From assembly GCA_022072415.1 (NCBI GenBank), contig JAJVHW010000051.1, positions 1 through 46,825 of the forward strand: a stretch of 46,825 nt of DNA. The letters run 5' to 3'. The notes under the pieces were generated by a model, which saw nothing but the letters and a program-made list of their open reading frames with translations, had not been told where the DNA came from and made no database searches. Below, piece after piece: positions 1-46,825 of this stretch (positions are counted from its first letter, which is position 1; each line of letters starts with the position of its first letter). The stretch comes from Planctomycetota bacterium. Its GTDB lineage: Bacteria; Planctomycetota; JAJSAM01; JAJVHW01. The position numbers were made by a program, and so were the translations under genes.

Positions 1-92
1 GCCGCGAGCAGCGGCGGAAGCGTGGACAGCAGGATCGCGTGCTGCGCGCGGTGCAGGAGGACGGACCTCCGGCGGACTGCGGGAGACGGCAT
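1..92 (-). CDS. Possible 5' end of an exported protein (partial)
   Basis: An open frame starts at an ATG at 92 and runs off the window edge. The first ~30 residues are a basic start followed by a hydrophobic stretch (HAILLSTLPPLLA), which looks like a signal peptide. It lies just downstream of, and on the same strand as, the Cys-rich protein ending at 167, so the two may form one operon. No domain is visible in so short a piece. An alternative ATG at 124 is in another frame and gives no signal-like sequence. The gene could equally be a chance open frame. Confidence 0.3.
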   Translation of the reverse strand, partial: MPSPAVRRRSVLLHRAQHAILLSTLPPLLA

Positions 93-166
93 GGGACGGA
101 CTCCGGGAACGCGGGGAGCGGCATGCGCAGCGCGACGCGCGCGGCGCGGAGCGATCCGGAGGAGCC

Positions 167-688
167 CTAGACGCGGAGCACGAACGGGCGGAGCCCCGCG
201 CGCGGCGGCGGCGGCTCCGGGCGCGGCAGGGCGAGGTCCGTCGCGGCGCGTGCGGCGCAGATCGGGGCGAATTCGGCGCCGACCGCGGCGACCGGCGGCG
301 GCTCGGGGAGCGTCGGGCCGCCCGCGCCGGACGGCGCAGCGGGCTCGTCGGCCGGGGAAATGTGGAGACAGCAGCCGTCGTCGCGCCTGGACTCGTCCCG
401 GGTCGGGTCGATCCGCAGATCCCCGTCCCGTCCGGCCGTCGCCGTCGCGTCGAGTCCGCAGCAGGGGTCGGGCGCCCGCGAGGAGGGCATGTCCCCACCA
501 CAGCAGGCGCACGCCGCGCCCGCGGCCTCGTCGACGCAGCAGCCCAGCGCGACTCCGCGGTCCGTCAGGCAGATCCCCCCCATCAGCCCCCCGAGCGCGG
601 GGACCAGATAGGCGATCAGCACCACGGCGAGGATCGCGCGGCGGAGGACGGGGTGACGGGCGAGCCTGCGGGTCATCGTGCGGGTCAT
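167..688 (-). CDS. Small Cys-rich membrane-anchored protein
   Basis: A 173-aa protein with one N-terminal membrane segment (about residues 15-40, AILAVVLIAYLVPALGGLMGG) followed by a Cys-rich stretch with CC, CACC, CC and CC pairs, and a Pro/Ala-rich tail. Paired cysteines after a membrane anchor suggest metal binding or disulfides outside the cytoplasm, but I recognise no family. The ORF track starts at a GTG at 700. I prefer the ATG at 688 because a TAGAGT -10-like hexamer lies at 701-706 on this strand. The gene is divergent from the DUF350 gene at 821. Function unknown. Confidence 0.55.
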   Translation of the reverse strand: MTRTMTRRLARHPVLRRAILAVVLIAYLVPALGGLMGGICLTDRGVALGCCVDEAAGAACACCGGDMPSSRAPDPCCGLDATATAGRDGDLRIDPTRDESRRDDGCCLHISPADEPAAPSGAGGPTLPEPPPVAAVGAEFAPICAARAATDLALPRPEPPPPRAGLRPFVLRV

Positions 689-820
689 CGGAACCACCAC
701 ACTCTACGATCCGAACCCGCCCACGGGAAGGTCAAGTTCAACTTTCTGGCGCGGTGCGGGCGGCCTTGCGAGCATCCGCCGGAAGGAAGCACCGTCCCCA
801 CCCTCACGAAGGAGCCGTCC

Positions 821-1471
821 ATGAAGACGAACCGGATCGCAGCCGTGATGTCGACGCTGACCGTCGCATGCCTCTCCGCCCCCGCCTGGGCACAGGACGC
901 GGCCAAGCCAGTCGCCGAGGAGCCCGGGTTCATGCAGCGCGCCGGGGGGCTCGTCATGGGCCTCGTCCTCGCGATCGTCACGATCGCGATCTCCCTCGCC
1001 CTCGGCATGTTCGCCGTGCGGAAGGCGATCGAGATGTTCGACAAGACCACGAAGGGCATCAACGAGTGGGACGAGCTCAAGAAGGGCAACGTCGCCGTCG
1101 GCCTCCTCCTCGCCGCGATGATCTACGCGGTCGGCAGCGTGATCTCGGGCGGAGTCGAGGGCCTCACGAACTCGCTCATGAACCCGTCGCTCAGCCTCGC
1201 GTTCGTGATCGTCGTCGCCGTGGGCTTCGTGAACCTGCTGATCGCGCTCTTCATCGCCACGGCGGTGATCAGCAAGGCGATCTCGATCCTCGACTTCATG
1301 ACGAAGGACCTCGACGAGATGGCGGAGATCGGCCGCGGCAACGTGGCGGTCGCGATCCTCGTGACGGGCGTCCTGCTCGCGGTGTCGAAGATCGTCGCGA
1401 CGGGCGTGACCGCGCTCTCGAGCGTCCTCACGGTCGAGAAGGTCGCGAAGGTCTTCAACATCACCCTCTGA
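821..1471 (+). CDS. DUF350 inner-membrane protein, two repeats
   Basis: A 216-aa protein with a signal-like start ending in AWAQD (about residue 25), then at least four membrane segments arranged as two copies of one unit. Each copy has a polar stretch ending in a variant of GNVAVG or GNVAVAILV, followed by a hydrophobic helix, as in DUF350 (YjfL/UPF0719) membrane proteins, whose function is not known. The start is the ATG preceded by AAGGAG at 809-814. The ORF track begins upstream at 362, but that part is anti-sense to the Cys-rich gene and has no relation to the family. The two-repeat layout is usual for the longer members. Confidence 0.8.
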   Translation: MKTNRIAAVMSTLTVACLSAPAWAQDAAKPVAEEPGFMQRAGGLVMGLVLAIVTIAISLALGMFAVRKAIEMFDKTTKGINEWDELKKGNVAVGLLLAAMIYAVGSVISGGVEGLTNSLMNPSLSLAFVIVVAVGFVNLLIALFIATAVISKAISILDFMTKDLDEMAEIGRGNVAVAILVTGVLLAVSKIVATGVTALSSVLTVEKVAKVFNITL

Positions 1472-1566
1472 TCCGGACGTCGTCGTCGCGACACATGCCT
1501 GCGGCCCGGAGCGCCCCGCGCCTCCGGGCCGCTTGATTCCCGGGCAGTCCCGGCGACGATGAGCGG

Positions 1567-3564
1567 GTGACCGCCGCCCGCCGCATGCTGCCGTGGCTGC
1601 TCCTTCCGCTCGCGTTCGCGGGCGGATGGATGCTCGGCGGCGAGCCGGACCGCGAGGCGCGGCGAGGTCCGCCGGGAACGACCGGGGACTCCGAGGCCGA
1701 GGGCAGGCGCGCCGCGACGGTCGTCCCGTCCGGCGGATCCGCGAAGCCCGCCGTCCCCCTCCGCGCAGGCGCGGCGCAGCGCGATCTCGAGTCGGTCCTC
1801 CGCGCCGCCATGTCCGAGGGTCCGCGCGGACTCTTGGACGCGCTCCCGCGCTCGACGAAGACGATCACCGGGCGCGCCGTGGACAGCGAGGGGAACCCCG
1901 TGCCCGGCGTGCTCGTGCGCGGCGACCCGGACCTCCCCCGCGAGATCACGCAGCACCTCTGGAGCAGCGACGAGGAGGACGCCGAGCCGCTGACCACGCC
2001 GGAAGACCGCGCGCTCCGCGACGCGCTCCGCACGCTCCGGAACGGGCCGCTCCAGTACGCCGCGTGGCGGGAGACGCGGACCGCGGCCGACGGCACCTAC
2101 GTGCTCGGCGACCTGTTCGATCTCGAGTACGACGTGGAGGGGTACCTCGCGGGCGCCGAGGTGGACGAAGAGTCGGGCGACGTGCGACCCGGAGGCACGG
2201 CGGACTTCGTGGTGAAGCGGACCGCGGACGTGATCCTCACGGTGCTCGGGCCGACGGGCGCGGAGGTTCCCCACGCCGCCGTCTTCGCCACCGACGACAT
2301 GGGCGACCACCCGTTCGAGTACGACTGGCTGTCGAAGTACCTCGACTGGACGCCGACGTCGCGCACGATGCGCGTGCCCGCCGGACCGAACCGGTTCGCG
2401 GCGCGCGACGGCGTGCTCCAGTCCGCGGTCGTCGAGGCGACGGTTCCGGCCGCCGGTCCGATCGTGCTCCGGATGGCTCCGACCGCGGAGGTCACGGTGC
2501 GCCTCCCGGACAAGCCTGCCGGGCTCTGCGCCGAGGTGAGCCTCTGCGTGAAGCTGACCACGGCCGAAGGCGTTCCGGTCGCCGAGGACTGGTCGGAGGA
2601 TGACGGGCGCGACGTGCGGTTCCCGGCGATCCCTTCGGGCCGCTACCGCATCGCCCTGTCGCTGGGCGACGACGACCCGCCGCTCGCGTCCATCGACGCG
2701 GACGTCGCTCCGGGGCCGAACGAGTTCACCCTCTCCGCGCTCGGCGTGTCCTCGGAGGCCGGGTTCTTCGTGGAGGGACTCCGAGCCGACGGCACGCCGG
2801 TGGATCGCGGATCCACGGGCGTCGAGGTCTCCTTCCCGGACGTGGAGGACACGCCCGCGTGGAGTCTCCTCGAGGGCGCCGACCCGGGCCGTTGGTTCCT
2901 CGCCCGGAACCCGGGGCGCGCGGATCTCAGGGTGCGCATCCGGATGACCGAGGAGGGCGCCACGGCCGAGACCGAGACCACGTGGGGCACTGCGGGACCG
3001 GTCGTGCTGCGCCTCCCGAGGACGTGGACGACGGTCGTGCGAGGCATGCCCGCGCGCGGCGGGTGGTCGATCGAGTTGATCACGCCCGACGGGCGAGCCG
3101 ACGCGAACTGCCAGGCCGAGCGCGACGACGACGGGGCCTGGACCTTCTCCCAGCTCAATCCGGGAGACTACGAGATCCGCGCCTGGGACCGCCGCCACGG
3201 CGGTTCGTTCCGCTTCCGCGTCCCCGGCGCGCCCATCCTCGACTGGAGGCCCGTGCCGTTCCGCGCCCTCCGCGTCGAGGGGATCGACCTCCTCGAGATC
3301 GCCGAGGCGGACGCGGACGCCGCCGCAAACGGCGCGGGCGCGACCGGACTCGCGGCCCTGGCGGACGGCGACCTGATCGTGGGCATCGACGGCGCGGAGT
3401 TCGCCGACCGCATCGCCCTCGAGGCCGCCCGCGCGTCCGCCCAGTCGCGTCCCTCGGCGAGGGTGACGGTGCTCCGCGGATCGAAGCGTCTCGAGCTCGT
3501 CGTGGACCCGGTCGCGCTGTTCGCCGACGACGCGCTCAGCCTCGAACTCGCGACCCGGGACTAG
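1567..3564 (+). CDS. Large exported protein with carboxypeptidase-regulatory-like domain and PDZ-like end
   Basis: A 665-aa protein. Residues ~1-25 form a hydrophobic anchor (MLPWLLLPLAFAGGW). Around 97-215 lies a carboxypeptidase-D regulatory-like fold (ITGRAVDSEGNPVPGVLV, then TAADGTYVLGDL). Further beta-rich segments follow, and residues ~570-640 look like a PDZ-type segment (ALADGDLIVGIDGAEF, then VTVLRGSKRLELVV). Proteins of this build are usually exported and are common in Planctomycetota and Myxobacteria; no enzymatic residues are evident. The start is GTG at 1567 in the track; an in-frame ATG at 1585 would still keep the anchor. No clear Shine-Dalgarno favours either. Exact role unknown. 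Confidence 0.75.
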   Translation: MTAARRMLPWLLLPLAFAGGWMLGGEPDREARRGPPGTTGDSEAEGRRAATVVPSGGSAKPAVPLRAGAAQRDLESVLRAAMSEGPRGLLDALPRSTKTITGRAVDSEGNPVPGVLVRGDPDLPREITQHLWSSDEEDAEPLTTPEDRALRDALRTLRNGPLQYAAWRETRTAADGTYVLGDLFDLEYDVEGYLAGAEVDEESGDVRPGGTADFVVKRTADVILTVLGPTGAEVPHAAVFATDDMGDHPFEYDWLSKYLDWTPTSRTMRVPAGPNRFAARDGVLQSAVVEATVPAAGPIVLRMAPTAEVTVRLPDKPAGLCAEVSLCVKLTTAEGVPVAEDWSEDDGRDVRFPAIPSGRYRIALSLGDDDPPLASIDADVAPGPNEFTLSALGVSSEAGFFVEGLRADGTPVDRGSTGVEVSFPDVEDTPAWSLLEGADPGRWFLARNPGRADLRVRIRMTEEGATAETETTWGTAGPVVLRLPRTWTTVVRGMPARGGWSIELITPDGRADANCQAERDDDGAWTFSQLNPGDYEIRAWDRRHGGSFRFRVPGAPILDWRPVPFRALRVEGIDLLEIAEADADAAANGAGATGLAALADGDLIVGIDGAEFADRIALEAARASAQSRPSARVTVLRGSKRLELVVDPVALFADDALSLELATRD

Positions 3565-3581
3565 TCGCGTCGTCCCCGGGG

Positions 3582-3613
3582 ACGGCTGGCTGAACGGCTG
3601 GCTGGACGGCTGG
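3582..3613. repeat. Short 12-bp tandem repeat
   Basis: Two full copies and one partial copy of acggctggctgR lie between the stop of the preceding gene and the 3' end of tRNA-Cys. The third copy runs into the encoded CCA of the tRNA. Probably slippage-derived; no function is evident. Confidence 0.6.
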
Positions 3614-3685
3614 AGGCGGCGCCCGGATTTGAACCGGGGAATGACGGATTTGCAATCCGTTGCCTTACCACTTGGCTACGCCGCC
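3611..3685 (-). tRNA. tRNA-Cys (GCA)
   Basis: The reverse strand folds as a cloverleaf. The 7-bp acceptor stem is GGCGGCG/CGCCGCC, the anticodon arm GGATTGCAAATCC has anticodon GCA, and the T arm is CCGGTTTGAATCCGG. The base before CCA is U73, the main identity element for cysteinyl-tRNA synthetase, and CCA is encoded (plus-strand tgga at 3611-3614). It is flanked by protein genes on the other strand. Confidence 0.95.
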
Positions 3686-3826
3686 TCGGCGAAGCGCGGC
3701 AGTATCGTGGGGACGGCCGCGACTCACCAACTTCCGTCCCGCGGAAGTTCGTTCGCCATGGCTCGCCCCGCCGTACTCTCGGCCCTTTCCCCCCGGGTCG
3801 CCGGGGTCAAGTGCCGGAGCAACGAC

Positions 3827-3925
3827 ATGGGCAAGCGCAAGCGGACGTACAAGCTCAAGTGGCGCAGCAAGAAGGCCAACCACGGCCGGAAGCCGTGCCG
3901 CGGCCGGGACCGCAGCTGGAAGTAG
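3827..3925 (+). CDS. Tiny highly basic protein, 32 aa
   Basis: An ATG at 3827 opens a 32-codon frame (MGKRKRTYKLKWRSKKANHG followed by RKPCRGRDRSWK). About half the residues are Lys or Arg, as in ribosome- or RNA-associated miniproteins such as bTHX or bL36, but the sequence matches neither. A weak GGAG (about 3815-3818) precedes the start. The longer track ORF from 3629 begins inside the tRNA-Cys gene and is not credible. The composition differs sharply from the Ala/Arg/Pro noise of shadow frames here, which argues for a real gene. Confidence 0.55.
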   Translation: MGKRKRTYKLKWRSKKANHGRKPCRGRDRSWK

Positions 3926-3952
3926 CCGTTCCCGCGCGCGTCGCGACATCTC

Positions 3953-3999
3953 GCGACGTGCAACGCCGCCGACGCGCAACGCCGCGACGTGCAACGCCG
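3953..3999. repeat. Short repeats between convergent genes
   Basis: Two exact copies of gcgacgtgcaacgccg (3953-3968 and 3984-3999) flank a degenerate third (gacgcgcaacgccg). They sit in the 110-bp gap between the tiny basic gene and the ExbD-like gene, which converge here. No terminator-like T-run is present. Confidence 0.5.
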
Positions 4000-4035
4000 T
4001 GACGGCCAACGCGGCCCGTCGAGCGACCGCCCGCC

Positions 4036-4980
4036 TCAGCGCGGACGCTTCGGGATCGTCCCCGAGTACCGCTCGGTCCGGATCCCGGCCCCTCGCATCG
4101 CCGCGATCACCGGGATCACGTCGGCCATGGTGGCGCCCTTCCCGCACTCGAGGACTGCGCGCGTCCGGTCCGCGTTCGACGTGTCGGAGAGGTCCTTCCG
4201 CTTCGCGCTCCACGCGGTCCACGCGGCGGCGACGTCCTTCGCGAGTTCGGCCACGGGCTTCCCGTCGGCCGTGACCGTCGGCGCCCCGGCCGCGGCGCCC
4301 GGCTTCAGCGTCACGACGAAGCTTTCGCTCGGCGCGGGAAGCTGCGCGTTCTTCGCGTTCGGCATCTTCACCGCGATGCCGCGGAGCCCCTTCGGCTCGC
4401 CGGGGAGCGCCGCCCCGAGGTAGATGTTCTGGACGTAGCTGTCCTGGCAGGTCTCGAGGAGCCAGCGCACCCAGAGCCACGTCGCCTTGCCGTCGGCCGC
4501 GATCACCACCGGCTGCCCCTGCTTCGCGCCGATCTGGCGCCCGAGCTCCGCGAACGTGTTGATCGGCACGGCCTTCGTCCCCTGCCAGACGGTCGTCGGC
4601 TCTCCGTCCTCGTTCACCGGGACGCGTAGGTCCGTGTAGCCCTTCCCGAAGATGTCGGGATCGAAGTCCTCGGCGCCCGCCGACGTCACCAGCACGACGT
4701 TCTCGACGGTGACGACCTGCATCTTCGGCTTCGGCGGGGCGTCCGGCTTCGCCGGGACCGGAGCGGCCGGCGCGGGCTTCGTCGGCGCGGGCTTCGTCGC
4801 ATCGGCCGGGGCCGCGGGCGTCACGGTCGGCGCGTCCCCCGCAGGCGCCGGTCGCAGGCTCCGGCTGCGGAAGTCGCCGCGCAGCCGATCGCCCATCGGC
4901 TCCTCCCAGCCCTTCGTGGCGTACGCCGCGCCGACGGCGGCGAGCGTACCGAGAATCGCGAGCACCCTGTAGTTGGCCAT
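4036..4980 (-). CDS. Membrane-anchored protein with ExbD/TolR-like domain
   Basis: A 314-aa protein with an N-terminal hydrophobic segment (about residues 5-20), a Pro/Ala/Lys-rich linker (about 45-85), then a periplasmic region. Within it a segment reading QPVVIAADGKATWLWVRWLL, followed by VQNIYLGAA, resembles the ExbD/TolR fold, where a conserved Asp-containing strand precedes a helix. The C-terminus (ADVIPVIAAMRGAGIRTERY) looks like a second such unit. No ExbB/TolQ partner is adjacent, so it may belong to a system encoded elsewhere. The resemblance is by motif only; an unrelated exported protein remains possible. Confidence 0.6.
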   Translation of the reverse strand: MANYRVLAILGTLAAVGAAYATKGWEEPMGDRLRGDFRSRSLRPAPAGDAPTVTPAAPADATKPAPTKPAPAAPVPAKPDAPPKPKMQVVTVENVVLVTSAGAEDFDPDIFGKGYTDLRVPVNEDGEPTTVWQGTKAVPINTFAELGRQIGAKQGQPVVIAADGKATWLWVRWLLETCQDSYVQNIYLGAALPGEPKGLRGIAVKMPNAKNAQLPAPSESFVVTLKPGAAAGAPTVTADGKPVAELAKDVAAAWTAWSAKRKDLSDTSNADRTRAVLECGKGATMADVIPVIAAMRGAGIRTERYSGTIPKRPR

Positions 4981-5021
4981 CGCGAGAGGCTACCGCGCCG
5001 CGCGGGGGCCGCGCACGTTCG

Positions 5022-5126
5022 GGTTCACGCCCATGCGGTTCACGCCCACGTGGTTCACGCCCACATGGTTCACGCCCACATGGTTTACGCCCACATGGTT
5101 TACGCCCACATGGTTTACGCCCAAAC
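5022..5126. repeat. 15-bp tandem repeat array, seven units
   Basis: Seven consecutive 15-bp units, read on the minus strand as ATGTGGGCGTRAACC, start inside the last codons of the GT3-GT35 fusion gene and run into the gap before the ExbD-like gene. The W-A-stop end of the fusion protein (TGGGCGTAA) is itself part of the first unit, so each further unit repeats an in-frame stop (TAA in three units, TGA in four). The outer units diverge by a few bases. Confidence 0.9.
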
Positions 5127-8100
5127 GACTGGGTCGTGGAACGTCGGACGCTCGTCGCCTGGCGCGCCGGTGATCCCCGCGGGCCGGACGCGCACGCCGT
5201 AGGCGAGGCGGCCCGGCGCGGACACCGTGACGGTCCCGGCGTAGCGACGGAGCCCGCCCGCCGCCGGTGCCGACCCGTCCTCGCGGTCGATCGGCCGCGC
5301 GGGCTGGAGGACCACGATCTCCCGCGCGTCGAGGTCGTCGTCGCCGCGGCGCTCGCCGAGGACCATCTCCACCACCACGTCGCCGGGGAGCAGGGTCCCG
5401 AGGTTCACGTCCACTTCGGCCGCGAGCGCGTCCCCGGGGCGGGCCGACTCGGCCCCCGCCACGCGCGCGGCGACGACGCGGAGCGCCGCCATCCCGGCGT
5501 GGACGCGGGCCCGCCGCGCCGCGAGCGCGCGCGCGCCCGCGAAGTCGTCCTCGCGAAGCTCGTGGAACCGCCGCGCGAGCGGACGGTAGGCGAGTTCCGC
5601 GTACTGCGCGACCATGCGCGCGGTGTCGAACACCGGCGGGACCGTCGCGAGGGCGCGCCGCACGCGGGCGCACCACGACGCCGGAACGCCGTCCGCGCCG
5701 CGGTCGAAGAAGGACGGCACGACCTCGTGCTCGAGGAGCGTGTAGAGCGCCGCGGCGTCCGCGACGTCCTGCGCGCCCTCGTCGGCGGGGACCGGCGCCG
5801 TGCGGAAGTCCGGACCGATCCGCCACCCGTTCGTCCCGTCGAACGCCTCGAGCCACCACCCGTCGCCCACGGACAGGTTGAGCGCTCCGTTCGCGGCGGC
5901 CTTCATGCCCGACGTCCCGCTCGCCTCGAGCGGCGCGCGCGGGTTGTTGAGCCACACGTCCACGCCGCGCACGAGCGTGCGCGCGAGCGCGAGGTCGTAG
6001 TCCTCGAGGATCACGATCCGGCCGGCGAACGCGTCGCTCCGCGCGAGCTTCGCGACGCGGGAGAGCAGGTCGCGCGCCGCCCCGTCCCGCGGATGCGCCT
6101 TCCCGGCGACGAGGAGCCGCACCGGACGGCCCGGCGCGTCGAGGATCGCCGCGAGCCGCGCGGGGTCGCGCAGCACCAGGTCCGCCCGCTTGTACGTGGC
6201 GAACCGCCGCGCGAACCCGATGTAGAGCGCGTCGGGGGAGAGTCCTTCGACCGTGCGTGCGAGGAGCGCTTCGCTGTCGCCGCGGGCGCGGAACGACGCC
6301 GTCACGCGCGCAGCGACCGCGCGGCGCATGTCGTCGCGGAGCGAGGAGCGAACGGCCCACAGCGCGGCGTCGGACGCCTGCGGCGCGCGGCGGCGGAAGT
6401 CCTCCGCCGCGACGGCGCCGGACGCGCCGAGGAGCTTCGCCACCGCCGGGCTCGTCCACGTCGGCAGGTGCACTCCGTTCGTCACGGACGCGACGGGCAC
6501 CTCGCCCGTGAGGAGCGCGGGCTGGAACGAGCGCAGGAGCGAGCGCGACACCTCGCCGTGCTTCTCGCTGACCGCGTTCACGACCGACGCGAACTCGATC
6601 GCGAGCTTCGTCATGTTGAAGCCGTGCGCGTCGTCCGACGCGACGCCGAGCGCGAAGAACCGCTCCCACGGGATCCCGAGCCACTCGGGCACGTCGGAGA
6701 AGTAGCGGCGCATCAGGTCTTCCGCGAACCGGTCGTGCCCCGCGGGGACCGGCGTGTGCGTCGTGAAGACGGTGGTCGCGCGGACCGCCTCGCGGGCCTC
6801 GTCGAACGAGAGCCCCTTCTCCTTCACCAGCACCCGTGCGCGCTCGAGCGCGCAGAAGGCGCCGTGCCCCTCGTTCACGTGCCACGCCGACGGCTCGATT
6901 CCGATCGCGGCGAGGAGCCGCGCGCCGCCGGCGCCGAGGACGATCTCCTGGCGGAGGCGGTGCTCCGCGTCGCCCGAGTAGAGCGCGTGGGTGATCGCGC
7001 GGTCTTCGGCGCGGTTCCCGTCGGTGTCGCTGTCGAGGAGGTAGAGCTCCACCGTGCCGACCTGGAGCTTCCACGCGCGGAGGAGGAGCTTCGTCCCCGG
7101 GATCTGCAGCGAGACCTCGACCGGCTTCCCGTCGGCGCCGAGCACCGGCGCGAGCGGCGACGCCGCGGGGTCGAGGACGTCCTCGACGGCCCGCTGGTCC
7201 GTGCCCCCGTCGAGCCTCTGGCGCATGTACCCGCGGCGGTAGAGCAGTCCGACGCCGACCAGCGGGAACCGGAGGTCCGCTGCGGTCTTCAGGTGGTCCC
7301 CCGCGAGGGCGCCGAGGCCGCCGCTGTAGATCGGGAGCGACTCGTGGATCCCGAACTCGGCGCAGACGTAGGCCACGGGGTGCCTCCGCGACGGACCGTC
7401 TGCTTCGGCATCGGCGGCGGCCGCCGCCGCGGAGAGATCCGCGTCGAGCCGCCGCGCGACGCGCTTCACGCGGTGCGCATACTCCGGATCGGCCGCGCGG
7501 GCGTCGAGGTCCGCCTGCGACGCCTCGCGGAGCGTGCGCACCGCGTCGTGCCGGCACGCGTCGAACACCTGCGGCGAGAGGTCCGCGAAGAGCGACGCCG
7601 CCTCCGCGTCCCACGTCCAGCGGAGGTTCCGCGCGATGCGCGCGAGGTCCGCGATCCCCGCGGGGACCGCGGGCGTGACGTCCAGCGGGAAGAGCCGGGG
7701 CCGGTTCGGCGGCGCCGCGGGACGCGCAGGGAGCGGATGGGCCGGCGCGGGCGCGGCAGGCACGTGCTTCCGGCGCGACCGCTTCCGCGCCGTCTCGCGG
7801 GCCTTCGCGTGCGCGTCGAAGTGCCGCTCCACGAGGAGCGTCCACTCGGTGGACGCCGCGATCTCGCGGCACGACGCGGCGACGGTCTCGCGGTCCCGCG
7901 CGTCGTCGAGGCGCCTCTCGATCGCGCGGACGAGGCGCGCCGTGGCCTTCTCGTCGCTCCGGTCCTTCCGCGCGAGCACCGTCACGCCGCGCCCCCGCGG
8001 GACGCCCGCGGCCGACGTCCACTGCCCGAAGCCGGTGCAGTCGGTGGTGATCGTCGGGACCCCGAGCGCGAGGCTCTCCTGCGGCGTGTAGCCCCACGCG

Positions 8101-9389
8101 TCGTAGAAGCTCGGGAAGCACGTCAGGTCGGCGCCCTGGAGGAGCGACTCGTAGCCCATCCCGAAGAGCCCGTCGCCCACGCCGAGGTAGCTCGCCACGT
8201 GGATCACGCGGACCCGCGAACCCTTCGCGTTGAGGAGTCCGAGCGCCCGGCACTTCACGGCGATGCCGTCGTTCTCCGCGTCGAAGAGCGCGTGCGTGCA
8301 GTGCCCGACGGGCTCCCCGGGCGCGAACGGCGCGCGCAGCCGCTCCGCCACGTCGCGGCGCAGCCCCGCGTTGCCCGCGGGGACGAACATCCAGAGCACG
8401 ATCCGGCGGCCCGGCTTCTGCGCGATCTCGGCCAGCGCGGCGAGCAGGATGTCGTAGCCCTTGTTGTGCATCTCGTGGCGGCCGGCCGTGACGATCGTGT
8501 AGGCGTCGCCGGCGTCCTCGCCGAGCAGCTTCGACGCCGCGTCGCGGAACCGCCGCGCGGAGGCGTCCCGCGTCGCGCCGCCCACGCGGAGCTTCATCAC
8601 CTCGGGGTCCCACCCGTTCGGGAGCACGACGTCGGCCGCGCGGCCGTGGACGAGGCGCGCCTCGTCGGACGTCATGTCGCTCACCGCGGTGAACACGTCG
8701 CATTCGCGGACGAGCGCGGCCTCCATCGAGTGGGCGGCGCGCACGCCGGTCGCCTCGGCGGCCTGCTCGACGGTGCGCCCCTCGAGCCCCTTCTCCGGCG
8801 AGACGCCCGTCGCCGCGATGGCGCGCCCGAGGACGGTCGAGTGCGCGGTGAAGACGGTCCCGATCTCCGGCGCCTCGTCGCGCAGGCGGAGGAGGCCCGC
8901 GCCCGCGAGCCACTCGTGGAACTGCGCCACGGCGGGCCCCTGCGCGCCCTGCGGACTCTCGCGCCACCACCGCTCGACGACGATGCCCGCGGCCCAGCCG
9001 AAGAGCAGGGGCTCGACGTACTCCCATCCGCCGAACAGCGAGTCCACGCGATGGCGGTCCCAGAGCGCCTTCAGGATCTCGTCCTTCCGCGCGTAGAGGC
9101 CGGAGAACTCCACGAGGATCGCCCGGGGCTTCCCCGGCACGTCCCACCGCCCCACCTGCACGGGCACGCCGGCCGCCCGGCAGCCCTCGGCGAACGCGTC
9201 GAACGCGGGGTCCGGCTCGAACTCGCTCGGGTGGTCGCCGGGGGACAGGCGCCACGGGCCGATCACGACGTAGCTCTCGCCGAGACGCTCGGACATCGAG
9301 CGCGCCTTCGTGGCGAGGACGGTGTGGACGCCGCCGACCTTGCTGCAGACTTCCCAGCTCACCTCGAACAGCGTGGCCGTGCGCTTCAA
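5115..9389 (-). CDS. Fusion of GT3 glycogen synthase and GT35 alpha-glucan phosphorylase
   Basis: A 1424-aa cytoplasmic enzyme. Residues ~1-545 are a GT3 (eukaryotic-type) glycogen synthase: FEVSWEVCSKVGG at the start and SFYDAWGYTPQESLALGVPT near 440. A Pro/Ala linker follows, then a DUF3417-type segment (~565-660, NLRWTWDAEA), then an alpha-glucan phosphorylase with the pyridoxal-phosphate lysine in EASGTSGMKAAANGAL near residue 1160, and a beta-rich tail (~1295-1424). One half adds glucosyl units from a nucleotide sugar; the other removes glucose-1-phosphate. The start is TTG at 9389, overlapping the GH57 stop by 4 bp (TTGA). Long proteins of this kind are, to my knowledge, known from Bacteroidota and others. 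Confidence 0.93.
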   Translation of the reverse strand: MKRTATLFEVSWEVCSKVGGVHTVLATKARSMSERLGESYVVIGPWRLSPGDHPSEFEPDPAFDAFAEGCRAAGVPVQVGRWDVPGKPRAILVEFSGLYARKDEILKALWDRHRVDSLFGGWEYVEPLLFGWAAGIVVERWWRESPQGAQGPAVAQFHEWLAGAGLLRLRDEAPEIGTVFTAHSTVLGRAIAATGVSPEKGLEGRTVEQAAEATGVRAAHSMEAALVRECDVFTAVSDMTSDEARLVHGRAADVVLPNGWDPEVMKLRVGGATRDASARRFRDAASKLLGEDAGDAYTIVTAGRHEMHNKGYDILLAALAEIAQKPGRRIVLWMFVPAGNAGLRRDVAERLRAPFAPGEPVGHCTHALFDAENDGIAVKCRALGLLNAKGSRVRVIHVASYLGVGDGLFGMGYESLLQGADLTCFPSFYDAWGYTPQESLALGVPTITTDCTGFGQWTSAAGVPRGRGVTVLARKDRSDEKATARLVRAIERRLDDARDRETVAASCREIAASTEWTLLVERHFDAHAKARETARKRSRRKHVPAAPAPAHPLPARPAAPPNRPRLFPLDVTPAVPAGIADLARIARNLRWTWDAEAASLFADLSPQVFDACRHDAVRTLREASQADLDARAADPEYAHRVKRVARRLDADLSAAAAAADAEADGPSRRHPVAYVCAEFGIHESLPIYSGGLGALAGDHLKTAADLRFPLVGVGLLYRRGYMRQRLDGGTDQRAVEDVLDPAASPLAPVLGADGKPVEVSLQIPGTKLLLRAWKLQVGTVELYLLDSDTDGNRAEDRAITHALYSGDAEHRLRQEIVLGAGGARLLAAIGIEPSAWHVNEGHGAFCALERARVLVKEKGLSFDEAREAVRATTVFTTHTPVPAGHDRFAEDLMRRYFSDVPEWLGIPWERFFALGVASDDAHGFNMTKLAIEFASVVNAVSEKHGEVSRSLLRSFQPALLTGEVPVASVTNGVHLPTWTSPAVAKLLGASGAVAAEDFRRRAPQASDAALWAVRSSLRDDMRRAVAARVTASFRARGDSEALLARTVEGLSPDALYIGFARRFATYKRADLVLRDPARLAAILDAPGRPVRLLVAGKAHPRDGAARDLLSRVAKLARSDAFAGRIVILEDYDLALARTLVRGVDVWLNNPRAPLEASGTSGMKAAANGALNLSVGDGWWLEAFDGTNGWRIGPDFRTAPVPADEGAQDVADAAALYTLLEHEVVPSFFDRGADGVPASWCARVRRALATVPPVFDTARMVAQYAELAYRPLARRFHELREDDFAGARALAARRARVHAGMAALRVVAARVAGAESARPGDALAAEVDVNLGTLLPGDVVVEMVLGERRGDDDLDAREIVVLQPARPIDREDGSAPAAGGLRRYAGTVTVSAPGRLAYGVRVRPAGITGAPGDERPTFHDPVVWA

Positions 9390-10711
9390 CGGGTGCCTCC
9401 GGTCGGACGGGAACGCCTCGTTCTACGGCGTGGACGGGCGGCGCGGCCACGAACGGCCGGGCCCGTCCGCGACTTCGGGCGCGTCTTCGGGCGAGCCGCG
9501 GCGCGGCGCCGCGTCCGCCGGGCCTTCCGCGGGCGCTCGGCGCGCCGGACGAGGTCGTCGAGCGCGTTCATGAACGCGACGAACGCGTCGTGCGGGGAGT
9601 CGTACGGGCTGAAGTAGCGGTGGACGTCGCCGTCGGTGAAGTACTTCGTGCACATGTAGTAGACGTGGTCCGAAGTCGAGAGCCTCCGCCAGTCCGCGAG
9701 GAGCCCGGGGTCGTCGTTCCGCCGCACGGCGCGGAGCGCGTCGTAGAGGGCCGCGTGCGCCGACGTCTGCATGTCGTTCCCGAGCCACGCCGTGAGGTCG
9801 CGCTCCTGGTCGGCCCAGGAGACCGGGTCCGGAACGTCGAGCACTCCGACCGGGCGGTGCGCCGCCGCCGCCTCCGCGGGGGTCGCGAACGAGAGCCGCC
9901 GGTGCGCGAGCACGGCCTCCGGGAGCTCGCGGAAGAAGCGGAGGATTCCCGACGACTCGCCCTGGTGCTCCCCGGCCGTCTCGAAGTCCATGAAGAGGCA
10001 GCACACGTCGGCGCCGCGCGGCAGGCGGGCGAGCGACCCGGCGAACTCACGCGCCGTGAGCGGATCGCCGCGCCGCGCGCGGTCGGCGAAGCGGAACGCG
10101 ATGTCGTCGGACCGGCGGTAGTCGCGGAGGAGGAGCGACACGCCGGGCGCCCCGCGGACGGTCCGCACCTTGTGCGGCGAGCGGCGCCCGAGGAGGCGGT
10201 CCGCGCCCTCGCCGAGGAGGGCGCGGAAGCCCATGTCCTCGGCCCGCCGCGCCACCTGCTCGTCGAACACGAGTTCCGTGTTCCGGAACGTCGCGGGCTC
10301 CGCGCCGAACACGTCGCGGAGCCGTCCGCGGTGCGCGCCGACCTGCGCCTCGAATTCCTCCCCGCACCCGTAGGCCGCGAGGGAGTGGTGCGAGGTCTCC
10401 GCGACGACCTCCGCGCCACCGGTCGCGACGAGCGCGCGGAACCCGTCGAGCGCGCGGGGCGCCCACCGCTCCATCTGGTCGATCACGGTCCCCGTGATCG
10501 AGAACGCGCAGCGGAAGCGGCCGTCGGTGCGCCGCACGGCGTCGGCGAGGATCGACGTGACCGGCTCGTAGCTCCGCTCCGCGACGCGGCGGACGATCCG
10601 TTCGTCGAGCGTGCGGTCGAAGTAGCGGCGGTCGCGCCCCACGTCGAACCACGAGTAGCGGCGGAGCCGGAACGGCTGGTGGACGTGGAAGTAGAGGACG
10701 ACGGACGTCAC
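9386..10711 (-). CDS. Glycoside hydrolase family 57 (alpha-amylase-like)
   Basis: A 441-aa enzyme of the COG1449 GH57 type. The start reads MTSVVLYFHVHQPF, with the HQP of motif 1 at 11-13. The probable catalytic Glu is in TFRNTELVF (about residue 146), and the acid Asp is in FMDFETAGEHQ (about 242). GH57 enzymes of this group act on alpha-glucans, and pairing with a GT4 glycosyltransferase is common. The last ~45 residues are an Arg/Ala/Pro tail that is not part of the fold. The start is GTG at 10711, overlapping the GT4 stop by 4 bp (GTGA), so translation is probably coupled. Confidence 0.92.
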   Translation of the reverse strand: MTSVVLYFHVHQPFRLRRYSWFDVGRDRRYFDRTLDERIVRRVAERSYEPVTSILADAVRRTDGRFRCAFSITGTVIDQMERWAPRALDGFRALVATGGAEVVAETSHHSLAAYGCGEEFEAQVGAHRGRLRDVFGAEPATFRNTELVFDEQVARRAEDMGFRALLGEGADRLLGRRSPHKVRTVRGAPGVSLLLRDYRRSDDIAFRFADRARRGDPLTAREFAGSLARLPRGADVCCLFMDFETAGEHQGESSGILRFFRELPEAVLAHRRLSFATPAEAAAAHRPVGVLDVPDPVSWADQERDLTAWLGNDMQTSAHAALYDALRAVRRNDDPGLLADWRRLSTSDHVYYMCTKYFTDGDVHRYFSPYDSPHDAFVAFMNALDDLVRRAERPRKARRTRRRAAARPKTRPKSRTGPAVRGRAARPRRRTRRSRPTGGTR

Positions 10712-11970
10712 GCGAGCACCTCGCGGTAGACGTCCTCGAGCCGCGCGGCCTGCCGGTCCCACGAGAGCGCCGCCGCCTCGGCGCGCGCGCGCGACGCCAT
10801 GCGCCGCCGCACCGAGGGCGACGCGAGGAGTTCCTCGATCATCTCCGCGAGGCGCACCGGGTCGGCCGGGTCGAAGGTGCGGAGGCTCGGCATCACTTCG
10901 GCGACCCCGGAGCGCTCGCTCAGCAGCACGGGGACGCCGCGCTGCGCGGCCTCGAGGGGCGTGATCCCGAACGGCTCGGACACGCTCGGGAGTACGTAGA
11001 GGTCGGCGTCGCGGTAGGCGCGGTCCACGTCGCCGGGCCCGAGGAACCCCGTGAAGTGGACGTGCCGCGCGAGTCCGAGCGACGCCGCGCGCTCGATGAT
11101 CCCGCGGAGGAGGTCCCCGTCCCCCGCCACGACGAACTTCACCCGCGGACGCGCCGCGACGACCCGCGCCGCGGCCTCGAGGAACACGCCCGGGCCCTTC
11201 TGGTACGTCACGCGCCCGAGGAAGAGGACGACCGGCTCGGCGATCCGCCGGCGCCCGCCGCGCCGCGTGCGGTCGCCGCTCCGCGCCGGGGCGTTGTGGA
11301 CGACGCGCATCTTCGCCGGGTCGGCGCCGTACGCCTCCGCGACGCTCCCGGCCGTGTAGCCGCTCACGCACACCACGCGGTCGGCGGCGCGGACGCCGTC
11401 GCGCTCGATCGCCTCGATCGCCGGGTTCGACCGGGGGCCCGACCGGTCGCGCTCGATCGAGTGGACGTGGAGGACCAGCGGGACGCCGAGGATCCGCGCC
11501 GCCTCGCGCGCCGCCGGAAACGTCATCCAGTCGTGCCCGTGGACGACCGCTGCGCCGGACTTCCGCGCCGCGCGGCGGACGGCCCGCGCGTACCGCGCGA
11601 CCTCGGCCATCAGGTCGGGGCCGTAGCGGCCGCCTCCGCGGACGGCGGCGCCCGCCGCATAGGTCTCCTCGGTCGCGTACGGGAGCAGCGCCGCGTCGAT
11701 CTCCACGACGTCGGCGCCCGGGTCGAGGAACTCCATCGACGGCGGCCGGTCCTCGTCGCCGCTCACGCGGGGCAGGACGAACGCGACGGGGACGCCGCGC
11801 CGCGAGAGCGCGTGGGTGAGCCCGTGGCACGCCGTCCCGAGGCCGCCGGAGAGGTGCGGCGGATACTCCCACCCGAGCATGAGCACGCGGCGGCGCGGCG
11901 CGCGTCCGGACGTGTCTCCGGAGCGTCGGGGGGCGCGGGCGGCGGGCGGCGGGGGATCGGCGGCGGTCAC
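10708..11970 (-). CDS. GT4 glycosyltransferase (glycogen-synthase-like)
   Basis: A 420-aa GT-B enzyme. After a Pro/Arg-rich first 25 residues comes RRRVLMLGWEYPPHLSGGLG, the glycine loop seen in GT4/GT5 alpha-glucan synthases. VLFLGRVTYQKGP follows mid-protein, and EPFGITPLEAAQRGVPVLLS carries the donor-binding EX7E-type motif. It heads the GT4-GH57-GT3/GT35 operon and probably transfers glucosyl units in alpha-glucan metabolism; donor and acceptor are inferred from neighbours. The start is GTG at 11970; a later start near RRRVLML is possible because the first 25 residues are low complexity. Confidence 0.9.
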   Translation of the reverse strand: MTAADPPPPAARAPRRSGDTSGRAPRRRVLMLGWEYPPHLSGGLGTACHGLTHALSRRGVPVAFVLPRVSGDEDRPPSMEFLDPGADVVEIDAALLPYATEETYAAGAAVRGGGRYGPDLMAEVARYARAVRRAARKSGAAVVHGHDWMTFPAAREAARILGVPLVLHVHSIERDRSGPRSNPAIEAIERDGVRAADRVVCVSGYTAGSVAEAYGADPAKMRVVHNAPARSGDRTRRGGRRRIAEPVVLFLGRVTYQKGPGVFLEAAARVVAARPRVKFVVAGDGDLLRGIIERAASLGLARHVHFTGFLGPGDVDRAYRDADLYVLPSVSEPFGITPLEAAQRGVPVLLSERSGVAEVMPSLRTFDPADPVRLAEMIEELLASPSVRRRMASRARAEAAALSWDRQAARLEDVYREVLA

Positions 11971-11992
11971 GTCGTGGACTTCTCGCGGCAGG

Positions 11993-12022
11993 GTCCGCGA
12001 AAAGCGGACGAGGCTATCCTCG
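11993..12022. promoter_or_regulatory. Two adjacent hairpins upstream of the GT4 operon
   Basis: In the 118-bp gap before the GT4 gene lie gtccgc-gaaaa-gcggac (11993-12009) and cgagg-ctat-cctcg (12009-12022), two perfect short stem-loops sharing one base. They could be a leader structure, an operator, or a weak end signal for the ATP-grasp gene upstream. No T-run follows. Confidence 0.35.
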
Positions 12023-12088
12023 ACGGCGCCCGCGAAGCCCGCGCGATCCGAGGGTTCGTCCGGAGTTCACCGGATCCGAGCCTGCGGA

Positions 12089-13309
12089 TCAGGAGGCGCG
12101 GACCTTCACCAGCCGCCCGATCTCGTCCATCGCGGCGCGGCAGCCGTCGTAGTCGGGGTGCTTCAGGCGGATGTACGCGTTGGCCATGTACCCCGCCTCC
12201 ACCGGCTGCGTGGGGGTGCCCGGCGGCGGCAGGTGCGCGTCGAGGATGAACTCGCCGAACCGCTGGTACATCTCGCGGACGCCCTCGTACGAGGCGATCC
12301 GCCCGTCGCGGTCCGGGCGGAGCGCGATCATGCCCGCGGTGAAGCGGCGCGACGGCCGCTTGTCCGGCCGGCCCTGCGCGACGGCGAAGCCCCATTCGCG
12401 GTAGAGGTCGAAGTCGTTCGCGGCGGAGTAGAGGTCCCAGACGCCGACGCCCGGCGGGCGGCAGCCGATCTCGCTGAACTTGAGCCCCTTCGGCCCGTAG
12501 AACCACTCCATGTGGGTGGCGGTGGTGCCGAGCCCGAGCGCGGAGATCACGCGCGCGCCCATCGCCTTCACCTCGGCGTAGCCCGCGGCGTCCACGCGGT
12601 TCGTCGTGACGATCTGCGGCGAGATCCACCGCGTGCGCATCGCCTCGAGGACGCCCGGGTAGTAGTGCGAGATGAAGTCGTGGACCACCACCCCGCCGAT
12701 CGAGAGCGTGTCGTAGAAGCCCTCGTGCCCCTCGATGAACTCCTCGACCGCGCACGCCGCGCCGCGGTCCACGTGCGACTCGGCGATCGCGCGTTCGAGG
12801 GACGCGTCGTCGTCCACGCGGATCGTGCCCGACGCGCCGGCGGCGGCCGACGGCTTCAGGATCAGCGGATACCCGTTCGCCTTCGCGAAGGCGCGGACCT
12901 CGTCGCCGGACTGCGCCCCGGTGGACTTCGCGCAGGGCACCCCCGCCGCGCGGAGCGCCTCCTTCATGGCCGGCTTGTCCCGGCAGAGGAACGCGGAGCG
13001 GACCGACGTGCCGGGGATCCCGCACGCCTCCCGCACCTTCGCCGCGGGGAGGATGTGCGCCTCCACCGTGGCCTCGAGCCGGTCGATCCAGCCGCGCGAC
13101 TGGATCCGCTTCACGGCCGCGGTCATCGACTCCTCGTCCACGACGGACCGCACCTGCTCGTACCACGTGAGCTGGCCGCGCAGCTCGTCGCCGAGCGCCT
13201 CCCGGGGCTGCTCGCCCACGGCGCTCACGGCGGCCCCGGCCTCGATCAGGCCCCGGACGAACTTCTTCTGGTTCGACGGGAAGCGCGGCTCGACGAAGAT
13301 GACGTGCAC
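12089..13309 (-). CDS. ATP-grasp ligase, paralogue 1
   Basis: A 406-aa ATP-grasp enzyme that should form an amide or related bond via an acyl phosphate. Visible are the ATP-binding lysine in YPLILKPSAAAGASG (K152), the adenine-contact segment CAVEEFIEG (about 187-195), and the metal-binding segment FSEIGCRPPG (about 290). It shares THMEWF and RPPG motifs with the genes at 21091 and 22338, so the three are paralogues. I set the start at GTG 13309, preceded by CGGAGGGG with good spacing; the track start at 13399 adds 30 residues with no fold. It is divergent from the S51-like gene. Substrates are unknown. Confidence 0.88.
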   Translation of the reverse strand: MHVIFVEPRFPSNQKKFVRGLIEAGAAVSAVGEQPREALGDELRGQLTWYEQVRSVVDEESMTAAVKRIQSRGWIDRLEATVEAHILPAAKVREACGIPGTSVRSAFLCRDKPAMKEALRAAGVPCAKSTGAQSGDEVRAFAKANGYPLILKPSAAAGASGTIRVDDDASLERAIAESHVDRGAACAVEEFIEGHEGFYDTLSIGGVVVHDFISHYYPGVLEAMRTRWISPQIVTTNRVDAAGYAEVKAMGARVISALGLGTTATHMEWFYGPKGLKFSEIGCRPPGVGVWDLYSAANDFDLYREWGFAVAQGRPDKRPSRRFTAGMIALRPDRDGRIASYEGVREMYQRFGEFILDAHLPPPGTPTQPVEAGYMANAYIRLKHPDYDGCRAAMDEIGRLVKVRAS

Positions 13310-13356
13310 GGGAAACCCCTCCGGAATGTCTCGGCGGCGATGGATAGCATCGCCCC

Positions 13357-14286
13357 GTGCGCCGGATCGTACTCCTGGGGTCGCAGCGGCTCCAGCCAAC
13401 CCTCGTGCAGGCCGTCGAATCCGTGGGAGTCACGGGTCCGATCGTGGCGATCACGGCAGGCTGGGAGGAGCGCGAGGACGAGATCGACGAGCTCCGCGAC
13501 CACCTCGGCCGCCGGGTCCTGAACCTCCGCCTCCACCACCGGGGCGAGGAGGTCTTCGAGAAGGACCCGGAGCTCTTCCGCGCGGTGCGCGACCGCCGCC
13601 AGACGCTCCGCGAGGCGCACGACCTCTACCGGATCCGCCTCGACCGGGCGATCCAGGCGCTCCGCGACCTCCGCACCCACGGCGGGCCGCACGCGCTCCT
13701 CGACCCGGCCATGCTCGCGGCGCTCGACGACCTCCGCCGCCTCGACGACTGGCACGTGGCGCGGATGGCCGAGATCGTCCGCGAGTGGGACGAGCGCTGG
13801 CGCCCGTCCGAGCGCGCGTCGCTCGCCCCGCACCTCCGCGCGATCGAGGCCATCTCGCGCGAGGCGGAGACGCTCGCCGTCGCGGGCGGGAACGTCGCCG
13901 TGCTGCTGAACCGGCTCCGGCTCTTCGGGATCGACCGCACGTTCTCGCGGCACACGGTCTTCGCCTGGTCGGCCGGCGCGATGACGCTCACCGAGCGGAT
14001 CGTCGTCTACCACGACGACCCGCCGTTCGGCCGCGGCAACCCCGAGGTGCTCCGCCCCGGGCTCGGGTTCGTCGGGGGCGTCGTCGCGCTCCCGCACTGG
14101 CACCGGCGGATCCGCACGGACCACGTGAACCGCGTGCGCCTCTGGCACCACCGCTTCCGCCCGCTGCGCTGCGCCGCGCTCGACGACGGGTCGTGGGCGG
14201 TGTTCGGCGACGGCGTGCTCCGCGCCGTCTCGAACGGCGTGCGCACGTTCACCGAGGACGGCCGCGTGGAGGACCTCGTCCCGTGA
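13357..14286 (+). CDS. Peptidase S51-like protein (cyanophycinase / dipeptidase E superfamily)
   Basis: A 309-aa protein. AVAGGNVAVLLNRLRLFG (about 175-191) matches the glycine-rich element before the nucleophile in S51 peptidases, and FAWSAGAMTL places the nucleophile at Ser205 in the usual xSAGA turn. PHWHRR (~246) may give the histidine. Residues ~60-170 form a long charged helical region that S51 enzymes normally lack. S51 members cut after Asp or in beta-linked peptides, but a non-peptidase amidotransferase-like role cannot be excluded. The start is GTG at 13357, 48 bp from the divergent ATP-grasp gene. Its stop overlaps the next start by 4 bp. Confidence 0.75.
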   Translation: MRRIVLLGSQRLQPTLVQAVESVGVTGPIVAITAGWEEREDEIDELRDHLGRRVLNLRLHHRGEEVFEKDPELFRAVRDRRQTLREAHDLYRIRLDRAIQALRDLRTHGGPHALLDPAMLAALDDLRRLDDWHVARMAEIVREWDERWRPSERASLAPHLRAIEAISREAETLAVAGGNVAVLLNRLRLFGIDRTFSRHTVFAWSAGAMTLTERIVVYHDDPPFGRGNPEVLRPGLGFVGGVVALPHWHRRIRTDHVNRVRLWHHRFRPLRCAALDDGSWAVFGDGVLRAVSNGVRTFTEDGRVEDLVP

Positions 14287-15422
14287 CGCTCGCCCTCCGG
14301 AACCTCCTCTCCCGCCGCGACACGCTCACCGACCCCGAGGTGCGGCGCTTCCTCTCCGAGCACGGCTCGCCGATCGTCGAGGGCGGGACCGTCACGTTCC
14401 TCTTCTACGGCCGCGCGACGGCGGTGCGCCTGCGCCACTTCATCTTCGCCCTCCAGTCCTCGCAGGCGTTCGAGCGCCTCGGAGGGACCGAGCTCTGGCA
14501 CCTGACGCTCGAGGTGCCCCTCGGCTCGCGCATCGAGTACAAGCTCGAAATCGAGCTCGACGGGCGGACGGTGCTCGTCCGCGACCCGCTGAACCCCCGC
14601 ATCGCGCACGATCCGTACGGGGCGAACTCCGTGTGCGTGACGCCCGGCTACGCGGTCCCGGCGTGGATCCAGCCCGACGCGGAGGCGCGCCCCGGCGGGT
14701 CGGAGTCGTTCTCGCTGCAAAGCGCCGCGCTCGGCGGCGAGCGGCACGTGGACGTCTACCTCCCGGCGCGCATGCGTCCGACGCGCCGGTACCCGCTGCT
14801 CGTCGCGTTCGACGGGCGGGACTACGTCCACTTCGCGAGCATGCGGACGGTGCTCGACAACCTGATCCACCGCGACGAGGTGGAGCCCTGCATCGTGGCG
14901 TTCTGCCAGTCGCCGGACCGCATGCGCGAGTACGCCGCGTGCGAGGAGCACTCGCGGTTCGTCGGCGAGGAGCTGCTCCCCGCGCTCGAGGCGAAGTACC
15001 CGATCCGGGAGGGCGCGGCGAACCGCGGACTGATGGGCGCGTCGCTCGGCGCGGTGGCGTCGCTCCACGCCGCGTGGAGGTTCCCCGGGCGATTCGGAAG
15101 GCTCTTCCTCCAGTCCGGGTCGTTCGCGTTCACGGACATCGGGCGGCACGTGAAGCACCCGGTGCTCGAGCCCGTCCTCGACTTCGTGAACCGCTACCGC
15201 GAGGAGCCGTCGAAGGTCGCGGAGCGGGTCTACGTGTCCTGCGGCGTCTACGAGGGGCTCATCTACGAGAACCGCTCCCTGTACCCGATCCTCCAGAAGA
15301 CCGGCATGGAGGTGAAGTTCGTCGAGGCGCGCGACGGGCACAACTGGGAGAACTGGCGCGACCGCCTGCGCCAGGGGCTCGGTTGGCTTTTCCCCGGCCC
15401 CCTCAACCTGGTGTACGAATGA
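14283..15422 (+). CDS. Enterochelin-esterase-like alpha/beta hydrolase with N-terminal E-set domain
   Basis: A 379-aa protein. Residues ~25-120 form an immunoglobulin-like E-set/CBM48-type domain (VTFLFYGRATAVRLRHFIF, then RIEYKLEIELDGR), as found before Fes-type esterases. Residues ~140-370 are an alpha/beta hydrolase with nucleophile elbow LMGASLGAVASLHA and catalytic His in ARDGHNWENWRDRL. Family members cleave ester bonds; the substrate is unknown. It starts at GTG 14283, overlapping the S51-like stop (GTGA), so the two are likely co-translated. The large track ORF from 12735 only extends this frame through anti-sense of the upstream genes. Confidence 0.88.
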   Translation: MTLALRNLLSRRDTLTDPEVRRFLSEHGSPIVEGGTVTFLFYGRATAVRLRHFIFALQSSQAFERLGGTELWHLTLEVPLGSRIEYKLEIELDGRTVLVRDPLNPRIAHDPYGANSVCVTPGYAVPAWIQPDAEARPGGSESFSLQSAALGGERHVDVYLPARMRPTRRYPLLVAFDGRDYVHFASMRTVLDNLIHRDEVEPCIVAFCQSPDRMREYAACEEHSRFVGEELLPALEAKYPIREGAANRGLMGASLGAVASLHAAWRFPGRFGRLFLQSGSFAFTDIGRHVKHPVLEPVLDFVNRYREEPSKVAERVYVSCGVYEGLIYENRSLYPILQKTGMEVKFVEARDGHNWENWRDRLRQGLGWLFPGPLNLVYE

Positions 15423-15471
15423 CGGGTCCCGCGCCTCCCGCCCCGGGGGGCCGTCCCGGAGGGCAGACTCC

Positions 15472-16725
15472 ATGGCCGCACCGCGTTCCGTCGTGACCCG
15501 GAGGATCGGGCTCTCCCTGGGAGCCGACCTCTGCTGGCCCGCCTGCTACGAGGAGATCGTGCGGCGGCTGGACCTCGAGATCCCGGTCCGGAAGGAGCGG
15601 ATCCGGTTCGAGGTCGAGCGCGTGACCATCGAGCCCTTCTCGCTCGCCCAGCCGGTGAAGTACGACGTGGTGCTCGACCGCCTCACGCACTGGTACCACA
15701 CGTCGCGGGAGTGGGTGAAGAAGGCCGTCGTGATGAACGACGTGTACGTCCTCAACAACCCGTTCTCGATCCAGGCGAACGAGAAGCACACGACCTACGC
15801 CGCGATGATGCGCCTCGGACTCCCGGTGCCCGAGACGTGGATGATCCCGCCGAAGGAGTACGAGTGGACGCAGGACCTCCGGATCACCCTCCGGAACTAC
15901 GCGAAGCTCTTCGACCTCGGGAAGATCGGCGAGAAGATCGGCTACCCGATGTTCATGAAGCCGTACGACGGCGGCGCGTGGGTGGGCGTCTCGAAGATCG
16001 ACGACGAGGCCGCGCTGAAGGAGGCGTACGAGAAGAGCGGGAAGCGGGTGATGCACCTGCAGAAAGCGGTCTCCCCCTTCGACCTGTTCGTGCGCTGCAT
16101 CGGCATCGGGCCCCAGACCCGCGTCATCAAGTACGACGCGTCCGCGCCGCTCCACGCGCGCTACACGGCCGAGAAGGGGTTCGTGACCGACGAGGAAGCG
16201 CGCCTGATGCGCGAGATGACGCTCACGATCAACGCCTTCTTCGGCTGGGACTTCAACTCGTGCGAGGCGCTCCGCCGCGACGGCGTCTTCTACCCCATCG
16301 ACTTCGCCAACGCGTGCCCCGACAGCCAGGTCACGTCGCTCCACTACCACTTCCCGTGGCTCGTCCTCTCGAAGATCCGCTGGTCGCTCTTCGTCGCCGC
16401 GACGAAGCGCCCGATGCGCCACAACCTCGACTGGGCGCCGTTCTTCGAGGTCGCGAGGGAGGACCTGCCGTTCCGCGAGAAGCTCCGTAAGTACGCGGAC
16501 ATCGCCGAGAAGCGGCTCGAGGCGGACCGGTTCGAGGAGTTCTGCGCGAAGCACCTCGCGCACCTGCCCGAGGTGGCGCACGAGTTCTTCGCGTCGCAGA
16601 TCTGCAGGGAGGCGGTGCGCGGGAAGGTCGCGCAGCTCTTCCCCGCGCACGAGGTCGAGCAGTTCACCGAGCATTTCTTCGCCGCGATCCAGCGGTGGCG
16701 CGAGGAGGAGGGCCGCCCGTCATGA
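15472..16725 (+). CDS. RimK-type ATP-grasp ligase
   Basis: A 417-aa ATP-grasp enzyme of a different branch from the three paralogues. An N-terminal region ends in VYVLNNPFSIQANEKHTTYA, typical of RimK/glutathione-synthetase-like enzymes. The ATP lysine is in YPMFMKPYDGGAWVGV (K163), and the metal-binding end is in FYPIDFANACPDSQ. It probably joins an amino acid to a carboxylate. The ATG at 15472 has GGAGG at 15457-15461. The gene overlaps the following esterase by 4 bp (ATGA), so both likely act on the same compound. Confidence 0.88.
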   Translation: MAAPRSVVTRRIGLSLGADLCWPACYEEIVRRLDLEIPVRKERIRFEVERVTIEPFSLAQPVKYDVVLDRLTHWYHTSREWVKKAVVMNDVYVLNNPFSIQANEKHTTYAAMMRLGLPVPETWMIPPKEYEWTQDLRITLRNYAKLFDLGKIGEKIGYPMFMKPYDGGAWVGVSKIDDEAALKEAYEKSGKRVMHLQKAVSPFDLFVRCIGIGPQTRVIKYDASAPLHARYTAEKGFVTDEEARLMREMTLTINAFFGWDFNSCEALRRDGVFYPIDFANACPDSQVTSLHYHFPWLVLSKIRWSLFVAATKRPMRHNLDWAPFFEVAREDLPFREKLRKYADIAEKRLEADRFEEFCAKHLAHLPEVAHEFFASQICREAVRGKVAQLFPAHEVEQFTEHFFAAIQRWREEEGRPS

Positions 16726-17504
16726 CCAGGGAGCAGCAGCCGCCGAAGCAGGGTCCCCGCGAGATCCCGAAGCGCACCGAGCGCCTCTTCGACGAGGCCA
16801 TCGGGCGCGAGATCCTCTGCGCGCGCTGGGGATGGTGGGGCCTGCCCGTCCTCCTCTACCCGACCGCCGGCGGCGACGCCGAGGAGGTCGAGCGCATGAA
16901 GATGATGGTCGTCCTGCGCCCGCTCCTCGAGGCCGGGAGGATCAAGGTCTTCAGCGTGGACTCCATCGGCGGACAGGCGCTCACGCAGAAGGACCGGACG
17001 ACCCAGTCGTTCGCGCGCGCCCAGACGCTCTTCGACCGGTTCGTCTACAACCGCGTCGTGCCGTGGATCCGGAAGGACTGCGACTCCCCCGCCGCGGAGA
17101 TCGTCACGGCCGGCGCGTCGATCGGCGCGTACAACGCCGCCGCCTCGGTCTGCCGGCACCCCGACGTGTTCAGCCGCGCGATCGCCATGTCGGGCACGTT
17201 CGACCTCACGAAGTGGCTCGAGCCGCCGTACTCGCTCGACTTCTACTACTCGTCGCCGATGCACTTCATCCCGAACCTCGGCGAGTGCGAGCAGCTCCGC
17301 CTGCTGCGCACGCGGCACATCCTGCTGCCGACGGGGTCCGGCCCGTACGAGGAGCCCGCGCAGTCGTGGCGCCTCGCGCAGGTCCTCGGCGCGAAGGGCA
17401 TCCCGAACCGCGTGGACGACTGGGGGAAGGACTACGACCACGCCTGGCCCACGTGGCGCGAGATGCTCCCGAAGTACCTGGGCGAGATCACGCAGGCGTC
17501 GTGA
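16722..17504 (+). CDS. Esterase-family alpha/beta hydrolase
   Basis: A 260-aa hydrolase of the COG4947 esterase kind. The nucleophile elbow is TAGASIGAYNAA with Ser133, and the catalytic His is probably in KDYDHAWPTW near residue 243. It carries no signal peptide, so it should act in the cytoplasm. The ATG start overlaps the stop of the RimK-type ligase (ATGA). Two such esterases in one ligase cluster suggest that ester- or thioester-like intermediates, or activated esters, are handled. Substrate not known. Confidence 0.85.
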   Translation: MTREQQPPKQGPREIPKRTERLFDEAIGREILCARWGWWGLPVLLYPTAGGDAEEVERMKMMVVLRPLLEAGRIKVFSVDSIGGQALTQKDRTTQSFARAQTLFDRFVYNRVVPWIRKDCDSPAAEIVTAGASIGAYNAAASVCRHPDVFSRAIAMSGTFDLTKWLEPPYSLDFYYSSPMHFIPNLGECEQLRLLRTRHILLPTGSGPYEEPAQSWRLAQVLGAKGIPNRVDDWGKDYDHAWPTWREMLPKYLGEITQAS

Positions 17505-17522
17505 GAGGGTGTCGCGCCGGGT

Positions 17523-17921
17523 TCATCCCCGGAACAGCGTGAGACCCGGGACCTGCTCGAAGCCGCGATCGAAGGTGAGGATCTCGCGCACGCCGCGTCG
17601 GCGCATCTCGGCCGCGTGGATCGCGTCGCGCGCCGGGACTTCGGAGCCGGGCAGCAGCAGCATCCGCGCGTCCATGACGTCCTCGGGCGCGACCTCGAAC
17701 ACCTCGTCCACCATGCCGCGGAGCGCTTCGAACGCCGGCTCGATGGCATCGCGGCGGCGGATCGCGGAGTACCGACGGAGGATCTCCTGGAACACTCCCG
17801 CGTCCGTGACCAGTCTGCGACCGGCGCTCATTGCGGCGCGCAACCGGAGCGATGCATCGTACGTGTGCGGATGAGGCGCGCCGACGAGGTACATCGGCAC
17901 GTTCGCGTCGATGAAGATCAC
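17523..17921 (-). CDS. vapC: VapC-type PIN-domain toxin
   Basis: A 132-aa PIN-domain ribonuclease. The acidic site residues are visible as IFIDANVPMY (D5), TDAGVFQEILRRY, ARDAIHAAEM and LTFDRGFEQ near the end. VapC toxins cut tRNA or rRNA sites and are held by a DNA-binding antitoxin. The start is GTG at 17921, overlapping the antitoxin stop by 4 bp (GTGA). The track ORF to 18059 extends anti-sense into the antitoxin and is wrong. It converges on the esterase gene with only 18 bp between. Confidence 0.9.
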   Translation of the reverse strand: MIFIDANVPMYLVGAPHPHTYDASLRLRAAMSAGRRLVTDAGVFQEILRRYSAIRRRDAIEPAFEALRGMVDEVFEVAPEDVMDARMLLLPGSEVPARDAIHAAEMRRRGVREILTFDRGFEQVPGLTLFRG

Positions 17922-18175
17922 TCCTCGGGCCCTTCCGCGTAGCCCGACTCGATTTCGGCGTTCATCTGCTCGACGTCGCAGGTGGGGAACGAGTGCGCCA
18001 TCGCCCGGTCGATCACGGTGAGACGCTCGCCGACCTGCGCCGTGGGGCGTCGGCGGCACGCATCATCCGGCACCCTGCGGACGAACTCGCCGACGGACAG
18101 TCCCTCCGACCGGGCAATGCGCCGGAGTTCCGGCCACCGGGGCTCGGGCACGAGCACCTGAAGCCTCTTGCTCAT
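17918..18175 (-). CDS. vapB: VapB-type ribbon-helix-helix antitoxin
   Basis: An 85-aa partner of the VapC gene. The N-terminus (MSKRLQVLVPEPRWPELRRI, then ARSEGLSVGEFVRRV) fits a ribbon-helix-helix DNA-binding domain, and the C-terminal acidic half would bind the toxin. The start is uncertain: in-frame alternatives are ATG at 18187 and GTG at 18199, but the family usually starts close to the first strand, which favours 18175. Repeats of ATGAGTC just upstream may be its operator. Confidence 0.8.
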   Translation of the reverse strand: MSKRLQVLVPEPRWPELRRIARSEGLSVGEFVRRVPDDACRRRPTAQVGERLTVIDRAMAHSFPTCDVEQMNAEIESGYAEGPEE

Positions 18176-18232
18176 GACTCCGAGCATGGGATGAGTCACG
18201 CTGCGAGTCGATCATGAGTCGGCACATGAGTC
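18173..18232. promoter_or_regulatory. Candidate VapBC operator repeats
   Basis: The segment upstream of vapB holds catgactc (18173-18180), atgagtc (18191-18197), catgagtc (18213-18220) and catgagtc (18225-18232). Copies run in both orientations, as expected for a ribbon-helix-helix autoregulator binding several sites. The first copy overlaps the preferred vapB start codon. Confidence 0.45.
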
Positions 18233-18279
18233 CTCCCGGAGGGTGCCTCTCCCCGCGGACGGCCCCGCTCGGCTCGGGC

Positions 18280-19734
18280 TCAGCCCGCGGCGAGTCGGCG
18301 GTAGAGCGACTCGTACTCCCCGATCCGCCGGTCCCAGCCGTTGTCCTCGGCCATGCCCTGGAGCTGGATCGAGCGCCAGACCGCGCGGTCGGCGAAGAGG
18401 CGCACCGCCGTCTCCGCGGCCCACCGGAGCCCCTGCGCGGTGAAATGGTCGAAGACGATGCCCGTGCCGTCGCCCGTGCGGCGGTCGTAGAGGCGCACGG
18501 TGTCCGCGAGACCGCCCGTCTTCCGCACGATCGGCACCGTGCCGTAGCGCAGGCTGTACATCTGGTTCAGCCCGCACGGCTCGAACAGCGACGGCATCAG
18601 GAACGCGTCGGCGCCGGCTTCGATCCGGTGGGCCATGCGCTCGTCGTACCCCTCGCGGAAGGCGAACTTCCTCGGGAACGCGCGGGCCATGTCGCCGAGC
18701 ATCCCCGCGATCTCGCGGCTGCCCGAGCCGAGGCAGACGATCCGGACGTCGCGGGACGCGAGGACCGGGAGCAACGCCTCCTGGAAGAGCTCGAAGCCCT
18801 TCTGCGCCGTGAGCCGCGAGACGACGCCGAACACCGGTCCGCCCGGCGTCGGCGCGAGGCCCGTCTCGCGGAGCAGCTCGGCGCGGCACACCGCCTTCCC
18901 CGAGAGGTCGTTCGGCGAGTAGCGGGCCGGGAGGTGCGCGTCGCGCGACGGATCCCACACGTCGTGGTCGATGCCGTTCAGGATGCCGACGACGCCGCGG
19001 GCCCGGAGCAGCGCGTCCAGTCCGAAGCCGTGCTCCGGCGTCTGCACCTCGCGCGCGTGCGTCGGGGACACGACGGTCAGCGCGTCGGCCCAGAGGAGGC
19101 CGGTGGTCAGGAACGAGAAGCGCCCCGCGCGCGCCTCGTCCTGGTGGAGCATGTGCGCGACGGGGCCGAGCCCCGTCTCCGCCGCGCGCGCGAACGGGAA
19201 CGCCCCCTGGTAGGCGAGGTTGTGCAGCGTGAGCACCGAACGCGTCCGCGCGAAGAGCCGGTCCCACGAGTAGAGCGTCCTCACGTAGAGCGGCATGAGC
19301 GCCGTGTGCCAGTCGTGCGCGTGGACGATGTCGGGCGCGAACCCCATGCGCTGGCAGCTCTCGAGCGCGGCGCGGGAGAGCATCGCGAAGCGCAGGTGCT
19401 CGTCGCCCTGCTGCGAGTAGATCTCGTCCCGGCCGCCGAACAGCGCGGGGCAGTCCACGAAGTAGACCAGGGGCCCGCCCGGACCGCCGTGGCGCCCGGC
19501 GCGGAGCGAGAACGTGAACGTCCGCCCGCCGAGCTCCACGGGCACGTCGCGCACGAATCCCACCGGCATCAGCGCCGACGCGTCGATCCGCCCGTAGAGC
19601 GGGAGGAACGCGCGCACGTCGTGCCCGTGCTTCGTCAGGTACGTGACGAGCGACCCGCAGACGTCGCCGAGCCCGCCCGTCTTCGCGAACGGGGCCATCT
19701 CGGACGCGGCGAGGCAGATTCGGAGCGCGGTCAT
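18280..19734 (-). CDS. glgA: Glycogen synthase, GT5 (ADP-glucose type)
   Basis: A 484-aa GT-B enzyme that adds glucose from ADP-glucose to growing glycogen. KTGGLGDV (residues 18-25) is the ADP-glucose loop. HAHDWHTALMPLYVR lies mid-protein, and SLFEPCGLNQMYSLRYGTVP followed by KTGGLADTV forms the conserved C-terminal site. Length matches bacterial GlgA. The ATG at 19734 has GGAGGG just upstream. glgC lies upstream on the same strand with 32 bp between, so they probably form an operon. Confidence 0.95.
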   Translation of the reverse strand: MTALRICLAASEMAPFAKTGGLGDVCGSLVTYLTKHGHDVRAFLPLYGRIDASALMPVGFVRDVPVELGGRTFTFSLRAGRHGGPGGPLVYFVDCPALFGGRDEIYSQQGDEHLRFAMLSRAALESCQRMGFAPDIVHAHDWHTALMPLYVRTLYSWDRLFARTRSVLTLHNLAYQGAFPFARAAETGLGPVAHMLHQDEARAGRFSFLTTGLLWADALTVVSPTHAREVQTPEHGFGLDALLRARGVVGILNGIDHDVWDPSRDAHLPARYSPNDLSGKAVCRAELLRETGLAPTPGGPVFGVVSRLTAQKGFELFQEALLPVLASRDVRIVCLGSGSREIAGMLGDMARAFPRKFAFREGYDERMAHRIEAGADAFLMPSLFEPCGLNQMYSLRYGTVPIVRKTGGLADTVRLYDRRTGDGTGIVFDHFTAQGLRWAAETAVRLFADRAVWRSIQLQGMAEDNGWDRRIGEYESLYRRLAAG

Positions 19735-19766
19735 GTCCCTCCGGGCGGGTCGGAGCCGAAGTCGGG

Positions 19767-21032
19767 TCAGATGATGGTGCCGGGCGGGATCGTGGCGTTG
19801 CGGGGCACGACGATGACTCCGCCGCGGATCGCGTAGTTGTCCGCGTCCTCGTGGTCCACGCCCCGGGCGTTCACGAGCTGCGCGCCGTCGCCGATCCTCG
19901 CGTCGAGGTCGATGATCGCGTTCTTGACGACGCAGTCCCGGCCGATGCCCATCGGCACGGCGGCGTCGGACGGACGCTGGGACTCGTACTCGCGCCCGCC
20001 CATCACGATCGTGCGGTCGATCTTCGCCCCGGGGCGCACGATCGCGCGGATGCCGATGATCGAGTTCGTGATCCGGCTCTCGCTGATGATGCTCCCCTCG
20101 CAGAGGATCGACTGCTCCACCTCGCACTTGTTGACCTTCGTGCCGGGCAGGAACCGCTGGTGCGTGTAGATCGGGAAGTCGGGGCTGTAGAGGTTCAGCG
20201 GCGGGAGCGGATGCGTGAGTTCGAGGCTCGCCTCGTGGAAGCTCGGGATCGTGCCGATGTCCCGCCAGTAGCCGTTGTAGGCGAACGACCACACGCGCCG
20301 GTCCTTGATGGCCGCGGGGATCACGTCCCTCCCGAAGTCCGCCGCGCCGGTGCCGCCCACGATCTCCTGAAGCACGTCCATCCGGAACGTGTAGATGCCC
20401 ATGCTCGCGAGGAGCGCCCCCGGCTCGGCCTTGAAGCCGAGCGCGGCGAGCGTCTCCGGCGGCGGCGTGAGCCGGTCGAGGACCTGCTCGTCCTGGGGCT
20501 TCTCGACGAACTCGACGATCCGCCCCTCCCGGTCCACGCGCATGATGCCGAGCGCCTTCGCCTGGCTCCGCGGCACCGCGGTCACCGCCACGGTCAGGTC
20601 CGCGGAGGCCGCCCGGTGGCGCTTCACGAACGCGCGCATGTCCATCAGGTAGAGCTGGTCGCCCGAGAGGATCAGCACGTCCCGGGGCCGCAGGTCCGCG
20701 AGGTGGATGAGGTTCCGCCGGATCGCGTCGGCCGTCCCCTGGTACCAGTCCTTCCGGTCGCTCCGCTCGTCGGCGGCGAGGATCTCCACGAACCCGCCGC
20801 GGAACGGGTCGAACCTGTACGTCTGCGAGATGTGCCTGTGCAGGCTCGCGGAGTTGAACTGGGTGATGACCCAGACCCGCTCGAAGCCTGCGTGCAGGCT
20901 GTTGCTGATGGGGACGTCGATGAGGCGGAACTTCCCGCCCAGCGGGACCGCGGGCTTCGCCCGGTCGCGGGTGAGCGGCCACAGGCGCGAGCCCTGGCCT
21001 CCTCCGAGGATGGCGGTGACGACTGTCTTCAT
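19767..21032 (-). CDS. glgC: Glucose-1-phosphate adenylyltransferase
   Basis: A 421-aa ADP-glucose pyrophosphorylase, the committed step of glycogen synthesis. The nucleotide-binding start reads ILGGGQGSRLWPLTRDRAKP, with FRLIDVPISNSLHAG after it. WYQGTADAIRRN and EFVEKPQDEQ mark the sugar-phosphate site, and a left-handed beta-helix forms the C-terminal third. The long PLTRDRAKPAVP loop is the allosteric region. No Shine-Dalgarno is visible before the ATG at 21032; instead a perfect 10-bp inverted repeat lies just upstream and is shared with a divergent ATP-grasp gene. Confidence 0.95.
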   Translation of the reverse strand: MKTVVTAILGGGQGSRLWPLTRDRAKPAVPLGGKFRLIDVPISNSLHAGFERVWVITQFNSASLHRHISQTYRFDPFRGGFVEILAADERSDRKDWYQGTADAIRRNLIHLADLRPRDVLILSGDQLYLMDMRAFVKRHRAASADLTVAVTAVPRSQAKALGIMRVDREGRIVEFVEKPQDEQVLDRLTPPPETLAALGFKAEPGALLASMGIYTFRMDVLQEIVGGTGAADFGRDVIPAAIKDRRVWSFAYNGYWRDIGTIPSFHEASLELTHPLPPLNLYSPDFPIYTHQRFLPGTKVNKCEVEQSILCEGSIISESRITNSIIGIRAIVRPGAKIDRTIVMGGREYESQRPSDAAVPMGIGRDCVVKNAIIDLDARIGDGAQLVNARGVDHEDADNYAIRGGVIVVPRNATIPPGTII

Positions 21033-21037
21033 ATCGC

Positions 21038-21069
21038 CCGGGGCGAGGCTACCCTTGGACTCGCCCCGG
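21038..21069. promoter_or_regulatory. 10-bp perfect inverted repeat between glgC and an ATP-grasp gene
   Basis: ccggggcgag (21038-21047) and ctcgccccgg (21060-21069) are exact inverse complements, 12 bp apart, in the 58-bp gap between divergent glgC and the ATP-grasp gene at 21091. The layout fits a dimeric regulator controlling both directions. The arm beside glgC lies where its ribosome-binding site should be, so an RNA hairpin is an alternative. Confidence 0.5.
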
Positions 21070-21090
21070 TTCCAACGGAGACTCCCGTCC

Positions 21091-22341
21091 ATGCGCAACG
21101 TCGTCTTCGTCGCCCCGTATCTGATGGACGCCACGCTGCGATTCGTCCGGGGGGCTGCGGCGGTGAACGGCGCCCGCGTCGTGCTCCTCACGGAGGAGCC
21201 GGAGGAGAAGATCCCGCAGGACCTCCGCGCGCTCCTCTTCGGCCACTGGCGGCAGGAGGGGCTCCTCGACCACGCGAACATCGTGAAGGCGGTGACCGAG
21301 ATCTCGCGCCGCCTCGGCACGGTGTCGCGGCTGATCGGGATGCTCGAGCAGGTCCAGGTGCCGCTCGGCCGCGCCCGCGAGGAGCTCGGGATCGACGGCA
21401 TGGACGCGCGCACGGCGGAGCGCTTCCGGGACAAGGGGCTCATGAAGGACGTGCTGCGCGCGGCCGGAGTGCCCTGCGCGCGCCACCGGAAGATCTCCGA
21501 CGAATCCGAGGCCCTCGCGTTCGCGAAGGAGACGGGCTTCCCGCTGGTGGTGAAGCCGCCCGCCGGCGCCGGCGCGAAGTCCACGTTCCGCGTCGAGACC
21601 GCCGACGAACTCGTGCAGTCGGTCCGCGCGTGCGGCGCGGGGCGCGGCCGCGAGGTGCAGGTCGAGGAGTTCGTCACGGGCGACGAACACTCGATCGACA
21701 CGGTGACGATCCACGGGAAGCCGGTCTGGCACTCGATCTCGCACTACGACCCCTCCCCCCTCCACGTGGTCGAGAACCCGTGGATCCAGTGGTGCGTGAT
21801 GGTCCCCCGCGAGATCGACCATCCGCGCTACGACGACGTGCGTCAGGTCGCGTACCGCGCGCTCGACGCGCTCGGGATGCGGACCGGCGTCTCGCACATG
21901 GAGTGGTTCCGCCGCCGCGACGGGTCCCTCGCCGTGGGCGAGGTCGGGTGCCGCCCGCCCGGCGCGCAGCTCTGCACGCTCCACAGCTACGCGCACGACT
22001 TCGACCTCTACGGCGCATGGGGCCGCCTCGCGATCTTCGACCAGTTCCATCCGCTGGAGCGGAAGTACGCGGCCGGAGCGGCGTACCTGCGCGGACAGGG
22101 TCCCGGCGGCGCCCGGGAGGGCGGCCGCGTGGCGTTCGTGAACGGCCTCGAGCAGGCCCAGCGGGAGCTCGGGCACCTCGTGGTCGAGGCGCGGCTCCCG
22201 CGCGTCGGGCAGACCGCGAGCGGGACGTACGAAGGCGAAGGCTACGTGATCGTGCGCCACCCGGAGACCGAGGTGGTGCGGCAGGCGCTCCGGCGCCTGG
22301 TCACGCTGATCCAGGTCGGTCTCGAGCAGGAGCGCAGATGA
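21091..22341 (+). CDS. ATP-grasp ligase, paralogue 2
   Basis: A 416-aa ATP-grasp enzyme. The N-terminal pre-ATP domain begins MRNVVFVAPYLMDATLRFVR. The ATP lysine is K155 in FPLVVKPPAGAGAKS, the adenine segment is VQVEEFVTGDE, and the metal site lies in VGEVGCRPPGAQ. The shared segment THMEW (here SHMEWFRRRDG) ties it to the paralogues at 12089 and 22338. It is divergent from glgC and followed by the next ATP-grasp gene with a 4-bp overlap. The start is ATG 21091 with CGGAG about 10 bp upstream. The substrate is unknown; an amino acid or peptide acceptor is likely from the family. Confidence 0.88.
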   Translation: MRNVVFVAPYLMDATLRFVRGAAAVNGARVVLLTEEPEEKIPQDLRALLFGHWRQEGLLDHANIVKAVTEISRRLGTVSRLIGMLEQVQVPLGRAREELGIDGMDARTAERFRDKGLMKDVLRAAGVPCARHRKISDESEALAFAKETGFPLVVKPPAGAGAKSTFRVETADELVQSVRACGAGRGREVQVEEFVTGDEHSIDTVTIHGKPVWHSISHYDPSPLHVVENPWIQWCVMVPREIDHPRYDDVRQVAYRALDALGMRTGVSHMEWFRRRDGSLAVGEVGCRPPGAQLCTLHSYAHDFDLYGAWGRLAIFDQFHPLERKYAAGAAYLRGQGPGGAREGGRVAFVNGLEQAQRELGHLVVEARLPRVGQTASGTYEGEGYVIVRHPETEVVRQALRRLVTLIQVGLEQERR

Positions 22342-23558
22342 CACGGGTCCTTTACCTCTCGCCCGGCTATCCGCCGGAGATGCCGTTCTTCGTGCGCGGC
22401 CTCGTGGACGAGGGCGCGCAGGTCTACGGGATCGGCGACGGCCCGGAGGCCGGCCTCCCGGAGCTCGCCCGTTCGCGGCTCTCGGGCTACCTCCAGCTCC
22501 GGAACCTCTGGGACGAGCAGCAGACCGTCGAGACGGTGCGCCGCTGGGCGCGTCACGTCCCCTTCGACCGCGTCGAGTGCCTCTGGGAGCCGGGGATGAT
22601 CCTCGCCGCCCGCATCCGCGAGGCGCTCGGGCTCCCGGGGATGACCGTCGAGCAGACGCTCCCCTTCCGCGACAAGGAGACGATGAAGGTCGCGCTCGAC
22701 GAGGCGGGCATCCGCACGCCCCGCCACGCGCGCGCGAAGACCGCCGACGAGATCCGCGCCGCGGCGAGGCGCATCGGCTATCCGGTCATCGTGAAGCCCA
22801 TCGCGGGCGCCGGCTCTGCCGACACGCACCGCGTGGACGACGACGCGCAGCTCGAGCAGGCGATCCGCGTCACGCAGCACGTGAAGGAGTGCTCCGTCGA
22901 GGAGTTCATCGACGGCGAGGAGTTCACGTTCGACACCGTGTGCGGCGGCGGGAAGATCCTCTACTGGAACATCTCGTGGTACCGCCCGCGGCCGCTCGTC
23001 CAGCGGCAGCTCGAGTGGTGCACGCCGCAGACCATCGCGCTCCGCAACCCCTCGCAGTCCGACCTCGCCGGCGGCGCGGCCATGGGGCGCGCGGTGATCG
23101 ACGCCCTCGGCTTCCGCGACGGCTTCACGCACATGGAGTGGTACCGGAAGGCCGACGGAGAGGCCGTCTTCGGCGAGATCGGCGGGCGTCCGCCGGGAGC
23201 CCGCTCGACGGAACTCATGAACTACGCGTGCGACTTCGACGTGTGGCGCGCGTGGGCCGAGGCGGTGCTGCGCGGGCGGATCTCGCAGCCCGTGGAGCGG
23301 AAGTACAACGCCGGGATGGCCTTCAAGCGGGCCCGCGGCAACGGCCGCATCCAGCGGATCGACGGCCTCGAGCGCTGGCTGCAGCGCTCCGCGGGCGCCG
23401 TGACGTCGGTGGAGCTCCTCCCGGTCGGCGCCATGCGCCGCGACTGGAAGCAGACGCTCCTCTCCGACGGGTGGATCATCGCGCGGCACCCCGACCTCGG
23501 GACGCTGATGGAGATCCTCGACCGCTTCGGGACCGACGTGCAGCTCATCGCCGGCTAG
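22338..23558 (+). CDS. ATP-grasp ligase, paralogue 3
   Basis: A 406-aa paralogue of the preceding enzyme. The N-terminus reads MTRVLYLSPGYPPEMPFFVR, the ATP lysine is K153 in YPVIVKPIAGAGSAD, the adenine segment is CSVEEFIDGEE, and the metal site is in FGEIGGRPPGARS. The ATG at 22338 overlaps the previous stop (ATGA). Two adjacent, related ATP-grasp enzymes often carry out successive additions to one product; that is inference here. Confidence 0.88.
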   Translation: MTRVLYLSPGYPPEMPFFVRGLVDEGAQVYGIGDGPEAGLPELARSRLSGYLQLRNLWDEQQTVETVRRWARHVPFDRVECLWEPGMILAARIREALGLPGMTVEQTLPFRDKETMKVALDEAGIRTPRHARAKTADEIRAAARRIGYPVIVKPIAGAGSADTHRVDDDAQLEQAIRVTQHVKECSVEEFIDGEEFTFDTVCGGGKILYWNISWYRPRPLVQRQLEWCTPQTIALRNPSQSDLAGGAAMGRAVIDALGFRDGFTHMEWYRKADGEAVFGEIGGRPPGARSTELMNYACDFDVWRAWAEAVLRGRISQPVERKYNAGMAFKRARGNGRIQRIDGLERWLQRSAGAVTSVELLPVGAMRRDWKQTLLSDGWIIARHPDLGTLMEILDRFGTDVQLIAG

Positions 23559-23578
23559 GCGGAAGGGAACGGGAAGGC

Positions 23579-25501
23579 TTGGGCGACAAGAACGTCATCG
23601 AGTCCGGCGACGAGGCCGAGGCGCTGCGGGGATTCACGAACAAGCTCCTCCGCGACCTCCGGGCGCTGGAGATGCTCCTCGAGCGGAAGGCCTTCGACAC
23701 CGGCGTGCGCCGGATCGGCGCCGAGCAGGAGTGCTTCCTCGTGGACCGCGCGTGGCGCCCCGCCGCGGCGGTGCTTCAGGTGATCGAGAAGATGAAGGAC
23801 CCCCACTACGTGACCGAGGTGGCGCAGTTCAACCTCGAGATGAACCTCGACCCGCTCGAGTTCACGGGGACCTGCCTCCGCCGGATGGAGGACCAGCTCC
23901 TCCAGCTCCTCGTCAAGGCCCGCGCCGCGGCCCACGCCACGGGGAACGAGATCTGCCTGATCGGCATCCTCCCCACCGCGCGGAAGGGAGACCTCGGCCT
24001 CGAGAACATGACGCCGAACCCGCGCTACTTCGCGCTGAACCGCGCGATGACGAAGCTCCGCGGGACGGACTACGAGATCCGCCTGAAGGGGATCGACGAG
24101 ATCAACGTGAAGCACGACTCGGTCATGGTCGAGGCGTGCAACACGTCCTTCCAGGTCCACTTCCAGGTCGCGCCCGACGAGTTCGCGAAGTACTACAACC
24201 TGGCGCAGGTCATCGCCGCGCCGACCCTCGCCGCCGCGACGAACTCGCTCCTCCTCTTCGGCCGCCGCCTCTGGCACGAGACGCGGATCGCGCTCTTCCA
24301 GCAGTCCGTGGACACGCGGGCCACGGCGCACGACATGCGCGAGGTGAGCCCCCGCGTGGACTTCGGCCGGCAGTGGGTCCGCCGCTCCGTGGTGGAGCTC
24401 TTCCAGGAGGCCATCTCGCGGTACCGCGTGCTCATCGCGGGCCCCACCGACGAGGACCCCATCGAGCTCGTCGAGAGCGGGAAGGCGCCCCAGCTCCGCG
24501 CGCTCCGCCTGCACAACGGGACCGTCTACCGCTGGAACCGCGCGTGCTACGGCATCTCCGACAACGGGAAGCCCCACCTCCGCATCGAGAACCGCGTCCT
24601 CCCGAGCGGGCCGACGCCCCTCGACGAGATGGCCAACGCCGCGTTCTGGTACGGCCTGATGCTCGGGCTCGGGCGGCAGGTCGAGGACGTCACGAAGCAC
24701 ATGAGCTTCGACGACGCGAAGGGGAACTTCTTCGCCGCGGCGCGGAACGGTCTCGGCGCGCACCTGACGTGGTTCGACGGCCAGTCGGTGCAGGCGCGCG
24801 ACCTGATCCTCGAGAAGCTCCTCCCGGCCGCATGGGAAGGGCTCCGCTCGGCGAAGATCGACGCCGCGGACATCGAGCGCTACCTCGGCGTGATCCAGGA
24901 GCGCGTGAAGGAGGCGCAGACGGGTTCCCGCTGGGCCCTGAAGAGCTTCGCGGCCCTGGCCGACAAGGGCACGCCCGGCGAGCGGCTCAACGCGATCACG
25001 GCGGCCGCCGTCTCCCGGCAGTGGGAGAACACCCCCGTCGCGCGCTGGCCGCTGGCGCGGATCGAGGAGGGCGGCGGCTGGCGGAACAACTACGTGAAGG
25101 TCGAGCAGTTCATGACGACCGACTTCGTCACCGTGCAGGAGACGGACGGCCTCGACCTCGCCGCGAACCTGATGGTGTGGGAGCGGATCCGCCACGTGCC
25201 GGTGGAGGACGGCGAGCATCGTCTCGTCGGGCTCGTCTCCTACCGCGCGCTCCTCCGCGCCCTCGCCGCCGGCGCCGCCGAGGGGCGCCACGTCGGGGAC
25301 ATCCCCGTGTCGGAGGTCATGCGCCGCGATCCCGTCTGCGTGACTCCGGAGACGCCGAGCCTGAAGGCCATCGAGATCCTGCGGAAGAGCGACTTCGGAT
25401 CGCTGCCCGTGGTCAAGGACGGGCGCCTCGTCGGCGTCATCACCGCGCGGAACTTCCTCCAGATCGCGGCCGAGCTCCTCGAGCAGAAGCTGAAGGAGTA
25501 G
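23579..25501 (+). CDS. GCS2-type carboxylate-amine ligase fused to two CBS domains
   Basis: A 640-aa protein. Residues ~40-480 are of the glutamate-cysteine ligase 2 type (YbdK/COG2170 relatives): RRIGAEQECFLVD (about 45-57) and FNLEMNLDP (84-92) carry the acidic metal/ATP residues. Residues ~510-635 are a CBS pair (VEQFMTTDFVTVQE, then SEVMRRDPVCVTPE), which in other proteins senses adenine nucleotides. The core should join an amino acid to a gamma- or alpha-carboxylate using ATP. The start is uncertain: a TTG at 23579 keeps the frame open after the upstream stop and sits right against GGGAAGG. The frame upstream of it is shadow. Confidence 0.88.
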   Translation: MGDKNVIESGDEAEALRGFTNKLLRDLRALEMLLERKAFDTGVRRIGAEQECFLVDRAWRPAAAVLQVIEKMKDPHYVTEVAQFNLEMNLDPLEFTGTCLRRMEDQLLQLLVKARAAAHATGNEICLIGILPTARKGDLGLENMTPNPRYFALNRAMTKLRGTDYEIRLKGIDEINVKHDSVMVEACNTSFQVHFQVAPDEFAKYYNLAQVIAAPTLAAATNSLLLFGRRLWHETRIALFQQSVDTRATAHDMREVSPRVDFGRQWVRRSVVELFQEAISRYRVLIAGPTDEDPIELVESGKAPQLRALRLHNGTVYRWNRACYGISDNGKPHLRIENRVLPSGPTPLDEMANAAFWYGLMLGLGRQVEDVTKHMSFDDAKGNFFAAARNGLGAHLTWFDGQSVQARDLILEKLLPAAWEGLRSAKIDAADIERYLGVIQERVKEAQTGSRWALKSFAALADKGTPGERLNAITAAAVSRQWENTPVARWPLARIEEGGGWRNNYVKVEQFMTTDFVTVQETDGLDLAANLMVWERIRHVPVEDGEHRLVGLVSYRALLRALAAGAAEGRHVGDIPVSEVMRRDPVCVTPETPSLKAIEILRKSDFGSLPVVKDGRLVGVITARNFLQIAAELLEQKLKE

Positions 25502-25504
25502 CGG

Positions 25505-26389
25505 GTGGACTCCGCGCGCGTCTTCGCGTCGGTCCGCGGCGCGGAGCCGGGTCCCACCCTGATCGTCGTGGCCTCGATCCACGGGAACGAGCCCGCGGGG
25601 GCGGTCGCGGCGTCGCGCGTCGCGGCGACGCTCCGCGAGGAGTCCGTCCGCGGCTCGTTCGTCGCGATCACCGGGAACGTCGCCGCATCGTCGCGCCGCG
25701 TGCGTTGCGTGCACCACGACCTGAACCGGGCGTTCCTCCCGGACCCCGTGGCCGCGGCGCGGCGCGGCGAAGCGCCCGCGGGGCTCGGCGCCGAGGGTGC
25801 GGAGCTTCGCGGGCTGGTCCGCGCCCTCGACGACGCGCGAGCCGCCGCCCGCGGCCCCGTGTTCCTCCTCGACCTTCACTCGACCTCCGGCGACGGCGCG
25901 CCGTTCCTGCTCCTCCCGACGTCCGGCGGCGCCCGCCTCGCGTCCGCCGTCCCGCTCACCGCGGTGTCCGGCCTCCTCGGGATGCTCCGCGGCACGATGG
26001 TCGAGGAGTTCCGCGGGGAGTTCGACGGCGCCCTCGTCGCCGAGTGCGGGAGCCACGGGAGTTCGGCTGCGCCCGACTGCGCCGAGGCCGTGATCCGCTG
26101 CGTCCTCGCGGAGACGGGGATCGCGCCGCCGGACCCGGACGCCCCGCGGCGTCTGGAGTCGTTCCGCGGCGCGCTCCCGGCGTCCCTCGCCGTCGCGTAC
26201 CGCCATGCGATCGCTCCCGCGGACCGGTTCGCGATGCGTCCGGGGTGGCGCCACTTCGACCCCGTGACCGCGGGGACTCCGGTCGCGGACGACGCGCGCG
26301 GTCCCGTGCTCGCGCCGGTCACGGGCCGGATGCTCCTCCCGCTCTACCAGCCGGTCGGGGACGACGGGTTCTTCGTCGCGATCGGGTAG
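25505..26389 (+). CDS. AstE/AspA-family deacylase
   Basis: A 294-aa zinc-dependent deacylase related to succinylglutamate desuccinylase and aspartoacylase (M14 fold). The zinc ligands appear as ASIHGNEPAG (H26, E29) and FLLDLHSTSGD (H125). HHDLNRAF gives the substrate-binding Asn/Arg, and VAECGSHG the catalytic Glu (E180). These enzymes remove acyl groups from amino acids such as Glu or Asp. The start is GTG at 25505, three bases after the CBS-ligase stop, so the two are probably one transcript. In this cluster it could trim an acylated product or recycle it. Confidence 0.9.
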   Translation: MDSARVFASVRGAEPGPTLIVVASIHGNEPAGAVAASRVAATLREESVRGSFVAITGNVAASSRRVRCVHHDLNRAFLPDPVAAARRGEAPAGLGAEGAELRGLVRALDDARAAARGPVFLLDLHSTSGDGAPFLLLPTSGGARLASAVPLTAVSGLLGMLRGTMVEEFRGEFDGALVAECGSHGSSAAPDCAEAVIRCVLAETGIAPPDPDAPRRLESFRGALPASLAVAYRHAIAPADRFAMRPGWRHFDPVTAGTPVADDARGPVLAPVTGRMLLPLYQPVGDDGFFVAIG

Positions 26390-26392
26390 ACT
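26387..26392 (+). promoter_or_regulatory. Possible -10 element for the lipoprotein gene
   Basis: TAGACT lies about 42 bp before the lipoprotein start, overlapping the deacylase stop codon (tag at 26387-26389). No convincing -35 hexamer is seen, so the call is weak. It would allow separate transcription of the lipoprotein. Confidence 0.3.
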
Positions 26393-26433
26393 GCGGCCTC
26401 CGGGACCGGGCGCACCGTTCGAGGAGGAGATCC

Positions 26434-26952
26434 ATGACGTTCGTGCACGCCGCATCCGTCGCCGCAGCCGCCGCGCTTTCGCTGTCCGCCTGCGCGTCCG
26501 GTCCGCGCACCGGAAGCGATCCCGCGTGGTCGAAGGACGCGTTCGAGACGCTGAAGCGCCGCGAGGGCGCGTGGACGACGACGGGGAGCGGGATGCCCGG
26601 GAAGGTGGTCTACCGGGTCGTCGGCAACGGGAGCGCGGTGCAGGAGATCCTCTTCCCCGGCGAACCGCACGAGATGATCTCGATGTACCACCTCGACGGG
26701 CCCCGCCTCGTCATGACGCACTACTGCGCGGCCGGGAACCAGCCGTTCTACGTCGCAGGGCCCGGAGACGCGCCCGGCGAGATCCGCTTCCACTTCGCGC
26801 GGCTCTCGAACGGAGACCCCGCGAGGGACATGCACATGCACGAGGGTTCGTCGTCGGTCGGCGCCGACGGACTCCTCCGCCAGACGTGGATCGGCTGGCA
26901 GGACGGGAAGCCCGGGGAGCACACCGTCACGATGGAGCTCCGGCGGCAGTAG
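26434..26952 (+). CDS. Lipoprotein of a DUF1579-like beta-barrel type
   Basis: A 172-aa protein with a lipoprotein signal (SLSACAS, Cys near residue 20) preceded by GAGGAGGAG, a strong ribosome-binding site. The mature part reads as a small beta-rich domain: LKRREGAWTTTG, then ISMYHLDGPRLVMTHYCAAG. I have seen this kind of sequence in Planctomycetota exported proteins, but no function is known to me. It closes the run of plus-strand genes and converges on the DUF1501 gene. Confidence 0.8.
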   Translation: MTFVHAASVAAAAALSLSACASGPRTGSDPAWSKDAFETLKRREGAWTTTGSGMPGKVVYRVVGNGSAVQEILFPGEPHEMISMYHLDGPRLVMTHYCAAGNQPFYVAGPGDAPGEIRFHFARLSNGDPARDMHMHEGSSSVGADGLLRQTWIGWQDGKPGEHTVTMELRRQ

Positions 26953-27033
26953 CTGACGCCGCATCTCTCGCCACGGTGGCGCGCCCGGCGCTCTGCCGCC
27001 GGGCTCCGGCTGCAGCGCCGGCGCGACACCCCG

Positions 27034-28332
27034 TCAGACGATCTGCAGGTTCGTCTCGATCGTCAGCGGCTCCGGGAAGACCGGAGCCGGATCGGCGGCG
27101 AGGTGCTCCCCGAGGATGTGCTTGTAGATGCTGCGGAAGTCCACCGCGTAGGCGAGGTGCTCCGCGTTGAGGTCCTGGTTCGTCAGGTCGGGGCCGTAGC
27201 TCCCGCCGGTCACCGCGCCGCCGATCACGAGCGCGCAGAAGCCGTGCCCGTGGTCGGTGCCCGCGGATCCGTTCACGTAGTTCCGCCGTCCGAACTCCGT
27301 GATCACGACGATCGCGATGTCGTTCCAGACGCCGCGGTTCTTCATGTCCTGCGCGAAGGCGCCCACGGCGTCGTCGAGCTGCGTGAAGAGCGACGGGAGC
27401 GCGCCCGTGGACTGCCCCTGGCTGCTGTGCGTGTCGAACCCGCCGTAGCCCGTGTAGAAGATCCGCGTCTCGAACCCGCCCTCGATCAGCACGGCCGCGT
27501 CGCGCATGCGCTGCGAGAGCGACGTGTTGGCCCAGGACACCGCCGTCGTGTACGAGGCGAGCGCGGTCTGCACCGCGCTGGTGAGCGTGTACGCCTGGTC
27601 GAGCGCGTCGCGCGACTGCTGGTTCAGCCCGGCTCCGGAGTAGCGCTGGATCATCTCCTTCGCGTACTGCGACCGGTGGAGCCGCGCGTTCGTCGAGTTC
27701 GAGGCCGTCCCGCTGATGTTGAACGCGCCGAGCGACGAGACGAGGAGCGGGTTCGTGCCGCCTCCGATGAAGTCGAGGAGCCTCCCGACGCCGAGCCCCA
27801 CGGCGCCCATCGACGTGGGCGCGTTGTCGTTCGCGTAGCGTGCGATCCATCCGCTCGGCGACACGCCGAGGGGCCCGAACCCGTTCCGGACGCCCGTCGA
27901 GAAGATGTCCTGGCTCTCGAAGTGCGAGAGGTTCGCCGAGGGGTACCCGACGCGCTGGACGAACGCCACCGAGCCCTCGTCGTAGAGCGCGCGGATCCGC
28001 GGCAGCGACGGGTGCAGCTTGTAGAGCTGCGTCGCGAACGGGCCGCCGAGCGCGGGGACGCCCGACGTGTCCACGGCCACGCTTCCCGCCGCCGACGTGC
28101 GCCGCGACGAGTAGCTCGACAGCGAGACCGGGATCACCATGTTCAGCGTGTCGCAGCCGCCGAACATGTTGATGACGATCATGCGCTTCAGGTTCTGCGG
28201 CGCGGCCGACGCCGGAGCGCAGAACCGGCCGAGCGGGCCGAGCGCGGTGATCCCCGCCCCCGCGAGGGAGAGCTTGAGGATGTCGCGGCGGGAGACGTTC
28301 TTCGGGAGGTGCAGCGGGCTGGCTGGGGACAT
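27034..28332 (-). CDS. DUF1501 protein
   Basis: A 432-aa protein of the DUF1501 family (sulfatase/alkaline-phosphatase-like fold). An N-terminal SRRDILKLSLAGAG resembles a twin-arginine export signal. FGGCDTLNMVIPV and GYGGFDTHSSQGQ carry the family Asp/His residues, and VVITEFGRRNYVNGSAGTDH is the late family motif. These proteins are nearly always encoded beside a DUF1800 protein, as here, 13 bp downstream of it. Function is unestablished; they are abundant in Planctomycetota and Proteobacteria. Confidence 0.92.
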   Translation of the reverse strand: MSPASPLHLPKNVSRRDILKLSLAGAGITALGPLGRFCAPASAAPQNLKRMIVINMFGGCDTLNMVIPVSLSSYSSRRTSAAGSVAVDTSGVPALGGPFATQLYKLHPSLPRIRALYDEGSVAFVQRVGYPSANLSHFESQDIFSTGVRNGFGPLGVSPSGWIARYANDNAPTSMGAVGLGVGRLLDFIGGGTNPLLVSSLGAFNISGTASNSTNARLHRSQYAKEMIQRYSGAGLNQQSRDALDQAYTLTSAVQTALASYTTAVSWANTSLSQRMRDAAVLIEGGFETRIFYTGYGGFDTHSSQGQSTGALPSLFTQLDDAVGAFAQDMKNRGVWNDIAIVVITEFGRRNYVNGSAGTDHGHGFCALVIGGAVTGGSYGPDLTNQDLNAEHLAYAVDFRSIYKHILGEHLAADPAPVFPEPLTIETNLQIV

Positions 28333-28345
28333 GGCGGTCGCTCCT

Positions 28346-30781
28346 TCACCGGACCTGGTACGTGGGGTGCTGCGCGAGGATCAGCAGCAGTCCGCGGACG
28401 CGCTCGTCGCGGTGGGACTGGCTCTCGCCGTCGAACGGCGAGTTCGTCGTGGTCCCGTTGGTGTTGCGGACCGTGTTCAGGTACTCGACCAGCTCGGTGC
28501 GGTCGGCCTCCGTCAGCTCGACGCGGAGGCGCTCCGCGAGCGTGTCCACCGTGTTCCCGGCGGTCCGCTGCCCCGAGGGCGGCATGAGGTTCACCACGTC
28601 GATCCCGGCGTTCCTCTGCCGCGTGGTGTCCTCCACGCACTGGTAGATCAGGTTCGTGCGGTCGGCGAGCCCCTGCGACGACAGCCAGAGCTCCCCGAGA
28701 GGCCAACCGTTCACCGTGGGCGACTGCGTCGGGCGCTGTCCGAGGGTGTTCAGCAGCGAGTCGAGCGACGAGACGCGGAGCACGAGCCCCGTCGCGCGGA
28801 TGAACCCCACGCCGTACTCGACCGGCGCCTTCACCTGCGCCCGCCGCGCCTTCGCGTGGAAGAACGCCTCGCACGTGAAGAGCCGCCGGAGGAACGGAGC
28901 GAGCTCCCACTGGCACGTGTCCACGAAGTAGTCGGCCATCTCGTCCACGAGCACCTGGTCCGGATCCTCGAACGCGTAGTACTCGAAGAGCTTCTTCGTG
29001 ATGAACTTCGCGACCGGACGTCCGGGGAGCCCGAGGGTCACGTCCACCACGGACTCGTAGTCCTGGTCGGTGGTCTGGTTCCCGGGGATCGTCTGGCCGA
29101 AGATCGTCTTCGCGCCGGTGTCGTGCCGGTTCGTGTCCACCGACATGTACCCGAGCCCGTTCGCGTCGTACCGCTCCCGGTACCCCGACCACGCCTTCGC
29201 GCCCTGGACGATGTCCGCCTGCGTGTAGACGTTGTCCACGCCGAGCGTGTAGAGCTCCCAGAACTCGCGTGCGAAATTCTCGTTCGGCGCCGTCCGCGTG
29301 TTCACGCGGCCGTCGAGGAAGACGAGCATCATCGGGTCGCGCGCGACGTCGAGGAGGAGCTGGCGGAAGTTCCCGTTCCCCCCGTAGCGGAGCTTGTTGA
29401 CGTGGTCCACCATGTAGAAGTTGTTCGAACCCTCGAGCACGACCGTCGAGCAGCCGAAGTGGTCGTGCCAGAAGAACCCGATCGTCTCCTTGAACGGGTT
29501 CTCCGAGTTGAGCATCAGGTTCGTCCACCAGCGCGCCACCTGCGTGGACGACGGGAACTTGCCCTCGAGCCCGGGCGGGTCGGTGACGTTCACGAGCTCG
29601 GTCGCCGCCGCCGCCTGCTCCGCCGCGGTGTTCCGCTGGAACGAGAGCATCGTGTTGAGGTACGTGTCCACCCCCTGGCTCTGGACGGCCGCCATGTCGG
29701 CGTCCGTCGCGAACCAGCGGGTGCGCGTCAGGAAGTGGCGGTAGTCGTCCTCCGCCAGCGTGCGCCCTTCGAACGCGAAGGACCGCGACCGGTTGAGGCG
29801 CGTCTGGATGCGAAGCGTGCCCGCCGCGGAACCCGCGGCGTTGGACGCGGTGACCGTGTAGGTGGCGAGGGGGCTGATCTCGGTCGGCGTGCCCGTGATC
29901 GCGCCGGTGACCACGTCGATCGCGAGGCCGGCGGGGAGCCCCGGCGACACGCTGAAGCGGCCGCGCGGGTTCGTGCCGCCGACGATCACGTTCGCGGCGA
30001 TGGCGTCGCCCTCCTCGTACTCGACGACGGGCACGGAGTAGACGGGTTCCGTCGGCACGTCGAGCGGATCGAGGACGAGTCCCGAACCGGACGCGCTCGC
30101 GCCGAAACCCGAGGACTCCCACTCGAAGCCGCCGTCGCCCTGCCGGAGAGAGAGCGTGAACGACTTCCCCTTGAACGAGAGCTTCGACGCCTTGCCGCCG
30201 CCCTTCAGCGCGACGACGTCGCCGCAGGACGCGGCCGTGCCCTCCGCGGCGAACTTCCCCTTCTTCCCCTCCGTGAGCACGACGTCCACGGTGGCGGTCT
30301 GCTCCGGAGCGGACGCGAGGTCGATCACGCACGTCCCCTTCCGTGCGAGGGCCGCGTCGCCCTTCACGGACGCCCCGCCGGCGAACGTCCGCGCGCCGGG
30401 CCCGCCGCCGAGGACGCCGTCCAGCGCGAGCTTCGTGCGTCCGGAGGTGCCGTCGAGCGACAGCGTGCTCTTCGCGGCCTTGAACTTCACGGAGCCGGTG
30501 ACCTGGAACGAGAGCCCGAGGTAGTCCGCCGTGCCGGTCACGCGGCCCTTGGCGTCCGTCTCGACCGTGAGCGTGCCCTGCGACGCGCCGTCGTCGGTGG
30601 TCAACGTGAACGGGAACGTGCCCTCGAGGCAGACCGGCGCCGTGACGACGTCGAAGGAGTAGACGTTGACCTCGCCCTCGGCCCCCGCCGCGCTCCCGGC
30701 GCCGCCGCCGAACGCCGCCGCCGCGCCGACCGTGAGCGCGAGGAACCCGTGACGTGCGACGGAACGATGCGTGCGAGCCAT
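28346..30781 (-). CDS. DUF1800 protein with putative Ig (He_PIG) domain
   Basis: An 811-aa exported protein. A signal peptide ends near residue 33 (GAGSAAGAEGE). A beta-rich region (~35-205) is followed by a He_PIG-type Ig segment (~205-300: SPGLPAGLAIDVVTGAITGT). The DUF1800 domain runs from about 310 to the end (HFLTRTRWFATD, FWHDHFGCS, NFAREFWELYTLG). The DUF1501 gene follows 13 bp later, so they are co-transcribed. A TAGAGT -10-like hexamer lies at 30826-30831 on this strand. Role unknown, probably a paired outer-surface or periplasmic system. Confidence 0.9.
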   Translation of the reverse strand: MARTHRSVARHGFLALTVGAAAAFGGGAGSAAGAEGEVNVYSFDVVTAPVCLEGTFPFTLTTDDGASQGTLTVETDAKGRVTGTADYLGLSFQVTGSVKFKAAKSTLSLDGTSGRTKLALDGVLGGGPGARTFAGGASVKGDAALARKGTCVIDLASAPEQTATVDVVLTEGKKGKFAAEGTAASCGDVVALKGGGKASKLSFKGKSFTLSLRQGDGGFEWESSGFGASASGSGLVLDPLDVPTEPVYSVPVVEYEEGDAIAANVIVGGTNPRGRFSVSPGLPAGLAIDVVTGAITGTPTEISPLATYTVTASNAAGSAAGTLRIQTRLNRSRSFAFEGRTLAEDDYRHFLTRTRWFATDADMAAVQSQGVDTYLNTMLSFQRNTAAEQAAAATELVNVTDPPGLEGKFPSSTQVARWWTNLMLNSENPFKETIGFFWHDHFGCSTVVLEGSNNFYMVDHVNKLRYGGNGNFRQLLLDVARDPMMLVFLDGRVNTRTAPNENFAREFWELYTLGVDNVYTQADIVQGAKAWSGYRERYDANGLGYMSVDTNRHDTGAKTIFGQTIPGNQTTDQDYESVVDVTLGLPGRPVAKFITKKLFEYYAFEDPDQVLVDEMADYFVDTCQWELAPFLRRLFTCEAFFHAKARRAQVKAPVEYGVGFIRATGLVLRVSSLDSLLNTLGQRPTQSPTVNGWPLGELWLSSQGLADRTNLIYQCVEDTTRQRNAGIDVVNLMPPSGQRTAGNTVDTLAERLRVELTEADRTELVEYLNTVRNTNGTTTNSPFDGESQSHRDERVRGLLLILAQHPTYQVR

Positions 30782-31211
30782 GCGTGCCTCCCGGAGTCTC
30801 GCGGGCCGCGTCCCGCGCCGCAGAGACTCTACCCCGGCGCGCCAGTCCCGTTACGAGAGAGACGGCTTCTCACGTCGGTCTCACAGGGCGCGCACGCCGT
30901 CCTCGACGGCCGCGAACGGGGACACGACGAACCGCCCCTCCGTCCCGAGTTCCATCTCCAGGCCCTGGGGTGGGCGCCCGGACCGGAAGTGATCGGTCCT
31001 CTGCTGCGGCAGCGCCGGCGCGTCCGGCGGTCGGTTTCCGCCCCTCGTGCTCTCCATTCATCCGAGCGTCAGGGTGTCGAAGGATGCAGGTCGACTCCGG
31101 AAACGGGATGGCGCGGTTTCGTGGGCGTCGTGGGAGGATGCCCGCCGTCGGGGGGCGTTCCCCGTGGTCCGAGGCGCCCGTGAGGAGTCCCGGGGCCGAC
31201 CGGAGGTGGAC
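30782..31211. other. 430-bp divergent intergenic region
   Basis: Between the divergently transcribed DUF1800 gene and the hypothetical gene at 31212. I see the TAGAGT -10 candidate for DUF1800 near 30826-30831, but no tRNA, repeat array or strong hairpin. The ORFs the track reports across it are Arg/Pro-rich shadows. Confidence 0.5.
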
Positions 31212-32498
31212 ATGCCGGAACACTTGCACAGCGGCCCCGCTCACGCGATCGGGAGCCGTCCTCCCGAGTGCCGCGCGGCCGGATTCGCGGGTCCCGTGGT
31301 CGCATGCGACCGCGCAGGATGGTTCGACCCCGCGCGGCCGCTCGTCTGCCGCCATGCCGAGCCGCCGCCGGGCGGCTTCGGGTGGACGCCGTACGTGCCG
31401 TCCGCATCGGGCGCCGGGGCACCGCCCACCGGCACGCCGCCGACGCACGGCTGGGGGAGCGACGTCTACATCTACGGAGGCGCAGGAGGTGGCGGAGGAG
31501 GCGGCGGCGGCCACGTCCACGTCGGGGCCCCGCCTGTCCTGGTTCCGCCCCAGCATCCGTGGACCGATCCGGAGCGCGTGCCGGGCGACCCGGCGGCGAC
31601 CGTCCGCTTCCGGCGGCGCGCCGGATATGCGTACGACCGGAACGACCCGCTGCAGGTCGTCGAGATCCCGTGCAACCCCGACGCGATCGCCGAGCAGCGC
31701 GTGCGACTGAAGGTCACGCGGCCGGCGACTTCGACGGGAGCGGTCGGCGCCCCGCTGGCCGGCGTCATGGACGCAAGGATCCACGTGGCCTTCCCGAAGG
31801 ACCACGAGATCGAGGTGGACCACGTGTTCAAGGGGGAGCACTGCCGCTCCGTCCGCTACGAGATCTTCGTGCAGTACGTCGTGTTCGACGTGGAGCTCAA
31901 CGTGCCGGGGCAGGTTCCTGAGACGTTCTCGGTGTCGGAGCCCGTCGGGTGGTTCCCCGTGAAGCGCCACATCGACCCGACGTGCTGCACGGCGACCACC
32001 GAACGGATCCAGAAGTCGGTGGAGAAGTCCGCCGCCACCTCCGAGCCGCCGGTGCGCCATGCGTTGGTGCGCGCCGCGGACCATCTTCTCGCGGCCCGCG
32101 GGTTCCTGCCGCACCCCGGCCGCATCTCCGATGCCACCGATGCGTACGCCCGCGCAGCTCGACTGCTCGCCGACGCGGAGCGCGGCGGGGCCGACGTCTC
32201 GGGCCCGCTCTCCGGCATCGCACGGATTGCGCGCGGTCTGGCGGGACCGGTGGTTTCGGACGCGCTCGCGTCGAGACTGGGCGCGTCCGACGCGCTCCTG
32301 GGCGCGCTGATCGTGCGCGGAGGGTCGGAGGCCGCCGCGGACCTTGCAACCGGCGACGCGGCTCGCGCGGAGTCGCCTGCGGACGCGGTCGTCTGGTACG
32401 TCGCCGCCCTCCATCACGCCTCGGCGGCGCTTGACGTCGCGAACGCGGCTCGCTTCGACGCGCCCGTCGCCGCGAAGCGCAAGCCCCGCCGCGCCTGA
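31212..32498 (+). CDS. Hypothetical protein with Gly-rich segment
   Basis: A 428-aa protein of no family I recognise. Residues ~60-105 are Pro/Gly-rich with a run of nine glycines before HVHVG. A beta-rich core follows (~130-260: QVVEIPCNPDAIAEQRVRLK, then VFDVELNVPGQVPETFSVSE), and the C-terminal half is Ala-rich and helical. No signal peptide is evident. CGGAGG precedes the ATG at 31212; the track start at 31047 only adds shadow sequence. It converges on the sugar-dehydrogenase gene. Confidence 0.7.
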   Translation: MPEHLHSGPAHAIGSRPPECRAAGFAGPVVACDRAGWFDPARPLVCRHAEPPPGGFGWTPYVPSASGAGAPPTGTPPTHGWGSDVYIYGGAGGGGGGGGGHVHVGAPPVLVPPQHPWTDPERVPGDPAATVRFRRRAGYAYDRNDPLQVVEIPCNPDAIAEQRVRLKVTRPATSTGAVGAPLAGVMDARIHVAFPKDHEIEVDHVFKGEHCRSVRYEIFVQYVVFDVELNVPGQVPETFSVSEPVGWFPVKRHIDPTCCTATTERIQKSVEKSAATSEPPVRHALVRAADHLLAARGFLPHPGRISDATDAYARAARLLADAERGGADVSGPLSGIARIARGLAGPVVSDALASRLGASDALLGALIVRGGSEAAADLATGDAARAESPADAVVWYVAALHHASAALDVANAARFDAPVAAKRKPRRA

Positions 32499-32526
32499 CC
32501 GCTTCGCGGCCGGTCTCTCCAACGAA

Positions 32527-34554
32527 TCAGCGGGTGCGCGTCACCCGCCAGATCGCCGCGAAGGTGGACACGTACAGGCTCCCGTCGGACGCGATCTGGA
32601 CGTCGAGGGGCTTGCCGTCGATCCCGGTCTCGTCGAACCGGAGGAACGGGCGCTCTTCGTCGAGGTCGGAGACCGTCGGGCCGGAGAGGCGGATCGTCCG
32701 CACGTCGGCCCCGTCGTACCCGGCGAGGAAGAGGACCGACTCCCACTCCGGGCCGAAACCGGCGCCGTCGTGGAACGCGAGGCCCGTCGGCACGATCACG
32801 GGCGTCCAGTCGATGATCCGCCGCCCGCGGAGGGGGCCCGGGATCGACTCGGGGTCCTCGGACCCCCACTCGAAGTTCTTCCCCGCCTGCACGAAGTCGA
32901 GTTCGTCGTGCGCCGTCGGCCCGTTCTCCGTGACGAAGAGTCCGCCCGTCGGGCCGTGGAACGTCAGGTCGAACGGGTTCCGGAACCCGATGGCCCAGAC
33001 GGGGCTCGACGGGTCCGGGTTCGACGCGGGGACGCGGCCGTCCGGCGCGTACCGGAGGACGCAGCCGGCGAGGGACGCCGGGTCCTGGGCGCGTGCAGGG
33101 TCGCCCGTGTCGCCGACGGTCACCCAGAGCATGCCGTCCGGACCGAACTCCACCGCGCCCGCGTTCTGGGTGACGCCGCTCGGCAGGTCGTCCACGATCA
33201 CGTCCGGCCCGGCGACGGACTCGACCGGACCCGCGGGCGGCGACACCGTGTACCGGAGCACCCGCGTGCGCTCCGCGTGCCCCGCTTCGGCCGCGGTGGT
33301 CGCCGTCACGTAGACGCGGCCCGACGACGCGAAGTCGGGCGAAGCGCAGATCCCGAGGAGGCCGCGCTCGCCGCCCGTCACGACGGGCACAGTCACGAGA
33401 GGTTCCGGGTCCAGCGCGCCGTCGGCGGACACAAGCCGGACGTTCCCGCTCAGGAGCTCGGCGTAGAGCATCCTGCCGTCGGGGAGGAGCGCCATGCGGA
33501 CGGGGATCGCCGCCTCGGTGACCTTGGCGATTCCGAAGCCTGGAAGAAGTTCGGCGACGCCGGCGGGAAGCTCCGGGTCCACGGCGATCGTCAGGTCCGC
33601 CGACGTCGAGCCGCGCGCGTTCCGCGCGGTGACCGTGTACACCGTCGGCGGGCTCGTGGACACCGGCTCGCCGGAGATCCCGCCGGTCTGCGGGTCGAGG
33701 GCGAGGCCGTCCGGGAGCGGGGGGAGGATCGTGAACGCGAGGTCGTCGCCGGAGACGGTCGCCGAGACGGCGAGAGACTCCGCGACGCGCGCATCCACGA
33801 CGTCGTCGTCGAAGGAGAGGTCCCGCGGCGGCGCGAGGTCGAGCGTGCCCGGCGGGCCGACGTTCACGAGGCGCACGTCGAGGGTCGCGGCGCCGCTCGT
33901 CACGCGAACGACTCCGACGCCGGCGGCCGCGCCCATCGTGAACGCGTGGACCGCCCCGCCTCCCCCGGGAGCCGCTGCGACCGCACCGGCGCCGTCATCC
34001 GCAAGTTCGACGACCACGTCGCCGCCCGGCGAGGCTGCGACGCGGAGCCGCACTGCGTCGCCCGGCTCGTGGACGAGGACCGTCCGCCCGGTCTCGACCG
34101 CATGCACGTCGCCGATCGGGCCGAGCCGCCGCCGCGCACGAGCGATCGACGCGGCGGCGCGGCCGGTTGCCAGCATCGCGTCGAGATCGGAGGCTGCGCC
34201 GACTTCGTCCGCCGCGCGGTCAATCCTGCGCCGCGCGTCGAGCAGGCCGACGCGGAGGTCGCGCGCCATCCCCGCAGGCCGCACGTCGCGGATCGCGGTG
34301 GACGCGGCGGTCGCGGACTGCGCAGCGTCTCCGAGCGCGAGGGCGGCGGTCCGGTCGTCATCCGCGAGGAGCGCCGCCGCGGCATCGGCGAGCCGCCCCT
34401 CGCACGCCCGCAGCGCAGCGTCGAGTGCGTCGCGCGGCTCGCCCGCGAACGACGCCCCGCCGCAAAGGAGCGGCGCGAGCACGAGCGGCGCGAGCAGGAG
34501 CGGCGCGAGCACGAGCGTCGGACGCATCGGCGGCATCGTGCCACGGATTGCCAT
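32527..34554 (-). CDS. PQQ-type sugar dehydrogenase-like protein (GSDH propeller) with Ig domain
   Basis: A 675-aa exported protein. The signal peptide is TLVLAPLLLAPLVLAPLLCGG (its Cys could suit a lipobox). A helical/beta region (~40-240) is followed by a He_PIG-like Ig segment (~240-330: FTILPPLPDGLALDPQTGGI) and a six-bladed glucose/sorbosone-dehydrogenase propeller (~340-675: IPVRMALLPDGRMLYAEL, ERGLLGICASPDF, AIGFRNPFDLTF). Such proteins oxidise sugars with PQQ outside the cell membrane. In-frame starts at 34536 and 34527 are also possible. The track start at 34740 lies inside a tandem repeat and is not real. Confidence 0.85.
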   Translation of the reverse strand: MAIRGTMPPMRPTLVLAPLLLAPLVLAPLLCGGASFAGEPRDALDAALRACEGRLADAAAALLADDDRTAALALGDAAQSATAASTAIRDVRPAGMARDLRVGLLDARRRIDRAADEVGAASDLDAMLATGRAAASIARARRRLGPIGDVHAVETGRTVLVHEPGDAVRLRVAASPGGDVVVELADDGAGAVAAAPGGGGAVHAFTMGAAAGVGVVRVTSGAATLDVRLVNVGPPGTLDLAPPRDLSFDDDVVDARVAESLAVSATVSGDDLAFTILPPLPDGLALDPQTGGISGEPVSTSPPTVYTVTARNARGSTSADLTIAVDPELPAGVAELLPGFGIAKVTEAAIPVRMALLPDGRMLYAELLSGNVRLVSADGALDPEPLVTVPVVTGGERGLLGICASPDFASSGRVYVTATTAAEAGHAERTRVLRYTVSPPAGPVESVAGPDVIVDDLPSGVTQNAGAVEFGPDGMLWVTVGDTGDPARAQDPASLAGCVLRYAPDGRVPASNPDPSSPVWAIGFRNPFDLTFHGPTGGLFVTENGPTAHDELDFVQAGKNFEWGSEDPESIPGPLRGRRIIDWTPVIVPTGLAFHDGAGFGPEWESVLFLAGYDGADVRTIRLSGPTVSDLDEERPFLRFDETGIDGKPLDVQIASDGSLYVSTFAAIWRVTRTR

Positions 34555-34586
34555 GCGCGTCGAGCGGGTCCGTCGCGAGGCGGGCG

Positions 34587-34880
34587 CATCCGCGAGCGGA
34601 GCAGGACGTCCACCCGCGACGCCGCGGTGGACGGCGGCGCGCTTCGCGCCGGCGTATCCGCGAGCGGAGCGAGACGTCCACCCGCGACGCCGCGGTGGAC
34701 GACGGCGCGCTTCGCGCCGGCGTATCCGCGACCGGAGCAAGACGTCAACCCGCGACGCCGCGGTGGACGGCGGCGCGCTTCGCGCCGGCGTATCCGCGAG
34801 CGGAGCAAGACGTCAACCTGCGACGCCGCGGTGGACGGCGGCGCGCTTCGCGCCGACGTATCCGCGAGCGGAGCAAGACG
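34587..34880. repeat. 68-bp tandem repeat array
   Basis: Four full 68-bp units start at 34587, 34655, 34723 and 34791, and a 22-bp fifth copy starts at 34859. Each reads tatccgcgagcggagcaaga and so on, and contains a self-complementary cggcgcg-ctt-cgcgccg. Units differ by a few bases. The array sits between the 3' end of tRNA-Phe and the sugar-dehydrogenase start. Because 68 is not a multiple of three, every frame crosses it with a different peptide, which explains the overlapping track ORFs. Confidence 0.95.
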
Positions 34881-34956
34881 TGGTGGGCAGACCCAGACTT
34901 GAACTGGGGACCCCAGCATTTTCAATGCTGTGCTCTACCAGCTGAGCTATCTGCCC
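34881..34956 (-). tRNA. tRNA-Phe (GAA)
   Basis: The reverse strand gives the 7-bp acceptor GGGCAGA/TCTGCCC, D arm AGCTCAGCTGGTAGAGC, anticodon arm CAGCATTGAAAATGCTG with anticodon GAA, and T arm CCCAGTTCAAGTCTGGG. A CCA end is encoded (plus-strand tgg at 34881-34883). The repeat array begins one base past the CCA. Confidence 0.96.
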
Positions 34957-35015
34957 ACGCGCGAGGCGCCGAACCTACCCGCAGCCGCCTCCGCTTCAAG
35001 ATTCGCGCGGGGTCG

Positions 35016-35510
35016 TCACTCCGGATCGGACCGGAGCCGCTCGGTCACCGACGCGTAGAGGGCGTCGAACACGATCTTCGACCGCTCGACCGTCTCGTGG
35101 TCGTCGCGGCAGACGAGCGGGAAGCCGCGGCAGACGGCGCGGAGCCCCGCGCCCTCGGCCGTGTCGTGGAGGCGCGGGGGGAGGTCGGCGGAACCGACGA
35201 TCCGTCCCATCTCGCGGAGGGTCTGGTCCCCGTGCTGGTACATGAGCGCGAGTTGTTCGAACGAGGTGCGGCCCTTCGCGTCCTCGTGAGGGAAGTCGGC
35301 GCCCGGCGCGTCGAAGCCGCGTGCGCCCTCGCGCGCCTGGACCGCGGCCACCTCGCCGGGCTCGACGAAGAGGAAGGTCGCGTCGGGGTCCACGAACCTG
35401 CGGATCAGCCATGCGGTCGCCGCGCGGTTCACGCGGATCCCCTTCCGCGTCACCCACTTCGTCCCGGTGCCGGCGCCCGCGCGCCTGTCCCCGTCCGTCG
35501 ATCCGCTCAT
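35016..35510 (-). CDS. ChrB-like chromate-resistance domain protein
   Basis: A 164-aa protein matching the C-terminal domain of ChrB: KWVTRKGIRVNRAATAWLIR followed by RFVDPDATFLFVEPGEV, with HEDAKGRTSFEQL after it. In chromate operons this domain follows a DNA-binding part; here it stands alone, with no chrA transporter in view. It is the last gene after def and ribF, 7 bp after the ribF stop and with GAGGGAG before the ATG, so it is probably co-transcribed. Its job in this setting is unclear. Confidence 0.75.
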   Translation of the reverse strand: MSGSTDGDRRAGAGTGTKWVTRKGIRVNRAATAWLIRRFVDPDATFLFVEPGEVAAVQAREGARGFDAPGADFPHEDAKGRTSFEQLALMYQHGDQTLREMGRIVGSADLPPRLHDTAEGAGLRAVCRGFPLVCRDDHETVERSKIVFDALYASVTERLRSDPE

Positions 35511-35517
35511 GTCTCCC

Positions 35518-36510
35518 TCACGTCCACGTGCCGCCCGCGCCGGGGACGTCGGCCCGCCACTCGCCGTCGCGGAACCTCCGGCGCATCTCCGCGATGTCGG
35601 CCGCGATCTGCGCGCGGAGCGCGTCGGGCCCGTCGAACCTCCGCTCGTCGCGGAGCTTCCCGAGGAGGAACACCTCGAGCGTCCTTCCGTAGAGGTCGCC
35701 CTCCCAGTCCGGGACGTGCGCCTCCACCGTCTCCGCGCGGCTGCCCTCGGGGTGGAACGTCGGACGCCCGCCGATGTTCACCACGCACGGCCGCGCCGCG
35801 CCGTCGCGTTCGCCGCCGATCGCGGCGACGCCTCCGTACACGCCGCGTCCCGGTCGGAGCTCGCCTTCGAGGTCGAGGTTCGCGGTCGGGAAGCCGAGGC
35901 TGCGCCCGCGCCCGTCGCCGCGGACCACCGTCCCGAAGAGGGCGGGCGGACGCCCGAGCAGGTCGCCGGCGCGCGCGAGGTCCCCCCGCGCGACCGCGGC
36001 GCGGATCGCCGACGACGACACGATCTCGCCGTCGGCCATGCGCACGGGTTCCGTGGACTCGACGAGCACGCCGAGGGGCGCGAGCCGCTCGCGCAGCATC
36101 GCGGCATCGCCGCGGCGGTCGCGCCCGAAGCGGGTGTCGTGCCCCGCGACGACTCCGCCCGCGCCGATCGCCCCGGCGAGCACGTCGTCCGCGAACGCCT
36201 CCGCCCCCATCTCGCGGAGGTCGCGGTCGAACCGCAGCACGGCCACCGTGTCCACGCCCTCGCGGCGGAGCAGATGGAGCCGGTGACGAAGCGACGTGAC
36301 GAGCGGCGGCGCCTCGCCGTGCGTGACGGCCTTCGGGTGCACGTGGAACGTGACGACCACGACCTCGCCGTTCAGCCGCGCGGCCATCTCCCGCGTGCGG
36401 GCGAGCACCGCCCGGTGCCCGCGGTGGACTCCGTCGAAGACGCCGAGCGTGACGGCCGGCCGGCGGAAGCGCTCCCGGCGGAGCGCGCCGAGGCCCTCCA
36501 GCGTCCGCAC
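35518..36510 (-). CDS. ribF: Bifunctional riboflavin kinase / FAD synthetase
   Basis: A 330-aa enzyme that makes FMN and then FAD. The adenylyltransferase half is N-terminal: TLGVFDGVHRGHRAVL carries the HxGH site, followed by VTFHVHPKAV. The kinase half starts near residue 185: LFGTVVRGDGRGRSLGFPTANLDLEG with the PTAN motif, then GVYGGVA. It starts at GTG 36510, one base from the def stop, so the two genes form an operon. Confidence 0.94.
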   Translation of the reverse strand: MRTLEGLGALRRERFRRPAVTLGVFDGVHRGHRAVLARTREMAARLNGEVVVVTFHVHPKAVTHGEAPPLVTSLRHRLHLLRREGVDTVAVLRFDRDLREMGAEAFADDVLAGAIGAGGVVAGHDTRFGRDRRGDAAMLRERLAPLGVLVESTEPVRMADGEIVSSSAIRAAVARGDLARAGDLLGRPPALFGTVVRGDGRGRSLGFPTANLDLEGELRPGRGVYGGVAAIGGERDGAARPCVVNIGGRPTFHPEGSRAETVEAHVPDWEGDLYGRTLEVFLLGKLRDERRFDGPDALRAQIAADIAEMRRRFRDGEWRADVPGAGGTWT

Positions 36511-36511
36511 G

Positions 36512-37033
36512 TCAGGCCGAGGCCCGGTCCGCCGCGCGATCCTCCAGCGCCTTCAGCGCGCGCCGGTTGGCGAGCTTGTCCGCGGGCGTCATCTTCGAGA
36601 GGAACGTCACGCCGTCGAGGTGGTCGATCTCGTGGAGGCAGCAGCGGCCGAGCATGCCGTCGTCCTCGATCTCGCGGACCGTGCCGTCGAGCGTCGTGTA
36701 GCGGACCTTCACGCCCTTCCGGCGCGTGATGACCGCCGCGACTCCCGGGAACGAGAGGCAGCCCTCTTCGCGGGCCTCGCTCCCCCACGCGTCCACGACC
36801 TCGGGGTTGATGATCACGATCTCGTCGCCCGGCCGGCCGGTGCCGGAGACGACCGCCACGCGCGCGTCCCAGCCGACCTGGGTCGCGGCGAGGCCGAGCC
36901 CGTTCTGGTCGAACATCGTCGCGACCATGCGCGCGGCCATGGCGCGGACATCCGCCGACGCGGGGTCGGCCTTCGCCGCGCGGCGGCGGAGGAACGGGTC
37001 GGGGTACTTGAGGACGGGCAGGAGTTCGGACAT
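36512..37033 (-). CDS. def: Peptide deformylase
   Basis: A 173-aa metalloenzyme that removes the formyl group from nascent proteins. All three family motifs are present: GLGLAATQVG, EGCLSFPG (metal ligand C92) and CCLHEIDHLDG (H134, E135, H138). Length is normal. It heads the def-ribF-chrB-like operon. The ATG at 37033 is chosen because the family starts shortly before LPVLKYPDPFLR. Confidence 0.95.
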   Translation of the reverse strand: MSELLPVLKYPDPFLRRRAAKADPASADVRAMAARMVATMFDQNGLGLAATQVGWDARVAVVSGTGRPGDEIVIINPEVVDAWGSEAREEGCLSFPGVAAVITRRKGVKVRYTTLDGTVREIEDDGMLGRCCLHEIDHLDGVTFLSKMTPADKLANRRALKALEDRAADRASA

Positions 37034-37126
37034 GGGGATGCGGGCTCCGGGCTGCGGCGCGGCGGCGGCGCCGGGCCACGGGGAACGAGCATACTCATCG
37101 GCGCGGGGCCGGTCGGAACAATCCCC

Positions 37127-37154
37127 TTGCCGCCCCGGCGGGGCCCCCTACGAT
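37127..37154 (+). promoter_or_regulatory. Sigma70-like promoter for the TPR gene
   Basis: TTGCCG (37127-37132), a 16-bp spacer, and TACGAT (37149-37154) lie about 28 bp before the TPR gene start. This is the cleanest promoter match in the window; it is unproven. Confidence 0.45.
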
Positions 37155-37181
37155 GCTGGAATCCAGAGGAGCCGAGCCCAC

Positions 37182-38516
37182 ATGGCGATCGACGTCAGCA
37201 AGCAGGTCCAGAAGGCCGAGCAGGCCTTCCAGACGAAGAAGTACGAGATGGCGATCGAGATCTACCTGCAGGCCCTGCAGATCGATCCCGACAACCGCGC
37301 GGCGCGGCGCGGCATCCGCCTCGCCTCGCTGAAGAAGACGGAGAACAACTACCCGAGCTCGCTGTCGATCAAGCTCTCGACGGCCTCCACCCGCGTCGGG
37401 ATGCTCCACCCGACGGCCGAGCAGCGGTTCCCCGCGTACGAGGCGTACCTCAAGGTGGACCCGAAGAACACCGACATCGGGCACCAGCTCGCGGAGGCCC
37501 TGGAGAAGGCCGGGCACCAGAACGGCGCCATCGGCGTGCTCGAGGCCATCGTCGAGATCAACCCGAAGGACGGCCAGGCGCGCACGTCCCTCGGCCGCCT
37601 CCTCGCGGGGAAGGAGCCGCAGAAGGCGCTCGAGCACCTCGAGGCGGCGCTGAAGATCGACCCGAAGAACCAGCTCGCCATCAAGACCCGGAAGGACCTC
37701 GCCGCGGAGCTCTCGATCAAGCGCGCCGGGTTCGAGACCGCGCGGACCACCCACGACCTGATCCGCGACAAGGACAAGGCGAGGGAGCTCAACCAGGCCG
37801 ACCGGCTCCAGCGCGACGCCTCGGAGTCCGGCGACCACATCTCGCGGATCGAGGCCCGGGTGCGCCAGACCCCGGGCGACCGGAAGCTCCTCCGCGAGCT
37901 CGCCCGCGCCTATGCCTCGGCGAACCGCACGGCCGACGCGGAGAACGCGTGGCAGAAGATCATCGACTCGGACCCGGCGGACTTCGACGCGAAGGTCCAG
38001 CTCGGCGACCTCCGCCTCGGCCAGATCGACCGCGCGCTCGCCGTCGCCGAGCAGAAGGGCGACCGGATCGCCGTCGACAACCTCACCCGCCGCAGGACCG
38101 AGGCGCAGATCGCCGAGTTCACGATGCGCGTGTCGGAGCACCCGACGGACCTCGGGATCCGCTACCAGCTCGGCGAGGCCCTGCTCCGGGCGGGGCGCCT
38201 CGACGAGGCGACCGGCGAGTTCCAGAAGTGCGTGAAGGACCCCCGCCGGCGGGTGGACGCCATGTGCCTCCTCGGCGAGTGCTTCCTCCAGCAGGGGCTC
38301 CACGACCTCGCCGCGCGGCAGCTCGAGAAGGCGCTGGAGGAGAGCCCGGGCCTGAATTCCGAACGGGGCAAGGCCATCGTCTATACCCTCGGCGTCCTTC
38401 GCGAGAGCCAGGGCGACCGCGCCGCGGCGAGGGACGAATACCTCAAGGTGTACGAGGTGGACGTGTCCTTCCGCGACGTGGCGAAGAAGATCGCCGCGCT
38501 CTCGAAGCCGCAGTAG
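37182..38516 (+). CDS. TPR-repeat protein
   Basis: A 444-aa protein built mainly of tetratricopeptide-like helices: FQTKKYEMAIEIYLQALQID, AIGVLEAIVEINPKDGQART, KALEHLEAALKIDPKNQLAI, and three or more units in the C-terminal half. A charged stretch around 180-230 separates two repeat blocks. No signal peptide or membrane segment, so it is cytoplasmic, probably a scaffold. AGAGGAG is upstream of the ATG at 37182, and the gene precedes rpsT. No specific role can be given. Confidence 0.85.
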   Translation: MAIDVSKQVQKAEQAFQTKKYEMAIEIYLQALQIDPDNRAARRGIRLASLKKTENNYPSSLSIKLSTASTRVGMLHPTAEQRFPAYEAYLKVDPKNTDIGHQLAEALEKAGHQNGAIGVLEAIVEINPKDGQARTSLGRLLAGKEPQKALEHLEAALKIDPKNQLAIKTRKDLAAELSIKRAGFETARTTHDLIRDKDKARELNQADRLQRDASESGDHISRIEARVRQTPGDRKLLRELARAYASANRTADAENAWQKIIDSDPADFDAKVQLGDLRLGQIDRALAVAEQKGDRIAVDNLTRRRTEAQIAEFTMRVSEHPTDLGIRYQLGEALLRAGRLDEATGEFQKCVKDPRRRVDAMCLLGECFLQQGLHDLAARQLEKALEESPGLNSERGKAIVYTLGVLRESQGDRAAARDEYLKVYEVDVSFRDVAKKIAALSKPQ

Positions 38517-38587
38517 CCCAACGAAGCGCCTCGCCGGGAGAGCCCGGACGGGCGCGACAGACGCAGAGAGGAACCTGACGAGACGCC

Positions 38588-38860
38588 ATGCCCCACACCG
38601 AGCACGCCAAGAAGTCCCACCGCAAGTCGGTCCGCCGCCGCGAGCGCAACCGCGCCGCGAAGGCCGCGTACCGCACCGCCGTCAAGAAGGCGCGCGCGAC
38701 CCCCGCCGGCACCCCCGGCGCGAAGGAGTCCCTCTCGGCGGCGCAGGCGCGGCTGGACAAGGCGGCGAAGAACCGCACGATCCACCCGAACACCGCCGCG
38801 CGCATGAAGAGCCGTCTCGCGAAGGCGCAGAAGCGCACCGCCTCGGCCGACGCGAAGTAG
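38588..38860 (+). CDS. rpsT: 30S ribosomal protein bS20
   Basis: A 90-aa basic protein. MPHTEHAKKSHRKSVRRRER and the C-terminal IHPNTAARMKSRLAKAQKR match bS20, which binds 16S rRNA. Length is normal. It follows the TPR gene by 71 bp on the same strand. The second repeat array lies downstream. Confidence 0.93.
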   Translation: MPHTEHAKKSHRKSVRRRERNRAAKAAYRTAVKKARATPAGTPGAKESLSAAQARLDKAAKNRTIHPNTAARMKSRLAKAQKRTASADAK

Positions 38861-38965
38861 CGTCCGCCGCGCACGCCGCCGATCCATCTCGACGGATCAC
38901 TCCGCCCGGGAGTCCCTGCGCGTCAGGAGCCGGTCGGGGGCGAAGTGCGCCTCGAACCCCGCGCC

Positions 38966-39234
38966 GTATCCCCGAGTGGCGCAGTCAGTCCCCCCCGCGC
39001 CGCCGCGGTGGACGGCGCGCCTCGCGCCGTATCCGCGAGTGGCGCAGACAGCCTCCCGCGCCGCCGCGGTGGACGGCGTGCTTCACGCCGTATCCGCGCG
39101 TGGCGCAGACAGTCCCCCCCGCGCCGCCGAGGTGGACGGCGCGCTTCGCGCCGTATCCGCGAGTGGCGCAGACAGCCTCCCGCGCCGCCGCGGTGGACGG
39201 CGCGCTTCGCGCCGTATCCGCGAGTGGCGCGTGC
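38966..39234. repeat. 61/63-bp tandem repeat array related to the 68-bp array
   Basis: Units starting with gtatcc occur at 38966, 39029, 39090, 39153 and 39214, so lengths alternate 63, 61, 63, 61. This implies a 124-bp higher-order unit. The core (gccgcggtggacggcg, then cgcttcgcgcc, then gtatccgcgag) is the same as in the array at 34587, despite the 4 kb between. It lies in the 404-bp gap (38861-39264) between convergent rpsT and the sulfotransferase gene; nothing else is seen there. Confidence 0.93.
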
Positions 39235-39264
39235 AAAGTGCCGCGTGCAAAGCGCCGCGCGTTC

Positions 39265-40014
39265 TCAGACCGAACGCCAGAGCGCCCGGTCGAGCCCCCA
39301 CTCGCGGCAGACGCGGTCCGCCTCCGGCGCGTAGAGCGACCGAAGCGTCTCGGCGAGTCCGGGCACGTCGTTCCAGGGCTCGGGCACCTTCGCCCCGCCC
39401 GTGGCGTTCCACGTCTCGGCGCCCGGCGCGGTCACCGCGCGCGGCGGCAGTCCGAGCCGTGCGAAGAACGCCGACGCGGCCCCCGCGGGATCGGCGACGA
39501 TCCGCTCGTACTGCATGACGAGGAAGCTCGTCCGCGGGAACGCCCCGAGCCACGCGTCGAGCTGCGTGGCGTACATCCCGCCCCAGAGCGCGTCGTCGCC
39601 CTTGTCGCGCACCCAGTGGAGCCACGCGCGGCCGTCGGCCTCCGCCGGCGCGCCGGGGCGCGTCGCCATCCAGCGGAGCGACGAACGGAAGCGCTCGACG
39701 GGATCGCGGAGCAGCACGACGAGCAGCGTGTCCGCCGGCACCGCGCGGGCGAGGAGGCGCGGAACCCAGAGGCAGCGCAGGTACGCCGGGGTGAACTCCC
39801 CCGGCGCACGCACGGCCGGGAACGACGCGTGGTACGCGGAGATCCGCGCGTCGGACCAGGGCGACGCGAGGAAGCGGTCGAAGAAGTGCGCCTCCTTCTT
39901 CCCGTCGCGCGGCAGCGCCACGTCGGGGTGCTGGAGGACGAGGTCCGTGAACCAGGTCGTTCCGGAGCGCTGGGCGCCGATCCCGACCCAGGCGGGCGCA
40001 CGGCCGGGGGTCAC
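39265..40014 (-). CDS. Sulfotransferase
   Basis: A 249-aa PAPS-dependent sulfotransferase-type protein. The 5'-phosphosulfate loop is GIGAQRSGTTWFTDLVLQHP (about 11-30). KEAHFFDRF and the 3'-phosphate segment VVLLRDPVERFRSSLRWMAT follow. It should move sulfate to a hydroxyl or amine; the acceptor is unknown. The start is GTG at 40014, overlapping the aminotransferase stop by 4 bp (GTGA), so they are likely used together. The track ORF to 41388 runs anti-frame through that gene. Confidence 0.9.
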   Translation of the reverse strand: MTPGRAPAWVGIGAQRSGTTWFTDLVLQHPDVALPRDGKKEAHFFDRFLASPWSDARISAYHASFPAVRAPGEFTPAYLRCLWVPRLLARAVPADTLLVVLLRDPVERFRSSLRWMATRPGAPAEADGRAWLHWVRDKGDDALWGGMYATQLDAWLGAFPRTSFLVMQYERIVADPAGAASAFFARLGLPPRAVTAPGAETWNATGGAKVPEPWNDVPGLAETLRSLYAPEADRVCREWGLDRALWRSV

Positions 40015-41240
40015 TTCGCTCCGACCCCGGCGCCGTCGCGGTGTCCCGACTCGCTCCGCGCGGCGGCCGCGGCGCGCGCGAAGCCGGGGAGCGCGCGTTC
40101 GATCGTCGCGTCGTCCACGCAATAGGAGAGGCGCATGTGCCCCGGCCGCCCGAACCCGGCGCCCGGGACGGCGAGGATCAGCTCGCCGAGGAGCCTCCGC
40201 ACGAACGCCACGTCGTCCGGGTCCGGCGTGCGGGGAAAGAGGTAGAACGCGCCGTCCGGAAGCACGACGTCGTATCCGGCGGCGACGAGCCCGGCGTGGA
40301 GCCGGTCGCGCTTCCGGCGGTAGATCCCCGGGTCCACGGAGACGCCCTGGAGGTCCCCCGCCGCGCGCTGCTGGATGGCCGGCGCATTCACGAACCCGAG
40401 CGTGCGCGTCGCGAACGTCGCTCCCGCCACGAGGGCGTCGCAGTCCGGCATCGACGGGGAGAAGGCCAGGTACCCGATCCGCTCGCCGGGGAGCGCGAGG
40501 TCCTTGCTGTGCGACGTGACGACCACCGTCGGCCCGTAGGATGCGAAGGGCCACGGCACCGGCGCGCCGTACGCGATGTGCCGGTACGGTTCGTCGGCGA
40601 CGAGGACGATCGTCCGCCCGTGGCGCTCGGACGCGTCCCGCAGCAGCGCGCCGAGGCGGTCGAGCGCGGATGGCGGATACACCACGCCGGTCGGGTTGTT
40701 CGGACTGTTGACGAGCACGGCCTTCGTGCGCAGCGTGATCGCGCGCTCGAGGGCGTCGAAGTCGATCTGGAAGTCCCCGCGCGTCTCCGCCACCACGAGC
40801 CGCCCGCCGTGGTTGTCCACGTAGAACTCGTACTCGGGGAAGTAGGGCGCGAGGACGACCACCTCGTCGCCGGGGTCGAGGAGCGTCTTCATGAGGACGT
40901 TGAGCCCGCCCCCGGCGCCCACGCTCATGACGACGTGCCGCCCCTCGAAGGGCAGTCCGGCGGCTCCGGCGAGGTGCGCCGCGACCTTCGCCCGGACCTC
41001 CGGGTACCCGGCGTTCGGCATGTAGCGGTGCGCCCCGGGCGGACCGGGCTCCACGGCGCGGCGGAGCGCGTCGATCACCCGGGGCGGCGGCTCGACCACG
41101 GGGTTCCCGAGGGAGAAGTCGAAGACGTTCGCCGGGCCGTGCTCGGCCTTCAGGCGATTCCCCTCCTCGAACATGCGCCGGATCCACGACGCGGAGCGCA
41201 TCGCGTCGGCGACCTTTCGGGAGAGGACGGGGCCGGGCAC
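40011..41240 (-). CDS. Class I/II PLP-dependent aminotransferase
   Basis: A 409-aa aminotransferase. Seen are GNPVVEPPPRVIDALRRAVE, NSPNNPTGVVYPP (181-185 NNPTG), VADEPYRHI with cofactor Asp216, and the PLP lysine in TSHSKDLALPGERIGY (K246). The substrate is not clear; aspartate or aromatic types share these motifs. I set the start at GTG 41240, with GGAGG 3 bp upstream; the track start at 41336 adds 32 Arg-rich residues. Confidence 0.9.
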   Translation of the reverse strand: MPGPVLSRKVADAMRSASWIRRMFEEGNRLKAEHGPANVFDFSLGNPVVEPPPRVIDALRRAVEPGPPGAHRYMPNAGYPEVRAKVAAHLAGAAGLPFEGRHVVMSVGAGGGLNVLMKTLLDPGDEVVVLAPYFPEYEFYVDNHGGRLVVAETRGDFQIDFDALERAITLRTKAVLVNSPNNPTGVVYPPSALDRLGALLRDASERHGRTIVLVADEPYRHIAYGAPVPWPFASYGPTVVVTSHSKDLALPGERIGYLAFSPSMPDCDALVAGATFATRTLGFVNAPAIQQRAAGDLQGVSVDPGIYRRKRDRLHAGLVAAGYDVVLPDGAFYLFPRTPDPDDVAFVRRLLGELILAVPGAGFGRPGHMRLSYCVDDATIERALPGFARAAAAARSESGHRDGAGVGAK

Positions 41241-41323
41241 GGACCTCCGAGGATGCCGCGTTCCCGTCCGCCGCAAAGCATTGTGTGGGCGTCGCGGCGG
41301 GCTGCGGCGAGGATCGGAGCACG

Positions 41324-42538
41324 ATGGACCTCGCACGGATGCGGGCCGCCGACCGCTGGCTGGGCAGGCCGCTCTGCGCGGCGCTCACCCTCGTTCGCCG
41401 GCTGCTCCCCGCGCCCGGGCCGAAGCCCCCCGCCGAGGTCCGCCGCGTCCTCTTCGTGAAGCTCTCGGAGATGGGCGCGCTGGTCCTCTCCGCGCCGGCC
41501 TTCGCGGAGGCGCGCCGCGTCTTCCCGAACGCGGAGGTCCACCTCCTGTGCTTCTCGGAGAACGCCGAGCTCGCCGGGGTGGCGGGCGGGATCCCGCCGG
41601 ACCGACGGATCGAGGTCCGGCCCGGGGGCGTGCTCGCGACGATCGGCGGGCTCCTCGGCGCGATCCGGGAGGCGCGGCGGCGGCGCTTCGACGTCGTGGT
41701 GGACCTCGAGTACTTCTCCCGCGTCTCCGCGATCCTCTCGTTCCTGACGCGCGCGCCGGTCCGCGCGGGATACCACCGCTTCGAGGCGGAGGGGCTCTAC
41801 CAGGGCGACCTCTACACCCACCGCGCGTCGTGGAACCTGTATCTCCACGTCTCGCAGAGCTACGTCGCCCTCGTGCGCGCCGCTGCGGCCGATCCGCGGG
41901 CGACGCCTCTCCTCAAGGCCGAGGCGCCGCCCCTCGCCGACCTCGTGTTCCCGCGGTTCGAACCGACCGACGCGGACGTTTCCGCCGCCGCCGACGTGCT
42001 CCGCGCGGCCGGTGTGCCGGACGGCGCGCGCGTGCTCCTCGTCAACCCGAACTCGAGCGACCTGCTGCCGCTGCGCCGCTGGCCCGAGGAGCGCTTTACG
42101 GCGCTCTGCCGCGCGCTCGCCGACGCGCACCCCGACGCATGGATCGTGCTGACCGGCGCGGGCCACGAGGCCGAGGTGGCGGAGCGCATCCGGGCCGCGA
42201 GCGGCACGTCCCGGTGCGTGTCGATCGTCGGCAGGACCGGACTCCGCGCGCTTCTCGCGGTGTTCCGTCGCGCGTCGGTGCTCGTGTCGGCCGACAGCGG
42301 ACCGCCCCACTTCGCGGCCATGACCGACCTGCGCTGCGTGACCCTCTTCGGCCCCGAGACGCCGCAGCTCTACGGCCCGGTGACCTCGCGGAACACCGCG
42401 ATCACTGCGGGACTCGCGTGCAGCCCGTGCATCCACGCCTGGAACCGCCGGGTCTCGACGTGCACGGACAACCAGTGCATGCAGCGGATCGACGTGGCGC
42501 GGGTGGTGGCGGCGGTGAGCGCGGCCGTCGCCGGCTGA
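41324..42538 (+). CDS. GT9 heptosyltransferase-like glycosyltransferase
   Basis: A 404-aa GT-B enzyme of the ADP-heptose:LPS heptosyltransferase family. VRRVLFVKLSEMGALVLSAP at the start, VLLVNPNSSDLLPLRRWPEE mid-protein, and SADSGPPHFAAMTDLRCVTL at the donor site match WaaF/WaaQ relatives. It probably builds LPS core or another surface glycan. GGAGC precedes the ATG at 41324, which is divergent from the aminotransferase. A C-terminal Cys-rich piece (CSPCIHAWNRRVSTC, then CMQRID) is seen in many relatives and may bind metal. Confidence 0.88.
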   Translation: MDLARMRAADRWLGRPLCAALTLVRRLLPAPGPKPPAEVRRVLFVKLSEMGALVLSAPAFAEARRVFPNAEVHLLCFSENAELAGVAGGIPPDRRIEVRPGGVLATIGGLLGAIREARRRRFDVVVDLEYFSRVSAILSFLTRAPVRAGYHRFEAEGLYQGDLYTHRASWNLYLHVSQSYVALVRAAAADPRATPLLKAEAPPLADLVFPRFEPTDADVSAAADVLRAAGVPDGARVLLVNPNSSDLLPLRRWPEERFTALCRALADAHPDAWIVLTGAGHEAEVAERIRAASGTSRCVSIVGRTGLRALLAVFRRASVLVSADSGPPHFAAMTDLRCVTLFGPETPQLYGPVTSRNTAITAGLACSPCIHAWNRRVSTCTDNQCMQRIDVARVVAAVSAAVAG

Positions 42539-42563
42539 GCTGGCGTCGCCCCGCGAAACGAAG

Positions 42564-42614
42564 ACAGCCCCGGCCGCCTGCCTCCGTGGACCGGAGGCCG
42601 GATGACCGGGGCTG
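42564..42614. terminator. Hairpin between convergent genes
   Basis: cagccccgg (42564-42572) pairs with ccggggctg (42606-42614), with an inner cctccg-tgga-cggagg helix. It stands in the 103-bp gap between the convergent heptosyltransferase and toroid genes. There is no T-run, so a bidirectional terminator is only likely, not certain. Confidence 0.45.
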
Positions 42615-42641
42615 CTCGGGTCGCGGGCGACCCGGGACGTC

Positions 42642-44270
42642 CTACTTCGCGCCGCCCGTGCCCATCACGCGGCCGTAGCGGTAGAAGACCTCGAGGCAGA
42701 GGCAGTTGACCGCCGTCGAGTAGATGCGGCCGCCTTCCGGCGCCCACGGGTCCTCGGGGTCCCAGGAGCCGATCTCGTCGCGGCCCGGCTCGGTGCGCTG
42801 GTGCTTGATGATGGACTCCTCCATCGCCGGCTTCCACGCCTCCCAGTACTTGCCGCCGAGCTGGTACATCGCCAGCGAGCCGTAGTACCAGTAGTAGAAG
42901 TCGATGCAGCCCGCGTCGGCGTCCCACTTGGGGAGCTTCTTCAGCATGAGGTCGCCGCCCTTGGCGATCATCTCGTCCTTCTTGATCTCGTCGCCCTCGT
43001 CGCCCTTGCTGTGGTGGCAGAAGATGCGGTTGAGGACGCCCACGGCCGTCATGGCCTCGGACTCGCTCTGCGGGAACTTGTCCTTCATCGCCTCCGTGCG
43101 GGCGGGCCCGGTGCCGCGGGTCTGGTACCCCACGCGGCCGAAGTCCGGCTCCGTCATGCGGTCGGTCCAGGTGAGGGCGCCCTGGAACGCCGTCTTGTCC
43201 ACTTCGAGCTCCGCCATGATCGCGGACTTGAGGGCCATCACGGCCCAGCCCGTGACCGACGTGTCGTTGTCGCCGTCGCGGACGCCGTAGCGCCACGCGA
43301 GGTAGGGGTTCTGCGACTGGATGACGAAGTTGACGCCGCGCTGCGCCGACTCGCGGAAGAGCGGCGACTGCGTGAGGCCGTACGCCTCGGTCATCGCGAG
43401 CGACGCGCACATGTGGTTGTACTGGAAGTGCTGCGTGGAGCGCGGGCCGAAGCAGCCTTCCGCGTCCTGCTGGTCCTTCAGCCACTTGAGGCCGTTGCGG
43501 ACCGTGTCCTTGTACGTGCCGTTCTGGTGCGTCTCGCCGGCGCCGAGGAAGCAGAGGAGCGCGAGGCCCGAGTTGCCCGGGTCGTACGTCCCCTCGCCGG
43601 GGCCCGAGCACTTGTTGAGCTTGCACATCTGGTCGAAGCCGTCGGTGTCCCAACGGCCGTCAGAGCTCTGGTGGTTCTTCAGCCACTCGAGGGCGAGGTC
43701 CACGGCGTTCTGCGACTTCTTGCCGCCGCCGCCCGCCTTCAGGTTGTTGCGGCCGCCGCGGCGGTTGCCGAACTTGCCGCCGGCGCCGCCGCCGATGCCG
43801 ATGGTGCCGTTCGTGCCCGGCCCCTCGAACGGGGCGTCGGAGTTGAAGCGCGGGTCGCCGAGGGACCCGTTGTCGTCCATGTCGTCGTCGGTCTCGTTGT
43901 GGTCGGAGACCTTCGCGTCCTTGAGGACCGGGTCCTCGACGACGCGCTCGGACTCCTCGAGAGGCTTCGTCTCCTCGGGCGTCGGAGGCGGCTCCTCCTC
44001 CTTCATCTCGAGGTTCTCGGTCTGGTTCATCGTGAGGTTCGACTGCTCCTGCACGGGCGGCGGAGGCGCGCTCGGCATGAGGGCGAAGATCGCGAAGGCC
44101 ACGCCGTGGATGCCGATCGACGCGAGGAGCCAGGGGGCGTTCTTCGTCTGCTCGTAGAGCAGCTCGTTGAAGTCCTTCGCCTCGTGGCCGTACATGCGCT
44201 CGGACAGCGTCATCTGCTCGCGCTGGGGCGGCGCTTCGGCCTGACGGCCGCGCTGGGGCTTCTGTGCCAT
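42642..44270 (-). CDS. Membrane-anchored alpha/alpha-toroid (prenyltransferase/squalene-cyclase-like) protein
   Basis: A 542-aa protein. A cytoplasmic head (~1-45) is followed by one membrane segment (~47-70, LLASIGIHGVAFAIFALM), a Pro/Glu-rich linker, and a Gly-rich stretch (~150-190). The toroid domain starts near 190 (VDLALEWLKNHQSSDGRWDT, later GLKWLKDQQDAEGCFGP), showing the QxxxGxW-like repeats of terpene-cyclase folds. The TonB-like anchor plus toroid is a build typical of Planctomycetota; relatives have no proven activity. GAGAGG precedes the ATG at 44270. A TAACAT -10-like hexamer lies at 44355-44360 on this strand. Confidence 0.88.
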   Translation of the reverse strand: MAQKPQRGRQAEAPPQREQMTLSERMYGHEAKDFNELLYEQTKNAPWLLASIGIHGVAFAIFALMPSAPPPPVQEQSNLTMNQTENLEMKEEEPPPTPEETKPLEESERVVEDPVLKDAKVSDHNETDDDMDDNGSLGDPRFNSDAPFEGPGTNGTIGIGGGAGGKFGNRRGGRNNLKAGGGGKKSQNAVDLALEWLKNHQSSDGRWDTDGFDQMCKLNKCSGPGEGTYDPGNSGLALLCFLGAGETHQNGTYKDTVRNGLKWLKDQQDAEGCFGPRSTQHFQYNHMCASLAMTEAYGLTQSPLFRESAQRGVNFVIQSQNPYLAWRYGVRDGDNDTSVTGWAVMALKSAIMAELEVDKTAFQGALTWTDRMTEPDFGRVGYQTRGTGPARTEAMKDKFPQSESEAMTAVGVLNRIFCHHSKGDEGDEIKKDEMIAKGGDLMLKKLPKWDADAGCIDFYYWYYGSLAMYQLGGKYWEAWKPAMEESIIKHQRTEPGRDEIGSWDPEDPWAPEGGRIYSTAVNCLCLEVFYRYGRVMGTGGAK

Positions 44271-44389
44271 GTCGAACCTCTCGCTGAGGGGACGAACCGG
44301 GCCCGCCGGGGGTTCCCGACGCGCCGCCCGGGCCGCGCCCGGGTACCGTCGGGGATGTTACCCGGGGGTCCCGTGATCCTCCTGAACGA

Positions 44390-44436
44390 AACCCCGCCTC
44401 CGCGGTTCGGAGGAAATCCCGGATTCCGGCGGGGTT
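44390..44436 (-). terminator. Rho-independent terminator of the PpiC-like gene
   Basis: On the minus strand AACCCCGCC (44428-44436 side) pairs with GGCGGGGTT (44390-44398), and the stem is followed by TTCGTT. It begins 10 bp after the PpiC-like stop, in the right orientation. The loop is long (about 29 nt) and contains its own small stem. Confidence 0.65.
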
Positions 44437-44445
44437 GACGGAGGC

Positions 44446-45654
44446 TCAGTTCGAGCCCGGGTCCGTGGCCTTCCGGCGGGCCGCGCTCAGGTGCTCGCGG
44501 AGCCCGGACGCCACGTCCTGCGGCCGGACGGTCGCCTCCTCGAGGAGCGAGAGGCAGACCTCGTAGTACGCCGCGTCGAACTTGCGCCCGCGGAGCTCCT
44601 CCTCGAGCCGGGGCTGCGCCTCCTCGAACGGGATCGTGCGCGCGGGCGTGACGCCTTCGGAACGCAGGATGTGGAAGCTCGGGCCCTTCTGGAGGATCTC
44701 CGACAGCGCGCCGCGGGGCTTGTCGAACGCCTGCTCCTCGATCCACGGCTGCGCCTTCCCGCGCTCGGTGAGTTCGATCAGCCCGTCGGCGGGGTCGGGC
44801 TCCGGGGAGTTCCGGGTGACGTCGCGGAAGACCGGCACCCAGTCCTCCCCGGCCCGGAGCCGCGCGAGCGCCGCCTCGGCCTTCCGGCGGGCGTCGGCCA
44901 CCGCGGCTTCGCGGTCCGGCGCGTCGAGGTCGGAGAGGATCGTCAGCTTCCGCACCCGCGCGACCGCCGGCACCTTGAATCGCTCGGGGTTCGCCTCGTA
45001 CGCGGCGACGACGTCGGTCGGCCGCACCCACGTGTCCGTCCGGGCGCGCACGCGCACGTTCGCCGACGACGAGAGCCCCACCGCCGCGCTCATGTACCGC
45101 CGCGCCCGCTCGCGGCGCCGCAGCACGTCCTCCCACTCCCGGCGGGTCATGTCCCGCTCGGCGAGGTACGCGTCGAGCTTCCCGCCCGCGCGTTCGAGCC
45201 GCCGGACCTCGTTCGCCTGGATGCGCTCCATGTCGTCGCGCGCGAGATCGATCCCGCTCTCGACGGCCGCCTGGTCCACGAGACGCTCCGTCAGGATGTC
45301 GTAGAAGGTGCTCTTCTCGAGCGTCGCGAGGTCCGCGTCCTCGGACAGCACCCGCCGGGACGGCAGCCGCAGCGCGACGTCGCGGTACGTCACCACCTCG
45401 CCGTTCACGTACCCGAGCACGCGCGACGGCGACGTGGAGGACACGACGCGAGGCTGCGGCGGCGCCTGCTCGGCCGCGTCGTTGAGGATCTTCGTGGTCG
45501 CCGGCGCCGGGTCATCCCGCGACGCGGAGCCCTCGTCCCCCGGCTCCGCCGAAGCGCACCCGCCGGCCGCGAACGCCCCCGCGATCACGAGCGGCGCCGC
45601 GATGGCGGACGTCAGGTTCCGGACCGACCGACGGGACGACGGAGCAGCGTGCAT
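44446..45654 (-). CDS. PpiC/SurA-like peptidyl-prolyl isomerase lipoprotein
   Basis: A 402-aa exported protein. Residues ~1-32 form a signal that ends in AFAAGGCASA, a lipobox-like site. A SurA-type N-terminal helical region follows (~80-190: RVLGYVNGEVVTYRDVALRL, then LDAYLAERDMTRREWEDVLR), then a PpiC rotamase domain (~245-360: KVPAVARVRKLTIL, then EILQKGPSFHILRSEGVTP). Such proteins help outer-membrane proteins fold in the periplasm. The track start at 45978 adds unrelated sequence; ATG 45654 gives the signal directly. No clear Shine-Dalgarno is present. Confidence 0.85.
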   Translation of the reverse strand: MHAAPSSRRSVRNLTSAIAAPLVIAGAFAAGGCASAEPGDEGSASRDDPAPATTKILNDAAEQAPPQPRVVSSTSPSRVLGYVNGEVVTYRDVALRLPSRRVLSEDADLATLEKSTFYDILTERLVDQAAVESGIDLARDDMERIQANEVRRLERAGGKLDAYLAERDMTRREWEDVLRRRERARRYMSAAVGLSSSANVRVRARTDTWVRPTDVVAAYEANPERFKVPAVARVRKLTILSDLDAPDREAAVADARRKAEAALARLRAGEDWVPVFRDVTRNSPEPDPADGLIELTERGKAQPWIEEQAFDKPRGALSEILQKGPSFHILRSEGVTPARTIPFEEAQPRLEEELRGRKFDAAYYEVCLSLLEEATVRPQDVASGLREHLSAARRKATDPGSN

Positions 45655-45855
45655 CCGTCGATGAGAGATGCCCCCCGCCCCGCCGCGCCAGCCAATTCGC
45701 AGGGCGGGGGTCGCGCGCGCCTCCTCCGTACACCGTGCGGACGCCGCCCCGGAACAAGGGTCACACCGGCACCGATCGCGGCGGCCGGCGTGCACTCGCC
45801 GCTCGGCTCCGGATCTCCCGGCGCGACGACGGCCCCACGGACCCGTCCGCCGCCG

Positions 45856-46047
45856 GTGCGGTACACTCCGGAGCAACGTGACGCCTTCCACGAGGCCGTG
45901 CGCTCCCGCGTCCGGGACGCTCTGCTCCGCGCAGAGGGTGCCCGTGCGCGGCGCCGCGCGGAGCGCGAGATGATCCACGCGGAGTTCGAGGCTGTGGGGG
46001 GACGGATTCTTGGCCGCCTAGCTCGGGACCGGGCGACGGAAGTGTAG
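45856..46047 (+). CDS. Doubtful small charged ORF
   Basis: A GTG at 45856 opens 63 codons rich in Arg, Glu and Ala (YTPEQRDAFHEAVRSRVRDA, then EREMIHAEFEAVGGRILGRL), helical in pattern and better behaved than the frame upstream. But tacact at 45860-45865 looks like a -10 element, which would put a promoter here instead of a start. No family recognised. The rest of the region 45655-46056 holds nothing else I can support. Confidence 0.3.
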   Translation: MRYTPEQRDAFHEAVRSRVRDALLRAEGARARRRAEREMIHAEFEAVGGRILGRLARDRATEV

Positions 46048-46065
46048 AAATGAAAGCTGACCCCA

Positions 46066-46248
46066 TTGGCAAACCTCATCGCGCAGGACTCGAGTTTCAA
46101 TCGCGGAGCATTCAATCAGCTCGAGAAGGAACTAGCAATGCACCTTGATGCCGGAACTACGGTTGACTACGCGTACGAGGTCCACTACGCTGATGGCCTT
46201 GGTGCGCGACCGACTGGCCTCACGGTTGGCGCCTCAATCAATGAATGA
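46066..46248 (+). pseudogene. C-terminal remnant of a nuclease-type polymorphic toxin
   Basis: A 60-residue frame beginning at a TTG inside the left inverted repeat, 15 bp after an in-frame stop. ANLIAQDSSFNRGAFNQLEK followed by YAYEVHYADGLGARPTGLTV resembles the last part of DNA/RNA non-specific endonuclease domains at the ends of polymorphic toxins (NLIPQ, lN.G..K.lE, RP...V). The rest of the toxin is missing, so it should be inactive. The match is from memory of the motif and not from a search. Confidence 0.55.
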
Positions 46249-46297
46249 CCAATGACCTACTCCGACTTAATCAACGCCCCCGGCGGAAGGTAACCCG

Positions 46298-46657
46298 ATG
46301 ACTCACGAGTTTGAGTTCATCGGATCGAGACTCATGCAGAGTCTCGATGGCGTTTCATGGAGCAGCGCGTGGATATCGTTCGAGATCGTCGATCAGGGAG
46401 TGATCCGACGGAGCCAAAGATTCCGTCCCGAAACGGGTGGTTCTGAACGAGACTTCCGCCTGATCGATCCCATCGGCGTCGCCAAGGTGGTCGAGTCACT
46501 TCGCGATGAGATGGCCCAGCAGGGCTATCCGAGGTGGAGTGGGCTCGTCATCAAGCTCCATCCCACCGGTGACTACCAGTTTGAGTACCGATACCCCGAC
46601 TCAGGTCCGTCCCATTTGCTTCGTTCGAACGAGGACACGCCAGGCGGCGGAACGTAG
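46298..46657 (+). CDS. DUF600/YezG-like immunity protein
   Basis: A 119-aa protein. WSSAWISFEIVDQGVIRRSQ, then VAKVVESLRDEMAQQGYPRW and LVIKLHPTGDYQFEYRYPD, fit the DUF600 (YezG) immunity fold, which neutralises nuclease toxins delivered by neighbours. GGAAGG lies before the ATG at 46298. It follows the toxin remnant by 49 bp, the normal order of toxin then immunity gene, so it may still protect the cell against relatives carrying the full toxin. Confidence 0.6.
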   Translation: MTHEFEFIGSRLMQSLDGVSWSSAWISFEIVDQGVIRRSQRFRPETGGSERDFRLIDPIGVAKVVESLRDEMAQQGYPRWSGLVIKLHPTGDYQFEYRYPDSGPSHLLRSNEDTPGGGT

Positions 46658-46682
46658 GCGTGCCAATGTGCCAATGGGGTCA

Positions 46683-46771
46683 GATGAGATGAGAAGGTCG
46701 GCTCTCCGGACGAAGAACCCTTCGTAGGGGTTTCAAGTCTGCAACCGGGCCTTGCGCCCAGGAGAACCGGC
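46683..46771 (+). promoter_or_regulatory. Structured leader before the IS110-like gene
   Basis: Between the right inverted repeat and the next start lie acgaag-aacc-cttcgt (46709-46724) and gggc-cttgc-gccc (46747-46759). IS110-family elements carry a noncoding bridge RNA at one end, so this may be part of it. Neither the element edge nor the RNA limits are visible. Confidence 0.3.
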
Positions 46772-46825
46772 ATGAGCAAGGGTACACGCTTCGTCCTCGG
46801 GTTCGACATCGGCGACCGCCTCTCG
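46772..46825 (+). CDS. Start of a probable IS110-family transposase (partial)
   Basis: Eighteen codons (MSKGTRFVLGFDIGDRLS) cut by the window edge, with AGGAGAA at 46760-46766 as ribosome-binding site. The GFDIGD turn with the first acidic residue of a DEDD site resembles the N-terminus of IS110-family transposases. An actin-like ATPase start would look similar, so the call rests on position beside the inverted-repeat cassette. Confidence 0.5.
   Translation, partial: MSKGTRFVLGFDIGDRLS

Follow-up and report, generated by a model that had tools for sequence, protein, structure and literature searches.

The locus analysed here raises the question of whether a protein that joins a GCS2-type ligase to a pair of CBS domains is a genuine enzyme and, if so, whether its CBS part could let the energy state of the cell act on amide-bond synthesis. 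The window (the whole stretch of DNA that was analysed, 46,825 nucleotides from a Planctomycetota bacterium) carries such a gene, flanked by an AstE-type hydrolase gene and by genes for ATP-grasp ligases, esterases, and glycogen enzymes (Table 1). With a probability of roughly 0.55, we favor a reading in which the gene encodes an ATP-dependent amide ligase of the GCS2 fold, whose AcuB-like CBS (Bateman) pair is tuned by adenine nucleotides and whose AstE-type neighbor hydrolyzes that amide or a related one.

Table 1. Fused gene and neighboring features in the window
Feature	Position	Strand	Remarks
ATP-grasp ligase 3	12089..13399	-	Member of wider conserved cluster
S51-family peptidase-like gene	13357..14286	+	PF03575 28.9 bits, cut-off 23.9; W-S-A-G-A-M motif aligned
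Fes-like esterase	14283..15419	+	Cross-species frame test; PF00756 E 3e-23
ATP-grasp ligase 4	15472..16725	+	RimK/D-Ala-D-Ala-ligase-like, very conserved; weak ATP-grasp fold match
Second esterase	16695..17504	+	PF00756; directly precedes fused gene in second phylum
glgA-like glycogen/starch synthase	18280..19842 (start approximate)	-	PF08323 E 2.4e-69
glgC-like nucleotidyltransferase	19767..21041 (start approximate)	-	PF00483, LbH_GLGC; divergent from ATP-grasp 1
ATP-grasp ligase 1	21091..22341	+	Pfam ATP-grasp families; overlaps start of ATP-grasp 2
ATP-grasp ligase 2	22338..23558	+	Pfam ATP-grasp families; directly upstream of fused gene
Fused gene, GCS2-type ligase + CBS pair	23579..25501	+	640 aa, TTG start, stop included; single frame
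Pfam GCS2 match, residues 47-269	23717..24385	+	PF04107 29.3 bits, cut-off 21
CBS unit 1, residues about 506-563	25094..25267	+	PF00571; alignment to AcuB 2o16
CBS unit 2, residues 577-629	25307..25465	+	PF00571; alignment to AcuB
AstE/aspartoacylase-type zinc hydrolase	25505..26389	+	PF24827 51 bits, cut-off 25; directly downstream of fused gene

One gene with two domains, conserved across phyla

The frame runs from its TTG to the stop codon with no internal stops, and the first two residues (M1-G2) are kept in at least 90% of the homologs. GCS2 and CBS are the only Pfam domains of the product, the CBS pair (residues about 506 to 636) being recognized as two tandem stretches with 96 bits against a cut-off of 24 (PF00571, E = 1.6e-27). 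An AlphaFold2 model built from 35 homologs (mean pLDDT of 86, with low confidence at both termini and in residues 243 to 251) combines a GCS2 fold with an AcuB-like CBS pair; the ligase fold occupies residues about 12 to 483 and extends beyond the Pfam match. The uninterrupted frame, the Pfam matches, and the AlphaFold2 and Foldseek results thus confirm the original prediction, which had placed the ligase and two CBS units in one frame and had named structure prediction as a check.

One scan of genome_contigs returned 80 loci with 45 to 72% identity over nearly the whole length, and their record titles name Planctomycetota, Acidobacteria, Gemmatimonadetes, Bacteroidetes, Rhodothermales, and deltaproteobacteria. 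Carriers make up 65 of the 294 sampled genomes in the window's own phylum. The fusion is intact to the end of the second CBS unit at 124 of 126 loci, a count that includes a few overlapping stretches of one and the same place, from Planctomycetota, Acidobacteriota, Bacteroidota, Gemmatimonadota, and deltaproteobacterial genomes; the two exceptions are a locus cut by the end of its contig (L149) and one that stops early (L081). This full-length conservation rules out two separate genes as well as a sequencing artifact. Since the fusion is kept over several bacterial phyla, it represents a genuine enzyme design, apparently unstudied, with a possible role in sensing the energy state of the cell. 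The original prediction did not regard the fusion as well studied, and a literature search, also with wider terms and with most subscription papers outside its scope, found no paper joining a GCS2 and a CBS domain. GCS2 ligases, AcuB-like CBS pairs, and CBS-regulated enzymes are all known; their combination here is apparently an unreported variant.

At four Rhodothermales loci (L018, L021, L023, and L072), the same-strand gene next downstream of the fused gene codes for a membrane protein that is conserved and about 360 residues long.

The ligase domain and its relatives without a CBS tail

Membership in the ligase family was scored with PF04107, for which the protein lies above the cut-off. 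Matched by eye, its motif residues correspond in position to those of E. coli YbdK, and E49, E51, E80, E87, Q192, H194, Q196, W319, R321, R335, E337, and R339 are kept in essentially all 81 homologs. Foldseek matched the N-terminal part to the plant glutamate-cysteine ligase (GCL) 2gwc with an E value of 1.5e-12 and to YbdK (1r8g) with a TM-score of 0.78 to 0.80 on the target; the E values for 2gwc, 1r8g, and 1tt4 range from 1e-11 to 1e-12. The domain thus shares with YbdK and plant GCL the fold, the E-x-E motif, and the later E/H/W-x-x-R/E-x-R positions. It differs from them in its low identity to 2gwc and 1r8g (13 to 16%), its greater length (about 500 residues ahead of the CBS part), a Q-V-H-F-Q motif in place of the H-V-H of YbdK, and the C-terminal CBS pair. 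A comparison of the family profile with YbdK (hhalign) gave an uninformative probability of 0.4%, and the profile had no recognizable match to the solved GCL sequences. The weak sequence match to GCS2 (29 bits) does not allow the substrate to be read from YbdK or GCL; from family knowledge and the motifs, the probable reaction is ATP-dependent activation of a carboxylate (glutamate or a relative) followed by its ligation to an amine.

Ligase homologs that end after about 500 residues are found in the phylum of the genome with locus L008, which was deposited as a deltaproteobacterium. Twelve of these CBS-less sisters (L165 to L176) form one clade, with a support of 1.0 and a long branch, and retain the ligase motif residues; the sole one scanned (L167) matched no Pfam family. 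As the ligase tree is unrooted, gain of the CBS pair in one line and loss in the other are not separable. The sisters do indicate that the tail is dispensable for the ligase domain in evolution, which fits a regulatory role, and the CBS part is probably a regulatory add-on for which the sister clade provides a natural control. At one of the 12 sister loci, a separate CBS-pair protein (L169:7549-8337) adjoins the CBS-less ligase, as if the two parts were split.

The CBS pair resembles AcuB

Foldseek matched the C-terminal part to AcuB (2o16), with a TM-score of 0.85 to 0.88 on the target, and to other CBS pairs. By sequence, the nearest solved CBS chains include 2o16 as well (36 to 37% identity), and the gamma-AMPK-like MJ1225 also ranks among the closest matches in sequence and structure. 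Of the proteins whose ligands are known, AcuB has the closest CBS pair, with shared IRH(V/L)P and T..D/N elements. AcuB is an energy-charge sensor that binds AMP, ADP, and ATP, and also Ap4A (PMC13121692); the original prediction had stated that CBS pairs bind AMP/ATP in other enzymes. The type I site of B. subtilis AcuB comprises Ile32, Arg33, Thr119, Thr121, and Asp122, with His34 bridging the phosphates, and the type II site comprises Arg51 and Asp52; one passage of the same paper, on two AcuB orthologues, swaps the Asp residues between types I and II (PMC13121692).

The equivalent residues in the window are I537, R538, H539, R556, A557, T622, and N625, and in the alignment to 2o16 the I-R-H-V-P stretch, the Arg of unit 1, and the Thr of unit 2 match directly. 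Unit 1 has the AcuB-like I537-R538-H539 together with R556, with the type II ribose Asp replaced by A557, and unit 2 has the type I element T622-x-x-N625, for which the family consensus is T-E-x-D. The AcuB type I residues (R33/H34 and T119..D122) therefore have their counterparts in the window, with Asn for Asp. The position of His539 is Tyr or Phe in most homologs, and the ribose-binding position 625, Asn in the window, is Asp in 53, Glu in 13, and Asn in 4 of the 81 homologs. The type I set as a whole (R538, T/S622, and D/E/N625) is kept in 64 of the 81, 47 of them with a strict Asp; the type II Arg-Asp pair is found in none of them, and only R556 of it is kept in the window. One putative adenine-nucleotide site is thus likely kept and the second degraded. 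Given the Asn at the ribose position and the loss of the type II Asp in all 81 homologs, binding may be weak, single-site, or of another ligand.

AcuB (structures 9s4v-9s52 and 2o16) has an ACT domain and a separate partner, whereas the CBS pair described here is fused to the ligase, and the Pfam scan of the protein found no AcuB-type C-terminal ACT domain. A CBS pair inside an enzyme chain is also found in CBS-pyrophosphatase (PMC11172384) and IMP dehydrogenase, for which adenine-nucleotide control is published; in the fused protein, the catalytic domain is a different one, the CBS pair is C-terminal, and the control is predicted. The likeness to AcuB and the existence of CBS-less sisters put the originally proposed switching of the ligase by adenine nucleotides on better ground, and we consider it plausible.

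An AstE-type hydrolase as recurrent partner

The gene that follows the fused gene encodes a member of the AstE/aspartoacylase zinc deacylases, with the zinc motif H-x-x-E...H and the catalytic Glu; the motifs HGNE, D-x-NR, D-x-H, and E-x-G are kept in at least 90% of 45 sequences. Unlike the characterized members, to which it is only distantly related, it is paired with a GCS2 ligase. At 39 of 110 testable loci, the fused gene is followed on its own strand by an AstE-type gene, mostly within 150 bases; AstE is not adjacent at the other 71, and a search for another recurrent partner at loci without AstE found none. Of the 12 CBS-less loci, 9 or more also have a diverged AstE-like gene directly 3' of the ligase. 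As the pairing is seen with and without the CBS part, the functional unit with the best support is the ligase together with the deacylase, and the making and breaking of an amide is the best-supported candidate role of the pair.

A model for the fused enzyme and its alternatives

In our model, the ligase part would activate the carboxylate and join it to the amine at the expense of ATP. The CBS pair would dimerize the enzyme, and its single preserved site would bind an adenine nucleotide and so make ligase activity follow the AMP/ADP/ATP state of the cell. The AstE-family hydrolase would cut this amide bond or a related one, and the two enzymes would form a make-and-break pair. Ligation and cleavage are the most likely activities from family knowledge and conserved motifs, and the reading of nucleotides by the CBS pair is most likely by analogy with AcuB; what we infer comprises catalysis, the binding of nucleotides, and the direction of control, as well as substrate and product. 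If the CBS pair does control the ligase, a direct energy-state switch on amide-bond synthesis would reside within one protein and be kept over several phyla.

CBS pairs also bind SAM, cyclic di-AMP, NAD(H), or metals, or serve oligomerization only, and the tail could be regulatory and still sense another ligand, such as SAM, NAD(H), cyclic di-AMP, Ap4A, or Mg2+. We regard this as possible but doubtful: the preservation of only one AcuB-type site, the variable ribose Asp, and a weak NCBIfam match to a cyclic-di-AMP-binding CBS protein, far below the cut-off, leave room for it, as does the binding of Ap4A by AcuB (PMC13121692), but the closest matches include the AMP/ADP-binding AcuB and the gamma-AMPK-like MJ1225, and the IRH and T..D elements suit an adenine nucleotide. 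That the pair is a dimerization scaffold without ligand control seems decidedly improbable. CBS pairs do dimerize, and one site is degraded in all homologs, but the type I residues are kept across phyla, which is more than a pure scaffold would need, and the sister clade lives without any such scaffold.

The ligase half invites two further explanations. An ordinary glutamate-cysteine ligase for glutathione-type thiols, with an incidental CBS tail, would agree with 2gwc and YbdK as top structural matches; it is quite unlikely in view of the low identity to both, the failure of the family profile to match any solved GCL, and a recurrent neighbor that is an AstE-type deacylase and not a glutathione synthetase, although ATP-grasp genes do occur in a subset of loci. 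A catalytically dead ligase, which would make the protein a nucleotide-binding regulator, could be suspected from the low Pfam score and from the replacement of the H-x-H motif of YbdK, but all motif acids and arginines are invariant in the 81 homologs and in the CBS-less sisters, and we consider it very unlikely.

The glycogen, ATP-grasp, and esterase neighborhood

The original prediction had tied the ligase to the neighboring glycogen genes. In the window, these are glgC and glgA, which stand upstream of, and divergent from, a pair of ATP-grasp genes; the second gene of the pair is kept beside the fused gene at some loci. The tie stands for some lineages and fails as a general one. It is found in the window's own phylum, where glgA lies within about 7 kb of the fused gene at 6 of 40 loci, and in a second phylum, where a co-directional run of glgA, ATP-grasp 3, S51 peptidase, Fes-like esterase, ATP-grasp 4, esterase, and GCS2-CBS is present at five loci (L177, L179, L180, L182, and L183), sometimes ending with AstE; S51 was not detected in the L183 operon. 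These five loci were chosen for a nearby ATP-grasp 4, and they therefore show the existence of the operon and not its frequency. Most carriers have no glgA close by, and with glgA near the gene at only 1 of the 80 genome_contigs loci, a general glycogen link is rejected.

ATP-grasp 4 has 59 to 73% identity across two phyla. It had no Pfam family above the cut-off, its model reached a pLDDT of only 69 with weak fold matches to ATP-grasp enzymes, and a search of viral contigs found no relatives. In the window's own phylum, it co-occurs with the fused gene in 34 of 41 cases (hypergeometric P = 8e-20, with kinship ignored), whereas in the second phylum 19 co-occurrences were seen and 18.7 expected, and ATP-grasp 4 is therefore not general support.

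It is conceivable, but in our view unlikely, that the amide made and broken by the energy-gated ligase and AstE belongs to a storage or modification pathway not yet described, in which a conserved operon (glgA, ATP-grasp 3, S51 peptidase, Fes-like esterase, ATP-grasp 4, esterase, GCS2-CBS, and AstE) would link synthesis of the amide to glycogen synthase in some lineages. With AstE as a recurrent partner and with the glgA/ATP-grasp/esterase operon, the ligase product becomes a tractable target.

Three smaller observations concern the same region. The operon genes from glgA to GCS2-CBS form a wider conserved cluster in the window (12089-17504 and 18280-25501) and at the five second-phylum loci. 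A minus-strand frame at 14007-15473 proved to be a shadow of the plus-strand Fes-like esterase, as decided by the cross-species frame test. Finally, a single minus-strand frame at 5115-9389 of the window matches glycogen synthase, DUF3417, and carbohydrate phosphorylase and is apparently a synthase-phosphorylase fusion.
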